In this document: piece after piece, positions 1 through 64,000 of the stretch
Layout: each line of letters starts with the position of its first letter
Numbering within the stretch: the first letter of the stretch is position 1
Assembly: GCA_022571845.1 (NCBI GenBank)
Contig: JACZXB010000010.1
Location: forward strand, 62,001-126,000
From: Candidatus Zixiibacteriota bacterium
Lineage (GTDB): Bacteria; Zixibacteria; MSB-5A5; GN15; FEB-12
Direction: 5' to 3'
Length of the DNA: 64,000 bases
Translations under genes and position numbers: made by a program
Notes under the pieces: generated by a model
Seen by the model: the letters and a program-made list of their open reading frames with translations, nothing else
Told to the model about the DNA's origin: nothing
The model's database searches: none

Positions 1-39
1 AGAAAATCAGATATATTACAAGCCCTGCCAGCCGCACTT

Positions 40-1467
40 TTAAGTCAGCCCATATTTTTTGAGTTTCCTGTAAAGAGTCCGCTCGCCGATGCCCAGTCTC
101 CTGGCTGTTGCTTTTCTATTGCCGGCTGTTTTATCCAGAGTCTGCTCAATAAGCAGCCGCTCCATATCTTCGACTGTCCTGTCATAGCTGTATTTCCCCT
201 GAATTCCGGACAATTCACTTTCATCTGCTTCGCCCGGCAGGTTTGAGGTAATCAAGTCGCGCAGCAGACGCACCTCGCTCCCTAGAGAAATAATGGCGCG
301 GTAGATAAGTTCCTGCCCGGCCTCTTCGGTAGATTTGCCGGTCGAAACCGGCAGATGTTTGGCGGTGGAGTGCTGCTCAGTCAGAAATTTTTCTACGTCT
401 TTATTATCTACTATGCCGCCCGGCTTAAACGCGCTCATTCGATCGGCAAAATTTTTGAGCTGCCGGACGTTCCCCGGCCAGTCAAATTTATTTAAGAGTT
501 CCAGGGCCGAATCGGTATATGACATCCCTCTTTTGTTTTGCCAAAAATGATGCAGCAGCGGCTGGATGTCGCATTTGTGCTCTAGTAGCGAGGGCACGAT
601 AATCTTAACAGCGCTTATCCTGAAATATAGATCTTCCCGGAATAGCTTTTCGTTTATTGCTTCCGTCAGATCTCGATTGGTCGCCGCTACAATGCGAACA
701 TCGGCCTTTCTGACAGTCGATGAACCTACCGGATAGTAAGTGCCGTCTTCGAGTACCCGCAGAAGTTTAACCTGCATCTCCGGAGTTGTTTCACTTATTT
801 CGTCCAAGAAAAGCGTACCGCCTTCTGCCTTGGAAAAGAGCCCTTCTCGTTTACCGACTGAGCCGGTGAAGGCGCCTTTTTCATGACCAAAAAGTTCTGA
901 CTCCAGAAGTCCTGCGGCCAGCGCCCCGCAGTTAATGGCTACAAACGGTTTGTCGCTTCTGTTGGAATCTTTGTGGAGCGCCGAGGCTACCAGTTCTTTT
1001 CCCGAGCCGGACGGACCAACAATCAAAACAGCTACATCTGTCGCTGCAATACTTCTAATTGTCTCGGCAACTGCTTTCATCTTTGATGAACGCGCTACAA
1101 TGCCGTAGCTGTCCAGTAAATCTTTGGTAGAAAGAATTTGGTTTATTTTGTCAGACATCGCTTTGTGTCCGACATCGCCCGAAATCAGGCCGTCTAAGTA
1201 ATCAGCTGGCTCTATGCCATTTGGTTCACTTTGGGTAAGCTTCCAGATTTCAGTAAGACCGTTACCCCGCCTTATCCTTGAGGCGACCGCTGGTCTTATC
1301 TTAAAACTATCACTATCAACTATGACCAATGAAATATCGCGCTCTTTAATAAGCTGATAAAGCTGCGGCAGTTCTTCTACAATTATCCCGATTTCGCTCC
1401 AGTTAACAGAACTGCCTGACAAATTGTCACGACTTATCAAAATTGCCGTTCTTTTATCCTGCTTCAT
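40..1467 (-). CDS. Sigma-54-dependent transcriptional activator, Fis family, with degenerate receiver
   Basis: AAA+ enhancer-binding protein that would open sigma-54 promoter complexes. The central domain (about residues 120-345) carries Walker A GPSGSGKE (151-158), the sigma-54 contact loop as GAFTGS (198-203) and Walker B GTLFLDEI (217-224). A C-terminal Fis-type helix-turn-helix ends the 475-residue protein (NRKATARRLGIGERTLYRKL). The first ~105 residues have the length of a receiver domain and keep an Asp near 51 (VIVDSDSF), but the usual N-terminal acidic pair and conserved Thr/Lys pattern are not evident, so it may be a pseudo-receiver that does not need phosphorylation. The start lies 2 bases after the stop of the upstream RNase R gene, so the two are probably co-transcribed. 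No histidine kinase is adjacent and the target genes are unknown. Confidence 0.93.
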   Translation of the reverse strand: MKQDKRTAILISRDNLSGSSVNWSEIGIIVEELPQLYQLIKERDISLVIVDSDSFKIRPAVASRIRRGNGLTEIWKLTQSEPNGIEPADYLDGLISGDVGHKAMSDKINQILSTKDLLDSYGIVARSSKMKAVAETIRSIAATDVAVLIVGPSGSGKELVASALHKDSNRSDKPFVAINCGALAAGLLESELFGHEKGAFTGSVGKREGLFSKAEGGTLFLDEISETTPEMQVKLLRVLEDGTYYPVGSSTVRKADVRIVAATNRDLTEAINEKLFREDLYFRISAVKIIVPSLLEHKCDIQPLLHHFWQNKRGMSYTDSALELLNKFDWPGNVRQLKNFADRMSAFKPGGIVDNKDVEKFLTEQHSTAKHLPVSTGKSTEEAGQELIYRAIISLGSEVRLLRDLITSNLPGEADESELSGIQGKYSYDRTVEDMERLLIEQTLDKTAGNRKATARRLGIGERTLYRKLKKYGLT

Positions 1468-1469
1468 AA

Positions 1470-3683
1470 CTACTGCTGCCTCCTCCTTCTGCCTTGTCTG
1501 GCCTTCGGTGCCTTACGGCTTTTCGGCGAACGAAGTCCTTTGGCTTTTTTGGTTTGACTGATAGTCATTGTTTTTTTCTGCACTTCTTTGTCGACCAGAT
1601 TCAGCTCTATCTCGCTGGTTGTTTGATTGACAGCAACAATGCCAACATTGACCCGGTCTCCCATTCTAAAGACCCGGCGCTTTCTGCGACCAATGAGCCG
1701 GTACTGCTTTTCATCAAAATGATAATAGTCGTCATCAATCGAAGAAATCCTGACTAAGCCTTCTGCTCCCAGATTATCAAGGCGGACCCAAAATCCCCAG
1801 CGTGCGACACCTGAAACGACGCCGCCAAACTCGTCCCCAACGTGCCTGGCCATAAACTGAACCTGCTTTACCTTTATGGCTGCACGCTCGGCCGACTCGG
1901 CCACTCTTTCGGTCTCTGAACAGCGAATGGCAACCCGGTCGATTAACGAGACCACCTGAGAAGCGAATTTCTTTTTGTAGCCCTCGTTCCCTAGTGCGCG
2001 AAGCAGGCGATGAACCAGCAGATCCGGGTAGCGTCTTATCGGCGATGTAAAATGAGCATAGTGCGAAAAGGCCAGACCAAAGTGGCCATTATTCTCACGC
2101 TGGTAAACAGCTTTTTTCATCGAACGCAGCATCAGTTCATTTATAAAATCTGCTTCCGGTTTTTCTTTTATTTTTTCTAAGAATCTCGAAAATTGGACCG
2201 GCTTCAAATTGCCGGAGACAGGAAAAGAATAGCCCAGCTTTTTCATCGTTTCAGAAAACTCCGCTATTTTCTTTTTATCCGGCGTGTCATGGACCCGGTG
2301 AAGAAAATACACTCTTTTCCTGCTCGCTTCCAGAGCCACAACCCGGTTGGCAACCAGCATAAATTCTTCAATCAGCCGGTGAGTTTCCAGACGCACTCGG
2401 TGACCGAGTTCCAAGACTTCACCTTTGTCGTCCATTACAATTTTTGATTCAGGCAGGTCAAAGTCCAGTGAACCGGCTTCCAATCTTTTTCGTGACAAAA
2501 GTGAAGCAAGTTTGCGGGCAGATTTTAAGTTAGAAGAAACACGGTGAATTTTGTCAGTTGGTTTACCATTGTCAAAAAATTCCTGAACTTCCTCATAAGA
2601 TAGTTTTGCCCGCGAATTAATAATCGTATCAGCAATTTTCCAATTAATTACTTTGGCCTTTTTATCAAAATCAACAAAGACTGAGTGCGCTAACCTGTTG
2701 CGTTTAGGGCGAAGCGAGCAGACATCGTTGGAAAGCACTTCCGGCAACATCGGTATTACCATTCCGGGCAAATAGACCGAATTGCCGCGCCTGAAAGCTT
2801 CTTTGTCAAGCGCACCTCCTGGTCGCACGTAAAAAGAAACATCTGCTATGTGCACACCCAGGCTGAAACCTTCTTCAGTTTCGACAACCGATATAGCATC
2901 ATCGTGGTCTTTGGCATCAAAGGGGTCAATGGTATAGATGCAATCTTTGGTCAAATCTATTCTTCCGGCAGAGTTGTCTTCTGTAATAGCTGCCGCTTTT
3001 TCGGCTTCCGACATAACCTCGTCTGGAAATTCTTCAGGCAGGTTATAGCTTTTGATTATTGTCAGCATATCCACTCCCGGTTCTCCCGGGCGGCCAAGCC
3101 GCTCTATAATCTTTGCTTCGGGATTCAGATACGGATCTTCCCATTGCAGCAGTACTGCTACAACTTTTTCACCGTCCTGCGCTTCGAGGGTTTCGTCAGG
3201 AGGAATATACATATCGCGATGAATACGGGGATTGTCCGGAACTACTACCGAAAAATGCTTGCCGCTCTTAAACGTCCCCACCATATTTCTAACAGAGCGT
3301 TCTACTATCTTGATTACTGTGCCGGCGTCGCGCCCCTCTGACTTTCCGGTCAGACGGACCATCACCTTATCGCCGTCGAGAGCTGTCAAAAGGTGCGAAG
3401 ATGGAATCAGAATATCTACGTCATCTTCTCGAATTAGAAAACCTATACCGCTTTTAATTATGGCAATTTTGCCAACCTGAATTTCAAGCTCAGCTGCCAG
3501 TCCAATTCTGCCTCTTTTGAGCTTGACCAGCTGGCCGGAACTGATCAGTTTTTTTACTTCGTTTCTGAACGCCGCATAGTCCGGATTCTTGACAGAAAGA
3601 GCTTTGGCCATCTCTTTCATTTTCATGGGCCGGTCGGTTCGTTCTTTGACTGCTTTAATTAGAATCTGGCCTGATAATTTCAT
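1470..3683 (-). CDS. rnr: Ribonuclease R (RNB-family 3'-5' exoribonuclease)
   Basis: Processive 3'-5' exoribonuclease that degrades structured RNA. It has an N-terminal winged-helix region, cold-shock-type OB domains, a catalytic RNB domain with the Asp cluster DPFDAKDHDDAISV, a C-terminal S1 domain (GGVVSGVARWGFWVRL) and a strongly basic tail (RQGRRRRQQ). The frame is open up to 3743, but the first 20 residues of that longer form are a hydrophobic stretch untypical of the family. I prefer the Met at 3683 (MKLSGQILIKAVKERTDRP), which fits the usual winged-helix start. A TTGACA hexamer lies at 3714-3719 on the minus strand. The Met at 3626 is another possibility. The gene is followed after 2 bases by the sigma-54 activator. 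Confidence 0.95.
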   Translation of the reverse strand: MKLSGQILIKAVKERTDRPMKMKEMAKALSVKNPDYAAFRNEVKKLISSGQLVKLKRGRIGLAAELEIQVGKIAIIKSGIGFLIREDDVDILIPSSHLLTALDGDKVMVRLTGKSEGRDAGTVIKIVERSVRNMVGTFKSGKHFSVVVPDNPRIHRDMYIPPDETLEAQDGEKVVAVLLQWEDPYLNPEAKIIERLGRPGEPGVDMLTIIKSYNLPEEFPDEVMSEAEKAAAITEDNSAGRIDLTKDCIYTIDPFDAKDHDDAISVVETEEGFSLGVHIADVSFYVRPGGALDKEAFRRGNSVYLPGMVIPMLPEVLSNDVCSLRPKRNRLAHSVFVDFDKKAKVINWKIADTIINSRAKLSYEEVQEFFDNGKPTDKIHRVSSNLKSARKLASLLSRKRLEAGSLDFDLPESKIVMDDKGEVLELGHRVRLETHRLIEEFMLVANRVVALEASRKRVYFLHRVHDTPDKKKIAEFSETMKKLGYSFPVSGNLKPVQFSRFLEKIKEKPEADFINELMLRSMKKAVYQRENNGHFGLAFSHYAHFTSPIRRYPDLLVHRLLRALGNEGYKKKFASQVVSLIDRVAIRCSETERVAESAERAAIKVKQVQFMARHVGDEFGGVVSGVARWGFWVRLDNLGAEGLVRISSIDDDYYHFDEKQYRLIGRRKRRVFRMGDRVNVGIVAVNQTTSEIELNLVDKEVQKKTMTISQTKKAKGLRSPKSRKAPKARQGRRRRQQ

Positions 3684-3765
3684 TAAGATAATAAACGATA
3701 TAAGACTGCCAGCTGTCAACAAATTCGGCCAAAAATCGGCCATTTTGGCAGGTGGGATAAGTTAC

Positions 3766-3796
3766 AAAAAAAACCCGCCAGATAGCGGGTCTTTTT
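3766..3796 (-). terminator. Rho-independent terminator after the Spy-like gene
   Basis: Stem ACCCGC (3773-3778) pairs with GCGGGT (3785-3790). On the minus strand it is followed by a run of eight U (A-run 3766-3773). A T-run also follows on the plus strand, so it could work in both directions. It separates the gene ending at 3813 from rnr. Confidence 0.85.
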
Positions 3797-3812
3797 GAAA
3801 ATCGAACAAAAA

Positions 3813-4373
3813 CTAAATGCCCATATGCCCGCCCGGCATATGCCTGCGCTTCATCTTATCATGTCTAACGCCCTGGCGCTGCCTGATACGCATTTCATGA
3901 CTGCGTTTGCTCTTCAGCGCTTTTAGCTCTATCAGTTGTTTTTCGGTGAGGACCGAACGAAAGCTTTGCCTGTACAAATACTGAAGTTTTTCAAGTTCTG
4001 CTTTGGCCTGGGCAAGATCGTCTATGGCGCCCAATACAGCCTCTTTTGATACCGCCTCATCTCTTTTGAGATACCTCAGCTCCAATTTGGCTTTTTTGAC
4101 ATCAGCCTGCTGGTCAATCTGAGTTTTCTTAAACTCATATCTCAGGCTTTTTAGTTCAGATTTCTGCTCCGCTGTCAAAGCCAGATCCCCTTTTAAAGAT
4201 TTCAGCAGCTGCTTAAAATTGTGCCGATTACGAAATTGCTGCCTATAATCTGATTTTTTCAGATGGCCAGCCTGTTTACTCAAGCCAGGTCCCTGATGCT
4301 GCGCCTGCCCCAAGCTCGGATAAAGGCAGACTGCAAAGCAGACTGAGATTAGCATGATAACTTGATTTCTCAT
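3813..4373 (-). CDS. Spy/CpxP-like periplasmic LTxxQ protein
   Basis: Small exported helical protein of the Spy/CpxP/heavy-metal-resistance type. Residues 1-24 form a signal peptide (hydrophobic core, cleavage near GQA-Q). Two LTxxQ motifs follow, LTAEQ at 66-70 and LTEKQ near 142, separated by a long charged helix, as in periplasmic chaperones and Zn/Cu sensors of this superfamily. The tail is rich in His and Met (RRHMPGGHMGI), which could bind metal; that is inference. It lies 32 bases downstream of mreB on the same strand and ends at its own terminator. No two-component system is adjacent, so the signal it responds to is unknown. Confidence 0.75.
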   Translation of the reverse strand: MRNQVIMLISVCFAVCLYPSLGQAQHQGPGLSKQAGHLKKSDYRQQFRNRHNFKQLLKSLKGDLALTAEQKSELKSLRYEFKKTQIDQQADVKKAKLELRYLKRDEAVSKEAVLGAIDDLAQAKAELEKLQYLYRQSFRSVLTEKQLIELKALKSKRSHEMRIRQRQGVRHDKMKRRHMPGGHMGI

Positions 4374-4405
4374 AACTGACCCCTTGTCGTTTAAAGATTA
4401 ACTTA

Positions 4406-5434
4406 TCAGTCTTTGCGACTTTTTTCGAGAACTTTTGAGTAGGCCGAGAAGTTTTCCAGGACTTTGCCGGTACCTCTGGCAACGCAGGTTAAAGGATCTT
4501 CGGCGATGTTAACCGGCAGGTTGGTTTCATCGCGCAGCCGTTTATCCAAGCCGCGAAGCAAGGCGCCGCCGCCGGTCAGCACGATACCTCTTTCGAGAAT
4601 ATCAGAAGCCAGCTCAGGCGGAGTACGCTCCAGAGCCTGCCTAACCGCCTCAACGATTATATCAATAGTCTCTGATAATGCTTCACGTATCTGGACTGAA
4701 GAAAGTTTCAATATTTTTGGCACTCCGGCCACTAAATCCCGGCCTTTGACATCCATCGAAAGCTCTTTTTCGAGCCCGGTAGCCGAGCCTATCTTAATTT
4801 TTATCTCTTCGGCGGTCAGTTCACCGATAAGCAGATTGTAGTTCTTCTTGAGATACATGATAATAGCTTCGTTTAATTCATCACCGGCGATTCTTATAGA
4901 AGTAACGTTGACGATGCCGTTTAAGGCTATCACCGCGATTTCTGTGGTGCCACCGCCAATATCGATTACCATGCAGCCCGAAGGCTGTTCTACCGGCAGA
5001 CCAACTCCAATAGCCGCTGCCATCGGCTCTGACAGCAGGTAAACTTCGCGGGCGCCGGCATTTTCAGCCGAATCACGAACCGCGCGCTTTTCTACTTCAG
5101 TAATGCCAGAGGGGACGGAAACAACCACCCGGGGCTTCATCAGATACTTATGCTTGACCACACGCCGGATAAAGTCAGATATAAGTTTCTCAGATATTTC
5201 AAAATCAGCAATAACCCCGTCTTTTAGCGGACGAATTGCTGCAATTCCAGCAGGTGTGCGACCGGTCATTTCTTTGGCGGCTGAGCCTATTGCCAAAATT
5301 TTGCCGGTAGATTGCTCTACAGCCACCACCGATGGTTCGTTTAGAACTATCCCCTGATTTCTGACATATACCAGCGTATTGGCTGTGCCCAGGTCAATGC
5401 CGATGTCGCTTGAAAGCCAGTCAAATAATCCCAA
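4406..5434 (-). CDS. mreB: Rod shape-determining protein MreB
   Basis: Actin-like ATPase that forms membrane-associated filaments guiding lateral cell-wall synthesis. At 342 residues it has normal length and the expected nucleotide-binding motifs: phosphate-1 [13 protein letters not shown], phosphate-2 [14 protein letters not shown] and adenosine [14 protein letters not shown]. The N-terminal GLFDWLSSD probably serves as the membrane-binding amphipathic segment. The start is a TTG codon preceded by AGGA at suitable spacing. mreC and mreD, which usually follow, are absent here; a Spy-like gene occupies that position. Confidence 0.97.
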
Positions 5435-5630
5435 TGTCTTGTTTCCTAAAATAAGAGAGCTTTATATCCATAGGCCGCAAAAAGCTAGCAGCCTTCACTA
5501 CCATATATCGTATTATTTAGCCTCAAGTTTACTCTCAAAAGCAAGAAAGTGCAATAAAATTGTACGTTTTCAGCTCTCATGAGCAAAGATTTATCCAGTA
5601 AATTCAACTGTTTTCAGACAATTTTAGACT

Positions 5631-7874
5631 TTAATTCTGCGCATCGACAACTGCAATCGAAGCCATGTCAACTATCTGGGTCACATCCAGCGTCCGGTGC
5701 AAAACATGCACCGGCTTTGACAGCCCCATCAAAATTGGTCCGATGGCAGTAAGCCCGCCCATTCTCTGCATCAGCTTGTAGGCGATATTGCCGGAATTTA
5801 AGTCGGGGAATATCATCACGTTAGCCTTGCTGTTGAGCTTTGAGAAGGGAAAATGTTCTTTCATAAACTCCGGCATCAGAGCTGTATCTGCCTGCATTTC
5901 GCCGTCCACAATCAGGTCGGGCACTTTTTGGTGAAGTATCTTTACTGCTTTAGCCACTTTACTGGATTCGGCTAGCCTGACAGATCCAAAATTTGAAAAT
6001 GAAAGCATAGCAATTCGTGGCTCAATATCATAACTCCTGGCTACTTTGGCCGCATTGATGGCAATCTCCGCCAGTTCTTCGGCTGTCGGGTTAATATTAA
6101 CCGTGGTGTCGGCAAACATATAAACTTTGTCCTGACTGACCATGGCAAACAGACCCGATACCCGGGTAACTCCCTCTGCCATAGGAATAATTTCAAGAGC
6201 CGGACGGATAGTAGAGGGATAATCTGAGCGTATTCCCGAAAGAAGCGCATCACAGTCGCCCGACATAAGCATCATCAGGCCGTAGTAAATGGGAATAGTC
6301 ACTCTGCGGTTAGCGCGCTCCATGGTAATACCGCGCCTGCCTCTCAGCTCAAAATATTTTTTGGCATATTCTGAAAGTTTTGATGATTCACTGGGGTTGA
6401 TTATTTCTGCTCCGGCTAATTCCAACTGGTACTCTTTGGCAACTTTGGCAATGCGCTTTTCGTCCCCTAAGAGAATCGGCCTGGCAATGCCTTCATCAAG
6501 TAGATTCTGGCAAGCCCGTAGAACCCGCCGCGACTCACCCTCGGGAAATACAATACGCTTTGGCTCAGACTTTGCCTTTTCTGCAATTGATCTCATAAGA
6601 GTTCTGCCGCTGCCGATTCTTTCCATCAACTCCTGCTTGTATTCTTCTAAATCCAGCTCTCTGCCGGCTACGCCGGATTTCATAGCTGCCTCAGCTACCG
6701 CTGCTGCCTCCCAGGTCAAAATACGGGCGTCGAACGGTTTGGGGATAAGATATTCACGACCAAATTTGAAGCGCTTTCCGCCATACGCTTTGGCTACTGC
6801 CGGCGGAACTTCTTCTTTGGCAAGGGCCGCCAATGATTTTACAGCGGCAATTTTCATCTCTTCGTTTATGGTCGTAGACCAGGTGTCGAGCGCACCGCGA
6901 AAAATAAAGGGAAAACCGAGCACGTTGTTGACCTGATTAGGGAAATCAGATCTGCCGGTGGCAACTATTACATCTTTGCGGGCAGAGACCGCATCCGGGT
7001 AGGTGATTTCCGGATCCGGGTTGGCCATAGCCAAAACTATTGGGTCTTTGGCCATTGACTTGACCATTTTTTGAGTGACCAGATCCTTGACGGAAACACC
7101 TACAAAAACATCAGCTTCTTTCATAGCCTCGACAAGAGTGCGGGCATCAGTTTTTCTGGCGAACTCAGCTTTGTATTTGTCCAGACCAGATTCGCGGCCT
7201 TGGTAGATGACACCTTTAGAATCGACCATCAGCAAATTTTCGTGCTTCACTCCCAGCGAGCAATACAATTTGGCGCAGGCGATTCCGGCCGCCCCGGCGC
7301 CGCTGAAGACGACTCTGATTTTATCTATATCTTTGTTTACAATTTCGAGGGCGTTTAACAAGGCTGCTGCTGAAATTATGGCGGTTCCGTGCTGGTCGTC
7401 ATGGAAGACCGGTATGTTGAGCGTATTCTTGAGAGTTTCTTCAATATAGAAACAATCAGGCGAGCCGATATCTTCGAGATTTATACCGCCAAATGTCGGC
7501 GCCATTAGCTGACAGCACTTAATAATCTCATCCGGGTCTTTGGTATCAAGTTCGATATCAAAAACATCAATGTCTGCAAATCTCTTAAATAGAATGGCTT
7601 TGCCTTCCATAACCGGCTTGGCGGCAGCAGGACCGATATCCCCCAGACCTAAGACTGCCGTACCGTTTGATACCACGGCTACCAGGTTGCCTTTGGCGGT
7701 ATATTTGTAAACATCCGACGGGTTACGGTATATCTCCATACATGGCTCTGCCACACCCGGAGTATAGGCCAGCGAGAGGTCGTATTGGGTGCTGCATGGT
7801 TTGGTCGGGTTAATTTCTATCTTTCCGCGTCTGTCGCGGCTGTGATATTCTAAGGCATCTCTTTTCGATATCAT
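5631..7874 (-). CDS. maeB: NADP-dependent malic enzyme with C-terminal phosphotransacetylase domain
   Basis: Oxidative decarboxylation of malate to pyruvate, linking the TCA cycle to gluconeogenesis and NADPH supply. The 747 residues match the MaeB architecture: N-terminal malic domain ([26 protein letters not shown]), an NAD(P)-binding domain with [17 protein letters not shown], then from about residue 425 a phosphate acetyltransferase-like domain ([15 protein letters not shown]). In other MaeB proteins that last domain has a regulatory, acetyl-CoA-sensing role rather than a catalytic one. The ATG at 7874 has AAGGAG eight bases upstream. The gene stands alone, with a repeat-rich spacer upstream. 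Confidence 0.97.
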
Positions 7875-7988
7875 TCTATCTGCTCCTTAAGGCCTATATT
7901 TCATTCTGGAAGAACAACTGAAATAGCATAGGGGTCTTTGACTGTTAAATCAAATTTGAAATTAGCGGTCAAAATTGCTTCCGTCTAT

Positions 7989-8042
7989 TGTAGGTCAGGA
8001 CTTTTAAATCCTGAGCGAAGCCGAAGGGCTTGCAGTCCTGAC
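7989..8042. repeat. Intergenic repeat, TGTAGGTCAGGA family, copy 1
   Basis: Begins with TGTAGGTCAGGA and ends with GTCCTGACA, so the ends form an inverted repeat around a short interior that itself contains hairpin-forming sequence. The same opening 12-mer occurs at 8214, 12228 and 51032. It lies in the 415-base spacer between maeB and the broken protease gene, where I see no gene. Confidence 0.6.
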
Positions 8043-8064
8043 ATTGGTATCAAGGCAGAAGTTC

Positions 8065-8159
8065 TGTCATTGCGAGCCCTGATAAAATCAGGGTGCGGCA
8101 ATCTCGCCTTAAATTACTGAGATTGCCGCGTCCCGACAAAGTCGTGACTCGCAATGACA
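8065..8159. repeat. Nested inverted repeat of the TCATTGCGAG...GCAATCTC type
   Basis: Outer arms TGTCATTGCGAG (8065-8076) and CTCGCAATGACA (8148-8159) are perfect inverted repeats. Inner arms GGCAATCTC (8097-8105) and GAGATTGCC (8119-8127) are also perfect. Two copies of a TCATTGCGAG-N-GCAATCTC unit therefore sit head to head. The same unit recurs at 51133-51250. From memory, this short repeat is scattered in many unrelated bacterial genomes. Confidence 0.75.
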
Positions 8160-8213
8160 ATCAGCAACTGAATATATTCAGCCATTACACTTCTTTGCTT
8201 CGAAGCTCAGTTT

Positions 8214-8283
8214 TGTAGGTCAGGAACCTTGTGTTCCTGACTAATTGAAAAGGCAGAACCACTAAAGGGCATGGTGCCCTACA
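8214..8283. repeat. ~70-bp intergenic repeat with two hairpins (copy left of the protease gene)
   Basis: Starts TGTAGGTCAGGA and ends GGTGCCCTACA, giving TGTAGG/CCTACA terminal inverted repeats. Inside, GTCAGGAAC pairs with GTTCCTGAC and GGGCA with TGCCC. The element at 12228-12298 is a direct, closely similar copy. It ends only 6 bases before the stop of the protease C-terminal fragment. Confidence 0.8.
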
Positions 8284-8289
8284 ATTATA

Positions 8290-10227
8290 TTATGGACAAG
8301 GCCCCGGAGGCGGCCCTCCTCGGAAGATAAAGTCGACCAGATAGGTTAGGTCAAGTATATCTGCTGAATCTCCATCACCGTTGACATCGCTTTCGTTAGG
8401 GCATCCTCCCGGATTACCACTGCCTCGAAAGATGAAATCAACAAGGAAAACCAGATCAACGATATCGACATCGTTTCCCTCGAGGTTTAAATCGCCTTGT
8501 ATGCCAACACAGCAGCAGGCATCTCCGATGCCGTCACCATCCTGGTCTGCCTGACTGGGATTGAATCTTGTCGGACAATTGTCGCAACTGTCAGGAACTC
8601 CGTCACCATCGTTGTCCGTGTCGTACGGAACGTAAACAAAGGCCTTCCCAGAACTTTCGGGGTTAGTTGAACTCAGCGGCGCTCCAATAATAATATCCCT
8701 CTGACCATTGGACCCAATGTCGATGGCGCCGTCAACACTCATTCCGAAACCTATATCGGAGTTATCTCCATACAGCGTGTGCAATATCGATCCGGTCTGA
8801 CCGGAGAGAATAGAAACTTGAGCGGAGCCCGGTACACCAAACACCACATCATCAAAAGAGTCTGCGTCGAAGTCACCAATGCTTGAACCTGACCAGCCGA
8901 GATAGGCGTTCACCGATGATCCGCTAAGCTGGTGAAGAAGCGCCCCGGTTTGCCCTGAATAGATATAAAGCTTGCCAGCGTCCTCTCCTCCGGCGTCATT
9001 GAATGGAGCGCTTACGAAAAGGTCATCGAAGCCGTCGTTATCCACATCGCCGGCACCGGCCACGTCATATCCGAAATGGTCGCCCGCAGACTCTCCTGTG
9101 AAGATGTAAAGCGGGGTTGAAGTCAGCCCGGAGTATACATAAGCTCGGCCTGCGTTTAGTCCACCCGCATCGTTATACGGCGCGCCAACAATGTAATCGG
9201 CGACTCCATCATTATCGACATCTCCTGCCCCCGCCGCAGACGCTCCAAACCAATCGAGCGCACTTTCTCCCGTCACTGTCTGAAGAATTGATCCGGTCTG
9301 ACCTGAATACACGTTGACGAAACCGGGATCTGATTCCAGAGGTTGTGGCGCCCCGGAAAGATAATCAGGTATTGTGTCTCCGTCGATATCACCTATTCCC
9401 GCTACTGACGTGCCTAATAAATCAAAATCGGAAATTCCGAAGTATCTACGATCAGCGATGCTTGTGAAGCGCGTAATCGGGAAGGGACCTGGACCGCCGT
9501 AAAAAACAAAGGTGGCGCCTAACGTCTGAACGAATGGCACGGCTGAGTAAAATTTCTGACCAACAATGTAATCATCATAGCCATCGAGATTCACATCCCC
9601 TATCCCGTCCACAGACCACCCGAATTGGAAATAAATGCTAGAAACTATCTCGTACAGGAGAGATCCATCGTCGCCTGAATAAACATACGCTCTTCCGGTG
9701 AAATCGGTGGCGCCATCTCCCCAAGCTCCGACAATTATATCATCGAATCCGTCATTATTGACATCGCCCGCGCCGCGCGCTTCTCGCCCAAACTGATCAA
9801 AATCCTCCGCCCCCGAGAGCGAAAGATATAAACCTACACATTCGCAGGCGTCTCCGGTTCCATTCAGATCGCTATCCTCCTGACCGGGATTGGCAATGCC
9901 CGGGCAGTTGTCTGACTGACCACAAACACCGTCTCCGTCAAGATCGTTTGTGGGATCATTCGGACAGACGTCACAAGCGTCGCCCAATCCATCAGAGTCA
10001 GTATCTGTTTGTCCGGCATTGCTAATCGTTGGGCAATTATCGCAACCGTCATTATGCCCATCACCGTCGCTATCCGCTCCGGAGGCCGCCAGAACGGCCG
10101 CATACGCGTTGACGTAGCCGTGGCCATAGAAATCATCCCGACCGGGGACGCCCAGGTCGGTTGCGCTACAGCGAAGAATATCTTCCACTTCAGGCGCAGT
10201 CAGTGTGGAATCCACAGAGAGAATCAA
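8290..10227 (-). pseudogene. C-terminal part of a broken secreted subtilase: FG-GAP propeller, thrombospondin type 3 repeats, dockerin-like end
   Basis: Continuation, in the same reading frame, of the subtilase fragment at 10261-11700. Upstream of the TTG at 10227 the frame reads FSSPFVAGVAA back to the TAA at 10261-10263. It therefore contains the end of the S8 fold, Asp-rich thrombospondin type 3 repeats (DSDGLGDACD), seven FG-GAP repeats (for example GAGDVDNDGFDD) that would make a full beta-propeller, another calcium repeat, and a C-terminal dockerin-like pair (DIVDLVFLVDFIFRGG). The region is intact with no further stops. Translation from TTG 10227 would produce no signal peptide, so on its own this piece is unlikely to be functional. 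Confidence 0.85.
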
Positions 10228-10260
10228 GGCCGCTACGCCCGCGACAAACGGTGAGGAGAA

Positions 10261-11700
10261 TTAAGACCCAGCTCTAAAACCATATCCACTATTCTTGTCG
10301 GTGGTATAAATGTATGCACCGGGGGCGCAAAATTCAAGATCAGGTCCGTAATTGCTGAAGAATACTCTGTGTACATGGTTATCAAGAGCGCCAACTGAAT
10401 TCACAGAAGAGAGATTACCCGGATAAGCAACAGTACTCACATCCGAGTTTCCTGCGGCTTTAAAATGAATCATCCCGCCCGCGTAGGTGGAGGCATACTT
10501 GTCATCTAGCGCGCTTGATTGTATTGTGGCAGTGCTGTTAGTTGTAATACGAACCCCCTCCGATTCGGCGTAGGCGAGAGCGTCAACAAACCAACTGCTC
10601 TGAAGAAAGTCTCCACGTACGCGAGCAGATATAATGCGGCAGTCGGTAGCTACACCGACAGTCCCGAGCCCATTGTTTATCTTAGCTGTGACCACACCTG
10701 CAACTCTCGTGCCGTGGGTTTGGCTGGCAGTACCGCCAGGCAGGTTTTGACCGGTAAAGTCCTGCCCCGGTAGCTGGTTAATGTCCGGGTGATCCTGCTG
10801 AACGCCGTTATCAAAAACCAAAATCTTTATGGATGAGTCCCCGGTAGTTATCTGCCAGGCTTGTGGAAGATCTGCGTCAACTCCCGGCGTCCCACCAAAT
10901 TGCGACACATGATTCGCGCCCCAAAGATTTGGAAAGCCAGGGTCGTTAGGAATGAGACCAATCGCAGTTTCGATTCCATCAAAATTTCTATCTCGATTAG
11001 TAGCCGGATTTGGAGTTGAACCGGGATCAACCGTCCTCTGAGTCTGGGTCACTTCATCATCAGAAAGAGCCGAGAACCGAAAGTCCGGCTCGGCCCATAC
11101 GATTTGATTTTGTAATGACAATTCATTCGCTTGCGCCAATACCTCAAAGCCATTTTTCGAGGAACTCCGCAGTTTGTACGCCCCTGTTAATCCGCCGAAA
11201 TCCGTTTCAACAATTTCCAGATCAGGGGCGAGAGACTTCAGGAGAGCGTCGGAGTCCCGAATATGCTCAGGCTTAAAGCGAAGAAGTATATCAGGGGTCA
11301 CAATTACCCAGTCAAAATTTGGCAAACTAAAGACGGGAGAAACAAATTCAGACTCCGATATCGTTGAGAGTTTTTCAATGCGTTTCCCTACATCTTTAGA
11401 CGACAGGGCCGGAGACAACTCAAGCATGCTCCAACGGGTTTTGCCCAAGTCAATTTCCGTTGCCGATTCATTCAGTACGCCTGCTACTTTTTCCGCAAAT
11501 CCATCTGACTTCGTTTTCGCCGATCTCAGAACTGCGAGTCTTCCATTCAATAGTTCAAAGGAAATCTCTTTCCCATTGTAGATGTAATGGGTTGGGTAGC
11601 TCCGCTCGTTTTCGGCAGCGAGAGTACCAGTTATATTTAGGACTAATAGTAGAGTGAAGATAACAATGGATAACATAAAGTTGAGATTAGAGAATTTCAT
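10261..11700 (-). pseudogene. N-terminal part of a secreted subtilisin-like protease (S8), truncated at the catalytic serine
   Basis: Signal peptide at 1-29 (ends TGTLAA), a propeptide-like region to about 250, then the S8 domain. The catalytic Asp is 297 (ILVFDNGVQQDHP), the His is 329 (HGTRVAGVV) and the oxyanion Asn is 418 (FKAAGNSD). The frame stops at codon 480 with TAA (10261-10263). Aligned with the family motif GT-S-(M/F)-(A/S)-SP, the sequence reads GS-stop-FSSPFVAG, so the stop replaces the catalytic Ser; one base change from TCA would explain it. The same frame stays open for 656 more codons. The full gene would be 8290-11700, about 1,136 residues. It is most likely a very recent nonsense mutation or a sequencing error. 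Confidence 0.88.
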
Positions 11701-12012
11701 AATACTCTCTCTTTCTGAGGCTCACCCCATGTCCTCAGTCAGGCTACAAAGGGCGATTCTTGATAAAATATCAGTAGCCCAATAGATTCGTAATAAAAGA
11801 ATTTACTCTCCAATTTGCGCAAAACGGGTCTTTTTGTCAAAGCTTTTTCGTAGGCGGCCCGCCACGGCGGGTTCTCTCTTGACAGACCTGTTGCAAATTA
11901 ACTCGCAAATCGCAGCAAAATACTCCACTAACCTTGATTAGTATGAACAGAGAACAATTTGACACCGAAAATCGAACTCAAAATTTCTACAATACTTATT
12001 ATGCGAAAAGTA

Positions 12013-12097
12013 AAATATGACAAAACGAACCCATTTCGGCCCACCAGCCGGAGGAAACTCAAAAAAAGATGTTAAATATAACAAAACGAACCCATTT
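12013..12097. repeat. Pair of 24-bp direct repeats
   Basis: Two near-identical 24-mers at 12013-12036 and 12074-12097 (one mismatch) share the core ACAAAACGAACCCATTT and start 61 bases apart. Both are followed by GGCCC within a few bases. They do not lie in a convincing reading frame. Confidence 0.65.
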
Positions 12098-12159
12098 ATT
12101 GGCCCTGGCGGATTTGCCGTAATGCGGTGAACCATGGTCGCTTGCAAAGAAAGGATGGA

Positions 12160-12204
12160 TTCCCAGCTTTAGTCCCGAGCGAAGACTCGGGGCCTCCGCT
12201 GGAA
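12160..12204. repeat. Nested hairpin element
   Basis: Outer arms TTCCCAGC and GCTGGAA and inner arms CCCGAG (12174-12179) and CTCGGG (12186-12191) form a cruciform-capable element. It resembles the GGATTCCC...GGAA(T)GAC repeats often seen between bacterial genes. Confidence 0.5.
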
Positions 12205-12227
12205 AGACAAAAAGGGGCGCAGTTTCC

Positions 12228-12298
12228 TGTAGGTCAGGAACCTTGCATTTCTGACATTTAAGAAAAGGTAGAACCGCTAAAGGGCATGGTACCCTACA
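12228..12298. repeat. ~70-bp intergenic repeat with two hairpins (copy right of the protease gene)
   Basis: Starts TGTAGGTCAGGAACC and ends GGTACCCTACA, in direct orientation relative to the copy at 8214-8283 and roughly 85-90% identical by eye. It keeps the same terminal inverted repeats and the GGGCATGGTACCC hairpin. The two copies bracket the 3.4-kb broken protease gene. Confidence 0.8.
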
Positions 12299-12321
12299 AA
12301 TTCTGCCCTACTTTGCTCTTG

Positions 12322-12735
12322 TTAGTTCTTCCCGCACCTGCCGCAGGCGCTGATTTCGTCGGTCATGCCTTCGACCGCAATATGAGCGAGTATCTCGGTG
12401 CCGGAATCACTGGAGCGAATAGCTTCTACCTGACAATAATTTTTCACCGCGCCAGACTCCCGGCCGACGTACATCGATAGCCCGGCTCTGACAGCTAAGA
12501 AATGCTTAATCAGCAGATACTCTTCTATTTCATCATCGGTTTGGTGCTGGTCCAAAAACTGGCCGATATCGGCGCTTAAGATATCTTCGATTTGCTTGTT
12601 TTCCAGCCAGTCGATAATCATTGATTGATTTCCGACGGCGCCGCCGCAGCTTAGTTTGCGCAGAGCGTAGCGGCTGACACGGTCTTCGGTGTCGAGCCTG
12701 ATTCTTAAGTGGTCTGTTATATCCTTACAGGGCAT
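12322..12735 (-). CDS. Conserved cysteine-containing protein, possibly NifU/IscU-like
   Basis: A 137-residue soluble protein. The stretch RYALRKLSCGGAVGNQSMI around Cys30 resembles the CGG/CGD cysteine loop of IscU/NifU N-terminal Fe-S scaffolds. Further cysteines are Cys3, Cys101 and a C-terminal CGRC pair (131 and 134). Four or five such cysteines in a small acidic protein suggest metal or Fe-S binding. I do not recognise an exact family member with known function. It stands alone between a repeat-rich spacer and the rhomboid gene, which ends 57 bases upstream on the same strand. Confidence 0.65.
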   Translation of the reverse strand: MPCKDITDHLRIRLDTEDRVSRYALRKLSCGGAVGNQSMIIDWLENKQIEDILSADIGQFLDQHQTDDEIEEYLLIKHFLAVRAGLSMYVGRESGAVKNYCQVEAIRSSDSGTEILAHIAVEGMTDEISACGRCGKN

Positions 12736-12791
12736 ATCTTAAAGATACCATTTAATTGCTATTTGTAAACCGTTTCTACGCTTATCAAAAC

Positions 12792-13514
12792 TCAGTTCCA
12801 GTCCATACGGTAAATTCTCTGTCCCGAAGATGAGGTAGGGCCGCGGCGCCCATACAGCTTGGTCAGGAATTTAAGTAGCACAAATCCAAACAGGAAGCCG
12901 CCTACATGAGCCAGCCAGGCGACCCCGCCGCCGGTAGAGCTGCCGCCCAGCGACATAAATAGCTGCATAAAAAACCAGATACCCAGTACAATCCTGGCCG
13001 GAATAGTGATAAACTGGATAAAGAAAAATATGATAAGCACTGTTATACGCGCCTTAGGATGCAAAACAATGTAGGCGCCCATCGCTCCGGCAATAGCTCC
13101 CGAGGCTCCGACCAGTGGAACTTCGGAACTGGCACCAAACAAAGTATATAATGCGATAGCAGCCAATCCCGACAAAAGATAAAAGAAGACGAATTTTACG
13201 TGCCCAAAATAGTCTTCAACGTTATTCCCATATATCCACAGAAACAACATATTGCCAATCAAATGCAGCCAGCCGCCATGCATAAACATCGAGGTAAACG
13301 GAGTCAGGTAAGTCGAAAACGCCAGTTCGGGTGTTACTTCGACAGCATGCACCAGCTCTACCGGTATGTAGGCGAATTTATAAGTGAATTCCAGAAACCC
13401 TTTAGAACCTAAAAGAATGCTGAACAGAAAGACAACAGAATTAATTACTATTAGAGCAATCGTAACTACCGGTTTTCTGATTGTCGGGACATCATCTTTT
13501 ATTGGTATAAACAA
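12792..13514 (-). CDS. Rhomboid-family intramembrane serine protease
   Basis: Multi-pass membrane protease of 240 residues that would cleave transmembrane substrates within the lipid bilayer. It has six or so hydrophobic segments, the catalytic Ser138 in GASGAIAGAMGAY, His203 in LAHVGGFLFG, and the upstream HxxxN pair (His84, Asn88, in GGWLHLIGN). All three catalytic elements are present, so activity is expected. The start is a TTG (13512-13514) with GGAG seven bases upstream. It lies 27 bases downstream of the M23 peptidase gene and may share its transcript. Confidence 0.93.
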   Translation of the reverse strand: MFIPIKDDVPTIRKPVVTIALIVINSVVFLFSILLGSKGFLEFTYKFAYIPVELVHAVEVTPELAFSTYLTPFTSMFMHGGWLHLIGNMLFLWIYGNNVEDYFGHVKFVFFYLLSGLAAIALYTLFGASSEVPLVGASGAIAGAMGAYIVLHPKARITVLIIFFFIQFITIPARIVLGIWFFMQLFMSLGGSSTGGGVAWLAHVGGFLFGFVLLKFLTKLYGRRGPTSSSGQRIYRMDWN

Positions 13515-13541
13515 ATAACTGCTCCGTTAATATCCTGGTCA

Positions 13542-15824
13542 TCACCGTTTTTTAGACTTTGCTCTGATCCAGAATTTAAGATACTTCTCAACTTTATTAC
13601 CTACTCTATCGGTAACAACTATGGCCAGATGATGCTCGCCTGCTTCCAGAGACTTAATCGGCCCGGTCTGGCAGATAAAAGTTTCCGGGTCATATTCGGG
13701 AATCATCCAGTCGCCGTCGAGTTTTATCAATATATTTCTGTCATCTTCAAAACCGGACAATGTGTCAGATAGTTCAAACCTTATGGGCAGATTGGCATTT
13801 CGATATTTCTTGTTAGCTCTGACATTCAGGTTTTTGATTGAAGGGGGGTCATAATCTATGACCGCAGCAAATGATCCTCCACCGATAGATTTTGCCCGCA
13901 AAGTATTATCGTTTCTTTCATTTTCAAGCCAGACCCATTTATTTTCTTTCTTGTCCAGCCAGCAGATTCCGCTCAGATCGTTTTTGGGCAGCTCTCCAAT
14001 CATTTCAATACTAACTTCAAATTCCTCTCGGCAGAGAAACGCTTCCGGCAGAATTTCATAATGATCGGAGTTTAGCCGTAGTGCAGATTTCCTAATTATT
14101 TTGTTAGTTTTAATTTGAATAAACAGCGGTTTGTAGAGACTGTTTTCTTCAAATGAAACTTCAAACCTGTCACCGGTTTTGATAGTCCGCTGGCCATAAC
14201 CAACAGCGTAGGCATGGAAATTTTCAACAGTGACACTCTTGTAATCAGGAGAAGCATTGAGAACAACTTCGATTTTAGTAATTGTTGCAAGTTTAGGAGA
14301 GGGAGGAATGAAACAACGGTAATTTTTCAGATTAAACATTCTGGCTGGCCAGATTCCCAACAAGGTGCTGTCATTGTACAGCTTTACCCAGGCTTTACTG
14401 GCTCCTTTATTAGTTGAAAGAATGTCGACCCAGAGACCTTCGTCGTCAACAGTTGCTACAACTTCTTTGGCAGATTTAGAGAGCCGGTCCAGAATTCCGT
14501 GATAGATATTATCCCGGATTAGACCGCCGCTTTGTGTAAATATGAATAGTCTTAAAACATATCCCAGGCGGATTCTGAAAGAGGTCTTGCAAATCAGGCT
14601 GCCATCATCACTATACTCTGTCTTGATTTTCTTGGATGCATGCCATTTGTTTTTTGATGCTATGAAAGTAACCACTGAATCAATCCCAAAGAGCTTGTAC
14701 TCTCTTATTGGTTTGAAATAGAAAAAAGTGCTGCCCGAATCTGAAGTAATTGTAGAATCCAGATGGAAAATATTTTCAGCCGGACCATATATGAACTTAA
14801 AACCAAGTTCTGAAACATTGCCACAGCAATCTTCGGCCACAACTCTGGCAGACCGAACTCCGGGATTATCCGTTCCTTTTCTACCGATATGTCCTTTAGA
14901 GCCATTTGGGGATTTGCTGCCCTTAAATTGATTCCATCTGTCATTAAACAAGCGGCGAACTTTCGGACGATCCTCAACAAACTCGCCATAATCATATTCG
15001 AAATTGACAGATTGTTCAGTTGCATAGTTCAGAGTATCAAAAAGCGATTCATAGTAAAGCTGGTCATCTATATAAAGCGACAGCTTTCGTACAGATCTTT
15101 TCATACCGCTGGGCCTCATCAGGTCATAGCAGTCTGTCATTATCCCGAACGGCCGGTTAAAATGCAAAACTGTGTCGAGAATATACTTGCCGGCTGACTC
15201 TGTTTTTCTAACGTCGTAGAACATCTTTCTGACTCCGCTGTCAAACATCGAAGTGTCATCCAAAATCTTGAAACCAACCCTGGTAAACATTGGCCGGACA
15301 TCGTCGCTCAGGCTGAAGCCATGAGAAAGCGGATTAAGGGGCTGATTGTCGGGGCTGCGTTTTTCAAAATGAAGATGTGGCGCCCCGGCGCCGGTTTGTC
15401 CGCTTTGGGCTATCAACTGGCCTTTTCTAATTTTCAGGCTCTCAGCTGGAGGATAGAGGTCAACAAAGTAACGTTTTGAACTTAGCTGGGCTGTTTTAAC
15501 ATAGTTATCTATAGAAGGGATGAATTTAGCCAAATGAGCAAACACGTAGTAATAGCCGTCATTTCCTATAATATATATGACTTTGCCGTAACCCTCATAT
15601 GAGGTTCTTACCCGCCAGACATAGCCTTCTACCGGAGAAAAAACAGCTTCTCCGGCTGCTCCGCCGGTTCTAATATCAACCCCGCTGTGAAAACGGTTAG
15701 CCCTCATATCCCCAAATCCCGAAGCCAGATCTATCTTTCTCTTTACCGGCCAGTCAAGAGTTTGAGAATATCCTGATCCAAAGAGCATCAAAAAGAATAG
15801 AACAATTGAAAAAATTTGCTTCAT
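13542..15824 (-). CDS. Secreted M23-family metallopeptidase with large C-terminal region
   Basis: LytM-type zinc peptidase expected to act on peptidoglycan cross-links in the periplasm, or as an activator of amidases. A signal peptide covers residues 1-20 (ends GSGYS-Q). The M23 domain follows directly, with zinc ligands His46 and Asp50 (NRFHSGVDIRTG), His97 (VFAHLAKF) and the HLH at 150-152 (APHLHFE). All are conserved, so it is probably catalytic. The remaining ~600 residues are beta-rich, with Ig-like or carbohydrate-binding-like segments and no motif I recognise; the final part (residues ~650-750) reads like an Ig-type domain. The ATG has AAGGA upstream. Confidence 0.9.
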   Translation of the reverse strand: MKQIFSIVLFFLMLFGSGYSQTLDWPVKRKIDLASGFGDMRANRFHSGVDIRTGGAAGEAVFSPVEGYVWRVRTSYEGYGKVIYIIGNDGYYYVFAHLAKFIPSIDNYVKTAQLSSKRYFVDLYPPAESLKIRKGQLIAQSGQTGAGAPHLHFEKRSPDNQPLNPLSHGFSLSDDVRPMFTRVGFKILDDTSMFDSGVRKMFYDVRKTESAGKYILDTVLHFNRPFGIMTDCYDLMRPSGMKRSVRKLSLYIDDQLYYESLFDTLNYATEQSVNFEYDYGEFVEDRPKVRRLFNDRWNQFKGSKSPNGSKGHIGRKGTDNPGVRSARVVAEDCCGNVSELGFKFIYGPAENIFHLDSTITSDSGSTFFYFKPIREYKLFGIDSVVTFIASKNKWHASKKIKTEYSDDGSLICKTSFRIRLGYVLRLFIFTQSGGLIRDNIYHGILDRLSKSAKEVVATVDDEGLWVDILSTNKGASKAWVKLYNDSTLLGIWPARMFNLKNYRCFIPPSPKLATITKIEVVLNASPDYKSVTVENFHAYAVGYGQRTIKTGDRFEVSFEENSLYKPLFIQIKTNKIIRKSALRLNSDHYEILPEAFLCREEFEVSIEMIGELPKNDLSGICWLDKKENKWVWLENERNDNTLRAKSIGGGSFAAVIDYDPPSIKNLNVRANKKYRNANLPIRFELSDTLSGFEDDRNILIKLDGDWMIPEYDPETFICQTGPIKSLEAGEHHLAIVVTDRVGNKVEKYLKFWIRAKSKKR

Positions 15825-15924
15825 ATTAATCCTTATATATAAAAATATCTTGCATATTGTACAATTCTATGGTCAATCCGATAATATAAAGCAACTATTT
15901 TGTATAATTGATACTTTATCGGTA

Positions 15925-15952
15925 TTGCCAAATTGGACAGTTAAAGTATATT
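15925..15952 (+). promoter_or_regulatory. Probable sigma-70 promoter for the PPIase gene
   Basis: TTGCCA (15925-15930), 16-base spacer, TATATT (15947-15952). It lies in the 196-base divergent spacer, about 70 bases before the ATG at 16021. Confidence 0.45.
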
Positions 15953-16020
15953 AACTGGCCGCCTGTCGATATCAATAGCAGCCGGTAAATTTTTGGATTT
16001 TACTTAAAGGAGTTTTTTAG

Positions 16021-17874
16021 ATGTTTAAGGCACTTCGCAGAATGATTGTTCCGATAATCATAATAGTTCTATTCTTTTTTGCAGGTATGATCGTATTGGA
16101 ATGGGGCATGGGTTTTTCCAGCCGCCAGACTTTCCAAAATACGAATCTTGCAGCTATCATAAACGGGGAGGAAATCACCTGGCAGCAGTACAATCGGACA
16201 TATAACAACTTAGCACAGGCTGAAATTCAAAAAGCCCCTGACCTGGAACTCTCGGAAAATCAGAGAAGACAGCTTCATCTGAATGCCTGGCAGCAGATAG
16301 TGAATGACCGGCTCTTGACGCAACAGGTACAGAAATTCGAGATTTTTGTTTCTGCAGAGGAAATATATTCATTTTTGAAATACAGCCCGCCGCCGGAGCT
16401 TCAGGCCGCACCGAGCTTTCAGACCGATGGCAACTTTGATTACCAGAAATATATCAACGCCATGGCGGACCCGCAGGCCGAAGCCTTTTGGGCTTCCATT
16501 GAACCAATCATAATAAGCGAAATTGAAAAACTAAAGATTCAGGAAATGGTGATTCAAGCTGCTCACGTAAGTGAGGACGAAGTCAAGCGCGCTTACATTG
16601 AAAAGTTTGAAGAAGTAGACCTTGGGCTTGTAAATGTTTCTTTTGCAAGATTTTCCAAACCTCCTCCGAAAAGCACCGAAGATGAAATGCGTGCTTTTTT
16701 TGAAGAACGTCAGGACGATTATTATTTGGATGAAAAAAGGAGTCTGAATATTGCCATATTGGAAAAGTCTCCCAAACCTTACGACTGGGAAATTTCCTAC
16801 AATCAGGCTGTAGCAATTTATGACTCAATTCAAGCTGGTTCAGATTTTGCAGAAATGGCCAGAAAGTATTCTGATGATGTTACTTCAGAAGATGGCGGTG
16901 ACCTGGGCTGGTTCCCGGCCGGCCAAATGGTCCCCGAGTTTGACAAGATGGTCTTCAGTATGCAGCCAAATGATGTAAGCGAACCAATTAGAACACAATT
17001 CGGCTGGCATATAATCAAGGTTCACGAAAGAAAAGAAGTAAATGAAATCCCTCGCCGGAAAGACGAAGCTGAATTGGTCAAAAAGGCACGTGCTTCGCAT
17101 GTTTTGATTAAGACTGATGTTTCTCAGGAAACCCTGGATGAGCTATACAATCGACTTGAACGGTTCTATACAGCAGCAGTTAGCTCAGGTTTTGAGAAAG
17201 CCGCCCGTGACTTGAAAATGCCGGCAAAGAGAACCACCACTTTCTTCCGCGGAAAAAACATCCAGTTCATTGGCAGTAATCCGCAGGTGGATAAATTTAC
17301 ATTTGAAAGTGAGCTTAACGAAATATCTGAATTGATGGAAAACAAGTCTTCATTTTTTGTGGTGCAGCTGTCTGAAATTGATTTAGCCGGCCCGGCTGCA
17401 TTCGAAGATGCAGAAGATAAAGTAGTGCTTGATATCGTCCGGTACAAGGTTCTGACATTATGTATGGATACAGCCAATGCCATCTGGAATGAGTTTAAGG
17501 CCGGAACGCCCATTGAAAAAGCTGCAGAAAATCATGCCGAGAATATTGAAATTTTAGAATCAGTTTCACGTACCGGCTGGGTACCCCAGCTCCGCCGGGA
17601 TCCAGAATTAATCGGAGCTGCCTTTAGCATGGAATCCGTAGGTGATATGACTCCGCCAGTGAAATTCGGCCAGGGGGTTGCCATTTTTAAGCTGATCAAC
17701 AAAACTACGCTCGACTTGACCGATTATAACAGCAAAAGAGATTCGATATACACGGCAATTCTTAATTATAAGCAGCAGAACATATATCAGCTTTGGTTCG
17801 ATGATTTAATAAGTTCATCAGAAGTAGTTAATAATGTCGAAAAAGAACTATTAGAAAATCCTGATTTTCTTTAG
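16021..17874 (+). CDS. Membrane-anchored peptidyl-prolyl cis-trans isomerase (SurA/PpiD type)
   Basis: Periplasmic foldase that helps outer-membrane and secreted proteins fold. One transmembrane segment at about 8-29 anchors it, followed by a SurA N-terminal-like chaperone domain (about 40-190) and a parvulin rotamase domain (about 225-345). The parvulin signatures are ARKYSDDVTSEDGGDLGWF, MVPEFDKMVFSM and FGWHIIKV. A second, weaker parvulin-like or helical region fills the C-terminal part to 617 residues, as in PpiD. The ATG has AAAGGAG nine bases upstream. It is divergent from the M23 gene and converges with the ETF oxidoreductase. Confidence 0.92.
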   Translation: MFKALRRMIVPIIIIVLFFFAGMIVLEWGMGFSSRQTFQNTNLAAIINGEEITWQQYNRTYNNLAQAEIQKAPDLELSENQRRQLHLNAWQQIVNDRLLTQQVQKFEIFVSAEEIYSFLKYSPPPELQAAPSFQTDGNFDYQKYINAMADPQAEAFWASIEPIIISEIEKLKIQEMVIQAAHVSEDEVKRAYIEKFEEVDLGLVNVSFARFSKPPPKSTEDEMRAFFEERQDDYYLDEKRSLNIAILEKSPKPYDWEISYNQAVAIYDSIQAGSDFAEMARKYSDDVTSEDGGDLGWFPAGQMVPEFDKMVFSMQPNDVSEPIRTQFGWHIIKVHERKEVNEIPRRKDEAELVKKARASHVLIKTDVSQETLDELYNRLERFYTAAVSSGFEKAARDLKMPAKRTTTFFRGKNIQFIGSNPQVDKFTFESELNEISELMENKSSFFVVQLSEIDLAGPAAFEDAEDKVVLDIVRYKVLTLCMDTANAIWNEFKAGTPIEKAAENHAENIEILESVSRTGWVPQLRRDPELIGAAFSMESVGDMTPPVKFGQGVAIFKLINKTTLDLTDYNSKRDSIYTAILNYKQQNIYQLWFDDLISSSEVVNNVEKELLENPDFL

Positions 17875-17883
17875 AGGCTTTTT

Positions 17884-19560
17884 CTACAGATTGGTATAAT
17901 TCGGACCTTCGCCACCTTGAGGAGTAACCCAGCGGATTATCTGATAAGGGTCTGCAATATCACAAGTCTTGCAATGGACGCAGTTTGAGGGGGTCAACTC
18001 GAGTTTCTTCTTGCCCGGGTTGTTAGAGTCTTCAACCATGTTATATACATTGGCCGGGCAGAAATGCTGGCAGGGGTTGCCGTACTCTTCTGTGCAGCGA
18101 GTGTTGCAGATATCTCTGTCGGCAATGACAAGGTGCGATGGCTGTTCTTCTTCGTGCATGGTGCCTGATTTGTAAACATCGGATAACTTGTCGTATAAAA
18201 AATCATTGTCAAATTTTAGCTTTTCTTTTTCCGGCGCTTCTCCGAATCTATTTTTGAAGTCTGACCTTTTCAGCATATACTTGTGATCACGAGAGTTTTC
18301 TCTGCGATTAAATAGGCCTCTGCCGCCAGTAATTATCTGAATTGCGCCGTGAAATAACCCGCTTAGCAGCCCGCCTTTAAATCCCGCGTGAAAATTCCTG
18401 GTTCGATAAAGTTCTTTTTTGACCCAGCTTTGTTCGAATCTCACTTGATATGCACCAAGCCGCTCTGCACTAAAATCTGACGCTTTAGAGCACTCAGCCA
18501 GAGTCTCGGCAGCCATTATTCCCGATTTAATGGCCAGGTGAATTCCTTTGAACCGGGCAGGATTAAGCATACCGCCGCTGTCCCCGCAGATCATGAGACC
18601 CTCATGATAGAGTTTGGGAACTGCAAAATAGCCAAGAACCGGAATCGCTTTGGAACCATAGTGGAGCATCTTGCCGCCTTCAAGAATCTTTTTAACTTTC
18701 GGGTGAGTCTTATAAGATTGAAATTTGCCATGTGGGTCATTTTTAGGATTAGGAGAATCAAGCCCGACTGCAATACCCAGAGAAACCATATTGTCAGACA
18801 TACCGTAAATCCAGCCGCCGCCATATTCTTTAAAGTTTTGCGGAAATCCGATTGTATGAATTACATCCCCGGCCTTTATGCGTCCGTCCGGCACTTCCCA
18901 GACTTCCTTGACTCCTGTCAGATACGCCTGCGGAAGTTTTCCTTTGGTCAGCTCAGGTATCTTTTCAAAGGCCTGCCGCATAAGTGAGCCATGTACCCCT
19001 TCGCACAAAATAGTAACTTTTGCTTTGATAATAGAGCCCGGCTCAAAATTCGGCTTTTGGTTACCTTCCTTGTCAAGACCCATATCGACAGTTTGCACAC
19101 CGACAACCTTACTATCCTCAAAAAGCAGTTCATATCCGGCCAGTCCGCAATAAATATCAACTCCGGCCTTTTCGACCTGCTCAGCCAGCCAGCTGGCAAA
19201 TTTGTTTAACGAAATAACATAGTTTCCGTGATTGTTAACAGATGGCGGAGTGATGGGGAATTTTAGTGCACTTTTCTTCCCCAAAAAATACATCGAGTCA
19301 GAGCTAACCACGGCTTCAATGGGCGCACCAAGTTCTTTATAGTTGGGAATGAGTTCTTCTATACCTCGAGGGTCCATAACAGCCCCTGATAAACAATGTG
19401 CCCCTGCATAAGAGCCTTTCTCCATCAGGAGAATTTCTGGTAATTCAAAATCCGGGTCGGATTCGGCCAATTTTGCAAGTTTATAGGCCAAAGAAAGGCC
19501 GGCGGGTCCGGCTCCAACGATTAGTATATCTGTCTCTAGAACTTCACGTTCAACGGACAT
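17884..19560 (-). CDS. Electron-transfer flavoprotein:ubiquinone oxidoreductase
   Basis: Inner-membrane-associated flavo-iron-sulfur protein that passes electrons from ETF (fatty acid and amino acid oxidation) to quinone. At 558 residues it has family length. The N-terminal FAD motif is ILIVGAGPAGLSLAYKLA. The C-terminus holds the 4Fe-4S region with NPCQHFCPANVY and NCVHCKTCDIADP, and the segment YGGGWIYGMSDNMVSLG is typical of the family. AAAGGA precedes the ATG. No etfA or etfB gene is in the window. The family resemblance is strong; FixC-type oxidoreductases lack the fused C-terminal ferredoxin domain seen here. Confidence 0.95.
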   Translation of the reverse strand: MSVEREVLETDILIVGAGPAGLSLAYKLAKLAESDPDFELPEILLMEKGSYAGAHCLSGAVMDPRGIEELIPNYKELGAPIEAVVSSDSMYFLGKKSALKFPITPPSVNNHGNYVISLNKFASWLAEQVEKAGVDIYCGLAGYELLFEDSKVVGVQTVDMGLDKEGNQKPNFEPGSIIKAKVTILCEGVHGSLMRQAFEKIPELTKGKLPQAYLTGVKEVWEVPDGRIKAGDVIHTIGFPQNFKEYGGGWIYGMSDNMVSLGIAVGLDSPNPKNDPHGKFQSYKTHPKVKKILEGGKMLHYGSKAIPVLGYFAVPKLYHEGLMICGDSGGMLNPARFKGIHLAIKSGIMAAETLAECSKASDFSAERLGAYQVRFEQSWVKKELYRTRNFHAGFKGGLLSGLFHGAIQIITGGRGLFNRRENSRDHKYMLKRSDFKNRFGEAPEKEKLKFDNDFLYDKLSDVYKSGTMHEEEQPSHLVIADRDICNTRCTEEYGNPCQHFCPANVYNMVEDSNNPGKKKLELTPSNCVHCKTCDIADPYQIIRWVTPQGGEGPNYTNL

Positions 19561-19646
19561 AACATTCCTTTAATAAGAATAGTCATTTCCCTTGAATATA
19601 ACCTGGGATATATGGAAAAGAAAGTTAGAGGTCCGAAGAAACTAAG

Positions 19647-20102
19647 TCAGCGGTTGGTCGATGAAGACCTCTTGGAATAACCTCTGTTGCTGCCATTTTG
19701 ATGTCTTCTGATATTACCGCTAAATTCGCGGGGAGACGGCTCGCCGTTAAGCCTTAGCATCTCCGATATCTTATCCTTGTCACAACCCACGGTTAGCAGG
19801 CGGGTAGTCTTGATTATGGGGTGCTTCAGAAGAGTAATGTCCTGGGCTATAAGCTCAACCAGCTGCTCTCTAGGAGGCATTTTTTCACCTAAGTTATGCT
19901 TGACATAAGACTCGGACAAAGGATTTAAAAAATGTTTGGCATCCAGATGGCCCAGAACACCCATTAGCTCGTAGGCGCTCATTGGGTTTTTTTCTAAATC
20001 TCGTATATTAAGCACAACTCCAGCTTCTTCTAAAAACTTCCTGGTTTCTGCACAGCCCTCATCGTTACCGTAAGTCAAATACATTGCACGTTTGGGTGTC
20101 AT
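19647..20102 (-). CDS. Arsenate reductase/Spx-like thioredoxin-fold protein
   Basis: A 151-residue protein with the ArsC/Spx fold. A redox-type Cys near residue 17 is followed by an Arg (DEGCAETRKFLEEAG), and LLKHPIIKTTRLL matches the family motif LI(K/R)RP. Spx proteins usually have CxxC and ArsC has CGTSR; here only one Cys is in the loop, so it could be a monothiol reductase or a regulator. The C-terminal 30 residues are Ser/Arg/Asn-rich and probably disordered. AGGAGG lies just upstream of the ATG. It is a single gene between the ETF oxidoreductase and an AT-rich spacer. Confidence 0.8.
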   Translation of the reverse strand: MTPKRAMYLTYGNDEGCAETRKFLEEAGVVLNIRDLEKNPMSAYELMGVLGHLDAKHFLNPLSESYVKHNLGEKMPPREQLVELIAQDITLLKHPIIKTTRLLTVGCDKDKISEMLRLNGEPSPREFSGNIRRHQNGSNRGYSKRSSSTNR

Positions 20103-20471
20103 TTTTCCTCCTAAATCTGTTTTCTATAGGGCAAATTTTATTCGCTTTAACTAAGTTTCAAAGTTCAAATTGAAAAATTCTATGCTTGTAATTTATCGAA
20201 ATACTAACAGGTCATAACTTAGCTGTTAATGCAACAAAAAAGTGAGCCCATGACTGTTAAAAAATGCTTATTTATAGTGAACTCCATCAAAAGTAAAACC
20301 AGTAGATTCCTATTCTTTCTACGCTGTAAAGTCCGGATAGTTCGCTCTAAAAACGATCAAAAAGCCCCATTAATATTATCGGAAAAAAAAGCCTCGTCTT
20401 AATGTGACCTACATCAATATAACAACATTTCCGTAATTAAAAAGTTTCAAATAAAAAAACTTTGCTTATGG
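20103..20471. other. 369-base AT-rich spacer
   Basis: No gene seen. It contains the possible promoter at 20201-20229, and otherwise A/T-rich sequence without a clear hairpin, repeat or RNA gene. Confidence 0.5.
20201..20229 (-). promoter_or_regulatory. Possible sigma-70 promoter of the ArsC/Spx-like gene
   Basis: On the minus strand TTAACA (20224-20229), 17-base spacer, TAGTAT (20201-20206), about 95 bases before the ATG. Confidence 0.35.
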
Positions 20472-21089
20472 CTACAGCTTCACCGCAATACTTACGCCGT
20501 CTCTCAGGGGCATGATGGTGGTGAAAAATCTGCTATCCTTGTATAAGCTCTCTGTAAACTCTTTTACGGCCTTCGGTGATTTTTCAGTACTTCTTGCGTA
20601 TACTTTGCCTTCCACCAAAAGGTTGTCTGTTATGAACAAACCTCCTTTTTTGAGTAGCGGCGCGACTAAATCAATTGTAGCAGGATAATATATCTTGCTG
20701 ACGTCGTTAAAAACAATATCAAACGGCCCCGAAAGTCTTTTTGCTATTTTGAGACTGTCGCCGACTTTATAGTCAAAATGGCTGCGCAACCCGGCTCGTT
20801 TGAAATACTCCATGGCCAGCTTCTTATTTTTGCTGTTATTGTCAGTCATCGTTATCTGTCCGCGGCCACTTGAGGCCATAGAAAACCAGAACGCCGAATA
20901 ACCGTAGCCGGAACCAAGTTCGAGTATTTTGCGTGCTTTGGTAAGAATTGTCAGCTGATACAGCAATCTTCCGACTAAAGGGCCTACAATAGGAAAATCG
21001 ATCTCTTCAGCATAGTTTTCCATCTCTCTTAGAACTTGTGGGCGTTCCGGGGTTACTTCTAATAGATGCTTATGTACGTCTTCAAACAT
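20472..21089 (-). CDS. O-methyltransferase, class I SAM-dependent
   Basis: Rossmann-fold methyltransferase of the COMT/caffeoyl-CoA O-methyltransferase-like family. The SAM-binding motif I is ILELGSGYGYSAFWF, an acidic motif follows (ITMTDNN), the FNDVSK region corresponds to the metal-binding Asp of this family, and GGLFITDNLL is typical of post-motif III. The frame extends to a TTG at 21107, but I prefer the ATG at 21089 because GGAAG stands seven bases before it. The substrate cannot be told from sequence. It lies just downstream of the Rieske gene on the same strand. Confidence 0.88.
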   Translation of the reverse strand: MFEDVHKHLLEVTPERPQVLREMENYAEEIDFPIVGPLVGRLLYQLTILTKARKILELGSGYGYSAFWFSMASSGRGQITMTDNNSKNKKLAMEYFKRAGLRSHFDYKVGDSLKIAKRLSGPFDIVFNDVSKIYYPATIDLVAPLLKKGGLFITDNLLVEGKVYARSTEKSPKAVKEFTESLYKDSRFFTTIMPLRDGVSIAVKL

Positions 21090-21109
21090 TCCCATTCTTC
21101 CAACCAATC

Positions 21110-21412
21110 TTAAATTTTAACAAAAATATCGCCGTTTTCGACCTCTACCTGGTAGGTCTTGAGTTTGAACTTGTCAACTGTCAGGCACTGGCCTGTCTTG
21201 AGGTTGTATTTCCAGCTGTGCCAGGGGCAGGTGACTATTAGCCCTTCTACTTTCCCTTTCTTAAGAGATGCCTTCATATGTTTACAATCCGACTCTATTC
21301 CAAACAGTTCGCCATCTACGTTAAAAACCGCAACTCGTCTGGCCAGGATTCTCTTTTCCAAAGAACTGCCCGGGGGGAGTTCAGAAACTTTACCCATCTT
21401 GATTCGCTGCAT
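21110..21412 (-). CDS. Small Rieske-type [2Fe-2S] ferredoxin
   Basis: A 100-residue soluble Rieske protein. The two ligand pairs are present as Cys43/His45 (DCKHM) and Cys62/His65 (TCPWHSWKYN), with LKTGQCL after them, as in dioxygenase-type Rieske ferredoxins and NirD-like proteins. It has no membrane anchor, so it is probably a soluble electron carrier. It lies between ccmF and the O-methyltransferase on the minus strand and its redox partner is not evident. The spacing to the methyltransferase is about 20 bases, so the two are probably co-transcribed. Confidence 0.9.
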   Translation of the reverse strand: MQRIKMGKVSELPPGSSLEKRILARRVAVFNVDGELFGIESDCKHMKASLKKGKVEGLIVTCPWHSWKYNLKTGQCLTVDKFKLKTYQVEVENGDIFVKI

Positions 21413-21473
21413 TCAGTCTTTTCTTAATAGCCAAAATCTGATAATTACTTACTATGAAAGTTAAAATGAAAAT

Positions 21474-23705
21474 CTATGCTGCGGCTTCCTGCACCGGTTC
21501 TGTTTTCTTGTCGCTCCGTGACAATGATATAGTTTTCATCAGTTTTTTACGGTCGACTATCGCCAGCGATCCGGCCAAAAATATCAGGAACGAGCCCACC
21601 CAAAAAAGGATAATTAAAGGCTTTTCTGAGATGTCGATAATCAAGGCAGTCGTTTGCTTGGGGATATTCGGCAAAAAGTCTGCCTTGAATTTGAGCACCA
21701 CGCTGCCATCTTCGGGATTGATTCCGGCTATTTTGACACTGGCGCTGCCATTATCAAAGGAAACTTCGTTACTCTTAATCTTTTCACCGGTCAGGTCAAG
21801 ACTGGGCCTGATCTCCTCGGTCTGGCCGCCATATTCAATGTTTAATACTGATGCCACAGCCTTGGGGGTTATCGCCTGCGGATCGTCAAACTCAAATTTT
21901 AGGAAAGTTATCTTATACTTATCAAGCCACCTTGATTCTCCGCTTTGAAAACTAAGCGTGCCCGGGTCGCGCTGCTCTGTATTTTCCATAGCCACCGGAG
22001 CTACGTAGAGGTCATGGCTCAGGTATTTTTTAATGTGAGGTTTGCGCATTACTCCCTCGGAATTTTTGGGGAACTCGTGGGGCAGCACCGCCGTAAAATG
22101 TTCACCTTCGGAGATAATATCAACATGGCAGTCGAATCCTTTATCGGTTTCAACCATATGAGTAAACGTCATATCGTAGCCCATAGCAGAGACGGTCTCG
22201 CCCATAGGCAGAGTAACATTCATAGTGTTGTCAAAACCTGCCGAGGCAGCAGCGCCTGTCAGGGCTATCGACAAACCTACGTGCGCCAGATAACCGGGCG
22301 AAAATTTCTTGTTTAATAGTCCGCCGATGACAACAGTCGAGTTTGAGACAAAAGCCCAGGTTGCTGCTCCAAATAAAAGCAGATAGATTATTTCTCTGGT
22401 AAAACCGGTAATCAGTAAAATAAGAACCGTTAAAAGTCCGGCAGATGAACCTGATATCAATAGCCATTTCCGGTACATCCCTTTATTCCACTTAAAGCAA
22501 GGGAACAGAGCTATCAAAAATAGTAAGGCTACGGCTATCGGCGTCATAGTAGCGAAATAATATTCAATGCCGACGTTTGAAGGATTATCGGTAAACCTTG
22601 TCAGCAGCGGAGTCGAAGTTCCCAGCAGAGTTAAAACTCCGCCCAAAAAGATAATAATGACGCCTATTGTTACCAGATAAGAGCGGGAATTGACGCTTGA
22701 ATAAGACGCCTCGGTTTTAATATCACGCCAGCGCCAGATAAGAAGAAAAGTGCTGATGCCTATAAACGTTAAAAGTCCTACAACCAGGAATGCATTTATA
22801 CCGAGGTCCACGAATGAATGCACTGAAAAGTCCGCCAGCACTCCCGACCTTGTCAAGAATGTACCGTATAAGACAGACCAAAAGCTCAAACAGACAACAA
22901 ATAATGAGAAGCGCAAAAGTCCCCGCCGCTGCCTTTTGATAAAAAGGGAGTGTACCTGAGCTGTCAGGAAAATCCAGGGAATAAGCGAAGAGTTCTCTAC
23001 CGGATCCCAGGCCCAGAAGCCTCCCCAGCCCAGAGTTTCGTAAGCCCAGTAGCCGCCTAAGATTAAAGCCGTTCCCAGCGATACCCAGGCAAACAGCGTC
23101 CATTTGCGGGCAGATTCGGCCCAGACATTATATTTTTTATCTATCAGAGCTGTCATGGCAAAGCAGAAAGGAAAAACTATGGCCGAAAAGCCAATGAACA
23201 TAATGGGCGGGTGTATTTGCATCCAGTAATTCTGCAGCAGCGGATTTAAACCGGCGCCTTCTATCTGGAAAACCGTCATAAGCTCAAAGGGTGATTTTTT
23301 CAAGAGGATTGCAAGCAGTGACAAATTAAACAGATTAAGAAACATCATATTACCCGACTCGAATTTTTTGGCGGTGTAGATCATGACCAGGCCCATTACA
23401 GAAGTATAAAACAGCCAGAGCAGGAAAGTCCCCTGCTGTCCTCCCCACAACGTAGATATCAAATAACCGAGCGGCAGGTCAGTTGAGGAATATGAATGAA
23501 CATAAGCGACAGTAAAATCGTGAGATATTATCAGGTAAAGCAGAGTTGCTATTGCCAGAGCAGCAAATGCTGTCGCGAATTTATAGAACAGACGCGCTAT
23601 ATATCTCTTGCCCTCATCCCCTCTCCAGACTAAGAAATATAAGAGCATTGATAATATCGTGCAGCCGGTAGCCGCAAAAATGAAATAATTTCCTAAGTGT
23701 GCCAT
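21474..23705 (-). CDS. ccmF: Cytochrome c-type biogenesis protein CcmF (heme lyase subunit)
   Basis: Multi-pass inner-membrane protein that attaches heme to apocytochrome c in system I maturation. It is 743 residues with about 14-15 hydrophobic segments and the heme-handling WWD-type motif GGFWAWDPVENSSLIPW. Conserved His-bearing segments YWMQIHPPIMFIGFSA and the LTRSGVLADFSVHSF signature are present. The C-terminal soluble region ends with a last membrane segment near residue 700. AGGGG precedes the ATG. Other ccm genes are not in the window, so they must lie elsewhere. Confidence 0.95.
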   Translation of the reverse strand: MAHLGNYFIFAATGCTILSMLLYFLVWRGDEGKRYIARLFYKFATAFAALAIATLLYLIISHDFTVAYVHSYSSTDLPLGYLISTLWGGQQGTFLLWLFYTSVMGLVMIYTAKKFESGNMMFLNLFNLSLLAILLKKSPFELMTVFQIEGAGLNPLLQNYWMQIHPPIMFIGFSAIVFPFCFAMTALIDKKYNVWAESARKWTLFAWVSLGTALILGGYWAYETLGWGGFWAWDPVENSSLIPWIFLTAQVHSLFIKRQRRGLLRFSLFVVCLSFWSVLYGTFLTRSGVLADFSVHSFVDLGINAFLVVGLLTFIGISTFLLIWRWRDIKTEASYSSVNSRSYLVTIGVIIIFLGGVLTLLGTSTPLLTRFTDNPSNVGIEYYFATMTPIAVALLFLIALFPCFKWNKGMYRKWLLISGSSAGLLTVLILLITGFTREIIYLLLFGAATWAFVSNSTVVIGGLLNKKFSPGYLAHVGLSIALTGAAASAGFDNTMNVTLPMGETVSAMGYDMTFTHMVETDKGFDCHVDIISEGEHFTAVLPHEFPKNSEGVMRKPHIKKYLSHDLYVAPVAMENTEQRDPGTLSFQSGESRWLDKYKITFLKFEFDDPQAITPKAVASVLNIEYGGQTEEIRPSLDLTGEKIKSNEVSFDNGSASVKIAGINPEDGSVVLKFKADFLPNIPKQTTALIIDISEKPLIILFWVGSFLIFLAGSLAIVDRKKLMKTISLSRSDKKTEPVQEAAA

Positions 23706-23759
23706 CTTTTTTAGCCCCTAAACATATTCCGCTCCAGTTATATGGAGCTAAATTTCGAA

Positions 23760-24671
23760 CTACCTTGCCACGCGAGCAATTTTTGTTCTCTTCTCCGGCA
23801 GCACAACATTAGCTGTGCCGCCTGATAACTCTACTAGTTTCTCAATAACAGCCTCTACCAGATAATCCGGTGTCGAAGCTCCGGCTGAGATGCCTATCTT
23901 TTCATATTTATCTTCAAACCATTCATCTTTAATATCATCGACAGAGCTTATCAGAATGCCCCGTCCGCAGATGCCATCTGATATTTGTGCCAGACGGTTT
24001 GAATTGGCCGATGATTCTGAACCAACCACCAGCACCATATCAACATTCGGAGCCAGCTCTAAAATTGCCTGTTGTCTCTTGGTGGTTGCGTTACAAATCG
24101 TGTTGAAAACTTTTATATGCGGCCATTTTTTTACTGCTGATTTTTCAGCCTCTTCAAATTCCTTTTCATGGGCAGTTGTCTGCACAGTCAGACCGAGTTT
24201 GCGCTCTTTCCAGTCGGGCAGAGCCAATAGAGATTCCTTGTCAGAGACTACCGTAATCTTATCCGGTGCATAACCTACCACACCGTAAGTTTCATCATGG
24301 TCGGCTTCTCCATAGTGGATAATATGGAAACCCTGCTCGACAGCTTTGACAATGATATCATAGATGCGAGTTACCAGCGGACAGGTAGCATCGATTACTT
24401 TCAGGCCCTGTGCCTCGGCTCTTTTAATTACATCGGGTGCAATACCGTGTGCGGAAATTATCAATGTGCCGCCTTCTACATCATCAACGGAAAAAGCCTG
24501 CTGAACTCCCTGTTCACGGAATTTTTCCACAACCGATTCGTTGTGAACAATTTCATTCAGTATTGTGACTTTTTCATCGCTGTTCTCGGCGGTTTCTTCG
24601 GCAATGTTGATCGCTCTTTTGACTCCCATGCAGAAACCGTGATGTTTAGCCATAATAATTTCTTTAATCAT
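23760..24671 (-). CDS. ispH: 4-hydroxy-3-methylbut-2-enyl diphosphate reductase
   Basis: Last step of the MEP isoprenoid pathway, converting HMBPP to IPP and DMAPP with a [4Fe-4S] cluster. The three cluster cysteines are Cys14 (HGFCMGVKRA), Cys97 (DATCPLVTRI) and Cys193 (TICNATTKRQ). The substrate-binding His and Glu segments VHNESVV and HDETYGVVG and the GASTPDYLV motif are present. It is 303 residues, normal length. The ATG overlaps the stop of lipA by 4 bases and has GGAGG just upstream, so the two genes are translationally coupled. It supplies precursors for the polyprenyl synthase encoded at 37877-38863. Confidence 0.97.
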   Translation of the reverse strand: MIKEIIMAKHHGFCMGVKRAINIAEETAENSDEKVTILNEIVHNESVVEKFREQGVQQAFSVDDVEGGTLIISAHGIAPDVIKRAEAQGLKVIDATCPLVTRIYDIIVKAVEQGFHIIHYGEADHDETYGVVGYAPDKITVVSDKESLLALPDWKERKLGLTVQTTAHEKEFEEAEKSAVKKWPHIKVFNTICNATTKRQQAILELAPNVDMVLVVGSESSANSNRLAQISDGICGRGILISSVDDIKDEWFEDKYEKIGISAGASTPDYLVEAVIEKLVELSGGTANVVLPEKRTKIARVAR

Positions 24672-25630
24672 CGTGCCTCCAATAATTCCCTTGATTGGTT
24701 GAACGCCTTATAAGAACTCCGTACCAAAGGCCCGGCTTCGACATGGCCAAATCCTATTTCCCTGCCTACTCGGGCTAACTCCTGGTATTCTTCGGGACGG
24801 TAATATCTTTCTACCGGAAGGTGCGCCGGCGACGGCCGCAAATACTGACCAATCGTAAAAATATCAGCTCCGGCATCGCAGACCTGCTTCATCAATTCTA
24901 TAATTTCTTCTTTAGTTTCGCCAAGCCCGGCCATCATGCCGCTTTTGACTACCGGACGTGGGCGGTATTTGTGGGCGTAGTTTAAGACCCAGAGCGAGCG
25001 CTCAAGCTTGGGCGCCCCGCCACGGACACGTTTTTGCAGACGGCCGACTGTTTCAACATTATGTGCCAGCACATCAACACCCGAATCAAGTATACAACCC
25101 AGTGCCTCAGCATTACCGCGCATGTCGGGAATCAAAAACTCAACTTTTACTTCTTTGTCCCGCTCACGCAATTCCTGCATCGTTTTGACAAATATCTGGG
25201 CGCCGCCATCGGGTAAGTCATCGCGCGTCACCGATGTAATTACGACCTGTTTTAAGCCAAGTTCGGCGACTGTGATAGCCAGTCGTTTTGGCTCGTCCAG
25301 ATCGAGGCCTTCAGGCTTAGCCTTTATTACATCACAGAAATTACAACCACGGGTGCAATGTTTCCCCAGAATCATAAAAGTTGCGGTACCTTCGTCAAAA
25401 CATTCTCTGATGTTCGGACAGGAGGCCTCCTGGCAGACCGAGTGAAGTCCGTGCGCTTTTAAGATCGAGCGGACTCTCTGGTAGCCGGGGCCGAATCTGG
25501 GGCTGACTTTCAGCCACCTGGGGATATTAGAACGAGGCACCTGCACCCGGTCTCTGACCGGCGGGGCTTTGGGCTTTTCAGAGTGGGCCGAATTTTCCCC
25601 AAATGACTGTGTGAAAATAACTTTTTGCAT
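24668..25630 (-). CDS. lipA: Lipoyl synthase
   Basis: Radical SAM enzyme that inserts two sulfurs into octanoyl groups on lipoyl domains. It has the auxiliary cluster motif CQEASCPNIRECF, the radical SAM motif CTRGCNFCDV and the C-terminal RSSY serine. The frame is open to an ATG at 25681 that would overlap pdxT; I prefer the internal ATG at 25630 (MQKVIFTQSF), which leaves a 37-base gap after pdxT. The family match is otherwise full length. It is co-transcribed with ispH. lipB is not in the window. Confidence 0.96.
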   Translation of the reverse strand: MQKVIFTQSFGENSAHSEKPKAPPVRDRVQVPRSNIPRWLKVSPRFGPGYQRVRSILKAHGLHSVCQEASCPNIRECFDEGTATFMILGKHCTRGCNFCDVIKAKPEGLDLDEPKRLAITVAELGLKQVVITSVTRDDLPDGGAQIFVKTMQELRERDKEVKVEFLIPDMRGNAEALGCILDSGVDVLAHNVETVGRLQKRVRGGAPKLERSLWVLNYAHKYRPRPVVKSGMMAGLGETKEEIIELMKQVCDAGADIFTIGQYLRPSPAHLPVERYYRPEEYQELARVGREIGFGHVEAGPLVRSSYKAFNQSRELLEAR

Positions 25631-25667
25631 CGTTCTCTGTCCAATTAAGGCATAATTTAAGTCTAAG

Positions 25668-26264
25668 TCAACCTGCTGCAAAAGTCTTCAAAAAATAGCC
25701 TAGTAGTGAGGTATCCTGGCCTAATTCGGTATGAAAGGAGCTGGCCAGAACGTTGTTTTGAGAAACTAATACAGGCTCGTTTTTGAACTCTCCTAGTACT
25801 TTCACGCTTTCGCCTATTCTAGTGATTTTGGGTGCCCTGATAAAAGTGGCTGCCATTTGCGATTTACCGTTACCCAGATTAATATTTATCTCATCTTCAA
25901 ACGAAAAGACCTGCCGGCCATAGCCGTTACGCAGAACATCAATATCTAGCAGTCCCAGCGGCTCTACCTCGGACTGGTTATCTTCGATTTTTTTCGATAG
26001 CAGTATCAGACCAGCACAGATGCCAAAAACAGGCTTACTTCTGCAAAAATTTATTAACGGCTGACGCAGCTCGAACCTGTTTATCAGCTTGTCCATAGTG
26101 GTAGTCTCCCCGCCAGGGATTATCAGGGCATCCAGATTTTTGAGGTCGCTCTCAAGACGGACTTCTACAGCTTTTACAGCGAGAGACTGCAGCTGCTTTT
26201 TGTGCGCCTCATAATCCCCTTGCAGCGCCAAAACACCGACAGAAATATTCTTTGAGAGAGTCAT
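25668..26264 (-). CDS. pdxT: Pyridoxal 5'-phosphate synthase glutaminase subunit PdxT
   Basis: Glutaminase of the ribose-5-phosphate-dependent PLP synthase; it feeds ammonia to PdxS. The class I amidotransferase triad is Cys83 (FGICAGLILL), His178 and Glu180 (SSFHTELGQD), and the family motif GGETTTM is at 51-57. It is 198 residues, normal length. In most genomes it directly follows pdxS. Here 1.27 kb containing two foreign-looking genes lies between pdxS (27531-28415) and pdxT, so pdxT must be read through that module or have its own promoter in the 72-base gap before it. Confidence 0.96.
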   Translation of the reverse strand: MTLSKNISVGVLALQGDYEAHKKQLQSLAVKAVEVRLESDLKNLDALIIPGGETTTMDKLINRFELRQPLINFCRSKPVFGICAGLILLSKKIEDNQSEVEPLGLLDIDVLRNGYGRQVFSFEDEININLGNGKSQMAATFIRAPKITRIGESVKVLGEFKNEPVLVSQNNVLASSFHTELGQDTSLLGYFLKTFAAG

Positions 26265-26336
26265 AGTTTCTTAAACAGTTGAAGAAAGATATTGTGCCGT
26301 AATTTCATATTGAAAGCTATGAACACTACTCTATTC

Positions 26337-26801
26337 CTAACCCGGTGCAGGATATATTTTAAGCTTTAGCTGAGGAGATAGATAAGGAGATGTTAAAATT
26401 AGTTCTTTTATATCATCCATAATTGGTTCGGGCATTTTTTGAATATATTCCAATTTGCCTCCAAATGTGTGAGTAATGTATTTTTCTTCGAACCAAGCAT
26501 ATTCTCTTGGTCTAACAGGAGCAATTTCAATCGCAGTTTCTTTTGGAAAGCAGTCGACAGTACCTTCGGGCATAATATAAGATCTGTCAAATCTTAATGG
26601 GTTTGTCCTAATTCTCAATACATTTGATGTTGGGAGAAAATAGTGACAGAATTCATTTTCATCTCTGGGATTCAAAACTAATATAAATTTGGGCTTGGAT
26701 GTCTTATCTTCAAAAACGAATCGCTCGAATCGAAAAATTGCACCATGAACAAAATGATTTTGAAAGACTTTCCTTTGATCCGCCTCAGGGATATCAATCA
26801 T
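26337..26801 (-). CDS. Candidate toxin of a Panacea-type toxin-antitoxin pair (function unknown)
   Basis: A 154-residue soluble protein of unrecognised family. It begins with a segment (GAIFRFERFVF...KPKFILVLNP) reminiscent of the SH3-like start of PemK/MazF proteins, but the match is weak and I do not claim that fold. It follows the DUF4065-like gene by 15 bases on the same strand, the gene order seen in Panacea antitoxin-toxin operons where the partner toxin varies. The base composition is visibly more AT-rich than the flanking pdx genes. Alternatives are an unrelated accessory protein or a phage-derived gene. Confidence 0.5.
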   Translation of the reverse strand: MIDIPEADQRKVFQNHFVHGAIFRFERFVFEDKTSKPKFILVLNPRDENEFCHYFLPTSNVLRIRTNPLRFDRSYIMPEGTVDCFPKETAIEIAPVRPREYAWFEEKYITHTFGGKLEYIQKMPEPIMDDIKELILTSPYLSPQLKLKIYPAPG

Positions 26802-26816
26802 TAATAGATTTCATAT

Positions 26817-27359
26817 CTATAGATCATCGAAAAAACGGTCGTCTTCTAACTCCGATAGCATTGCTTCATAAGCATGTTTATTCTTTTTAGGGTCGTCCAT
26901 GAAAAAGAGCTTATAATCTATTTGTCTATTCTTTCTGCTTCTTGTCCAAGCACAATCTTTATGAGACAGATTGGACAATTCAATTCCTGAAAGATGCCCA
27001 AATTCACTTAAAACGGACTCAATGCTTGTCAATTCTTTTTCAGAGAAAACATCCATATTCGGCTCTTCATTAGCTTTGATAATATTGTATTTTCTGCTAA
27101 AGTCAGGTTTTTCATAGAATTTGCAAGACCCATCATCACTAGTGGGAAACTGAGTCATCGCGCGATAGGAATTAGAAGGCACAGGCCCTAAGTCCATTTT
27201 ATAATAAATATCCCCTAGGACTGGCCTACCGGTACTTAGCAGGCTAAATTTATCTATATAATAGAGCAACTTGACTGCTTTCAATCTGTCAACGTCATCA
27301 AATCTTTGACAGATAATCTGCAAAAGAGCTTCAAATTTTTCTTCATTAAATCTAAACAT
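26817..27359 (-). CDS. Panacea-domain (DUF4065/SocA-like) protein, probable antitoxin
   Basis: 180 residues with the DUF4065 signature: a helical start, then DRLKAVKLLYYIDKFSLL, GRPVLGDIYYKMDLGPVPSN and a long C-terminal extension. The family is known from proteolytic-adaptor-type antitoxins (SocA) and from Panacea antitoxins, which neutralise many unrelated toxins. It precedes a small unknown gene by 15 bases. A perfect 15-base palindrome lies 12 bases before its ATG, consistent with autoregulation, and AGGA serves as ribosome site. The AT-rich composition and the position between pdxS and pdxT suggest acquisition by transfer. Confidence 0.75.
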   Translation of the reverse strand: MFRFNEEKFEALLQIICQRFDDVDRLKAVKLLYYIDKFSLLSTGRPVLGDIYYKMDLGPVPSNSYRAMTQFPTSDDGSCKFYEKPDFSRKYNIIKANEEPNMDVFSEKELTSIESVLSEFGHLSGIELSNLSHKDCAWTRSRKNRQIDYKLFFMDDPKKNKHAYEAMLSELEDDRFFDDL

Positions 27360-27371
27360 AAAATCCTAAAC

Positions 27372-27386
27372 ACCTATAACATAGGT
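27372..27386. promoter_or_regulatory. 15-bp palindrome upstream of the toxin-antitoxin-like pair
   Basis: ACCTAT-AAC-ATAGGT, a perfect 6-base inverted repeat with a 3-base centre, placed between the ATG at 27359 and the 3' end of pdxS. It is a likely operator for autoregulation; alternatively a small hairpin in the leader. Confidence 0.4.
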
Positions 27387-27530
27387 AATCTTTCCCGTAG
27401 GTTTATTACATCACAAATAACAATTCTATTATCGGTTTAGAAAAGTTAATTGCACAATAATTATAACAAATTGTTGTCCAAAAAGTTAGAAAAATGTCGC
27501 GATAAATCTATCATCATAAATACCAACAAC

Positions 27531-28415
27531 TTACCGCGTATGCAGCAGATGCTCGTCAGCTATAGATGCCACCTGGATGCCTTTCATGGCCTGGCCCAGT
27601 CCACGGGAGCTTTCGGTAATCTGGCGGGCGTTTTTGTAATGGGTGGTGGCATCGACTATCGCTTTGGCGCGTTTTTCGGGATTGTCGGCTTTAAAAATAC
27701 CAGAGCCGACAAAAACAGCCTCGGCGCCAAGCTGCATACACAAAGCTGCGTCGGCCGGAGTGGCTACACCGCCTGCGGCAAAATTCGGTACCGGCAGGTT
27801 GCCGGTTTTGGAAACAATCTTTATCAGCTCAATTGAGACCTGGTGCTCTTTGGCAGCTCCAAAAAGTTCTTCGTCGGACATAATAGTCAGAGCTTTCATG
27901 ACAGAATTAATTTCACGTAAATGTTTGACCGCTTCGGAGACATCACCCGTACCGGCTTCCCCTTTGGTCCGAATCATAGCAGCGCCTTCGGATATTCTTC
28001 TAAGTGCCTCACCCAAGTTCCGGCAGCCGCAGACAAAAGGAACTTTGAACTGCCACTTATTAACGTGGTACATGTTATCTGCCGGCGTCAGGACCTCGGA
28101 CTCATCAACAAAGTCAACTTCCAGCGCTTCCAGCACCTGTGCCTCGACAAAATGCCCGATACGGCACTTGGCCATGACCGGAATAGTGACCGAGCGTTTA
28201 ATATCTTCAATCACATCCGGGTCAGCCATACGCGCCACACCGCCGTCGGCACGGATATCCGAGGGCACCCTCTCTAAAGCCATAACAGCGCAAGCGCCGG
28301 CATCTTCGGCGATTTTGGCCTGCTCGGCATTGATCACGTCCATTATTACGCCGCCTTTGAGCATTTCTGCCAGACCAACTTTCAGTTTGTACTGTTTATC
28401 ATCAAATTTCAGCAT
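27531..28415 (-). CDS. pdxS: Pyridoxal 5'-phosphate synthase lyase subunit PdxS
   Basis: Synthase subunit of the deoxyxylulose-independent vitamin B6 pathway, making PLP from ribose 5-phosphate, glyceraldehyde 3-phosphate and ammonia. The catalytic Asp26 ([13 protein letters not shown]) and Lys83 ([15 protein letters not shown]) are present. It is 294 residues and full length. It lies just after the terminator of the Rrf2 gene, so it should have its own promoter in the short gap at 28416-28462. Its glutaminase partner pdxT is displaced 1.27 kb downstream. Confidence 0.97.
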
Positions 28416-28462
28416 ATCAATTACCTGCCGTTATAGTTAATTCTGTTGTAGCTTGTGGCTAT

Positions 28463-28502
28463 AAAAAAGGCCGCAATACTAATAGAATAGAGCATTGCGG
28501 CC
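28463..28502 (-). terminator. Rho-independent terminator of the Rrf2 gene
   Basis: Perfect 9-base stem GGCCGCAAT (28469-28477) / ATTGCGGCC (28494-28502), followed on the minus strand by six U (A-run 28463-28468). It separates the regulator gene from pdxS. Confidence 0.85.
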
Positions 28503-28521
28503 AGATTTTAGTCAAGAGAAT

Positions 28522-28950
28522 TTATTTCGATTTTTTCTTGGCCTTAAGAGCGTACCGTCCAAAAGTCTGTCTGCTGAAAGTGTTCTTGAGTGTTTTTTCC
28601 TGGTCTTTCCAGAATTTCTCAAAACTGCTATCAGCTTTACCCTCACCGGAAAATGCCCGTGACCTGCCGTCGGTGGCCAGACTAATTCGAAGCGGACCGT
28701 CGATTATTTCGATTACATTCAGAAACGAAACATCTTTGGCTGCTTTGGACAGTCTGTAGCCGCCGGTAACTCCCTGGAAAGAACGAAGTATTCCCCCACG
28801 GGTCAGGTCCTTTAGTATCTTAGCCAAAAACTCACGCGGTACTTTTTCGGCATGTGATATTGAATTAATAGAACCCAGTCTGTCCTTAGGTAATGTGGAA
28901 AGATGCCGTACAGCCCTCAAAGCATAATCCGATTTCCGCGATAATCTCAT
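28522..28950 (-). CDS. Rrf2-family transcriptional regulator without cysteines
   Basis: 142-residue winged-helix regulator of the Rrf2/IscR family. The N-terminus MRLSRKSDYALRAVRHLS and the wing segment GILRSFQGVTGGYRLSK are typical. IscR and NsrR coordinate a cluster through three Cys between the wing and the dimer helix; this protein has none, so it cannot bind a cluster in the usual way. It is divergent from an A-type Fe-S carrier, a DUF2480-like gene and a ferredoxin, which are its likely targets (inference from position). AAAGG precedes the ATG. The C-terminus is highly basic. Confidence 0.88.
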   Translation of the reverse strand: MRLSRKSDYALRAVRHLSTLPKDRLGSINSISHAEKVPREFLAKILKDLTRGGILRSFQGVTGGYRLSKAAKDVSFLNVIEIIDGPLRISLATDGRSRAFSGEGKADSSFEKFWKDQEKTLKNTFSRQTFGRYALKAKKKSK

Positions 28951-29269
28951 TGATAAACCTTTCTTTTCGTCATGTTGTCATTCATTACACTCGATATAAA
29001 ACTGCAATTCGGGAATAAAAGTTCCTTGCTTCAGTCATATATTGGTTGGGATTATAAGAAAAAAGAGTCTATCCGTCCACATATTTATTAACAATTCGTG
29101 AATTATTTTTCGAATTTTATTTCCTTCACGAAATTTTCATTAAAATTCCTGCGCTAACTTAGTTAACGAGCCATTATTTCGGAACCGATAACTAAATTGA
29201 CTGTTATAACTGGTTGACAGACCAAACAAACGATATAGATTGTAGAGAAATGAAGACGGGAGCCTTTTA
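28951..29269. other. 319-base divergent control region between the Rrf2 gene and the Fe-S genes
   Basis: No gene seen. It is AT-rich. Inverted arms TTAGTTA (29159-29165) and TAACTAA (29189-29195) could form a regulator site, and a probable promoter lies at 29214-29241. Confidence 0.5.
29214..29241 (+). promoter_or_regulatory. Probable sigma-70 promoter of the Fe-S carrier operon
   Basis: TTGACA (29214-29219), 16-base spacer, TAGATT (29236-29241), about 29 bases before the ATG at 29270. It lies beside the inverted arms at 29159-29195, a plausible operator. Confidence 0.45.
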
Positions 29270-29629
29270 ATGACCGAAAATATAAAAGAATCTGCCCAGC
29301 AGATGTCTATTACAATAACTCCTGAAGCCATGGTGGAAGTCAAACGGCTGATTTCTCAAGAAAAAGATGAAAATCTATATTTGAGAATCGGTGTTGCTGC
29401 CGGAGGCTGCTCGGGAATGTCATATACTATGGCATTTGATACGGAAAAAACGCCCAATGACAGCGAATACGAATTTGAAGGCATCAAAGTGCTGGTTGCA
29501 GAAAAAGCGCTGGTGCAATTGAATGGTACAATTCTGGACTATAGAGGCGGCCTGATGGGCGCCGGTTTTTCGTTTTCTAATCCCAATGCCCGCCGTTCCT
29601 GCGGCTGCGGCTCCTCATTTAGCTGCTAA
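29270..29629 (+). CDS. A-type iron-sulfur cluster carrier (IscA/ErpA/HesB family)
   Basis: 119-residue A-type carrier that receives and delivers Fe-S clusters. The three ligand cysteines are Cys47 (AAGGCSGMSY) and the C-terminal pair in CGCGSSFSC (Cys111, Cys113, plus Cys119 at the end). The length and the GGLMGAGFSFSNPNA segment are typical. It is the first gene of a short plus-strand operon with a DUF2480-like protein and a ferredoxin, divergent from an Rrf2 regulator. Sequence alone does not separate IscA, SufA and ErpA. Confidence 0.95.
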   Translation: MTENIKESAQQMSITITPEAMVEVKRLISQEKDENLYLRIGVAAGGCSGMSYTMAFDTEKTPNDSEYEFEGIKVLVAEKALVQLNGTILDYRGGLMGAGFSFSNPNARRSCGCGSSFSC

Positions 29630-29632
29630 AAA

Positions 29633-29890
29633 ATGCCTTTTTCTGTTCTAGATCCCGAAGATTTGCTCGAAAACGGTGTTTTTAAAGAAGCGGCTTTCCT
29701 TGAAAAAGCAGAAAAATTTGACTGGCTGCAGTTTGAAAACAAGCAGGTTTTGGTCCGTGGCTGCAACTCTGCTCTGATTCCCCCCTGGGCATTTATGCTT
29801 ATAACCGGAAAATTGGCACATTTGGCCAAAAATGTCCGTTTCGGAAATGAGCATGATAATCTGGTTGTGTTCAGGAAGAAAAAGGATTAG
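29633..29890 (+). CDS. Short DUF2480-like protein
   Basis: 85-residue protein starting 4 bases after the carrier gene. The segment VRGCNSALIPPWAFMLITGKLAHLAKNVRFG resembles the second half of DUF2480, a family of about 160 residues that I recall next to SUF genes in Bacteroidota. The first half of that family (a domain of about 70 residues) is missing, so this is either a natural short form or an N-terminally reduced one. It has one Cys. Its function is unknown; the context suggests Fe-S cluster assembly or delivery. Confidence 0.7.
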   Translation: MPFSVLDPEDLLENGVFKEAAFLEKAEKFDWLQFENKQVLVRGCNSALIPPWAFMLITGKLAHLAKNVRFGNEHDNLVVFRKKKD

Positions 29891-29928
29891 AATTGTCTTC
29901 TCAAAATTTGTAGAACCGAAGGATATGG

Positions 29929-30255
29929 ATGAGTTTGATGCCTAAGATAAAGTTTTTGCCTTCTGATGTTGAAGTTGAGGTCGAAGAAGGAACGCCCATT
30001 TTGGACGCCGCTTTAGATAATGATATTCATATAGACCATAATTGCGGCGGCAACTGCGCCTGCTCCACCTGCCACATAATTGTGATAGAGGGATTTGATA
30101 CTCTTAATGAAATGAGTGAAGACGAGCAGGATATGCTGGATGAGGCCGAGGGCCTGACCGAGACCTCGCGTTTGGCCTGCCAGTGCGAAACCAGAGCTAA
30201 TCTGGTCGTAAAAATTCCCCCCAAGGAGTCAGACTGGGAAAATGACCCTTTTTAG
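29929..30255 (+). CDS. [2Fe-2S] ferredoxin, ISC/adrenodoxin type
   Basis: 108-residue plant/adrenodoxin-type ferredoxin. Cluster ligands are Cys39, Cys45 and Cys48 in NCGGNCACSTCH (an extra Cys43 lies in the loop) and Cys84 in RLACQ. The CGGxCAC pattern and acidic helix MSEDEQDMLDEAEGL are those of ISC-system ferredoxins, which donate electrons during cluster assembly. GAAGGA precedes the start; an internal Met at 29938 is an alternative. It is the last gene of the operon, followed by a terminator. Confidence 0.93.
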   Translation: MSLMPKIKFLPSDVEVEVEEGTPILDAALDNDIHIDHNCGGNCACSTCHIIVIEGFDTLNEMSEDEQDMLDEAEGLTETSRLACQCETRANLVVKIPPKESDWENDPF

Positions 30256-30282
30256 GCATTATATTAGCTAAATAGTTCAAAG

Positions 30283-30307
30283 CCGCCTTTTTTGAGGCGG
30301 TTTTTTT
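30283..30307 (+). terminator. Rho-independent terminator after the ferredoxin gene
   Basis: Stem CCGCCT (30283-30288) / AGGCGG (30295-30300), loop of six, then seven T. Confidence 0.88.
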
Positions 30308-30405
30308 GTGCCTATAAATTGCTGCCTCTTTTCTCCTTGCAGGTGAAAATCTGCCACGCCAAAAAGTAAATTCGGGCTGCAAAACAGCCGATAATATAGA
30401 GATAG

Positions 30406-31662
30406 ATGACGAAACGCCTGGAGTGCATACGCTTGCATATTTTATATTCGAAAAAAGGATATTCTTTGATTGAATTGATGGTTGTCATAATCATCATTTC
30501 GATAATTGCAGCCGTGTCTGTAAAAACTTTAATGACCGCCAGCGATACTGTCCGCACTGAGCGTTCCAAAGATGAAATGGACGAACTGGCTTTTGCAGTA
30601 GCCGGTAACCCTGATTTGGTTTCAGGCGGAACAAGAACAGATTTTGGATACGTCGGCGATGTCGGCTCTATGCCAGGCAGTCTCGATGCGCTGGTAATAA
30701 ACCCGGGCGGATTCGCCACCTGGAACGGGCCATATTTGAAAGACGACTACCTGGCTGCATCAGGCGGCGCTAATTCTGAATTCAAAGTCGATGATTGGGG
30801 TTCCGCATATATCTACTCATCAGGGGTAACGATAACTTCGACCGGCAGCGGACAGGCTATCACCAGAAAAATTGCAAACTCTGTAAGCGACTTACTTTAC
30901 AACAGGGTGGCTGTTACCGTAACAGACATAAACCAGAACCCTCCCGGACCAATCTACAAAGACTCAATAAATGTCCTGCTGACTTATCCTAACGGTACTG
31001 GCGGAACGGTTACCATAGCCAGGGCACCGGCCTCCGATGGTTTTGTTCAGATTGATTCAGTTCCAATTGGGCTTCACCGCTTGAGAACAGTTTATCTGCC
31101 TGACAATGATACCCTGAGGCGAAAAGTTGCAGTTAACCCGGGAGAACTGGCCTTAGTCGATGTTCAGCTCTTTAGTAACCCCTGGGGTTCTGGAGGCGGT
31201 GCTGGTTCCGGCACCGTCATAATCAGACCCGATGGAGTTGGAAATTATACCCAGCATACCAGCAGCGGCTGCAGCAGTAATTGGCAATGCGTCAACGACG
31301 TTACCTCGGACGGCGATGGCTCCTATGTAATAATAGGCTCCGGACCATGGGCACAGGATTCTTATCAGGCAGAAGACCCGAGTGGCAGCGGTGCCATCGA
31401 TAGTATTGTTATTTATATTTTAGTACGCTCTACCGGCAGCGGTCAGTTGGCACGAACTACGCTGGTTGTCAATGGCAATCTCTACACCGGCGGCAATAAT
31501 AACCTTAATAGCTCACCAACCTACACAGTCTTTTCAACAATCTATGCAACAAACCCGGACACTTCGTCTCCATGGACCTGGGCTGAGCTAAACGATATTC
31601 AAATTGGAGTAGGACTAAAAGATCAAGCCAGATGCACTCAGGTCTGGGCAGAAATTTTTTGA
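30406..31662 (+). CDS. GspG-like pseudopilin with C-terminal beta domains, paralog 1
   Basis: First of four tandem paralogs. The prepilin cleavage site is KKG|YSLIELM (Glu5 kept), followed by a hydrophobic helix. Residues ~50-160 resemble the major type II secretion pseudopilin GspG: DFGYVGDVGSMPGSLDAL, NPGGFATWNGPYL and DDWGSAYIYSSG, the last matching the calcium-loop/W-G-x-x-Y region. A second module follows (PPGPIYKDSINVLLTYPNG to IGLHRLRTVYLPDNDTL), like a carboxypeptidase-regulatory beta-sandwich. A final ~140-residue domain (SNWQCVNDVTSDGDGSYV ... WTWAELNDIQIGVGL ... TQVWAEIF) looks like a jelly roll. The total of 418 residues is about three times a normal pseudopilin. The role is unknown. 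Confidence 0.8.
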   Translation: MTKRLECIRLHILYSKKGYSLIELMVVIIIISIIAAVSVKTLMTASDTVRTERSKDEMDELAFAVAGNPDLVSGGTRTDFGYVGDVGSMPGSLDALVINPGGFATWNGPYLKDDYLAASGGANSEFKVDDWGSAYIYSSGVTITSTGSGQAITRKIANSVSDLLYNRVAVTVTDINQNPPGPIYKDSINVLLTYPNGTGGTVTIARAPASDGFVQIDSVPIGLHRLRTVYLPDNDTLRRKVAVNPGELALVDVQLFSNPWGSGGGAGSGTVIIRPDGVGNYTQHTSSGCSSNWQCVNDVTSDGDGSYVIIGSGPWAQDSYQAEDPSGSGAIDSIVIYILVRSTGSGQLARTTLVVNGNLYTGGNNNLNSSPTYTVFSTIYATNPDTSSPWTWAELNDIQIGVGLKDQARCTQVWAEIF

Positions 31663-31680
31663 TCCAATTAGGTAATTTTA

Positions 31681-32940
31681 ATGAAGAAATTCAGTTTCAA
31701 TAATCAAGCCGGTTTTTCTCTTATAGAGTTAACTATTGCGCTGATAATCATCTCAATACTGATAGGCGTGGCGCTGCAGCAGATGACCTCGGTTATGGAC
31801 GACGGCCGCCAGATCAAAACAGAGCGCGAAATGGAAATACTGGCAAATTCCATTGTAGGCAATCCTGACTTGACCGGTAACAGCGGCAGAACAGATTTTG
31901 GCTATGTCGGAGATGTCGGCAGTTTCCCGCCCAATATCAGCGCACTATACACCAACCCCGGCGGCTATGCCAGCTGGGACGGACCGTATATACCTGTTGG
32001 TTTTGTGCAGGATTCAACGGGTTTAAAAACGGATGAATGGGGAGCGGCTTATAATTATTCCGGCGGAGTTACAATTTCATCTACCGGCAGCGGTACCACA
32101 ATCAGTAAACAAATAGCCAGAGCAGCATCGGATTACCTGCTTAATACTGTCTACGGAGATATCAAAGACAACTCCAACTTTCCACCCGGCAACACCTATC
32201 AGGATTCTGTCGATATAGTGATAACAATTCCCAACGGAGCCGGCGGCTCGCAGACAAAACTTTACCATCCCGACTCGGTTGGTAATTTCACTCTCGATTC
32301 TCTGCCGGTGGGAAGGCACCCCTTGAGAATTATCTATACCCCGAATGTTGATACAATTTTTAGATACCTGACAGTCTATCCCCGCCACAAAGACAGCAAA
32401 TCATTTAGATTCTTTGGCAGCTACTTCTCTGGCGGCGGCGGTGGAGGCGGTGGTGGTGGCTGCGACTCCAGCGGCGTATTAATTTTGCGTCCGAACGGCA
32501 GCGGCTCAATTACAAGTTTGAGCACGGCCGGCTGCGGCAGTAACTGGCAGTGCGTAAGTGAAGTGACCTCAGATGAAAACGCTACCCGCCTGGAGAGGGC
32601 CTCTAACTCTTATGCAACTGACGTTTACGCAATGGAAGATATTCCCTTCACCGACTGCGATATTTTACGGGTAACTGTTTCTTACAGGGCACGCAAAGAA
32701 AAAAATACAGGAGCGGCTATGCCGGTTATCTATGTTGCAGGTGTGGAGTACCAGGGCACTGAATCTTCGCTTACAAATTCATATAGTAACTACAGCTACC
32801 AGTGGAATTCCAATCCCAACAGCGGCAGCGCCTGGACCTGGTCGGATATCGTAAATCTCGAAGCCGGTCTGGCCCTTAAAGGTCAAAACGCAAGTTTCCC
32901 TGCTTATGTTACACAAGTATGGCTGGAGATAGAGTATTGA
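31681..32940 (+). CDS. GspG-like pseudopilin with C-terminal beta domains, paralog 2
   Basis: 419 residues with the same three-part design as its upstream neighbour. The cleavage site is QAG|FSLIELT. The conserved core reads RTDFGYVGDVGSFPPNISAL, NPGGYASWDGPYI and DEWGAAYNYSGGVTISS. The beta module ends IGRHPLRI-like (VGRHPLRIIYTPNVDT). A glycine stretch (ten or so Gly after FSG) then links to the terminal domain SNWQCVSEVTSDENAT ... WTWSDIVNLEAGLALKG ... TQVWLEIEY, which is clearly homologous to that of paralog 1. It starts 18 bases after paralog 1 and its stop overlaps the start of paralog 3 by one base. Confidence 0.8.
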   Translation: MKKFSFNNQAGFSLIELTIALIIISILIGVALQQMTSVMDDGRQIKTEREMEILANSIVGNPDLTGNSGRTDFGYVGDVGSFPPNISALYTNPGGYASWDGPYIPVGFVQDSTGLKTDEWGAAYNYSGGVTISSTGSGTTISKQIARAASDYLLNTVYGDIKDNSNFPPGNTYQDSVDIVITIPNGAGGSQTKLYHPDSVGNFTLDSLPVGRHPLRIIYTPNVDTIFRYLTVYPRHKDSKSFRFFGSYFSGGGGGGGGGGCDSSGVLILRPNGSGSITSLSTAGCGSNWQCVSEVTSDENATRLERASNSYATDVYAMEDIPFTDCDILRVTVSYRARKEKNTGAAMPVIYVAGVEYQGTESSLTNSYSNYSYQWNSNPNSGSAWTWSDIVNLEAGLALKGQNASFPAYVTQVWLEIEY

Positions 32941-33698
32941 TGAGAAATAAAATGAATAAAAGAGGCTTTACTCTCATCGAAATTGTTATCGTGCTGGTTA
33001 TCTCAGCGATTCTGGCAACTGTAGCTATGCGCTCTGCCTTTTTCATTTCGGAAACTGCCAAAGAAGAAGAAACCAAGCAGGAACTCGAAATGCTGCAGTT
33101 TGCCATTGTCGGCAATCCGCTTTTGTATAACGACAACACCAGATCCGATTTTGGTTATGTCGGCGATGTCGGTTCTATGCCGCCTAATCTTGATGCTCTC
33201 TTTTCCAATCCGGGAGGCTACGCCACCTGGAACGGTCCCTATATCAAGAGACGCTTTGAACAAGACCCTGATGGCTACAAAAAGGATGCCTGGGACGCTG
33301 TCTACACCTACGGCGGCAACTCCGTTACTTCAAGCGGCTCAGGTACAAACATAGTCAGGGAGTTTGGAACCAGCTTAAACGATTTTCTATTAAACGGAGT
33401 TGATGGAGTTCTGCTTGACCAAGATGGCACTCCCCCGGGAACAGTTTATCGCGACTCTATAACAGTCCGTCTGATAATCCCCAATGGCAGCGGCGGCTAC
33501 TCTTCGCTCTTTACTCAGCCTGATATCGGCGGATTTTTCTCTTTTGAATCTGTTCCGATAGGCAACCACGATATTGAAATCGTCTACGGACCAACCAATG
33601 ACACCTTAAAAAGATTCGTGTCGATTGTCCCCAGATCGAGGCACTACGGCGAATATTTTCTATCTCAAAATGTCTGGTATGACACAACCGGAAGTTAA
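32940..33698 (+). CDS. GspG-like pseudopilin, paralog 3 (short form)
   Basis: 252 residues from the ATG at 32940, which overlaps the upstream TGA (ATGA-type coupling); an upstream in-frame codon at 32919 lies inside the previous gene. The cleavage site is KRG|FTLIEIV. The core has RSDFGYVGDVGSMPPNLDAL, NPGGYATWNGPYI and DAWDAVYTYGGNSV, so the W-G of the other copies is W-D here. The beta module (PPGTVYRDSITVRLIIPNG ... IGNHDIEIVYGPTNDTL) is kept, but the terminal jelly-roll-like domain of paralogs 1 and 2 is absent. Confidence 0.8.
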   Translation: MRNKMNKRGFTLIEIVIVLVISAILATVAMRSAFFISETAKEEETKQELEMLQFAIVGNPLLYNDNTRSDFGYVGDVGSMPPNLDALFSNPGGYATWNGPYIKRRFEQDPDGYKKDAWDAVYTYGGNSVTSSGSGTNIVREFGTSLNDFLLNGVDGVLLDQDGTPPGTVYRDSITVRLIIPNGSGGYSSLFTQPDIGGFFSFESVPIGNHDIEIVYGPTNDTLKRFVSIVPRSRHYGEYFLSQNVWYDTTGS

Positions 33699-33707
33699 AG
33701 AAACAAA

Positions 33708-34436
33708 ATGATGCAAAAACTAAATTCAAGCTCCGGTTTTACTCTGATAGAGCTGGTCATAATTATCATCATCATTGGTATAGTCAGCGCAGTTGCTATG
33801 GTCAACATGACCTCATCTTTTGACACCGCCAGACATGAGCATACCAAAGCCGAGCTTGATGCCCTGGCCTTTGCTATAGTCGGCAATCCGGCGCTTTACA
33901 GTAACGGCGCTCGTTCTGATTTTGGCTATGTCGGTGATATTGGCAGCTTGCCGCCGGACTTAAGCGCCCTGGTCGCAAACCCGGGCGGTTATGCCACCTG
34001 GGATGGTCCGTATATAGAAAGCGGAGCCGGTTACAATCAGGATGGCTGGGGAATTAACTACCTGTACAGTGGCACATCGATTCGCTCGACCGGCTCCGGC
34101 GCCAATATCGATAAAATGGTTGCAGCCAGTTCGCTGTCGCTGCTTTCAAATTCTGTAGCGGGCTACATCGTTGATGCCAGTTTAACTATGCCAGGCGCTG
34201 TCTATAAAGATTCGCTGGCGCTCAGGCTAACATTCCCTGACGGAACCGGCGCCATGACAACTGCTGTTACAACTGTTGATAGAAAAGGAAATTTTTCGTT
34301 TTCAGGAATCCCGATTGGAAATCATCGGCTGACCGCTATATATCTACCGGATAATGATTCGACCACAATTTCTGTTTCAATTACGCCGGCTTCTGTTACA
34401 AAAATTGACATTGTCTTTCCCCATGACCTCTGGTAA
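33708..34436 (+). CDS. GspG-like pseudopilin, paralog 4 (short form)
   Basis: 242 residues, 9 bases after paralog 3. The cleavage site is SSG|FTLIELV. The core reads RSDFGYVGDIGSLPPDLSAL, NPGGYATWDGPYI and DGWGINYLYSGTSIRS, very close to GspG's WG-x-x-Y region. The beta module MPGAVYKDSLALRLTFPDG ... IGNHRLTAIYLPDNDST closes the protein, again without the terminal domain. It is the last gene of the array; the next gene is convergent 28 bases away with no obvious terminator. No ATPase, platform protein, secretin or prepilin peptidase is near. Confidence 0.8.
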   Translation: MMQKLNSSSGFTLIELVIIIIIIGIVSAVAMVNMTSSFDTARHEHTKAELDALAFAIVGNPALYSNGARSDFGYVGDIGSLPPDLSALVANPGGYATWDGPYIESGAGYNQDGWGINYLYSGTSIRSTGSGANIDKMVAASSLSLLSNSVAGYIVDASLTMPGAVYKDSLALRLTFPDGTGAMTTAVTTVDRKGNFSFSGIPIGNHRLTAIYLPDNDSTTISVSITPASVTKIDIVFPHDLW

Positions 34437-34464
34437 AACTTTTTAGATTCTCTAAGTGAGATTA

Positions 34465-35604
34465 CTATTCCTCTATCGTAAGATTGAGCCCGCGTTTTCT
34501 TAATTCTTTTATGAACAATTTTGAATCAACTACCAACTCCTGTGGATGGCAGCCGCGTTCAGTGATTTTGCCAGAGGCCGCCATCCAGGCTACAATCGCC
34601 GCAGAAAACGAGGTTGAGCGCATCATGGCTGTCAGGCCGGTCTGTTCGTCCTGTCTGTCTATTAGTTCGTAGACGACTTTGTGACTATCACCATTTCTTG
34701 TCCCTTCGGCAGTAAGCCGTACTAAGACCAAGTCCGGTTCACCAAAAGAAAGGTTCTTATTTAGCACCGTCTTAAAAAGCTCTCTGGGAATAACATTTTG
34801 GCCGTTAACATCGACTTTCTCTCTTGAGGCCAGCCCGATTTCCAGCATCGTCTTAAAAAACTGGCAATGACCGGGGTAGCGAATCGTTTTGTAATCTAAG
34901 AAATCAATCTTGTTCAAATATGTATCCGGCAGAGTCGAAGTACCGCCCGAAGTATAAAAAGCTTCGAGTTTCCCGACCGACTCAAACTCAAGCTGTTCGA
35001 TTTCGCTCATCGGCTCGACTGTCTTTTTCTGGCCGTTTTCAAGAATAAGACATGGCTCCCAGTATTCGTTGATGAGACCCTCAGCGGAAAAAACCATCTG
35101 ATAGTTTAGTGGCGGCCTCGGATTTTGCGGAAGTCCGCCTACTCTTATTTTAACCGAAGAAATTTTGTCAAACTTTGTGACTGCATCGGCGCACAAAACC
35201 GCCACCAGGCCGGGCGCCAGACCGCAGTCGGGAATAATTATTACGTCGTTTTTTTCAGCTTCATCATTCATAGCCAGCTGCTCGGCCACCGTATCGTTGT
35301 TGCCGCCCAGATCTACTAAGTGACATTTGGCGCTGATGGCGGCTTTAGTTAACCCCGAATTAAATTTGTATGTCACGCACGAGAGAGCAGCATCGTAATC
35401 TTTTAAGACTGAAGTTACTAGAGAGACATCACCGGCATCAAGAGCTTCTGATATCGCAATATTATTGCCATATTTTCCGGCAACTTCGGAAGCCAGCTTG
35501 GCATCTATATCAAAAACACCGACAGCAGTGACACCTTCGGCACGGCACAAATCATAAACGGCCGCGCGTCCCATAAGTCCTGCCCCAATTATTGCAATGT
35601 TCAT
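34465..35604 (-). CDS. Saccharopine dehydrogenase-like NAD(P)-binding protein
   Basis: 379-residue oxidoreductase of the saccharopine dehydrogenase / lysine 6-dehydrogenase fold. It has an N-terminal Rossmann motif IAIIGAGLMGRAAVYDL, the segment CHLVDLGGNNDTVAEQL and PDCGLAPGLVAVLCA, which are typical of this group, and a C-terminal substrate domain. It could catalyse a reductive or oxidative step on lysine or a related amino acid. No lysine-pathway genes flank it, so the substrate is uncertain. It follows the VWA protein gene by 22 bases on the same strand. Confidence 0.85.
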   Translation of the reverse strand: MNIAIIGAGLMGRAAVYDLCRAEGVTAVGVFDIDAKLASEVAGKYGNNIAISEALDAGDVSLVTSVLKDYDAALSCVTYKFNSGLTKAAISAKCHLVDLGGNNDTVAEQLAMNDEAEKNDVIIIPDCGLAPGLVAVLCADAVTKFDKISSVKIRVGGLPQNPRPPLNYQMVFSAEGLINEYWEPCLILENGQKKTVEPMSEIEQLEFESVGKLEAFYTSGGTSTLPDTYLNKIDFLDYKTIRYPGHCQFFKTMLEIGLASREKVDVNGQNVIPRELFKTVLNKNLSFGEPDLVLVRLTAEGTRNGDSHKVVYELIDRQDEQTGLTAMMRSTSFSAAIVAWMAASGKITERGCHPQELVVDSKLFIKELRKRGLNLTIEE

Positions 35605-35626
35605 TTTATCCTTTTTATTTTTAAAA

Positions 35627-37798
35627 TCAGATTAACTGAAATATTTTTCTCAAAAGCCATTCCAGAGAGAGGGCACTCAAAAACAAAAGCAACAGCCAGA
35701 GTTTTCCCCACACTGTTATTTCGCCGGTTTCGGAGACTTCGACCGGCCCTAAGTCCAAAGCCGAGATTGCTTCATCAAATTTGTCGAACCTATAGTACTT
35801 GCCGCCTGTCCTGGCCGCCATGGCTGTCATCTCGGATATATTGCCGCTTAAGTCAAACTCTTCGAGCGTGAAAGATTCAACCAGAATCTCACCCGTTTCT
35901 TCTTGTATGGTACGGCCGTCCTTTTCAAATTTGCCCGTCCAGCTGTAATTGCCGGATGACAGATTAAAAATCTCTGCTCTAAACTCACCTTCTTTATAAG
36001 GAATCAGGTCTGAGAGAACCGTTTCTTGTCCCTGCTGCCCGCTCAGCTCGATATTACCTGAGACACCCGGCAGTGGTCTGAAACCAAGGTCAAAAGCAAA
36101 ACCTTCGAACCTGACAGCCTCGCCTCTGCTGAAAACTTTTCTGACCGGACTAATTCGCACCGGCTCCAGATCTTCTTTGACGGTTAACCAGCTGGCAGTG
36201 CCCTCGAGAAATTTTTCAAAAAACTTTTCGCCCGATTCAAAACTGTAGCTGTCAAATTCCCATGACCAGTATGGCAAAGCAGCGCTGACAAAAACACGTC
36301 CCGGCCCGTGACGCTTATAGCCGGTTACCGGCAGCCGCTTTGATGGTTGGGTCGGATCAACTGTTTCTGCCAGAATTATGCCGTCCGGGTCTAGTTCATC
36401 CATGACGACCAGAGATTTGAACGGAGGAATTTCAGACCAGGCCAGTCTTATCGAGGTCTGGTCATCGGCTAGCCGGTTGGCCGGATGTAACAAGCTGCCT
36501 TCGACAGGCTCGGCGTGAAACTCCCGGTATTGCAGATTTGATTGTGAACTCTGGTAAAACGGCATCAGCTGGTTAAACCAACTGACAGGACCGCGCGCTG
36601 CAAACTGCTCACCCAATAATAGCCAGAGAGAACCGCCGCGGTCGCTAAGATACGAAACAATAACCTGCTGCGATTGCTGCAACCTGTGAGGGTCGGGGTC
36701 GTATAAAATAATAAGGTCATACCGATTTATTTCTGTCTGCTTAGCGGGGAAGTTCAGTTTTTGGCCGGGCGCTTTTTTGCCCGTTTGAAGCAGCTTTATT
36801 TCGTAGCGGTCTGATCTTTCAAAAAATCTTTTTAAAAATCCAACTTCGTAATCCGGTCTGGATGACACCAGCAGAACAGACATCTTACTTTTTAATACTT
36901 TGACAGCAAACGAACGGGAGTTGTTCTGTTTGTTTCTCTCCCCTTTAAGCTGGGGAATGCTGACTTTAAGAATTTTATGACCGGGACTTACCGGAATATA
37001 TTTTAGGCTGATCTCTGCCAGTCCATTTTCCTGAGTCGCCTTGAAACTTTCCTCTCTTAAGACTTTGCTGGAATCAAGCAGCCGCACAATTACTTTCTCT
37101 GGTAGCTCCCCCTGCCAGCTCATACTGACCTTTACTGAACTCTGCTGCCCGACAAACAGAACCGGATTAAATTCAATTTTAGTTATAGCAATGTCCGACT
37201 CGCTGCCACCGGCTGCCATATCAATCGTAAACAAAGGGCTCGACAGATTCTCTGATGCCGCCGCTGGTTCCCTCCCAAAATTCGAGCTGCCGTCTGTCAA
37301 GATAAAGCGGTAATCAACAGCTTCTGTCAGCTCCATTCTTTCTATGTCATAGAGAATATCACCTATGGCCGTCTTATCTCTGGAAATATCAGCAGCGTCG
37401 GTAGAGATAATATCAGCAAAATAATACTTTTCTAAAGAGGCATTTGTCTGCAGTTTTTCAAATAGAGATAATGACAAAAGTGAATCAACTCTGGCCCGAC
37501 GGGTTTTTCCGTTTTCTACTTTTTCCATACTATCTGAGCGGTCAATCAGAAAAGAAATACGCCGAGGACGCTCATAGCTGCGACTGAAACTGATAACAGG
37601 CTCCAGCAGCGCCAGTATCAGCATAATGATAGCCAGAAGCCGCAGGCTGCCTAAGATAATCTTTAGATAACGGGGCAGCGGCGGATTGGTGCGGTAGTAT
37701 GTAAAAACTGCCAGAGCTGTCAAAACCAGCAGCATCAGCCAGACAGCTGTCGGGCTTCCTGTCAGAAAATTTATTGATAAGTCATCATAGCCGAACAT
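35627..37798 (-). CDS. Membrane protein with VWA domain and amidotransferase-like fold (BatA/DUF-like)
   Basis: 723 residues. Two N-terminal transmembrane segments (about 15-30 and 45-65) precede a von Willebrand A domain whose MIDAS motif is DRSDSME (in ISFLIDRSDSMEKV). A beta-rich middle follows, then a class I amidotransferase-like fold (VLLVSSRPDYEVGFLKRF onward) and a last transmembrane helix at the C-terminus (LLLLFLSALSLEWLL). This architecture recurs in Bacteroidota, Planctomycetes and relatives beside MoxR/DUF58 genes, which are absent here. The function is unknown; it may be a membrane or envelope assembly factor. It is in tandem with the saccharopine dehydrogenase-like gene. Confidence 0.8.
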   Translation of the reverse strand: MFGYDDLSINFLTGSPTAVWLMLLVLTALAVFTYYRTNPPLPRYLKIILGSLRLLAIIMLILALLEPVISFSRSYERPRRISFLIDRSDSMEKVENGKTRRARVDSLLSLSLFEKLQTNASLEKYYFADIISTDAADISRDKTAIGDILYDIERMELTEAVDYRFILTDGSSNFGREPAAASENLSSPLFTIDMAAGGSESDIAITKIEFNPVLFVGQQSSVKVSMSWQGELPEKVIVRLLDSSKVLREESFKATQENGLAEISLKYIPVSPGHKILKVSIPQLKGERNKQNNSRSFAVKVLKSKMSVLLVSSRPDYEVGFLKRFFERSDRYEIKLLQTGKKAPGQKLNFPAKQTEINRYDLIILYDPDPHRLQQSQQVIVSYLSDRGGSLWLLLGEQFAARGPVSWFNQLMPFYQSSQSNLQYREFHAEPVEGSLLHPANRLADDQTSIRLAWSEIPPFKSLVVMDELDPDGIILAETVDPTQPSKRLPVTGYKRHGPGRVFVSAALPYWSWEFDSYSFESGEKFFEKFLEGTASWLTVKEDLEPVRISPVRKVFSRGEAVRFEGFAFDLGFRPLPGVSGNIELSGQQGQETVLSDLIPYKEGEFRAEIFNLSSGNYSWTGKFEKDGRTIQEETGEILVESFTLEEFDLSGNISEMTAMAARTGGKYYRFDKFDEAISALDLGPVEVSETGEITVWGKLWLLLLFLSALSLEWLLRKIFQLI

Positions 37799-37876
37799 TT
37801 ATGTTATACCTAAATTGACTTAAAGGAGTTTAATATGCACTGTTCCAAAAACTGTTAGCTTTTGACAATTGAAAAA

Positions 37877-38863
37877 TTATGAAGCTCTCTTTATGGCAAA
37901 GCGAACCATATTGTTGAGGCTCTCCTGATATACCGAGGTGTTCATTCCGGAAATAACGTCGAGCCCCTGCCGGCTCAACTCCGCCGCCCTGTTATAAGCG
38001 TAATCAATCCCTCCTGATTCAATAACAAACTTGTAAACTTTATCAAAAGCAGCCTCTTTTCCCGCGGAGTCATCAAGATATTTCATAATCTCCCGGCGGC
38101 TGCTGTCATTTGATTTCTTAAACGAATATATGAGCGGCAGAGTTACCTTACCGGTCATGACGTCGTTACCCGGCTCTTTGCCGGTAACATCAAGTTCTCC
38201 CACAAAATCAAGCAGGTCGTCAGCAATCTGAAAAGCAATGCCAATCTTTTCCCCGAACTCGGCCAGCTGGCGACGTTCTTTTGCAGTTCTCTTATTTAGA
38301 ATCGGACCTGTCTCACAAGAAACGCTGAAAAGCGAAGCTGTCTTATCAGCAATGATGCTGACATATTCATCTTCGGAAATATCATAATTGCCGGTTTCCT
38401 CTATCTGGCGAAGTTCCCCGATTGATACTCTTTCGGTCGCTTTGGAAATCGCCCGCATGAGCTGCACAGACTCCGACTCAACCATTATCCGAAAGGCCTT
38501 GGCAAAAAGATAATCCCCCATCAGAACCGATATGAGATTTGTCCATTGTTTATTTATTGACGACTGACCTCTGCGGAGATCCGATTCATCAACCACATCA
38601 TCGTGCAGCAAGGTAGCAGTATGAATCAGCTCGATAGCCAGCGATGCTTCGACTGCAAACTCAGAATAATTATCAGAGGCTCTGGAAGTTAAGAAGAGAA
38701 AAGCCGGCCGTATTCTTTTGCCGCGGGAACGCAGCAGGTGCCGGGCGATTGAGGAAATCAAAGGAGAGTCGCCTCTGAGATAGTCGCTAAGTCTTCTGTC
38801 AAAGCGCTCTAAGTCGGCGCTGACCGGCTTGGTGTATTCGAGCATTTTGTTGATATCAAGCAT
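37877..38863 (-). CDS. Polyprenyl diphosphate synthase (trans-isoprenyl synthase)
   Basis: Makes long-chain isoprenyl diphosphates for quinone side chains from IPP and an allylic primer. At 328 residues it has family length. The first aspartate-rich motif is LLHDDVVDESDLRRG and the second is FQIADDLLDFVG. RSRGKRIRPAF is the conserved basic start. The residues before the first DDxxD (TATL) are small, suggesting a long product such as octaprenyl; the exact chain length is not certain. The start is close to a 99-base gap from the hydrolase gene, so it may have its own promoter. Confidence 0.95.
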   Translation of the reverse strand: MLDINKMLEYTKPVSADLERFDRRLSDYLRGDSPLISSIARHLLRSRGKRIRPAFLFLTSRASDNYSEFAVEASLAIELIHTATLLHDDVVDESDLRRGQSSINKQWTNLISVLMGDYLFAKAFRIMVESESVQLMRAISKATERVSIGELRQIEETGNYDISEDEYVSIIADKTASLFSVSCETGPILNKRTAKERRQLAEFGEKIGIAFQIADDLLDFVGELDVTGKEPGNDVMTGKVTLPLIYSFKKSNDSSRREIMKYLDDSAGKEAAFDKVYKFVIESGGIDYAYNRAAELSRQGLDVISGMNTSVYQESLNNMVRFAIKRAS

Positions 38864-38961
38864 CTTAGCTCTTTTGTCCTATCGCCTTTATATAATTCAA
38901 GTTAAGTGCAAATTATAACGGCGCCGTCTCTGATTGTCAAACGAATAGCATTGGCCAAATT

Positions 38962-39804
38962 CTAGTTTCTGTTTTCACTCTCCTGCCTCAGCAGGTTATC
39001 AATCGCTTTAATGTAACCCGGATCATCAAGATAATTTCGTTCGTTATGCCCGCCTGAAATCTCGAAAAACGTTTTGGGTTCCGGCGCTGCCTCAAAAAGT
39101 TTCTTGCCCCTGTCGAACGGTATCAGATCATCTGCCGGCGAATGCGTGAAAAGCTTTAAACATTTAACTCTTGAAATCTTGCTGATAGAATCGTAACTGT
39201 ATTTTATAAGAAGTCCGGCCGGGAAAAACGGAAAGTAATCTTTGGCCATTTCAATGGCTGAATCAAAGGATGACTCCACTATCAGGCCGCCGCAACTAAC
39301 TTTCGAGGCCAGCTCAACTGCCACTGCCCCGCCTAACGACCGCCCAAAAATAATAATGTCACTTGGTATAACGCTCTTTTCAGAAATCAGCCAGTCATAA
39401 GCTGCTTTCACATCGTCATAGGTATTGGTTTCTGACGGACTGCCGGACGAGCGTCCATAGCCGCGGTAATCAAACATCATTACGTTTACGCCTCTTTGCA
39501 ACAGAAATATGACAGTCTCTAGTCTGTGGGAAATATTGCCGCCGTTACCGTGGCAGAACAACACTGTCTTGGCCGTATCTCGGTTTTGAGGGTGAGGAAA
39601 ATACCAGCCGTGAATAGTCTCATCCTGGCCAACATTTATGAAGACATCCTGAAAATCTAGATTATAGTTGGCCGGGCTGACGGCAAAATCTTTAGTCGGA
39701 AAATAAAACATCCTGTCCTGCGCTGTATAAATGTACAAGCAAACAGCGGCGTAAACGGCAAGAATTGTAGCAAGGGCTATCCAGATCATTCGCAACAGTT
39801 TCAT
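38962..39804 (-). CDS. Alpha/beta hydrolase, membrane anchored (BEM46-like)
   Basis: 280 residues with an N-terminal transmembrane anchor (about 8-28) and an alpha/beta hydrolase domain. The oxyanion region is LFCHGNGGNISHRL, the nucleophile elbow is FGRSLGGAVA, and the catalytic His is in SGGHNERN; the acid is in SPADDLIPF. This layout fits the BEM46/serine aminopeptidase-like group, whose substrates are poorly known. It starts 64 bases downstream of guaA and could be the last gene of the lpx operon or have its own promoter. Confidence 0.88.
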   Translation of the reverse strand: MKLLRMIWIALATILAVYAAVCLYIYTAQDRMFYFPTKDFAVSPANYNLDFQDVFINVGQDETIHGWYFPHPQNRDTAKTVLFCHGNGGNISHRLETVIFLLQRGVNVMMFDYRGYGRSSGSPSETNTYDDVKAAYDWLISEKSVIPSDIIIFGRSLGGAVAVELASKVSCGGLIVESSFDSAIEMAKDYFPFFPAGLLIKYSYDSISKISRVKCLKLFTHSPADDLIPFDRGKKLFEAAPEPKTFFEISGGHNERNYLDDPGYIKAIDNLLRQESENRN

Positions 39805-39868
39805 TTCTTCTTATCTATTGGAGTGGATTCCTGCCTGCTACCGGATGATACAAGCGTCAGCCGAACTG

Positions 39869-41413
39869 TTATTCCCATTCTATTGTCGCCGGAGGTTTTG
39901 ATGATATATCATAGACAACTCTGTTAACACCGCTTACTTGACGAATAATCTTGTCAGAAATATCAGCCAGTATCTCATTATCAATACGAGCCCAATCGGC
40001 GGTCATGCCGTCAACAGAGGTCACTGCTCTTAAAACCAATACATTTTCATAGGTCCGGCTGTCACCCATGACACCGACCGCTTTAATCGGCAGGAGCACC
40101 GCAAAAGCCTGCCAGATATCATCGTAAATTTTTCTATGCTGCAGTTCCTGGATAAAAATGGCGTCGGCCTCTTTTAAAATATTACATCTCTCTTCGGTGA
40201 CCTCGCCCAATATCCGCACCGCCAGTCCCGGACCGGGGAAAGGATGACGTCCTATGAACATTTCAGATAACCCCAGCGAGCGCCCCAGCTCTCGTACTTC
40301 GTCCTTGAATAGTTCTCTTAAGGGTTCGACCAGTTTAAGTTTCATGCGCTCTTTTAAGCCGCCGACATTGTGATGACTTTTGATAGATACCGAGGGGCCG
40401 CCCTTAAAAGAGACCGACTCGATAACATCCGGATACAAAGTACCCTGGGCCAGAAATTCTATGCCTCCGATTTTGTCAGCCTGCTCTTCGAAAACGTCTA
40501 TGAAAGTATTGCCGATGATTTTTCTTTTCTTTTCCGGATCGGTTACATCTTTGAGCCGTTTTAAAAACAACTCTGAGGCATCAATGGCGTGCAGACTGAG
40601 TTTGAGCTGGCTCAATAGCTCTTTGACTTCTTCAAATTCATTCTTGCGCAAAAGACCATTGTTTACAAATACAGCATGGAGCCTTTCCTCGATAGCGCGC
40701 GATATTAAAACTGCTGCCACCGTAGAGTCTACCCCGCCTGATACTCCTACCACCACCTGACCGTCGCCGACCTGTCTGCGAATGCTGCCGACTGTTTCTT
40801 CCAAGAACGCTGCGGTAGTCCAGTCACCTTTGAGTTTACAAATCTCAAACAGGAAATTATTAAGAATCTTGCTGCCTTCTTTTGTATGATAAACTTCGGG
40901 ATGAAACTGCAGACCAAATAATTTTCTTTTCTCATCGGCGATAGCGGCTGTTTTTAAAGAGTCAGTTGAACCAATCAGATGGAAATCCGCTGGCAGAGAT
41001 TCAATTGAATCACCGTGAGACATCCAGACCTGACTGTCTTTGCTGACACCCTTAAAAAGTAAGCTTGAGTTCATGGTTTTAAAATTTGCCCGGCCATACT
41101 CGCGCCTGGTAGATTTTACCAGCCGTCCTCCGAACAAATCGGCCAGCAGCTGCATGCCATAGCAAATGCCAAGAACGGGAGATCCATTACTGAAAAAACC
41201 CTTATCAAGCCGGGGAGCGCCTTGGTCTGTTACCGAGGCCGGCCCGCCCGAAAGGATATATCCGGCAATCTTTGAACTGTCATATTTTGATAAGTCACTA
41301 CTAAAGGGCACTATTTCACAGTAGACTTTTGATTCACGTATCCGGCGTGCGATCAGTTGCGTGTACTGCGAGCCGAAATCAAGAATCAAAATCATCTGGT
41401 GAGAATCAGACAA
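39869..41413 (-). CDS. guaA: GMP synthase (glutamine-hydrolysing)
   Basis: Converts XMP to GMP with ATP and glutamine. The N-terminal amidotransferase has the nucleophile Cys in LGICYGMQLL and the His/Glu in LQFHPEVYHT. The ATP pyrophosphatase P-loop is VVGVSGGVDSTVAAVL, and the C-terminal dimerisation domain ends PPATIEWE as expected. It is 514 residues, full length. Its start overlaps the end of nadB by 8 bases, so it sits at the end of the lpx operon, an unusual association. Confidence 0.98.
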   Translation of the reverse strand: MSDSHQMILILDFGSQYTQLIARRIRESKVYCEIVPFSSDLSKYDSSKIAGYILSGGPASVTDQGAPRLDKGFFSNGSPVLGICYGMQLLADLFGGRLVKSTRREYGRANFKTMNSSLLFKGVSKDSQVWMSHGDSIESLPADFHLIGSTDSLKTAAIADEKRKLFGLQFHPEVYHTKEGSKILNNFLFEICKLKGDWTTAAFLEETVGSIRRQVGDGQVVVGVSGGVDSTVAAVLISRAIEERLHAVFVNNGLLRKNEFEEVKELLSQLKLSLHAIDASELFLKRLKDVTDPEKKRKIIGNTFIDVFEEQADKIGGIEFLAQGTLYPDVIESVSFKGGPSVSIKSHHNVGGLKERMKLKLVEPLRELFKDEVRELGRSLGLSEMFIGRHPFPGPGLAVRILGEVTEERCNILKEADAIFIQELQHRKIYDDIWQAFAVLLPIKAVGVMGDSRTYENVLVLRAVTSVDGMTADWARIDNEILADISDKIIRQVSGVNRVVYDISSKPPATIEWE

Positions 41414-43019
41414 GAGCTCTCCCTTTTAAAATTCTGCCGCTAATGTCGGAATCTAATTCAAATTCCTTTGATTCGGATGGGTAATCTTCCATGAAATGCA
41501 AGCCACGTGACTCTTGGCGCCATAAACCTGACTTTATAATCAACTCAGCCACAGTCACCAGGTTTCTAAGTTCGACAAATTTGTAACTTGGCGCTGTGCG
41601 CTGGTACTCTTGTTCAATCATCTGCCTGATTGGTTCAATCTTTTCTAATGCCAGAAGCAGCCTCTTTTCCGAGCGGACAATCCCGACCAGTTCAGACATT
41701 GTTTTTGTCAGTTGCGAACGTGTTTGCTTTAGATTAATATTAGAAACTTTTGCTTTTTTGTCTGAGTGTTCTAATGCGACAGATTTATTAAATTGATACT
41801 CTCTCAGCTTCTCAAATTCGTTAACTGTTCTGAGTGCGGCGTTCTTGCTGACTACTACTGCTTCTAAAAGAGAATTTGAGGCCAGCCGGTTGGCGCCATG
41901 CATACCTGTCATGGCCACTTCGCCCGAAGCAAACAGTCCGCGTATTTCTGTCTGACCATCAATGTCTGTTTTTAATCCACCACAGGCGTAGTGTGCCGAA
42001 GGAACAACCGGTATTGGCTCTTTTGTAATATCTGTGCCGTATTTGAGACAGGTCGCATAAATATGCGGGAATCTCTCTTTGATGAAATCGGCGCCTTTAT
42101 GGCTGATATCAAGCAAAACATGTTCGGCCCTGGTGTCTTTTAGTTCTTTATCAATTGCTCTGGCCACAATATCGCGCGGAGCCAGGTCTTTTAAGTCGTG
42201 AGCGTCTTCCATAATGTAGCGGCCGTCGAGCGACAAGAGCCTGCCGCCTTCACCCCGGACTGCTTCGGAGATTAAGAATATCGGCTGACCGGGCGCATAC
42301 ATGGCAGTCGGATGAAACTGTACAAATTCAAGGTTAGCTATGGTGGCTCCGGCTCTGTAAGCCATAGCTACCCCATCGCCGGTTGCGATTGGAGGATTTG
42401 TATTGTGCTGATAGACCTGACACAGACCACCTGTCGAAAGAAGTGTGACCGGCGACAGGAATGACTCGATTTCAGTATTGCCGTCTCTAAGAACCGAAAT
42501 GCCTGAGCAAACTGTTTTTCCGTTGTCTGATGCGGTTATCAAGTCGAGTACGATACTGTTTCTAAATATTTCTATACGTCCCGACAACCTGCAGGCGTTT
42601 AAGAGCGCTCTGTCTATTTCTTTGCCGGTTAAATCGGCGGCATGCACTACCCGCTGGACCGAATGCCCTCCCTCGCGGGTCAAATCAAGGCTGTCGTCAA
42701 GCCTGCTGAATTTTACTCCATAACCGATAAGTTCATCGATGACTCGTGGGCCATGCTCGACTACCTGCCGCACTACTTTTTCATTGCAGAGGCCGCCGCC
42801 ACAGCGAAGAGTATCTTTGATATGCAGCTCAAATGAATCTGTTTTGGAGAGAACTGCCGCTATGCCTCCCTGGGCACGGTTGGTGCTGGACTCGGCTGCG
42901 GACTTTTTGGTAACGATAGCAACTTTGGCGTCGGGTTTAAGAGAGACAACTTCCAGCGCATAGAACAACCCGGCAATACCGCTGCCTACTACCACAAAAT
43001 CAAAATGCCTTTCTATCAA
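41406..43019 (-). CDS. nadB: L-aspartate oxidase
   Basis: Flavoenzyme of NAD biosynthesis that oxidises aspartate to iminoaspartate for quinolinate formation. The N-terminal FAD motif is FVVVGSGIAGLFYALEV, and the family segments TNRAQGGIAAVL, EFVQFHPTAMY and HYACGGLKTDIDGQTEIRGL are present. It is 537 residues, full length including the C-terminal helical domain. Its ATG overlaps the lpxK stop by 4 bases and its end overlaps guaA. nadA and nadC are not in the window. Confidence 0.96.
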   Translation of the reverse strand: MIERHFDFVVVGSGIAGLFYALEVVSLKPDAKVAIVTKKSAAESSTNRAQGGIAAVLSKTDSFELHIKDTLRCGGGLCNEKVVRQVVEHGPRVIDELIGYGVKFSRLDDSLDLTREGGHSVQRVVHAADLTGKEIDRALLNACRLSGRIEIFRNSIVLDLITASDNGKTVCSGISVLRDGNTEIESFLSPVTLLSTGGLCQVYQHNTNPPIATGDGVAMAYRAGATIANLEFVQFHPTAMYAPGQPIFLISEAVRGEGGRLLSLDGRYIMEDAHDLKDLAPRDIVARAIDKELKDTRAEHVLLDISHKGADFIKERFPHIYATCLKYGTDITKEPIPVVPSAHYACGGLKTDIDGQTEIRGLFASGEVAMTGMHGANRLASNSLLEAVVVSKNAALRTVNEFEKLREYQFNKSVALEHSDKKAKVSNINLKQTRSQLTKTMSELVGIVRSEKRLLLALEKIEPIRQMIEQEYQRTAPSYKFVELRNLVTVAELIIKSGLWRQESRGLHFMEDYPSESKEFELDSDISGRILKGRALV

Positions 43020-44107
43020 TTCAGTTTCTCCCCGGGTTTGATAAAAGAGAGCAGGTACTTGACCAGCCTTTCTTCTCCCGGATCTAAGTCTATTTCTAAA
43101 GCAAGATAGTATATCTCGCGGCCAAAATCAAAATCTCTTATTTTAACCCAGTCTTTGGCTGTAGTCAGCAGAAGATCGGAGCCATGGCGGTCTGCCGCAT
43201 CTCTTATTTCGTCTATTTCCCGGCCTGTGTATCGCTGATGGTCTGAGAATTCGAGCGCAAAATCAAGATTCGAAGTCAAAGTGCGGACCTGCTTTTCAAA
43301 TGCCCGGAAATTTCCTATGCCTGCAAAGGCAAAGATAGCTTTATCTTCGAGATACTTGACCGGCAGTTTCCGGTCATGTCCGATTATCTCTTTAGGCTTA
43401 AAATTGGCCGTATATATTTTTGCTCGAGGTGCGATTTTACTTAAGCGCTTGCAAAGAGTGCCGATATCTCTGGCAAAATTAGCGCGGGTAATAATTATGA
43501 CTTCGGCTCGCTTAAGTGAACTAAGCGGCTCACGCAAAACTCCATAAGGAAACAGTTTCAAATCTCTGGCTTTAATAGCGCCGTCATAGGTGACAATATC
43601 AACGTCTCTGTCCAATCTAAAATGCTGAAAGCCATCATCGATTAAAAGCATATCGAGGTCGTAATCAGAGTCCTGGGCATTTAGAGCCGCCTGTGATTTC
43701 GATTTGTCCACAGAAATTATTGCCTGCGGCAGCAGCTCAGCCAGCATTTTAACTTCATCCCCGGTATCGTCAACAGACATCTCGGCTACCCGTCTGGCTT
43801 CTTTGACAAAAGAGATTTGATTTTTTCTGCCGTAGGCCGATGACACAATGCCTACTTTCACTCCTTCTTCTAAAAGAAATTCTGCCAGAGTAGCAATGAT
43901 TGGTGTTTTGCCGGTGCCGCCGACAGACAAATTGCCGATTGAGACAACCGGAACTTTAACTTTGACTGCTTTGCCTCTGGTAGCTTTCTTGATTGCCAGA
44001 CCGATTCGGTAAAACAGCGAGACAATCCACAGCAGCAGTGCTGGAATTGCGAGCGGCGATAATCCCTTTCGCCTCAGAATTTTTTTCCAGATTGACTCAA
44101 ACATCAC
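43016..44107 (-). CDS. lpxK: Tetraacyldisaccharide 4'-kinase
   Basis: Phosphorylates the 4' position of the lipid A disaccharide at the inner membrane. It has an N-terminal membrane segment (about 18-38), the P-loop GNLSVGGTGKTPI with the usual LpxK spacing, and the LLIDDGFQHFRLDRDVDIV segment characteristic of the family. 363 residues fits. It overlaps waaA by 11 bases at its start and nadB by 4 at its end, so all three are translated from one transcript. It follows the order LpxB-WaaA-LpxK. Confidence 0.95.
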   Translation of the reverse strand: MMFESIWKKILRRKGLSPLAIPALLLWIVSLFYRIGLAIKKATRGKAVKVKVPVVSIGNLSVGGTGKTPIIATLAEFLLEEGVKVGIVSSAYGRKNQISFVKEARRVAEMSVDDTGDEVKMLAELLPQAIISVDKSKSQAALNAQDSDYDLDMLLIDDGFQHFRLDRDVDIVTYDGAIKARDLKLFPYGVLREPLSSLKRAEVIIITRANFARDIGTLCKRLSKIAPRAKIYTANFKPKEIIGHDRKLPVKYLEDKAIFAFAGIGNFRAFEKQVRTLTSNLDFALEFSDHQRYTGREIDEIRDAADRHGSDLLLTTAKDWVKIRDFDFGREIYYLALEIDLDPGEERLVKYLLSFIKPGEKLN

Positions 44108-45335
44108 TTAGCCTTTGCAGAATATAGTCACCGGCAATCGAGGTAGCACTATGAGACAAATCATCGCTCTTCTTAATTGCAAAAGTTATCTCACCGGTAA
44201 TAAATTTTTTGACCAGCTCTGTCATTTCAGCAGCATCTGCCGCCATGGCGCCATAATTGTTTTCCAGAATATAATTTTTGGCTTCGTTGACGTTACCTGT
44301 CGATTGACCAAACAAAACCGGTGTTCCGGCCCAGACCGGTTCCAGCAGATTGTGTCCGCCAATATCGACTAAGGTACCTCCTACAAAAGCTAAGTTTGCG
44401 GCCAGATACAAATCATTTAAACAGCCCATTTTATCTACCAGAATAAGCGAACTATTTAGCTTCCCCTCACTATACAATCCGACAGAATCACCAGAGACAG
44501 ACAAATCCTCCTGCAGCTGTTTAATTCTATCAATATGACGCGGAGCTATGACCAGTTTGATTGGCAGTGCCTTTGTCTTGAGAGTCCTGGCAAGTTCCAG
44601 CAGAAGTTGCTCTTCCCCCGGACGAGTAGAGCCGCAGACAAACAGAAAATCGCTTTCAGACGCTCCTAACCTGCTGCGAATTTCCTGCAGGCGACCTTCA
44701 CTGCGCGGCAGCAGCGGCGCATCAAACTTCATATCACCGGCGACAACAGCTTGTCCGTCATTGACACCAAAAAACCCGAAGCGGCTCTTGTCAGTTTCGG
44801 TTTTCAAAAATAGCTTCTGATAGCGCCTCAAAATCTCCCTGAACATTTTTCGCGCCAGTTTATATTTTTTAAAAGCAGAATCGGACATCCGGCCGTTTAC
44901 AAGAACAATCTCGATATTACGCTTTGCAACTTCCCCAATCAAATTAGGCCAAATTTCCGTTTCAGTAATTACCATAATTTTGGGCTTTAGTGTTTCAAGC
45001 GTGCGACCAAGCGGCCAGGGATGGTCGAGCGGAAGAAAACCGGTCGCAACATTCTTGCCTGCAATTGTTCTGGCAACTTTTTGTCCTGCTTCGGTCATTG
45101 TCGAAAGATAAATGCGCAAATCAGCTTTATGGCTCAAAAGATAGTCAGTCAAATATGTGGCGACCTTTGTTTCTCCGACCGACGAAGCATGTATCCAGAT
45201 ATCAACCGTGTTGCTGGTTTCAATCAGACCCAGCCGCCCGCGCCAGAGTTTACTGCCGGCTTTGGCACGAGAATGTCCATATACTCTGCAAAATAGATAA
45301 ACAAGCGATGAAATCAGGCGATATATAAATTTCAT
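44097..45335 (-). CDS. waaA: 3-deoxy-D-manno-octulosonic acid (Kdo) transferase
   Basis: GT30-family transferase that adds Kdo from CMP-Kdo to lipid IVA. It has an N-terminal hydrophobic anchor (MKFIYRLISSLVYLF), the acceptor-domain motifs IWIHASSVGE and TETEIWPN, and the donor-domain motif FVGGTLVDIGGHNLLEPVWAG, all typical. It is 412 residues, full length. Whether it adds one or two Kdo residues cannot be told. It lies 6 bases after lpxB and overlaps lpxK. Confidence 0.96.
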   Translation of the reverse strand: MKFIYRLISSLVYLFCRVYGHSRAKAGSKLWRGRLGLIETSNTVDIWIHASSVGETKVATYLTDYLLSHKADLRIYLSTMTEAGQKVARTIAGKNVATGFLPLDHPWPLGRTLETLKPKIMVITETEIWPNLIGEVAKRNIEIVLVNGRMSDSAFKKYKLARKMFREILRRYQKLFLKTETDKSRFGFFGVNDGQAVVAGDMKFDAPLLPRSEGRLQEIRSRLGASESDFLFVCGSTRPGEEQLLLELARTLKTKALPIKLVIAPRHIDRIKQLQEDLSVSGDSVGLYSEGKLNSSLILVDKMGCLNDLYLAANLAFVGGTLVDIGGHNLLEPVWAGTPVLFGQSTGNVNEAKNYILENNYGAMAADAAEMTELVKKFITGEITFAIKKSDDLSHSATSIAGDYILQRLSDV

Positions 45336-45341
45336 TTACTA

Positions 45342-46451
45342 TTACTGCAGGTACTCTCCGATAATTTTTGCAGCGCGCTGCGAGGCGCCTCGTCCGCCGA
45401 GGACAGACGGCAGACTATCTAACTTACTTTTTATAAAATTAAAGTGACTCTCGTTATTGTAAAGTTTTTCCAGTTCAAGAAACATTCGCTCCTCAGTCGC
45501 CTCAGCCTGAATCAGCTCCGGCACCACTTTCTCATTCATGATCAGATTAACCATAGCAATATTATTGAGCTTCACCAGATTTTTGGCAATCAAATAAGTT
45601 ATCAGTCCGGTCTTATAAGCTACTACCAGCGGACGTCCTATTATTGCTGCCTCCAGAGTAGTAGTTCCCGACTTAGTCAAAACCAGTCGGCTTTCGTAAA
45701 TAATTTTCCTGGCATCATCATATACGATTTCAATATTACTATCGGGATATTGTTTTAAGACAGACTCGTAGTCAAAAGCCCCGTTGATGCCAGCCACCAC
45801 CGCTTTGGTACCATACATCTGATTAAACCTGCTGGCTGTCGCAATCATTGGTGACAAAAGCTTTTTTATTTCAACTTCGCGCGAACCCGGAAAAACAGCA
45901 ATATGCCCGGCAGACGGAACTTCGGAGCTTATCATCTTTTCATTTATATCTTCTAACAGATAATGTCCGACAAAATCAGATTCTATATCGTGTTTCTCAT
46001 AAAATTCTTTTTCGAAAGGGAGAATAACCAGCATACGCTCAATATTGTTTCTGATAATATCTACTCTTTTTTCTCCCCAAGCCCATAGCTGCGGTGAAAT
46101 ATAATAGATAACCGGAATACCAAGCGGTTTTATTTTTTTGGCTAAACGCAAATTAAAGCCGGGATAATCTATCAGTACTACTACCGCCGGACGTTTCTGT
46201 TTTATCTCTTCGATACAGTCACTAAAAAGCCTGCGAAAGAACCGATATCTTTTGGCAACCTCAAAAAAACCCATCACCGCCAGATTATCTATTTCCTCCA
46301 GCTGCTTTTGTCCCAGCCGATTCATTCTGCTGCCGCCAAGACCGCAAAAGTTTAGTTCGGGATTTAGATTTTTGAGTTCGGACATTAGCAAAGCGCCGGC
46401 GTTGTCCCCTGATAGGTCACCGGCAGAAATAAATATACACTGGTTCTTCAT
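45342..46451 (-). CDS. lpxB: Lipid-A-disaccharide synthase
   Basis: Condenses UDP-2,3-diacylglucosamine with lipid X to make the lipid A disaccharide. It is a GT19 family protein of 369 residues, starting with IFISAGDLSGDNAGALL, with the conserved PQLWAWGEKRVDII and LTKSGTTTLEAAIIGRPLVVAYK segments. It sits between the Gfo/Idh gene (11 bases) and waaA (6 bases). LpxH/LpxI, which makes one of its substrates, is not in the window. Confidence 0.96.
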   Translation of the reverse strand: MKNQCIFISAGDLSGDNAGALLMSELKNLNPELNFCGLGGSRMNRLGQKQLEEIDNLAVMGFFEVAKRYRFFRRLFSDCIEEIKQKRPAVVVLIDYPGFNLRLAKKIKPLGIPVIYYISPQLWAWGEKRVDIIRNNIERMLVILPFEKEFYEKHDIESDFVGHYLLEDINEKMISSEVPSAGHIAVFPGSREVEIKKLLSPMIATASRFNQMYGTKAVVAGINGAFDYESVLKQYPDSNIEIVYDDARKIIYESRLVLTKSGTTTLEAAIIGRPLVVAYKTGLITYLIAKNLVKLNNIAMVNLIMNEKVVPELIQAEATEERMFLELEKLYNNESHFNFIKSKLDSLPSVLGGRGASQRAAKIIGEYLQ

Positions 46452-46462
46452 TTTTGATGCTC

Positions 46463-47449
46463 TTAGTTTTCGAGCATTCTTTGAATAGACTCATGGCCTA
46501 TTCGCTCAATCTCAAGCGCAACTTCGAGCGAACGGGCGCCTTCGCTGGCCGTTACCGCTACCGTCCGGTCATCTATGATGGCCTTCAAAAAAGAGCTGAG
46601 TTCGCTTTCCAGCATATCTTTGCCCGTATCAGGCTTCTTAATATAAATAATTTCCTTACCGGATTTTCCCAACGGAATTCTGACGCCACTATTGTCGCTC
46701 TGGCCACCGGCCAGGCTGTAAAAATCTGCCTGCTTCTTGGCCAAATCAAGCGAGCAGTAACCGGATTTTTGGAAAATGCGAAGTTTCCGCATGACGCTCA
46801 GCGAAATCCGCGAAGCTGTCAAGTTTGCCACTGCACCGTTTTTAAAAGTCAATCTGGCGTTGGCTATATCTGCCTGTTCGCTGATTACGGCCACAGCCGA
46901 AGCCTGAATGTCCGTCAGTTCAGACTTGATAAATTTAAGTACCAGATCAAGATCGTGAATCATCAAATCAAGCACTACTGCCACATCGGCTCCGCGCGGG
47001 TCAAAGGCAGCTAAGCGGTGCGCCTCAATAAACGATGGTTGAATATCGATTCCTTTTAGAGCCTCCACCGCCGGATTGAAACGTTCAATATGTCCGACAG
47101 TTACTTTGACATGGTGAGAGTCGGCTAACTTCTGAATCTCTGTCGCTTCTTCGTTAGTTGCTGCTATCGGTTTTTCTATCAGGCAGTGAAGACCTTTTTT
47201 TATCAGCGTCGCAGCTACTTCGCAATGCGTAGTAGTAGGTGTTACAATCGATACTGCTTCAGCAGATTTGCACAAATCGTCAAGAGATTCGAATGCCGTA
47301 ATTTTATATTCTTCGGAATATTGTTTAGCTCTTTCGGGATTAATATCGTACAGCCCGACCAGTTCACTCCCGGCAATCTTAGAGTACCAGCGCAGATGAT
47401 GCCGCCCTAAGGATCCGACACCAACAACTGCTGTCTTAATCTTTTTCAT
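46463..47449 (-). CDS. Gfo/Idh/MocA-family oxidoreductase, possible UDP-GlcNAc 3-dehydrogenase (GnnA-like)
   Basis: 328-residue NAD-dependent sugar oxidoreductase. It has an N-terminal Rossmann motif TAVVGVGSLGRHHLRW, the family signature LIEKPIAATNEEA and the catalytic-type His in DLMIHDLDLVL. It lies between lpxA and lpxB. In organisms that make 2,3-diamino lipid A, GnnA, a Gfo/Idh enzyme oxidising UDP-GlcNAc at C3, is encoded at this place together with the aminotransferase GnnB. GnnB is not present in the window. The function is therefore inferred from position and family only; the substrate could be different. Confidence 0.8.
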   Translation of the reverse strand: MKKIKTAVVGVGSLGRHHLRWYSKIAGSELVGLYDINPERAKQYSEEYKITAFESLDDLCKSAEAVSIVTPTTTHCEVAATLIKKGLHCLIEKPIAATNEEATEIQKLADSHHVKVTVGHIERFNPAVEALKGIDIQPSFIEAHRLAAFDPRGADVAVVLDLMIHDLDLVLKFIKSELTDIQASAVAVISEQADIANARLTFKNGAVANLTASRISLSVMRKLRIFQKSGYCSLDLAKKQADFYSLAGGQSDNSGVRIPLGKSGKEIIYIKKPDTGKDMLESELSSFLKAIIDDRTVAVTASEGARSLEVALEIERIGHESIQRMLEN

Positions 47450-47470
47450 TAGAGTATCAAAAGTTCCGCG

Positions 47471-48244
47471 CTATTTAACGATTCCGCGGTTCGAAAGATT
47501 GATAAAACCGAGTATCTCTTCAATTTCAGGTGTGCTGTTTAACTCACTTTTGATTTTTTCCGCAGCCTGGGTTGTGTTCAATTTACTGAAAAAAAGAATC
47601 TTAAATGTCCTCTCAATATTTTTCAAAACCTCCCTCTCAAAACCCCGCCTCTTCAGTCCAATCGAATTTGTTCCGACAACTTTGAGGGGATAACCTCCCA
47701 CCAGCGAAAACGGACAGATATCCTGCTGCACTCTATAACCGCCGCCAATCATCGAATGCGCCCCGATTTTTACAAACTGATGAACCGGCAGCACTCCGCC
47801 AAGAATGGCGGACTCGCCTATTTCCACATGGCCGGCCAGGTTGACTGAGTTGGCCAAAATTACATCATCACCAATAATACAGTCATGCGCCACATGGGCA
47901 TAAGACATCACCAGGCAATTTTTGCCCAGAGTAGTTGTGCCGTGCGCCGAGGTGCCGCGATTGATAGTAACAAACTCGCGGATGGTGGTGTTGTCACCTA
48001 TCTCGACCCAGCTTTTTTCACCGCCGAATTTCAAATCCTGCGGCTCGGTGGAAATAACCGCCCCGTGAGAGACCTTGACATTCTTTCCGAGACGAGCGCC
48101 GGAAGCAATGACGACTGAACTTTCCAATTTGCAGCCATCGCCGATTTGAACATCTGCTTCAATGATAGAGTACGGCCCAACCGTTACATCGCTGCCCAGT
48201 TCGGCTTTGGAAGAAACTACTGCAGATGAATGGATATCTGTCAT
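47471..48244 (-). CDS. lpxA: UDP-N-acetylglucosamine acyltransferase
   Basis: First committed acylation of lipid A. It is a left-handed beta-helix protein of 257 residues with hexapeptide repeats, the catalytic His in [19 protein letters not shown] and a C-terminal helical tail. It starts 4 bases inside the end of lpxC-fabZ (ATGA overlap) and is followed by the Gfo/Idh gene after 21 bases. Segments [18 protein letters not shown] and [10 protein letters not shown] are typical of the family. Chain-length and acceptor selectivity cannot be read safely. Confidence 0.97.
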
Positions 48245-49632
48245 TTGTCCACTACCATTGCCATAAAATCAGCGCCGCAAACTTCGATGCCGTTAACATA
48301 GGCCTTACCCGACATTTTGCAGGTGTTGTGCCTGAAAGTTTTCATGGTCAGTTCAAAAACTAACTGGTCACCGGGCAAAACCGGTTTGCGGAATCTGGCC
48401 TTGTCTATGCCCAGAAAATATACAAGTTTGCCCTCGGGGTTATCAACGGCGCTTAGTATCAGTATTCCTCCAGACTGCGCCATCGCCTCAAGAATCAAAA
48501 CCCCCGGCATAATCGGATGACCGGGAAAATGTCCCTGGAAAAATGGTTCATTGATTGTCACGTTCTTGATAGCCACAACTTTTTTGTCCGGCACCAGATC
48601 AATAATCTTATCTATAAGTAGAAAGGGATAGCGGTGCGGCATTATTTTCATGATAGCGTTGATATCCAAAAGCGCCCCGGCGTTCTTTCCGGAATACTTG
48701 CTGGCTATTTTCTTTTTCTTGTAAAGCTCTCTGAGTTTTTTGGCCAGGACAACATTCGCTTTGTGGCCCGAGCGCGCCGCTAAAATATGGCCCTTGAGAG
48801 GCGCACCTATCAGAAATAAATCACCGAGTAAATCCAGAGTCTTATGACGCACCGGTTCGTTGTAGAAACGCAAAGGAACATCGTTTATTATGCCAGTCTT
48901 GCCCACAAACGCTTCGCCCTTTATGTTCAGCGCTTTCTTGATGCGGTCAACCTCGACTTGTCCGTCGGTCGAATCATAAATCACTATGGCGTTATCAAGT
49001 CCGCCGCCTTTTATTAAATTTTCTTTGCGAAGCATTTCAAGCTCTGACAAAAAACAAAATGTACGTGCCGGCGCGTATTCTTTGACAAACTCTTTTTCCA
49101 AATCTACCAACGTCGTGTATTGCGTACCCAAGGCCGGGTTTTTGTAATCGATTAAAAAAGTAATGCGAAGCTCATCCGAGGGTGTTGCGACTAAGTCTAC
49201 TCCCCTCTCCGGCTCGCTATAGGACATCGGCGTGTCAATTTCCAGATAGAACTTATCTTCTTCCTGCTCCACAATACCGGCTTCGAGAAGTTTCTCGACA
49301 TACGGCAGAGAGGAACCGTCCATCACCGGCGGTTCATTGTTATCCAGTTCAACAATCATATTGTCAATCTGCAGGCCGGCAAAAGCGGCCAATACATGCT
49401 CGACTGTGTGGACTTTGGCCTCGCCATCCTGCAAAGTGGTGCCGCGGGAGATATCGACGACATGGTCAATATCGGCTAAAACTCTCGGCTTTTCGGGCAG
49501 GTCGGCTCTTTCAAACAAAATACCGGTGTTGACTTTACCCGGCCTGAAGGTCATCGTGCAGTTGTTGCCGGTATGTAAGCCTATGCCGGATATGGAAATA
49601 GGCGACTTTATGGTTCTTTGCTTTTCATACAT
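48241..49632 (-). CDS. lpxC: Bifunctional UDP-3-O-acyl-N-acetylglucosamine deacetylase / 3-hydroxyacyl-ACP dehydratase (LpxC-FabZ fusion)
   Basis: N-terminal LpxC deacetylase (about residues 1-290), with zinc ligands in [16 protein letters not shown] and [16 protein letters not shown]-terminal FabZ hot-dog dehydratase (about 315-463), with [12 protein letters not shown] and the catalytic His/Glu in [20 protein letters not shown]. Fusion couples lipid A synthesis to fatty acid elongation and is common in Bacteroidota and other FCB phyla. The frame extends to 49731, but the ATG at 49632 is the better start: AAGGAG lies ten bases upstream and [16 protein letters not shown] is the usual LpxC start. 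It is first in the operon, directly behind a strong promoter. Confidence 0.97.
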
Positions 49633-49662
49633 TATCTGGAATCTCTCCTTAACACAAACCTG

Positions 49663-49691
49663 ATTATACCACCTTGAGACTGACTGCTCAA
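49663..49691 (-). promoter_or_regulatory. Sigma-70-type promoter of the lpx operon
   Basis: On the minus strand TTGAGC (-35, 49686-49691), 17-base spacer, TATAAT (-10, 49663-49668), then an AAGGAG ribosome site and the ATG at 49632. This is the best sigma-70 match in the window. Confidence 0.8.
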
Positions 49692-49751
49692 GGGGATTTT
49701 TTTGGGGCAAAAGTGATATGGATTCTAGCAAATTATGAATAAATTGAATCT

Positions 49752-50723
49752 ATGCCAACGCTTGAAAATTTGAAAGATGAACTATTCGTAAAGCTGGACA
49801 AAAATCCGCTGTTGAGGGAATTCTTCAAAGACATGCTTGTAGAAAGAGTTAAGCATGAGAGTTGGTTAGAAAATGACTTAGTGTACGCTGTATTGAATGA
49901 CAGGACTGAAACAGTAGCACATATGTTAGATAGTGTCAGAAAGCATAATCCCAAATTAGTCAATGAGCTGGCTGAATCACTTGCATACAAGAAAAAGGAA
50001 ATAGACGATAAAATCGTCGATGGTTTGGCTGAGCTAAATGGACTATGCTATATCATAAAGCAGGGATACTCTGATATCAAAAAAATCAAAGTACAACCTA
50101 AGAAGAAACTAAAGACGCCCGATTTCGTAGCCAAGAGAGGAGAAAAATTCACTCTTTTTGAAGTGAAAAACCTAAGAGCACCAGAAATTTTTCACACTAT
50201 CGTGAAGAAAATGACCCTATTCGCATTTCTAAAACCACAAAGATATCAATTCGGACTTGAATTAACGATTGATCCTCACTTGATACCGCATGAAAAACTC
50301 CAAGATTTGAACAGTAAAATAATTTCAACATTTGTTGAAGGCATTGATAATGCTTTATCAAATCGTTTGACTTCGTTTGAGGTTGAGTACGACAATTTGG
50401 CTGAAGAGAAAACCATTCATCGAACCCTCCGCTGCAACATCGACTACGACAGACCACATTATATCTCGTGTCACGGTGGTTCTCCTGTTCGAATGTCAAA
50501 ACTATTCAAAAAAACTTCCAATGGTATTTGGAATGCAATTGAGAAATTCAACGACTTTGACACAGATAATAAACACGATAAAGTCATCTTAATTAATTGG
50601 ACACGACTTTCGGGATGTGACCATTTCAACGATAAACATTCAAGGTCTTACAAGAAGTACCTCAATCGAGTTAATATCCTCTTTAAAAGCAAGAATGAAA
50701 ATTTGCGAATCGAACTTCTCTAA
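49752..50723 (+). CDS. PD-(D/E)XK nuclease-like protein of unknown function
   Basis: 323-residue protein with the core nuclease motif TPDFVAKRGEKFTLFEVKN: the Asp of TPDF and the Glu-x-Lys of FEVKN are spaced as in restriction-type endonucleases. An N-terminal helical region (1-95) precedes it, and the C-terminal half carries many aromatic and charged residues without a motif I know. No methyltransferase, helicase or specificity gene lies beside it. The composition is clearly more AT-rich than the lpx genes and the ribosome site is weak, both suggesting acquisition. It could be a lone defence nuclease, a mobile-element nuclease or a repair enzyme. Confidence 0.6.
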   Translation: MPTLENLKDELFVKLDKNPLLREFFKDMLVERVKHESWLENDLVYAVLNDRTETVAHMLDSVRKHNPKLVNELAESLAYKKKEIDDKIVDGLAELNGLCYIIKQGYSDIKKIKVQPKKKLKTPDFVAKRGEKFTLFEVKNLRAPEIFHTIVKKMTLFAFLKPQRYQFGLELTIDPHLIPHEKLQDLNSKIISTFVEGIDNALSNRLTSFEVEYDNLAEEKTIHRTLRCNIDYDRPHYISCHGGSPVRMSKLFKKTSNGIWNAIEKFNDFDTDNKHDKVILINWTRLSGCDHFNDKHSRSYKKYLNRVNILFKSKNENLRIELL

Positions 50724-50749
50724 TAAGTGACTTACTTAAATTGATCCCC

Positions 50750-51007
50750 CTATATCTCTTTCAGCGATTTTACCTGCCTCAACTTTCTGAAAAGCTGCAC
50801 GTACTCTCTGACCATTATTTCTTCTGCTTCAGACAAGCCTTCCATCATCGGGATGCCGATTTTCAGCACCGCCCGCACCATATCCGAGGTTGTGCGGTCA
50901 TATTTTTGCGCCAATTTCTTGAGTCGTTCTTTAAGTTCGTATGAGACAAAAATGTTGAGACAGTGCCCTCCGCGTAGCCGTTCTTTTTGTTTGGTTTCTG
51001 TAGTCAT
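50750..51007 (-). CDS. Ribbon-helix-helix DNA-binding protein
   Basis: 85 residues. CLNIFVSYELKERLKKLAQ followed by TTSDMVRAVLKIGI is the beta-strand/helix/helix pattern of RHH/CopG-type DNA-binding proteins, with a further C-terminal helix. Such proteins are often antitoxins or plasmid/mobile-element repressors, but no toxin gene lies beside it. An AAGGAG ribosome site precedes the ATG. It converges with the nuclease-like gene, 26 bases apart, and a dense hairpin-repeat cluster begins 24 bases upstream of it. Confidence 0.75.
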   Translation of the reverse strand: MTTETKQKERLRGGHCLNIFVSYELKERLKKLAQKYDRTTSDMVRAVLKIGIPMMEGLSEAEEIMVREYVQLFRKLRQVKSLKEI

Positions 51008-51031
51008 TTTGTTTTTTCTCCTTTTTTAGTT

Positions 51032-51112
51032 TGTAGGTCAGGACTCGCCTCCTTGGCGTGGTCCTGACTATTTTAATTTGAACCGTCAGGAGCGCAAGGC
51101 TCCTGACCTACA
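51032..51112. repeat. 81-bp element with 12-bp terminal inverted repeats (TGTAGGTCAGGA family)
   Basis: TGTAGGTCAGGA (51032-51043) and TCCTGACCTACA (51101-51112) are perfect inverted ends. Inside lie two further hairpins: GTCAGGAC/GTCCTGAC and GTCAGGAG/CTCCTGAC. It is related to the repeats at 7989, 8214 and 12228, but with two hairpins of the same type. It looks like a miniature non-coding mobile or regulatory element. Confidence 0.75.
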
Positions 51113-51132
51113 CTTAGCATCGCTACAAAGTC

Positions 51133-51250
51133 GAGATTGCCGCGTCGTCCCCCGCCTCGGCGGGGGACTTCTCGCAATGACAGGATGTCCCTTGGCGATT
51201 TTAGAAACCTGCTTCCGTCATTGCGAGGAACGAAGTGACGAAGCAATCTC
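51133..51250. repeat. Two inverted copies of the TCATTGCGAG...GCAATCTC repeat
   Basis: GAGATTGC (51133-51140) to TCGCAATGACA (51172-51182), and GTCATTGCGAG (51217-51227) to GCAATCTC (51243-51250), in opposite orientation. They share the unit seen at 8065-8159. The first copy contains a GC-rich palindrome. Confidence 0.75.
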
Positions 51251-51270
51251 AAAAAATCACCCTGAGCCAC

Positions 51271-51374
51271 GTCGACAGAAAGGGTCTGTCGACGGGTGTC
51301 CCACCGTTTAAGGCATAGCCTCGGGGTGGGTTCCTGTAAACCGTTTGTTCAAGGGGCAGATGAGGACATCTGCC
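51271..51374. repeat. Three consecutive perfect hairpins
   Basis: GTCGACAGA/TCTGTCGAC (51271-51293), CCCACC/GGTGGG (51300-51330, with an inner AGGC/GCCT), and GGCAGATG/CATCTGCC (51355-51374). They end 21 bases from the stop of the sigma-like gene at 51396 and could serve partly as its transcript end, though no T-run follows. Confidence 0.6.
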
Positions 51375-51395
51375 GCCCACGAAACATGGCGCTGC

Positions 51396-51899
51396 TCAAT
51401 GATATTTCTCATGCCCAATCAACGTCTGTGGTGACTTAATCTTAATGCCAAACTTCTCCTGAATTCGCTTCATCACCCGACTCCAGGTCCCTTCCGGTTT
51501 CTTCTTCAAAATAATCCTGTCAATTTTAGCTCGCTCTGGCGAATCACAAATCAGACAGGCTCTGCCTTTTTTTATTTTGATGCCGAAGCTTTTTTTGACA
51601 AACGGCTGCAAACGGGTTTTCAGTTTGCGAATCGCCCGCTTATGCAGAGCTTCGAGTTTGTGATTTGCCCGTCCTGATTTGTCTGAGATTTCGTTATAAC
51701 CCTGCCCCATAAAATAAAAGCGAATGACAAACTCCATCTCATCATCTGACAGGCTTTCCATAGCATGTCTGACCTGACGGTCAATCTCTGCCGACTTTTC
51801 GCTGCCGGTTTCAATCATGTCAAAGAAGTTTTTGATCTTAAGCGGGTCTAATCCCAGCTCTACTATCCAGTTTTGATAGATAACACGTCTACCGGGCAT
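51396..51899 (-). CDS. Sigma-region-4-like HTH protein with C-terminal Cys/His HTH motif
   Basis: 167 residues from the ATG at 51899, which has GGAG eight bases upstream; an upstream ATG at 51941 lacks this. Residues ~35-100 (SLSDDEMEFVIRFYFMGQGYN and ISDKSGRANHKLEALHKRAIRKLK) match the sigma-70 region 4 / LuxR-like HTH pattern. The C-terminal part (CLICDSPERAKIDRIIL ... LIGHEKYH) follows a CxxC...HxxxxH scheme I associate with small HTH domains of phage and mobile-element proteins. The function is unknown; it could be a regulator in a mobile region. Confidence 0.55.
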   Translation of the reverse strand: MPGRRVIYQNWIVELGLDPLKIKNFFDMIETGSEKSAEIDRQVRHAMESLSDDEMEFVIRFYFMGQGYNEISDKSGRANHKLEALHKRAIRKLKTRLQPFVKKSFGIKIKKGRACLICDSPERAKIDRIILKKKPEGTWSRVMKRIQEKFGIKIKSPQTLIGHEKYH

Positions 51900-52108
51900 T
51901 TTGGCGGCTCCTTTTTTTGAGCTTAGCATAGCTCTCCGCATGACCGCTTGGCTACAACATTGGTTTCATCTGTTCTATGTCACATATCGAGTTGGCTCTG
52001 TCATGTGATTCACAAATTGAACCAGAGCTGGACTGGCGGCACTTAAGAGATTAAATTGATTCTCGCAAATGGTCGATAACCAGTAGATGGACAAATTTGA
52101 GGGAAAGT

Positions 52109-52879
52109 TTGAGCGCCGAACAGTTTGAAAGAGTAGAAGTCTACAAACCAGAACCGGAAGAAACTGAAGAGACCAGGCGTTTCAAATTTGAAACCCAAAA
52201 CGAGTCTTTCCGGAAATCTGCTTTGACCTGGATAACCCTGGCCTTTTTGGTGATTCTTTATCCGATTGCTTCCCTTGCTCCGGGCGAGGACCCGACCAAA
52301 ATGCTGGACGGACTCAATGACACCACCCGGCTGGTTTTGTTCATCAGCACTATGATTATTCAATGGTGTCTGTTTCTTTTGATATTTGGAGCAGTAACAA
52401 GAGAGAAGACCGACCTGGCTGGCATTGGATTCAATAAAATTCAACCGATTCATTTTGCCTGGGCGGTAGCATTCTTAGCAGCATCGAATCTAATTTTAGC
52501 AGGAGTCGCAATGCTGCTGGCTGAAGTGGGACTGCCGATGCCCGGAGAAATTTCTTTATTGTATCCGCAGGATACCACCGGCAGAATTGTCTGGGTATTT
52601 TTGTCCTTTACGGCTGGATTCTGCGAAGAAGCCGCCTTTCGCGGCTACCTCATGACACGTCTGAGATTGATTGGCAATTTTCAAAACTGGGTTATCCCTA
52701 CTATAGTTTCGGCGGTAGTCTTCGGCGCCTGCCATGCTTATCAGGGTCTGCCCGGATTTATATTAATTTCGATTTACGGCGCCATGTTCTCCTGGCTGTA
52801 CATACGCACCGGCTCTATCTGGCCGCCGGTTATCGCACACTTCTTTCAGGATTTTGGCGCACTATTTTTCCCGCAGTAG
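52109..52879 (+). CDS. CPBP-family intramembrane glutamic protease
   Basis: About 256 residues with six or so hydrophobic segments. The family motifs are present: the paired glutamates in CEEAAFRGYLMTRL, a His in FGACHAYQG and the last His in IAHFFQDF. CPBP proteases (Rce1/Abi type) cleave membrane or prenylated substrates or act in bacteriocin immunity. The start is not ATG: the frame opens at TTG 52097, and TTG 52109 has GAGGGA just upstream and is preferred. An ATG at 52086 is in another frame and gives only a short peptide. Confidence 0.88.
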   Translation: MSAEQFERVEVYKPEPEETEETRRFKFETQNESFRKSALTWITLAFLVILYPIASLAPGEDPTKMLDGLNDTTRLVLFISTMIIQWCLFLLIFGAVTREKTDLAGIGFNKIQPIHFAWAVAFLAASNLILAGVAMLLAEVGLPMPGEISLLYPQDTTGRIVWVFLSFTAGFCEEAAFRGYLMTRLRLIGNFQNWVIPTIVSAVVFGACHAYQGLPGFILISIYGAMFSWLYIRTGSIWPPVIAHFFQDFGALFFPQ

Positions 52880-52911
52880 ATTCTAGCGTTTTTCGAAAAT
52901 CAGTATCCGGC

Positions 52912-52940
52912 TTGACATCATTCAGCTTATCTTCTAATGT
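52912..52940 (+). promoter_or_regulatory. Sigma-70-type promoter of the beta-barrel protein gene
   Basis: TTGACA (52912-52917), 17-base spacer, TAATGT (52935-52940), 43 bases before the ATG at 52983. Confidence 0.7.
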
Positions 52941-52982
52941 ATAACGTAGATTTTCAGATTACTTTTAATGCGGAGATAGGTT

Positions 52983-53996
52983 ATGAAACTCGTTTATGTT
53001 TTCGCTATTTTGATCTTAATAGCAGCAGCGGCATCGGGGCAAGACGAGATTGAACCCGAAGAGATTTCTTTACCGACGCAGATAAATTTCACAGTCAAGC
53101 CCTCTTTCTGGAAAATGTCCGGCGAGACAGAATATGATTACAATATAACATATCCTGTAATTTTGCCGTCAGGCGACACAGCTGATTACGCCATCAGAAG
53201 CCTTCTGGAATTCCCGCTCGATGTCAATATGTTCGGCGGCTCTGTCGGCATTATGAAAAGTAACCAAGAGAAAACAATCTGGACTGTCGAACTTGGACTC
53301 TACACCAATGTTGGTGATCCGGGCGGCCTGATGAAAGACCATGACTGGCTTTCTTTGCCAACATATTATGACGGCAAAATCAGCTACACCGAGTCCGACG
53401 CCAAAATGAAAATGCTGATGTTTGATATAGAAGGAACAGCGCTAATTTTTGATTTTGGCGGAGCCTCCCTGTCAATCTTGGGCGGCTACCGCTATCAAAA
53501 GATAGAGCAGGAAATTATCGGCTTCAGCGGCTGGTTTATCGATTCGAATCTAACCCGGCAACTGCAATCAGGAACAGAGCCGGCTATTGATTACTGGATA
53601 ACTTATAAAGGACCAAAGTTCGGTCTTTCTTTTCAAAGAGTGTTTTCATCAAAGGTTCAGCTCAACTTGAAATCAGCGTTCACTATGGTTTGGGCTGAAG
53701 ATTTTGACGACCATCTGCTCAGAGGATTTCACACTTTTGCCGACGGCACCGGCCTGGGTATTCTTACTGGTGGCAAAATTCGCTGGGACTTAAACGCTCA
53801 AATATCAGGCAGCCATCCTTTCGTAGAGTTCCAGTCCAGTTATGATTATTTCTCAGTTGATGCCACCCAGACTTTTGAGCAGTATGCTGATAGCGGCCCC
53901 AACGAATTGCCGATCGGTACCTCGTTTGGCGGCCTGCCCCATGACTTGAAATCCGGGCAGTTTCGATTTGGAGTCAATTTGGGGCTGATTTTTTAG
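52983..53996 (+). CDS. Predicted outer-membrane beta-barrel protein, unknown function
   Basis: 337 residues with a signal peptide (MKLVYVFAILILIAAAASGQ). The mature protein is full of alternating hydrophobic and polar stretches typical of transmembrane beta strands, and ends in a phenylalanine (FGVNLGLIF), the usual outer-membrane recognition residue. There is no family I can name; porin, transporter and assembly roles are all possible. A good promoter and a GGAG ribosome site precede it. It is a single gene. Confidence 0.7.
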   Translation: MKLVYVFAILILIAAAASGQDEIEPEEISLPTQINFTVKPSFWKMSGETEYDYNITYPVILPSGDTADYAIRSLLEFPLDVNMFGGSVGIMKSNQEKTIWTVELGLYTNVGDPGGLMKDHDWLSLPTYYDGKISYTESDAKMKMLMFDIEGTALIFDFGGASLSILGGYRYQKIEQEIIGFSGWFIDSNLTRQLQSGTEPAIDYWITYKGPKFGLSFQRVFSSKVQLNLKSAFTMVWAEDFDDHLLRGFHTFADGTGLGILTGGKIRWDLNAQISGSHPFVEFQSSYDYFSVDATQTFEQYADSGPNELPIGTSFGGLPHDLKSGQFRFGVNLGLIF

Positions 53997-54192
53997 ATTT
54001 CTCGCCGAATAAAGTTTTGAGCCTTTTTGTAAGTTTCTGTATTTCAATGAGATACTCACAGTTTTTCTTTGCGCAGGCCCGCAACTAAAGTTATAATTAT
54101 TCGTAAGAATAGATGATATATAGCAACTGGCAAATGTTGCAATAAATTAGTAAACTCAAAGGACTGAGGTATATAAAGTTAGCCGATTTTTT

Positions 54193-56307
54193 ATGAAAAA
54201 TCACAAAAGACATAATTTGAACCAATCTGAGTTTTCATATAATTCTACCACTGCTGAGAACCCCTGGGATGGAGCTGGCTATGGTGCGCGCAAGCCCAAA
54301 GCGCATGTTATGAGCTGGTGGGGCCGCGCCCCTTCTCTTTTCATTACTGCCATTGCTCTGACTCTGAGCCTTCTTTTGCTGGCCGGCACTGGGCATGGAC
54401 AAAACGCTCCCAAAGCTGACAGCGACAGGCGCGGAAATCTGATGAAGATGGACAAAGAGACGCGCAAGCTGGCCGAAGAGTACGCTTATCTTTTAGAACA
54501 GTTAATCTATTTGAGCACTGACTACTGCCTGTATTTTGAAAGACTTGACGACAAGGTTGCCGCTCAAAACTACAGGTCTCTTCAAAATCTCTGCAGCAAC
54601 CTCTCAAAGTCAGGCTACTATGATAATCTGGAAAAGCTAATCAGAGAGATTGAGGAATTAAGAGGGGAGCTGTCCCTGCGAAAGAAAAGCCTGTCTCGTG
54701 CCAAAAAAAGAGACGCACTACACAGCAGTGAGATTAAACGCACCAAGGAGAGATTGAAAACACTCCGCCTGACAAGTTCACTTCTAACAGAGCTCGACGC
54801 TTTAAAAGAACAGCTTGTAATAGAAGTAATCTCCAAAACTGCAGCGGATAAAACCCGCCGCCGGGTAATTCAACAATACGTCGTTACAGTTATGCAGGAT
54901 TCCATAGCCAAGCTGGCAGAAGTGGTAACGTTGACATATGCTCCTAAAATACAAGTGACGGCCAGCAGCAATGGCGCCGATGGCAGCAATACGCGTATAA
55001 TTGTTTCTTCTGAAAAATCTGCTCCGGTGGTAATCGCTGTTCCGGAGATTCCCGAAATAGCGGCAATTTTCGAAGCATACCAGGAGCCGAAACTTCCCCA
55101 GCCACCGAAATGGCCAGCTCGCAAGCATAGCTCGGACATTCACTTTTTCCATAGTGACAATTCAAATAATTTTGTAAAAACTTTCCGCGACAGCATAAGT
55201 ATATCTTCCGGCAAATCTGTAATTATGATAATTAACCCGTTCGGTAAAATGAGCATAAGCGGCTGGGACAAAGACCAGGTCTCAGCCAGCTATGATATTT
55301 CAATCGTTGCGGTCAAACCAGGCCTGGCTGAAAAGTTTGGAGAACAGATTCAGATAAGAATGTTTGAAGAAAAACATAACGTGTATATCGAGGCAGTCGT
55401 GCCGAAGCTTACTGACCTGCGGACCAGGATAACCGCCAGCCATCTGAATCTTATGGTTCCTTTCAAAAATGATTTGAAAATAAGCAATTCAGCCGGCCAG
55501 ATAAGCCTGAGTGAGCTTAAGAATGACATAAAGATTAAATCAAGCAACAGCTTTATAGACTTGTTCAGGATTGAAGGTGATATAGAAATTGTCAACAGCG
55601 GCGGAAAAATAAAACTTGAAAGAGTATCGGGCGATATCTTGGTTCAAAATCGGATGGGCGGCCCGGTCAGCATTCAGAACTGCGACGGCAGAATCGAAGT
55701 AGACAACTCACATGGCGCAGTTGAAATAACCTACTGTGACGGTGATTTGACCGTCCGCAGCAGCGGCCGGGTAGAAATTGATCACCACTCCGGCACAGTT
55801 CATGTCAATAATAGAAACGGTTTCGTTAGCGCCAACCATATTGATGGCGATTTGGTTGTATTCAATTCGTTCGAACCACTCAAGGTTTATGACGTAACAG
55901 GCTCAGTAAGGCTCGAAAACACAAATGCTGTTATAAAAGCAGAAAAAATTAGCGGCAGGCTGGATATCAGCAATCGCTACGGAAAAATATTTACTTCATA
56001 CATTGTCGGGCCGATAAATATTGAAAGCAACAACGGTGATGTCTTTATGGAACTGCTTGAGCAGCTTAAGGGAAAATCGTCCGTGGTTGCCAGCGGCGGC
56101 AGAATTATCCTCGGCTTATCACCACGCCTTGATCTGCTATTGACCATGGAGACCCAAAACGGCGCAATAGATGTTGCAGATTTTCAGACCATCGCCAGTT
56201 CTGATGATCATGGCTTGCAAACCGCCAAAGTTGAGTTAGGCAAAGGCTCAAATCTTTTGGCCGTAAAAGGCAACCGATCCAAAATCATTGTAAAAGAGTC
56301 GAATTAA
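54193..56307 (+). CDS. Exported DUF4097-like beta-helix protein with coiled-coil region
   Basis: 704 residues. A hydrophobic export or anchor segment lies at about 48-66 (FITAIALTLSLLLLAG, followed by GHGQ), unusually far from the N-terminus. The Met at 54310 (MSWWGRAPSLF) would give a standard signal peptide, but neither start has a clear ribosome site. A charged, probably coiled-coil stretch (about 85-205) follows. From about residue 350 the protein has a repeating pattern typical of DUF4097 beta-helix repeats (GDIEIVNSGGKIKLERVSGD, GDLTVRSSGRVEIDHHSG). It is probably a periplasmic or surface protein of unknown role. It ends 4 bases inside the convergent gene. Confidence 0.7.
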   Translation: MKNHKRHNLNQSEFSYNSTTAENPWDGAGYGARKPKAHVMSWWGRAPSLFITAIALTLSLLLLAGTGHGQNAPKADSDRRGNLMKMDKETRKLAEEYAYLLEQLIYLSTDYCLYFERLDDKVAAQNYRSLQNLCSNLSKSGYYDNLEKLIREIEELRGELSLRKKSLSRAKKRDALHSSEIKRTKERLKTLRLTSSLLTELDALKEQLVIEVISKTAADKTRRRVIQQYVVTVMQDSIAKLAEVVTLTYAPKIQVTASSNGADGSNTRIIVSSEKSAPVVIAVPEIPEIAAIFEAYQEPKLPQPPKWPARKHSSDIHFFHSDNSNNFVKTFRDSISISSGKSVIMIINPFGKMSISGWDKDQVSASYDISIVAVKPGLAEKFGEQIQIRMFEEKHNVYIEAVVPKLTDLRTRITASHLNLMVPFKNDLKISNSAGQISLSELKNDIKIKSSNSFIDLFRIEGDIEIVNSGGKIKLERVSGDILVQNRMGGPVSIQNCDGRIEVDNSHGAVEITYCDGDLTVRSSGRVEIDHHSGTVHVNNRNGFVSANHIDGDLVVFNSFEPLKVYDVTGSVRLENTNAVIKAEKISGRLDISNRYGKIFTSYIVGPINIESNNGDVFMELLEQLKGKSSVVASGGRIILGLSPRLDLLLTMETQNGAIDVADFQTIASSDDHGLQTAKVELGKGSNLLAVKGNRSKIIVKESN

Positions 56308-57545
56308 AATTTACCAACCGTCAGCTTACTTTTTTTTAGTTTTAGTTTTAAACGTTCAACTCTTTTTCTCAATTTCACTTTCTGACTGGCAGGAATCTCT
56401 TGGCATCTTCCTGCCTGCGCAGTGTGCTCCAGCGCTTTGTGCAAATCCTTGAGGCGGTGCTCGTAGTGAACAGCCAGTTCTATATTTGCCAAAAAACCAT
56501 GCCTGGAATTTTCGGACGTTACTTTAGAAAGCAGCTCTATGCTTTCATCAAATTTCCTTAGCCGCTTAAAACTTCGGGCATAAAACAGAACTGCTTCGAC
56601 GCTCATATCTCCTGAGAGCCCTTCAGCCTGATTATAAACAAACTCTATTTTTTCACGCTCTTGGCGCCTGTCATACCATTTTGACAGCGAATGTAAGTCT
56701 TCGGAAAACTCTAAACTACCGCCGGTTGTGGAGTACGCCTCGGAAATTAACCTGGCTAAAAAGAAAAGAGAAACAATATCCAGCCGGTTGTGCTCAATTA
56801 CAGCATTCATCTTAGAAAGGTCTGCACCATTCAGCCAGTCGAAAAATACCGACGGCACCAGGTAGCCGGGGATGTCGTCTGTGCGATGAAAGCCCAACAG
56901 TTCTCTTTCAAGATTTGTCAGAGTACAGCTTTGCAGTCGGCGCTTAAAAAGCCTCCGCGATGAATGAAGCAAGTCCAGGTGATGCTTGAAGCTCAGTTTT
57001 CGTCCGACACGATTAATTATAAATCTGTCGGTCAAAAGCGGCAAATCAAAAGATTTGCCATTAAAAGTTACGACTGTCAGCTCATCACTAAAGATACTAT
57101 TTAAATCTTCCAGCATGGCAGTTTCGTCTGAGTAGTCGGGTATAATGTACTGTAACAGTTCGAAACCTTCGTCAATTATCCGACCTATTCCGACTAAGAA
57201 AGCTACTGCTCCGGCGCCGCCCAGTCCGGTCGTTTCGGTATCAATAAATATAACTGAGCCGAAGTCGATAGTCTCGCTGTTGCAGTTTAGATCGAAGGCA
57301 GCCAGTGGCAGTGGACTATTTATTCCAGCGATAGTAAGCTTATGGCTGCCGTGCCTATAGCCTAGGGGAAAGACTGTGCGAATAAGGCAGTAATTTCCGG
57401 CGTTGTTTGTTATCAGTTTTCCGCCGAGAGCTTCGGCGAAGGCTAAGTAACGGCTCGGAATTTTTGTCTTAGACACAGGCGCTGAACTGACACACAGATG
57501 CCGTTTAAGTCGATTGAGCTGATCAGTTAGCTGAGTACGTGCCAT
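56304..57545 (-). CDS. RNase H-fold exonuclease-like protein with TPR-like tail
   Basis: 413 residues. The N-terminal half has a DEDD-type exonuclease fold (RNase_H_2/YprB-like): FIDTETTGLGG holds the first Asp-Glu pair, VVTFNGKSFDLPLL the next Asp, and HNRLDIVSLFFLARL the last. The C-terminal ~130 residues are helical and read like TPR repeats (SVEAVLFYARSFKRLRKFDES). It probably processes or degrades RNA or DNA, but no substrate is known. Its start overlaps the HEAT gene by 23 bases, so it is the third gene of a tight operon. Confidence 0.78.
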   Translation of the reverse strand: MARTQLTDQLNRLKRHLCVSSAPVSKTKIPSRYLAFAEALGGKLITNNAGNYCLIRTVFPLGYRHGSHKLTIAGINSPLPLAAFDLNCNSETIDFGSVIFIDTETTGLGGAGAVAFLVGIGRIIDEGFELLQYIIPDYSDETAMLEDLNSIFSDELTVVTFNGKSFDLPLLTDRFIINRVGRKLSFKHHLDLLHSSRRLFKRRLQSCTLTNLERELLGFHRTDDIPGYLVPSVFFDWLNGADLSKMNAVIEHNRLDIVSLFFLARLISEAYSTTGGSLEFSEDLHSLSKWYDRRQEREKIEFVYNQAEGLSGDMSVEAVLFYARSFKRLRKFDESIELLSKVTSENSRHGFLANIELAVHYEHRLKDLHKALEHTAQAGRCQEIPASQKVKLRKRVERLKLKLKKSKLTVGKF

Positions 57546-58482
57546 CGCCCGCAGATGCCCTGGCCGATTCTATTTTAAGAAGGGCCAATCTGTCTTTGAC
57601 TTTTTCGAAAATGCTTTCATGGTAACCGCAGATATCTTGTGGGTCGGCAGACATAATCGCAATGGCAGCATCAACTACTTTTTGCCGGTTGCCGGAGTTA
57701 AGCTGCTCTGAAAGAATATCCATTGCTTCATCATTGCCGATTTTGCCAAGTACTTTCATGGCCAGTTTTGCTTTTAAGCCGCTGGCCGAGTTAAGCGCTT
57801 CTTTTAACTGTGCTAACAAGCGGCTAGTATCCTTGGTAATCAAAGCTTCGACCGCTGACAATCTGGCGCCGTAGTAAGAATCTCCCAGCATCTGGACAAG
57901 ATAAGAAATTGTTTCAGCCGAGTTTAATTGACCGGCAGAAACCACGGCCGCTTTCCTCACCTGTCCGACCGAGTCATTAAACGAACTAATAACAGCTGCC
58001 ACAGCCCGCAAATCTCCTATCATCCCCAACGCCCTGATGCTATATTCTCGTACCTGCCAATTGTCATGACTGGCCACACTAGTAAGCGGCAGGACAGCAG
58101 CCGAATCACTGATATCCCCCAGTGTCCAGCAGACTCGTTTTACAACCAGCCACTCCGGCCGGCTTAGAGCATCAATCAAATCAGGCAGAGCCGGTGAGCC
58201 GATTTTCTTGAGAATCTTTATTATTGTCAAACGCTCTCTGGCAGACTTAGTAGTGAACTTATCAATCAGAGACGGTACTGCCTTTGCTCCAAGTTTTGCC
58301 AGGGACTCTATAGCCGGGTCAACTTGGTCACGATATTTAAGCTCGCCTGATGACGCCATCACAAATATTGAATCTATCCTTTTTTGAAGTTGCACCGGGG
58401 TTCTGTTTGATTCCGCAGCCGCTAAAGTAAGGGCTGGTACTATGATAAGAGACATGACAACTATGAAAATTTCAATTTTCAT
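57523..58482 (-). CDS. Exported HEAT-repeat protein
   Basis: 319 residues with a signal peptide (FIVVMSLIIVPALTLAAA) and a series of HEAT-like helical repeats, for example LPDLIDALSRPEWLVVKRVC and WQVREYSIRALGMIGDL, each about 31 residues. Such proteins usually act as protein-binding scaffolds. It starts 4 bases inside the end of the GxDxY-repeat gene and overlaps the next gene by 23 bases, so it is probably made in step with both. No enzymatic motif is seen. Confidence 0.8.
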   Translation of the reverse strand: MKIEIFIVVMSLIIVPALTLAAAESNRTPVQLQKRIDSIFVMASSGELKYRDQVDPAIESLAKLGAKAVPSLIDKFTTKSARERLTIIKILKKIGSPALPDLIDALSRPEWLVVKRVCWTLGDISDSAAVLPLTSVASHDNWQVREYSIRALGMIGDLRAVAAVISSFNDSVGQVRKAAVVSAGQLNSAETISYLVQMLGDSYYGARLSAVEALITKDTSRLLAQLKEALNSASGLKAKLAMKVLGKIGNDEAMDILSEQLNSGNRQKVVDAAIAIMSADPQDICGYHESIFEKVKDRLALLKIESARASAGDGTYSAN

Positions 58483-60413
58483 TTTTTAGTCTCATCTTTA
58501 GGAATAAGTTCAATATCCATGCCGCCGCCCCATTTTGATTTTGTCTGCCAGAAAAAATCATCTCTGCCGTTGCCCAGATATTGGTCGGAGCCTCCGAGGT
58601 CAATGAAAAGACCGATTGAGCCAAAATCTCTGCGGGGGTTACCGTAGCCCTGGCTGTTTTTTTCATTATGGATAAAATAGCGGTCTTCGCCTGAGTTATC
58701 TATCAAAATTCCTACTCCGTTGGCTGAGCCGGCCGCCTGAGATAAATCATAGGCGGTATAAGTGTCATTTCCGCTTCTGTCCAGCAAGATTCCCGCGGAA
58801 TAGTCATGGCCACAGCCTTGCGAAACTCCTTTGGAAAAATAAACGTCGTTGCCGCTGTCGTCGGTGAGAATTCCCAACGACATATGAGTGCCGGCTCCTT
58901 GTGCATATTGAAAAGAGTGGTAGTTGTCATTGCCGGCTTTGTCAGAAATAAATCCCAGCGACCACCAGTAGCTGGAGCCCTGACCGAATATATCCGAATA
59001 ATAGCTGTCGTTTCCTGCAAGGTCGATTATGCCGCCGATTCCCCCGGACATAACCGGCCTCAGGCCATAGCCGAACCCTTGAGATAGCGACAAATAATGG
59101 TCATCATAGCGCAAGATATCTTTGTACTTTCCTCCGGCGTAATATGAGTCTGAGCCTTTGGAATCAAAAATAAGGCCGCAGCCTTCTATAAACCCGAACC
59201 CCTGAGCAAAGAGTGCACCATTGTAAATGTCCCGTCCTCCTTCATCGACTAAGAGCCCCAGTCCGAATGAGCCTGCCCCCTGTACATGGGTGTCGCCGTC
59301 ATAACGGTCGTCACCGCTGACATCATACAGAATACCGAAGCCAAAATAACCTGAGCCAAGAGAAAATGATTGAGCGTCATATCTGTCGTCTCCCTCAAAA
59401 TCGACTAAAATACCGACTGACAGACAGCCAGAGCCTAAGGTGAAATCGCTTCGGGAGCGGTAACTGTCATTACCGCTAAAATCAATAATGATTACTCCGT
59501 GGGGGTTGTCAGGGTCATATTCCAGGTCATAGATGTCATCCCCGCCAATATCCAGTATGAAATAGTAATCGCCGTTATAATAGTCGTTATCTGGGCCGCC
59601 AATCGCCCAGCCGGGCTGCCTGCCCAGGAAAGCGCTAAGATCAGTGTTATCCGGAAGGAACCCGGTTACTCTCATGAAATCTTCGGCGGCGCCTTCTCCT
59701 CCCTGCAGCTGTTTTCTTAATCTCTTGGTCTCAAGCAGTATCATTTTCAGACAGTCTATACCTGCTCGGATAATTGGGTCTTTGTCTATATTACGCGCGA
59801 ATTCTGCAAACTGGTCGGCATATCTCTCTTCTGCTTTCTCCAGTGAATCATGTTGCTCTATTGTATAGAACTCTTCTTTTACATCGCTTGTTATTATTTC
59901 TTTGAATTTGGTTGTCAGAAATCTTTTTTGCTTCTTAGATAGTGGTGCCAGCATCATTTCAGTCGAACGGGGAAATACCTGGTCAATATATACAGCCATC
60001 CGGGCCAGAAACTGATTGAGGTTCTGATTTAAGAAATACAGCGTATAGGCATCTTCAATATCTGCTCCTTGCGGCCGGTAGGCCCTGCTGCGGGAGCTCT
60101 GGCCGGTCACAGCCAAATCCTCAAAGAGTATGGAGGCCAGAATCTCCGGCTGGCCTTTGACATGAACGCCCCTAAGTTCATCGACATAGCCAATCATATC
60201 CAGTGGCTGATTCATAAGTGCCGCAACTTTACTCAGGCGAAAACCGTCCGGGTCGTGATAGTCCTGGCGAAAAGAGATATCTTTTGGATGCAGGCCTAAA
60301 TAGTCGGTTAACAGAAGCAGTCCCTGCTGTTCCGGTGACATCTTCTTATAATTCTGAGCTGATGCGCCCAAGGCTAATGAAAGTATGAGACACAAATAAT
60401 AAACAGATTTCAT
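58479..60413 (-). CDS. Exported protein with about eleven GxDxY beta-solenoid-like repeats
   Basis: 644 residues with a signal peptide (MKSVYYLCLILSLALGASAQ). After a helical region to about residue 270, the rest consists of about 11 repeats of 24-27 residues. The consensus is G-x-D-x-Y-(x)8-Q/S-G-x-G-(x)5-GIL-x-D-x-x-G, for example GDDRYDGDTHVQGAGSFGLG and GNDVYFSKGVSQGCGHDYSA. The regular Asp/Gly/Tyr spacing suggests a beta-roll or solenoid, perhaps calcium-binding like RTX repeats, but it is not the RTX nonapeptide. The family is not one I can name. It is the first gene of the operon with the HEAT and RNase H-fold genes. Confidence 0.8.
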   Translation of the reverse strand: MKSVYYLCLILSLALGASAQNYKKMSPEQQGLLLLTDYLGLHPKDISFRQDYHDPDGFRLSKVAALMNQPLDMIGYVDELRGVHVKGQPEILASILFEDLAVTGQSSRSRAYRPQGADIEDAYTLYFLNQNLNQFLARMAVYIDQVFPRSTEMMLAPLSKKQKRFLTTKFKEIITSDVKEEFYTIEQHDSLEKAEERYADQFAEFARNIDKDPIIRAGIDCLKMILLETKRLRKQLQGGEGAAEDFMRVTGFLPDNTDLSAFLGRQPGWAIGGPDNDYYNGDYYFILDIGGDDIYDLEYDPDNPHGVIIIDFSGNDSYRSRSDFTLGSGCLSVGILVDFEGDDRYDAQSFSLGSGYFGFGILYDVSGDDRYDGDTHVQGAGSFGLGLLVDEGGRDIYNGALFAQGFGFIEGCGLIFDSKGSDSYYAGGKYKDILRYDDHYLSLSQGFGYGLRPVMSGGIGGIIDLAGNDSYYSDIFGQGSSYWWSLGFISDKAGNDNYHSFQYAQGAGTHMSLGILTDDSGNDVYFSKGVSQGCGHDYSAGILLDRSGNDTYTAYDLSQAAGSANGVGILIDNSGEDRYFIHNEKNSQGYGNPRRDFGSIGLFIDLGGSDQYLGNGRDDFFWQTKSKWGGGMDIELIPKDETKK

Positions 60414-60487
60414 TGATATAAAGAAAACATTCGAATCGAATCAAAAGCAACTAAAAGCACTTTGCCAGAAGCAGCTCGCTAGAGGTA

Positions 60488-60523
60488 ATAAAAAACGCCC
60501 CTGAATTAACAGGGGCGTTTTAT
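60488..60523 (-). terminator. Rho-independent terminator downstream of pilin gene 1
   Basis: Stem ACGCCCCT (60495-60502) / AGGGGCGT (60511-60518) with A/T-runs on both sides, so it could act in both directions. On the minus strand it ends the pilin transcript at 60584. Confidence 0.85.
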
Positions 60524-60583
60524 TAGGAGATGATTGCCGGGGCCCGCCAGTAGCAGGCTGCGGCGAAAATCTTAAGCGACCAA

Positions 60584-61021
60584 TTAAAGATTGACGTCGT
60601 TGATCGTATTCAGCAAGTTACCGTTGTGGTCAATCGTCCAGGTGTCAATAGCAGCATCGTCATCCAGGTTAGCAGTTGCAGTACAGAGAAAGGCGATATC
60701 TGTAGCAATAGTCATGTCGTATTGATAAAGGGCAGTGACCATGATTTCTACACCAATCTCCGGGAAAAGACCTCCACCAGGAGCCACGCTGACACCGGCA
60801 TCACCATATCTGGCTGGTAAGACTGCGACGCTCTGACGAAAGGTGCGCTGCATTGTATAGACCTGCTTCAGAAGCTGTTTGGCTTCTGACTGCTTGGAAC
60901 GGGTAGTAGCCTGCATGAATCTCGGAATGGCCAGAGCAGCCAAAATACCGATAATCACGACTACGATCATCAACTCGATAAGGGTGAAACCCTTCTGATG
61001 ATTGTGGAATTTTGTGAACAT
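60584..61021 (-). CDS. Type IV pilin, copy 1
   Basis: 145 residues, the usual size of a small type IV pilin. The short leader ends KG|FTLIELM with Glu5, followed by the long hydrophobic helix MIVVVIIGILAALAIPRFMQ. The C-terminal part is globular, ending DDDAAIDTWTIDHNGN and NTINDVNL; it contains one Cys and so has no disulfide loop. It is paralogous to the pilin at 61361. A sigma-54 promoter (61091-61105) and GGAGG ribosome site precede it. Confidence 0.9.
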   Translation of the reverse strand: MFTKFHNHQKGFTLIELMIVVVIIGILAALAIPRFMQATTRSKQSEAKQLLKQVYTMQRTFRQSVAVLPARYGDAGVSVAPGGGLFPEIGVEIMVTALYQYDMTIATDIAFLCTATANLDDDAAIDTWTIDHNGNLLNTINDVNL

Positions 61022-61090
61022 GTGGACCTCCTACAGTCTCTAAAATTAAGGGTGTCTGTTTCAATCAGTTTCCTTACTCTAACTGTATTG

Positions 61091-61105
61091 GCAAACACTG
61101 TGCCA
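61091..61105 (-). promoter_or_regulatory. Sigma-54 (-24/-12) promoter of pilin gene 1
   Basis: On the minus strand the site reads TGGCAC-AGTGT-TTGC, an exact match to the -24/-12 consensus (TGGCAC-N5-TTGC), about 70 bases before the ATG at 61021. Confidence 0.85.
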
Positions 61106-61307
61106 AAACCTGCTCTAATAGATGATTTCGGTGAAAACAGGGATAACTGCATACAGAGAACGGAATTTTATTTATTTTTTTGGTTAAGTGTAGGAGTTGT
61201 CCTATTCTTTTTCGGCCTGTTGGGGGAGAATCCCCCACGGCAATTTGCCAGAAACTTTGCATTTTGCAATGGTCCAATCTCAGGCACTTATCTGTCAATA
61301 ACATAAC

Positions 61308-61336
61308 AAAAAAAGCCCGCAGATAACCTGCGGGCT
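61308..61336 (-). terminator. Rho-independent terminator downstream of pilin gene 2
   Basis: Stem AGCCCGCAG (61314-61322) / CTGCGGGCT (61328-61336), with seven U following on the minus strand (A-run 61308-61314). The rest of the 339-base gap to pilin gene 1 holds its sigma-54 promoter and no gene. Confidence 0.88.
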
Positions 61337-61360
61337 TGCGTCTCTTACCTTGAAGACTTA

Positions 61361-61783
61361 TCAGGTGGTTACGTCATTGATAGTATTAATCAGATTGCCT
61401 GTCTGGTCTATTGTCCAGGTATCTATGGCGGCATCATCGTCAATATTGGCAGTAGCGGTACAGATAAAAGTATTGGCAGTTGCTGCAATTGTGTAAACGT
61501 AACGGGCGTTGGACATAATCTCTATCCATATTTCACTAAATGCCATAGGAGCGGCTGCAGAGGCCGGTCCTCCGGGGATATAATATGTATTAAGCTGAGT
61601 TGACTGCCTGTAGGTGCGTTGATTCACGTAGATTTGTTTCAGAATGAGCTTCGCCTCACCCTGCCTGGTCTTGGTCGTACTTTGCATAAACCTTGGTATA
61701 GCCAGGGCAGCCAGAATCCCGATAATCACAACAACTATCATCAATTCTATCAGCGTAAAACCCCGCTGGTCAGAACCTGCCAT
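61361..61783 (-). CDS. Type IV pilin, copy 2
   Basis: 140 residues, a close paralog of copy 1. The leader is RG|FTLIELM followed by the same hydrophobic helix and a C-terminal domain ending DDDAAIDTWTIDQTGN and NTINDVTT. The middle (TRQGEAKLILKQIYVNQRTYRQS) parallels copy 1. AAGGAG lies nine bases before the ATG. It has its own terminator downstream and its own -24/-12 promoter upstream, so the two pilins are separate transcription units under the same kind of control. Confidence 0.9.
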   Translation of the reverse strand: MAGSDQRGFTLIELMIVVVIIGILAALAIPRFMQSTTKTRQGEAKLILKQIYVNQRTYRQSTQLNTYYIPGGPASAAAPMAFSEIWIEIMSNARYVYTIAATANTFICTATANIDDDAAIDTWTIDQTGNLINTINDVTT

Positions 61784-61836
61784 CTTATATTTCTCCTTCG
61801 TACTTAATCATCATACTTCTACGCTTCTTATTAGCT

Positions 61837-61851
61837 GCAACTATCATTCCC
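61837..61851 (-). promoter_or_regulatory. Probable sigma-54 (-24/-12) promoter of pilin gene 2
   Basis: On the minus strand GGGAAT-GATAG-TTGC: the GG and GC are at the correct 10-base spacing and the -12 half is perfect; the -24 half is a weaker match. It lies about 54 bases before the ATG at 61783. Confidence 0.55.
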
Positions 61852-61879
61852 AACTGCTGCTCAATAATCGAACAACTGT

Positions 61880-63292
61880 TCAGTTCTTGCCCATTTTTTT
61901 TGGTGTCTTAATTCTCCCGGTGTCGTTCAGGTCATATCTCTCCAATTTGCGGTAAAGAGTAGAGGTATCTATCCCCAGAATCCTGGCCGCTTTCGACTTT
62001 TTGCCGCCGGTCTGGCTCATGACATAATGGATATAGGCTTTCTCGATAGATTCCAAAGTCGGGTTGACCGGATCCTCTGCGGTGACCACCGACTGAGGTT
62101 CGACTGTCATCAGTTTTTCCGGGAAATCTTCCGGCAGCATTTCACTGCCTTTGCTTAAGAGAACCGCCCTCTCGATTGTATTTTCCAGCTCTCTTACATT
62201 TCCGGGCCAGCTGTAATTGGTAAGGGCAGCCATTGCCTCTTCAGAGATGTCTTTTGGCTCAAGGTTAATCTTACTGTAAAATTTGTTAATGAAATGTACA
62301 ACCAGAAGTTTGATATCTTCTTTGCGCTCTCTCAAAGGGGGAATATGCAGCGGTATTACATTCAGGCGGTAGAATAGATCTGCACGGAACCGCCCCTGCT
62401 TTACTTCTTCTTCAAGGTCGGCGTTGGTGGCGGCTATCAACCGCACATCAAGTTCCAATTCTTTGGTACCTCCAACAGGTGTCAATTTCTTCTCTTCTAT
62501 TACCCGCAGGAGTTTTGCCTGAAAAGCCATCGAAGTATTACCGACCTCGTCAAGCAAGAAAGTGCCTCCTTCAGCTGTGCTAAAGAGCCCTTCTTTATCT
62601 TTAATGGCGCCTGTAAAAGCTCCTTTTTTGTAACCAAAAAGTTCCGACTCTAACAGGTTTTCAGGAATGGCAGCACAATTTATCGAAACAAACGGACCGT
62701 TTCTGCGAGGGGAATGATGGTGAATAGCCCGGGCTATTACTTCTTTACCGGTGCCAGACTCTCCTCTGAGAAGAACAGTCGAGTCTGAGTCGGCTATTCT
62801 GCTGGCCAGTTTCTTCAAGTTTACTATTGTAGCCGATGTCCCCAAAAACTTGTCAAATGAATTTCCCTCTTGCAACTGCTGTTTCAGAGAGATGTTTTCC
62901 TGCTGGAGCTTCCTGCGGCTGAGAGATTTTTCGATAGCCAGTTTGATTTCATCGACTTTAAACGGTTTCGTAATATAATCGACGGCGCCTCTTTTCATGG
63001 CTTCTATAGCCGTATCCACCGAGGCATAGGCGGTCATGACAATCAGGTCCTGGTCTTTTTTGAACTTCTTAACTTCTTCCAGAACTTCTAAGCCGTCCAT
63101 CTCAGGCATATTGAGGTCTGCGATTACCAGGTCATAGTCGTTTTGTTTAATCTGGCTGATAGCTGCCAGTGGAGAGTTCACCGTCTCCACGGAGTAGCCC
63201 TCTTTTGAGAGCATAATCTCCATGAAATCGCACATAGATTCTTCGTCGTCGATTACTAAAATTTTGGCTGTCATTTTTTTCGCTTTTTGCAA
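61880..63292 (-). CDS. NtrC-family sigma-54 response regulator, likely pilin regulator
   Basis: 470 residues with three domains. The receiver (about 8-125) has acidic residues Asp15/Asp16 (LVIDDEE), phosphoacceptor Asp59 (VIADLNMPEMDGLEV) and the conserved Lys in YITKPFKV. The AAA+ domain has GESGTGKEV and the sigma-54 contact loop GAFTGA. The Fis-type HTH is at the end (KKSKAARILGIDTSTLYRKL). The start is TTG at 63292 or ATG at 63274; the latter begins right at the receiver. It lies next to two pilin genes that have sigma-54 promoters, so a PilR-like role is likely. No sensor kinase is adjacent. Confidence 0.94.
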   Translation of the reverse strand: MQKAKKMTAKILVIDDEESMCDFMEIMLSKEGYSVETVNSPLAAISQIKQNDYDLVIADLNMPEMDGLEVLEEVKKFKKDQDLIVMTAYASVDTAIEAMKRGAVDYITKPFKVDEIKLAIEKSLSRRKLQQENISLKQQLQEGNSFDKFLGTSATIVNLKKLASRIADSDSTVLLRGESGTGKEVIARAIHHHSPRRNGPFVSINCAAIPENLLESELFGYKKGAFTGAIKDKEGLFSTAEGGTFLLDEVGNTSMAFQAKLLRVIEEKKLTPVGGTKELELDVRLIAATNADLEEEVKQGRFRADLFYRLNVIPLHIPPLRERKEDIKLLVVHFINKFYSKINLEPKDISEEAMAALTNYSWPGNVRELENTIERAVLLSKGSEMLPEDFPEKLMTVEPQSVVTAEDPVNPTLESIEKAYIHYVMSQTGGKKSKAARILGIDTSTLYRKLERYDLNDTGRIKTPKKMGKN

Positions 63293-63448
63293 GACTTCCC
63301 GGTTTTAGGCGTATCATTCTAAGTTTCGGCAGGTTACAGACTTTATGAACAAGCGAAAGCAAGGTTGCTCACAGATTAAACAGTACTTTGACGGCTCTTT
63401 GGGGCAGCTTATATTGGCTTTCAAATTAGAGAGGATGACGATAAGTTA

Positions 63449-64000
63449 ATGGCCAATTATTCACCAAGAGAACGGATAGAACTCATTCTAAACGGTGAGA
63501 AACCAGACCGGTTTGCAGCCTCTTTCTGGAGACATTTTTACCACAAAGAAAGCCGCGCCGATGGTACCGCCGAAGCTATGCTTGATTTTCAAAATCACTT
63601 CGGCTGGGATTTTATGAAAATTAACCCCAGAGCTGATTACCATGCCGAAGATTGGGGTTTGGAGCTGGACTGGTCAACAGATGAGCTGACCAAACATACC
63701 AAAGTCAAATTTCCCATAACTAAACCGGACGACTGGGACAAGATAGAGCCTCTAGAGCCCACCGCCCCGGTATTAGCTGAGCATTTGCAAGTTGTAAATC
63801 TTATCCGTAAAGGGGCCGGAAAAGAGCTGCCGATATTGATGACCCTGTTTACACCTTTGGCAATTGCCGGCAGGATGGTCGAAGATGACAAGCTGCTGGC
63901 TGAAAGTATCCGAACTCACCCGGAAAAAGTTCATAATGCCCTGAAGGCAATAACTGCTACTTTCAAAAAGTATGTTGAAGAATTGCGGAACGCCGGAGCG
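63449..64000 (+). CDS. Uroporphyrinogen decarboxylase-family protein (5' part, runs off the window)
   Basis: The first 184 codons, open to the last base. The start reads MANYSPRERIELILNGEKPD, then RFAASFWRHFYHKES, matching the beginning of the URO-D fold (heme-pathway HemE or the related corrinoid methyltransferases such as MtbA/CmuA). The segment DFQNHFGWDFMKINPRADY is common in the methyltransferase-like branch, and the classical HemE start motif (R.PVWFMRQAGR) is not evident, so a methyltransferase-type role is more likely. It is divergent from the sigma-54 regulator, with 156 bases between. Confidence 0.75.
   Translation, partial: MANYSPRERIELILNGEKPDRFAASFWRHFYHKESRADGTAEAMLDFQNHFGWDFMKINPRADYHAEDWGLELDWSTDELTKHTKVKFPITKPDDWDKIEPLEPTAPVLAEHLQVVNLIRKGAGKELPILMTLFTPLAIAGRMVEDDKLLAESIRTHPEKVHNALKAITATFKKYVEELRNAGA

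What the first reader, a model, noticed from the sequence alone, without database searches (positions are those of the whole stretch)
26337..27386. Panacea/DUF4065 toxin-antitoxin-like module inserted between pdxS and pdxT
PdxS and PdxT are normally adjacent and co-transcribed. Here an AT-rich pair lies between them: a DUF4065-type protein followed after 15 bases by a 154-residue protein of unrecognised family. A palindrome stands before the pair. Panacea antitoxins neutralise diverse toxins, so the second gene may be a new toxin type. Its insertion within a vitamin B6 locus could also link its expression to pdxT.
Basis: partly seen in the sequence, partly recalled or inferred. Interest (0 to 1): 0.7.

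Follow-up and report, generated by a model that had tools for sequence, protein, structure and literature searches.

The report
Panacea–MazF-like toxin pair in pdxST
Two small genes wedged between the vitamin B6 genes pdxS and pdxT of a Zixibacteria genome look like a toxin-antitoxin pair: a Panacea antitoxin and a distant, previously unassignable cousin of the RNA-cutting toxin MazF, swapped in where close relatives carry other cargo.

Summary
pdxS (27531-28415), a Panacea/DUF4065 ORF (26817-27359), a 154-aa ORF (26337-26801) and pdxT (25668-26264) lie in that order on the minus strand. The 154-aa protein matches no curated family alone. It is not an orphan, though: iterated profiles recover relatives across phyla, and all 75 found in 89 Panacea loci sit directly downstream of Panacea. 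AlphaFold2 (pLDDT 95) gives a MazF/Kid-type barrel (VIA Z 10.1), and profile-profile comparison with true MazF gives 95% probability (unrelated control 0.2%). The MazF catalytic Arg is replaced by a near-invariant Lys; a Ser/Thr is kept. Likeliest reading: a PanAT type II toxin-antitoxin module with a diverged MazF-fold toxin, probably an RNase (inferred, untested). PanA plus MazF-like toxin is already published, so it is not a new toxin fold. The module is a replacement: both same-genus genomes carry tcmP plus a DUF5131 gene at the same breakpoints. In this family the pdxS-pdxT interval is a variable insertion site (19 of 22 genomes >800 bp; 0 of 60 outside). The palindrome is within chance. 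A link to pdxT regulation has no evidence beyond shared strand and no terminator-like site.

The parts
26817..27359 (-). PanA: 180-aa stand-alone Panacea (SocA_Panacea, PF13274) protein, the presumed antitoxin
   Evidence: Pfam E 1.1e-21; only Panacea gene in the genome
26337..26801 (-). PanT: 154-aa MazF/Kid-fold protein, the presumed toxin
   Evidence: AF2 pLDDT 95.3; VIA Z 10.1-8.3 to MazF/Kid; hhalign 94.7% against MazF; homologues always follow Panacea
26299..27520 (.). Replaced segment: sequence not shared with the two same-genus genomes
   Evidence: blastn breakpoints at about 26298 and 27521-27530; the relatives carry tcmP + DUF5131 there
27372..27386 (.). Palindrome ACCTATaacATAGGT just upstream of the PanA start; not above chance
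27531..28415 (-). pdxS (SOR/SNZ), upstream flank
   Evidence: Pfam E 4e-107
25668..26264 (-). pdxT (SNO glutaminase), downstream flank
   Evidence: Pfam E 9.7e-52

Best explanation
A type II toxin-antitoxin module of the PanAT kind. PanA (first gene) binds and blocks PanT (second gene). PanT is a MazF/Kid-fold protein that, when freed, most likely cuts RNA and stops translation. The module was swapped into the pdxS-pdxT interval, an interval that in this Zixibacteria family holds changing cargo. Shown here: order, homology, fold, conserved partnership, breakpoints, variable site. Inferred: toxicity, neutralisation, RNase activity, role in defence or maintenance.
For: PanA: PF13274 far above cut-off. 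PanT homologues from Zixibacteria, Omnitrophota, Acidobacteriota, Bacteroidota, Nitrospinota, Proteobacteria and viral contigs, all directly after Panacea. Fold: pLDDT 95.3; Foldseek top PDB hits MazF-mt1 and MazF-mt3, best E 2.5e-3; VIA rows 1-48 are MazF/Kid-type toxins, Z 10.1-8.3; viral hits include an endoribonuclease and PemK/MazF proteins. Profile-profile against 12 MazF sequences 94.7%, E 5.6e-8; negative control against Panacea 0.2%. K38 aligns with MazF catalytic R29, T58/S59 with T52/T53; K38 is Lys in 37 of 40, position 59 is Ser/Thr in 40 of 40. R29 and T52 matter for MazF cutting (PMC10893535). A natural-frame read-through of the two genes, folded with 20 read-through relatives and 23 single proteins, gives pLDDT 92.9 and pTM 0.90, as expected if the two proteins dock. 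Precedent: PanA neutralises two predicted MazF-like PanTs in E. coli (PMC8832971). Related copies lie beside type I restriction genes (G117) and phage genes (G007).
Against: No toxicity or neutralisation data. MazF's catalytic Arg is Lys and the conserved Pro after it is Phe/Tyr; P0001 itself fails the PF02452 model. The CcdB gyrase poison has the same fold (4elz, Z 8.3). The read-through model is a covalent fusion with a 6-residue linker, so its pTM is only indirect evidence of binding, and no coordinates were at hand to measure an interface.
Confidence: 0.78

Rival explanations
1. PanAT module whose MazF/CcdB-fold toxin is not an RNase: it poisons gyrase as CcdB does, or hits another target.
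For: CcdB shares the fold and appears in the lists; the catalytic Arg is replaced by Lys in nearly all members.
Against: MazF rows outrank CcdB (Z 10.1 against 8.3) and the profile match is to MazF (no CcdB profile was compared); a basic residue and a Ser/Thr are kept at the MazF active-site positions.
Confidence: 0.14
2. Proteolytic-adaptor (type VI, SocAB-like) module: PanA delivers the partner to ClpXP.
For: SocA of Caulobacter is a Panacea protein.
Against: PanA scores 28 bits against a cut-off of 190 for the SocA equivalog; Kurata et al. found that other PanAs work without ClpXP or Lon; the read-through model suggests docking.
Confidence: 0.04
3. The pair regulates pdxT or vitamin B6 synthesis and is not a toxin-antitoxin module.
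For: Same strand between pdxS and pdxT; no terminator-like site between PanT and pdxT in the scan.
Against: Of the four intact Zixibacteria copies compared (G083, G055, G018, G019) only G019's is at pdx; the relatives' interval carries unrelated cargo or almost nothing; no DNA-binding domain was found in PanA.
Confidence: 0.03

Closest known systems
PanAT modules with MazF/PemK-like toxins (PanA-PanT of Pseudomonas moraviensis and Bifidobacterium ruminantium; Kurata et al. 2022, PMC8832971)
   Same: Two-gene module with a Panacea antitoxin; toxin with no curated domain hit but MazF/PemK-like by sensitive comparison
   Different: Organism group, a near-invariant Lys at the MazF Arg position, location inside pdxST; not tested in the laboratory. 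Sequence comparison with those two toxins was not made here
MazEF / Kid-Kis (PemIK)
   Same: Toxin fold; basic residue and Ser/Thr at the active-site columns
   Different: Antitoxin is Panacea, not MazE/Kis; toxin too diverged for PF02452; Arg replaced by Lys
SocAB of Caulobacter (type VI)
   Same: Antitoxin domain (Panacea)
   Different: PanA far below the SocA equivalog cut-off; partner has the MazF fold by prediction; SocB was not compared
NCBIfam NF045891 (Mbov_0400 family ICE protein of mycoplasmas)
   Same: Five members of the PanT family match it weakly (best 6.4e-6, below its cut-off)
   Different: No function is named in that model; P0001 itself does not match

Membership tests
PanAT toxin-antitoxin module | One gene encodes a Panacea (PF13274) domain | tested here: met
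   78.2 bits against cut-off 25.7
PanAT toxin-antitoxin module | Two-gene architecture, 100 nt apart or less, conserved across species | tested here: met
   15 nt here; 75 of 75 relatives directly downstream of Panacea in several phyla
PanAT toxin-antitoxin module | Second gene toxic and rescued by the first | not testable with these tools
   Needs expression in a laboratory strain
PanAT toxin-antitoxin module | The two proteins form a complex | tested here: inconclusive
   Read-through model pTM 0.90, but a fused construct and no coordinates to inspect
MazF/PemK (PF02452) toxin | Match to the Pfam model above cut-off | tested here: not met
   No PF02452 hit for P0001; two of 40 relatives match, best 6.5e-4; one distant Panacea-linked member (G101) does pass at 45 bits
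MazF/PemK (PF02452) toxin | MazF/Kid fold | tested here: met
   Z 10.1, 111 residues, rmsd 3.6 (7bxy); rows 1-48 MazF/Kid-type; hhalign 94.7%
MazF/PemK (PF02452) toxin | Catalytic Arg (R29) and Thr (T52) | tested here: not met
   Arg column is Lys (K38; Lys in 37 of 40); Thr column is T58 here but T 12, N 26, S 2 of 40 in the family, next residue always Ser/Thr
SocA equivalog (type VI) | NF047745 above cut-off | tested here: not met
   28.1 bits against 190
CcdB gyrase poison | Same fold and gyrase-binding residues | tested here: inconclusive
   4elz Z 8.3; gyrase-binding residues not examined

The most novel reading that the evidence does not exclude
In one Zixibacteria family the pdxS-pdxT interval is a dedicated site where exchangeable defence or toxin modules (PanAT, TcmP plus the DUF5131 radical-SAM-like gene, DUF3800 and others) are swapped inside a core metabolic gene pair, and the PanT there is a MazF-fold enzyme that uses Lys where MazF uses Arg.
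Probability: 0.35. Interest if true: 0.5.

Novelty: new member of a known kind. Interest (0 to 1): 0.35.

Why it matters
It assigns a fold and a likely function to a Panacea-linked protein family that curated libraries miss, shows that the family runs through several phyla and some viral contigs, and points to an insertion site between two vitamin B6 genes, not found described in the open papers searched, whose cargo can be compared genome by genome.

Tried and rejected
Single-sequence searches of genome contigs, viral contigs, plasmids and phages with the 154-aa protein gave nothing; an alignment search of viral contigs gave nothing; relatives came only through whole-genome search and through Panacea. 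PDB sequence search with the family profile gave only chance-level hits. The palindrome as an operator was rejected as within chance and not conserved. Trees of PanA and PanT disagree on whether the two pdx-located copies (G000, G019) are sisters, so one versus two insertions is unresolved. Weak NCBIfam hits to retron proteins were taken as chance: they did not recur in a partial re-scan. No similar DNA or close relative was found on plasmids. One call with out-of-frame coordinates failed.

Full report
Observation. On the minus strand the window reads pdxS (27531-28415), a 171-base gap, a 180-aa ORF (26817-27359), 15 bases, a 154-aa ORF (26337-26801), 72 bases, pdxT (25668-26264), then an ORF that looks like lipA by its translation. 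pdxS, pdxT and the Panacea ORF are confirmed by Pfam. The 154-aa ORF has no curated family in Pfam, PHROGs, PADLOC or NCBIfam and no sequence match in the PDB. The genome holds one copy of each. The two ORFs have the lowest GC of 46 in the window. The palindrome exists but is expected in about a quarter of shuffled gaps and is not shared by the four related loci.

Relatives. A whole-genome search of the 132 genomes of the class found five relatives of the 154-aa protein, one of them decayed (G085, four stop codons). In the four intact ones (27-37% identity) it follows a Panacea gene directly. A profile added two more, again after Panacea. Two of these genomes carry public titles that read Candidatus Zixiibacteriota (L052, L053). 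Panacea loci near PanA were then fetched from all species (79 loci; Omnitrophota, Acidobacteriota, Bacteroidota, Nitrospinota, desulfo-bacteria, Alphaproteobacteria and others) and from viral contigs (10). Iterated HMM searches of all 4638 ORFs there gave 75 relatives (E below 1e-3); 67 lie within -40 to +200 nt downstream of Panacea on the same strand, and the other 8 are also the next gene but with a far-upstream start codon chosen by the ORF caller, so that the overlap exceeds 40 nt. That position was not used in the HMM search, so it is an independent check on profile drift. In about 10 Prevotellaceae-type loci Panacea is followed instead by another small protein that reads like RelE/ParE by eye, which fits the partner swapping described by Kurata et al..

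Fold. AlphaFold2 with 40 family members gives pLDDT 95.3, pTM 0.89. Foldseek against the PDB: best E 2.5e-3, MazF-mt1 and MazF-mt3 on top. VIA-align: Z 10.1 (7bxy, 111 residues, rmsd 3.6; 5hk0), and the first 48 rows are MazF/Kid-type toxins (a few titled only as toxin or endoribonuclease) before a CcdB row at Z 8.3. Viral library: an endoribonuclease and PemK/MazF proteins. Profile-profile comparison with an alignment of 12 MazF proteins (E. coli MazF, Zixibacteria-class and environmental plasmid sequences): probability 94.7%, E 5.6e-8; the Panacea alignment as control 0.2%. In that alignment G20 matches MazF G10, K38 matches R29 and T58-S59 match T52-T53. R29 and T52 are needed for cutting in Symbiobacterium MazF (PMC10893535), and the equivalent R25/T48 in B. 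subtilis MazF (PMC8634880). Here the Arg is Lys (37 of 40; otherwise His or Arg) and position 59 is always Ser or Thr. So it resembles MazF in fold and probable active site, but membership in PF02452 is not met.

Does PanA bind PanT? Only indirect evidence. The two ORFs are in one frame, so reading the stops as residues gives a natural read-through polypeptide; folded with 20 read-through pairs and 23 single proteins it gave pLDDT 92.9 and pTM 0.90, which would be unusual for two domains that do not dock. The PanA half matches a chain of the M. tuberculosis DarTG complex at Z 9.3, rmsd 4.8 (7yk3_B); I do not lean on this.

The site. Against the two same-genus genomes (G032, G033; aligned flanks 88-93% identical) homology stops about 10 bases after pdxS and about 34 bases before pdxT; the segment 26299-27520 is not shared, while they carry tcmP (TIGR04474) and a DUF5131 gene there (in G032 the contigs break between pdxS and tcmP). 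So the pair is a replacement, not an ancestral arrangement. DUF5131 is absent from the whole window genome. Across the class, of genomes with pdxS and pdxT near each other on one contig, all 60 outside the family have gaps of 303 bases or less; in the family 19 of 22 exceed 800 bases. Contents vary: DUF5131 in 12 of these intervals and beside pdxS or pdxT in 5 more genomes, with TcmP, DUF3800 or PanAT (G019) in front of it in several; a 181-aa gene on the other strand (G057-G059), a 215-aa ORF (G055), a GGDEF regulator (G050), or almost nothing (G011, G022, G052). The literature search found no paper on this site (open library only).

Mechanism and verdict. Best reading: a PanAT type II module with a diverged MazF-fold toxin, swapped into a variable interval. 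Shown: gene order, homology, fold, conserved partnership, breakpoints, variable site. Inferred: toxicity, neutralisation, RNA cutting, role in phage defence or element maintenance. Since PanA with MazF/PemK-like toxins is published, with two validated cases (PMC8832971) and MazF/PemK as a recurrent fold of the wider network (PMC10440598), this is a new member of a known kind. Regulation of pdxT by the pair is possible from shared strand only. Sample limits: most genomes are draft assemblies, so cargo counts are lower bounds.

Noticed in passing
window 26265-27530; loci L011, L141-L180: The pdxS-pdxT interval is a variable insertion site in one Zixibacteria family (19 of 22 gaps over 800 bp; 0 of 60 outside), with DUF5131 as the commonest cargo.
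   Followed up: partly
L141 995-2622; L147, L148, L154, L160: TcmP (TIGR04474) paired with a DUF5131 radical-SAM-like gene between pdxS and pdxT; function unknown, mobile by its pattern.
   Followed up: partly
L087, L096, L103, L105, L110, L114, L117, L118, L119, L130 (gene after Panacea): In Prevotellaceae-type genomes the same Panacea clade is followed by a small RelE/ParE-looking protein instead of the MazF-fold one.
   Followed up: no
L081 6497-6913, L089 1467-1940: PanT relatives weakly match NCBIfam NF045891 (Mbov_0400 family ICE protein), suggesting that this unnamed mycoplasma ICE protein may be a Panacea-linked MazF-fold toxin.
   Followed up: no
L012 (G085): A decayed copy of the PanT gene with four internal stop codons on a short contig.
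   Followed up: no
L022 328-6937 and 8033-9075 (G117); L021 (G007): Distant PanAT copies beside a type I restriction-modification operon (G117) and beside a phage terminase gene (G007).
   Followed up: partly
window 49752-50723: 323-aa ORF, third most AT-rich in the window (GC 0.364); not examined.
   Followed up: no

Follow-up and report, generated by a model that had tools for sequence, protein, structure and literature searches.

What is the function of pilin-like proteins with large added domains when no gene for an assembly ATPase, platform or secretin accompanies them? The question is raised by a locus of a Candidatus Zixiibacteriota bacterium, within a stretch of 64,000 nucleotides that was analysed as a whole (the window), where a preliminary description had noted four pseudopilin-like genes lacking these components; their absence was confirmed among the ORFs of the window. 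The reading that we favour, with a probability of roughly two in three, is that the four products are modular subunits with an accessory role in a zixibacterial type IV filament machine of T2SS/MSH-like kind, which is encoded on another contig (C21) of the genome, and that they display binding domains on it.

The four ORFs are intact, adjacent and arranged head to tail on the forward strand at 30406-34436, as had been described. Gene 1 (g1, position A1, 30406..31662) encodes a protein of 418 aa composed of a prepilin site, a GspG-like core, a transthyretin (TTR)-like module and a jelly-roll domain, and gene 2 (g2, position A2, 31681..32940) a modular pseudopilin of 419 aa with the same four parts. 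The products of g3 (position A3, 32940..33698, 252 aa, without the terminal domain) and g4 (position A4, 33708..34436, 242 aa) contain the prepilin site, the GspG-like core and the TTR-like module. The intergenic gaps are 18, −1 and 9 bases; the first and last values had been given previously, and the supposed gap of 0 between g2 and g3 proved to be an overlap of one base (ATGA). The upstream neighbour of the array is a ferredoxin gene, and a predicted intrinsic terminator on the forward strand, consisting of a hairpin and a T run, lies in the interval at about 30279..30304 (−16.1 kcal/mol, z −3.8, for the fold of 30268-30312); it was not picked up by a consensus scan at this site. Since this predicted terminator precedes the array and the gene downstream of g4 has the opposite orientation, the array is probably a transcription unit of its own. 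Comparison of g1-g4 with three near relatives showed 90-98% amino-acid identity and dN/dS values of 0.08-0.26, which, together with the intact copies in relatives, rule out that these are decaying genes. Elsewhere in the window, at 8290-11700 of the reverse strand, a subtilisin-like protease ORF is followed after a short gap by an in-line FG-GAP/dockerin ORF, and the two are possibly a single gene split by a stop or a frameshift.

The prepilin site reported for all four proteins was borne out by the PF07963 (N_methyl) model, which scored 25.9-34.6 bits against a cut-off of 21.2, and reads G|(F/Y)(S/T)LIE at each start. Glu5 is present in all four, as claimed, and 160 of the 164 scored members of the family have it. 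In the AlphaFold2 model of g2 (mean pLDDT 82.2) an N-terminal helix (residues 14-59) precedes the core. The genome encodes two A24 prepilin peptidases (on contigs C16 and C14), one or the other of which would cut each array protein after the Gly.

The likeness of the core to GspG was tested with a profile built from eleven cores and, as reference, two plasmid-encoded GspG proteins whose annotated genes belong to T2SS loci. The hhalign comparison gave a probability of 99.2 (E 6e-20) over 103 columns, taking in the L.AL, WxGPY and DxW..Y landmarks, which upholds the original assignment, and a plasmid GspG matched g4 in a tblastn search (E 4e-3). The PF08334 model was above cut-off in g4 only (21.2 vs 21 bits), g1-g3 remaining sub-threshold at 13.1-16 bits, and a search of the whole genome with this model returned nothing at E 0.001; thus the Pfam model by itself would miss the array family. 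Sequence searches of the PDB gave one insignificant match (E 0.05) for the core without its helix and, for the core with the helix, only the N-terminal helices of pilins, GspG among these. The four proteins scored 21.3-42.5 bits with TIGR01710, below its equivalog cut-off of 88.85 bits; the C-terminal calcium-binding motif of GspG was found in none of 199 family members in its strict form and in two of 199 with a relaxed pattern; relative to GspG the array core carries an insertion before the GDVG segment; and Pro22 is missing from g1-g4. On these sequence comparisons the core is therefore GspG-like and no GspG equivalog.

The added beta module was likewise recognised, as a TTR/carboxypeptidase-regulatory-like module in each of g1-g4. 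It is best delimited in g2 (32143..32409), where the AlphaFold2 strands at residues ~155-243 form a beta-sandwich, and lies approximately at 30898..31179 in g1 (by alignment to g2), 33393..33659 in g3 and 34155..34418 in g4, all on the forward strand; in g4 residues 184-236 gave a sub-threshold match to PF13620 (24.4 vs 32.3). The g2 model also contains a low-confidence linker and a C-terminal beta domain. The Gly-rich linker is seen in the sequence of g2 at 32425..32466, with low pLDDT at residues 254-259. The terminal domain that had been put at ~140 residues in the first two genes measures ~150, follows the Gly-rich linker and occupies 31204..31659 in g1 (residues ~267-418; match to phrog_6368, E 6.5e-7) and 32470..32937 in g2 (residues ~264-419).

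Among the Foldseek matches of the g2 model in the PDB, those that agreed roughly in length with the C-terminal domain were CBM6, CBM16 and CBM4 chains, with TM-scores of up to 0.62 by target length, the matches being allotted to this domain by length as the tables give no query coordinates. A phage protein fitted the domain better (TM-score 0.80 over 166 columns), and the isolated domain matched the C-terminal part of phrog_6368 and phrog_2448 (E 8e-9 and 1.5e-7) when it was sought in other proteins. Relatives of the jelly roll were found in viral contigs, some of their genes lying shortly downstream of a capsid-like gene; a tblastn search of named phages was without a match at E 0.001. Foldseek with an in-operon relative yielded, for the most part, chains with a generic beta-sandwich and low TM-scores. 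By the model, the C-terminal domain of g1 and g2 would be a jelly-roll binding domain, the fold suggesting carbohydrate as what is bound. The only other copy found in the same genome is a weak one (E 1.4e-5; locus L198, G000 C6:124229-124663) in a protein of 380 residues whose gene neighbours look phage-like. Two further loci (L124, 6365-8476; L147, 11172-13115) encode long proteins of the array type in which a LamG or jelly-roll domain is preceded by repeats, ISTTGSATINGTSFDEEDLVDYDP for example, that look propeller-like.

The array family was found in 107 of the 132 genomes of the phylum, and in the bacterium's own family the array commonly has pdxS/Rrf2/Fe-S genes on one side and, on the other, a saccharopine-dehydrogenase-like, a vWA-like and a polyprenyl-synthase-like gene in a block. 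Outside the phylum, a GTDB scan with two peptide patterns gave loci that were zixibacterial or carried vague or FCB-group/Calditrichota labels. In a tree of 120 cores, g1-g4 fall into four groups with SH-aLRT values of 98-100 for A1, A2 and A4 and 93 for A3, and they represent four ancient orthologous positions; a recent tandem duplication is ruled out by the occurrence of these orthologous groups across many genera. When the C-terminal domains were counted, with positions allotted by best BLAST match, A4 lacked one in 39 of 39 cases and A1 in 27 of 38, A2 had a jelly roll in 17 cases, another beta domain in 16 and LamG in 4, and A3 mostly had another beta domain (30) or none (12). The LamG assignments in three relatives, at the same positions, are firm (Pfam E 7e-32 to 7e-20). 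Judged from these architectures, jelly-roll, LamG and other C-terminal domains are exchanged between fixed positions, and the genus of the window departs from the usual pattern, with a jelly roll on A1 as well as on A2 and a bare A3. One chromosome (CP070756) contains two separate partial arrays (L114 and L142), which suggests splitting or duplication of the set.

A search for type II/IV machinery elsewhere in the genome, which had been recommended at the outset, led to a T2SS/MSH-like operon on contig C21. It encodes a MshEN-type ATPase, a platform protein, a MshA/PilA-like pilin, a short pilin of 155 residues and a secretin, in addition to PilM/PilN-like, PilO-like and GspC/PilP-like proteins, all three just under or below the Pfam cut-offs. 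The GspE and GspD equivalog models stayed below their cut-offs. The MSH pilus model comprises mshA, E, G, L and M (PMC6668835); equivalents of the first four are present, and no MshM-like protein was recognised in the operon, no dedicated MshM model having been used. The C21 short pilin has the same core as the array proteins (hhalign 99.6, E 2e-24). In sister families of Zixibacteria, array-type genes occur in one to three copies inside many operons of the C21 type, flanked by the genes for the short core pilin and the PilM-like protein; these in-operon homologues all fall into one group of the core tree (SH-aLRT 97), and their C-terminal domains are mixed. With a machine on C21 and homologues inside that operon in sister families, an orphan array without machinery is ruled out. 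In the bacterium's own family the array is detached from the machine operon and expanded; as the tree is unrooted, the order of this change is left unpolarised.

The genome holds other filament systems which the array could conceivably serve, namely a T4aP (contigs C1, C14 and C2, and a PilA in the window) and a T2SS-like system on C16. Two PilA-like major pilin genes lie within the window, 26 kb from the array (60584-61021 and 61361-61783, reverse strand), beside a gene for an NtrC/PilR-like response regulator (61880-63292, reverse strand), and are probably part of an ordinary type IV pilus. The C16 operon (L021, ~6179-16869, in G000), distinct from that on C21, has a secretin, an ATPase, a platform, a prepilin peptidase and H/I/J/K-like pilins. 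Service to one of these systems is nevertheless improbable: C16 and C2 have minor pilins of their own, the operons that contain array homologues are of the C21 type, and the distribution across genomes points the same way. A strong match to the C21-type pilin (E below 1e-40; 132 genomes, unlisted ones being allotted from totals) was obtained in 98 genomes, all 98 of which have the array family, and in not one of the 25 genomes that lack it. Nine genomes, mostly incomplete assemblies, have the family without a strong pilin match. Within six mixed families presence and absence of the two agree, one of these cases resting on a 52%-complete genome, and the Fisher test of co-occurrence (p 9e-20) ignores relatedness and is descriptive only. 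Linkage does not explain the co-occurrence, since genomes of the same family that consist of a single contig have the array and machine loci at a great distance from each other (218 kb in G025 and 1.7 Mb in G026, for example). Seven genomes without the family, 93-99% complete, have 2-7 T2SSE-family ATPases each, and such genomes retain these ATPases, PilB/PilT-like pairs included; it is therefore the C21-type machine, rather than type IV filaments at large, with which the family is associated.

The place of the array proteins in that machine was considered from the residues of the helix. Pro22, a conserved residue of type IVa pilins and T2SS pseudopilins that is tied to helix melting on assembly (PMC5059446), occurs in none of 164 scorable family members, and in 11/11 and 11/12 sequences of the two C21 machine pilins. 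The lack of Pro22 and the bulky linked domains favour accessory subunits that sit at the tip or close to it, or are sparsely distributed along the fibre, and are presumably of low abundance; the hydrophobic helix with Glu5 would dock each array protein into a fibre composed mainly of the Pro22-bearing C21 pilins. The same two features would also suit membrane-tethered adhesins that use the prepilin helix as an anchor and do not polymerise, but the conservation of Glu5 and the co-retention with one machine make this most improbable. The array proteins could also serve the C21 machine as its tip-initiating complex, in place of GspH-I-J-K, instead of decorating the shaft. No H, I, J or K-like genes were seen in the C21 operon, there are four conserved array positions, and a precedent exists in S. 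sanguinis, where HIJK is swapped for a set that includes modular pilins (PMC10191384). Against this, known tips are capped by a subunit without Glu5 (PMC10191384), whereas this residue is nearly universal in the family, and many genomes have a single array-type gene in the operon. A strict HIJK-type tip is disfavoured by the nature of such caps, and we regard the tip complex as unlikely.

For accessory subunits of the C21 machine, the TTR-like module and, in g1 and g2, the flexible Gly-rich linker with its jelly roll would be held out for a ligand that is most likely either a glycan or a protein that bears glycans or is secreted. As the C21 machine is intermediate between T2SS and MSH, both adhesion and secretion are possible readings, and the filament may act as a surface fibre or as a secretion piston. 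A secretion pseudopilus whose decorated subunits recognise specific exoproteins and push them out, for example MXAN_6640-type metalloproteases, which are candidate cargo, is a minority possibility. It would agree with the GspC-like domain match in the C21 operon (26.8 bits vs a cut-off of 27), with the MXAN_6640-type protease that adjoins C21 and with the protease-like genes that flank arrays L092, L123, L124 and L180. Most arrays, however, are without protease neighbours, two of the three proteases of the genome are on other contigs, and the swappable LamG and CBM-like domains fit adhesion at least equally. Genes for MXAN_6640-like HExxH metalloproteases number five beside the L124 array and three in the genome of the window, where one (L022, 3248-5293) lies beside C21.

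Should the favoured reading be correct, a little-known phylum gains a surface or secretion machine that is concrete, occurs throughout the phylum and has named subunits; among the papers searched, none linked pseudopilins, or type II secretion and pili, with Zixibacteria. The same carriers with differing grafted domains constitute a natural series for testing the rules of binding-domain display on type IV filaments. The distribution indicates that an accessory pilin set may occupy a separate locus for long evolutionary times and yet stay tied to one machine, and annotation by neighbourhood only would miss such a detached set. A bolder reading, less likely than not, is a class of type IV filament peculiar to this phylum, where a GspG-derived and TTR-extended set of four positions replaces the HIJK minor pilins as an exchangeable display unit, with swapped binding domains on orthologous carriers and a conserved locus of its own apart from the machine.

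In the preliminary description a fibre or pseudopilus with differently decorated subunits was considered new. GspG-like decorated subunits are well supported and their likely machine has been found on C21, but decoration itself has already been described: over 1,200 modular pilins, representing 264 architectures, are known, and the frequent grafts include those of the PF13620 and LamG types (PMC8179133). What is new is that the array has four conserved positions, that it lies apart from the one machine to which it nevertheless stays faithful, and that its positions exchange domains. Compared with GspG, the major pseudopilin of the T2SS, the array core shares WxGPY and DxW..Y within an alignment of 103 columns, and differs in having neither calcium motif nor Pro22, in the insertion before GDVG and in the extra beta module. 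The MSH pilus system resembles the C21 machine in its MshEN-bearing ATPase and in its compact single locus, which lacks a prepilin peptidase; the C21 secretin scores higher as PilQ than as MshL and a MshM-like gene was not recognised. Like the HIJK minor pilins of T2SS and T4aP, the array proteins are four accessory subunits kept as a set, although all of them share one GspG-like core and Glu5, with no Glu5-less cap. A close likeness in architecture is offered by the modular type IV pilins, such as PilB and PilC of S. sanguinis (PMC8179133), in which a small pilin module is joined through a linker to a bulky non-pilin binding domain, and whose list includes PF13620-type and LamG/ConA-like grafts. 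In the array, too, a pilin module is fused to a domain that is not specific to type IV filaments (a jelly roll shared with phage proteins, or LamG in relatives); it differs from those pilins in the chain of three parts (core, TTR-like module and jelly roll) built on a GspG-like core, and in its four orthologous positions, the swapping of domains between them and the location apart from the machine.
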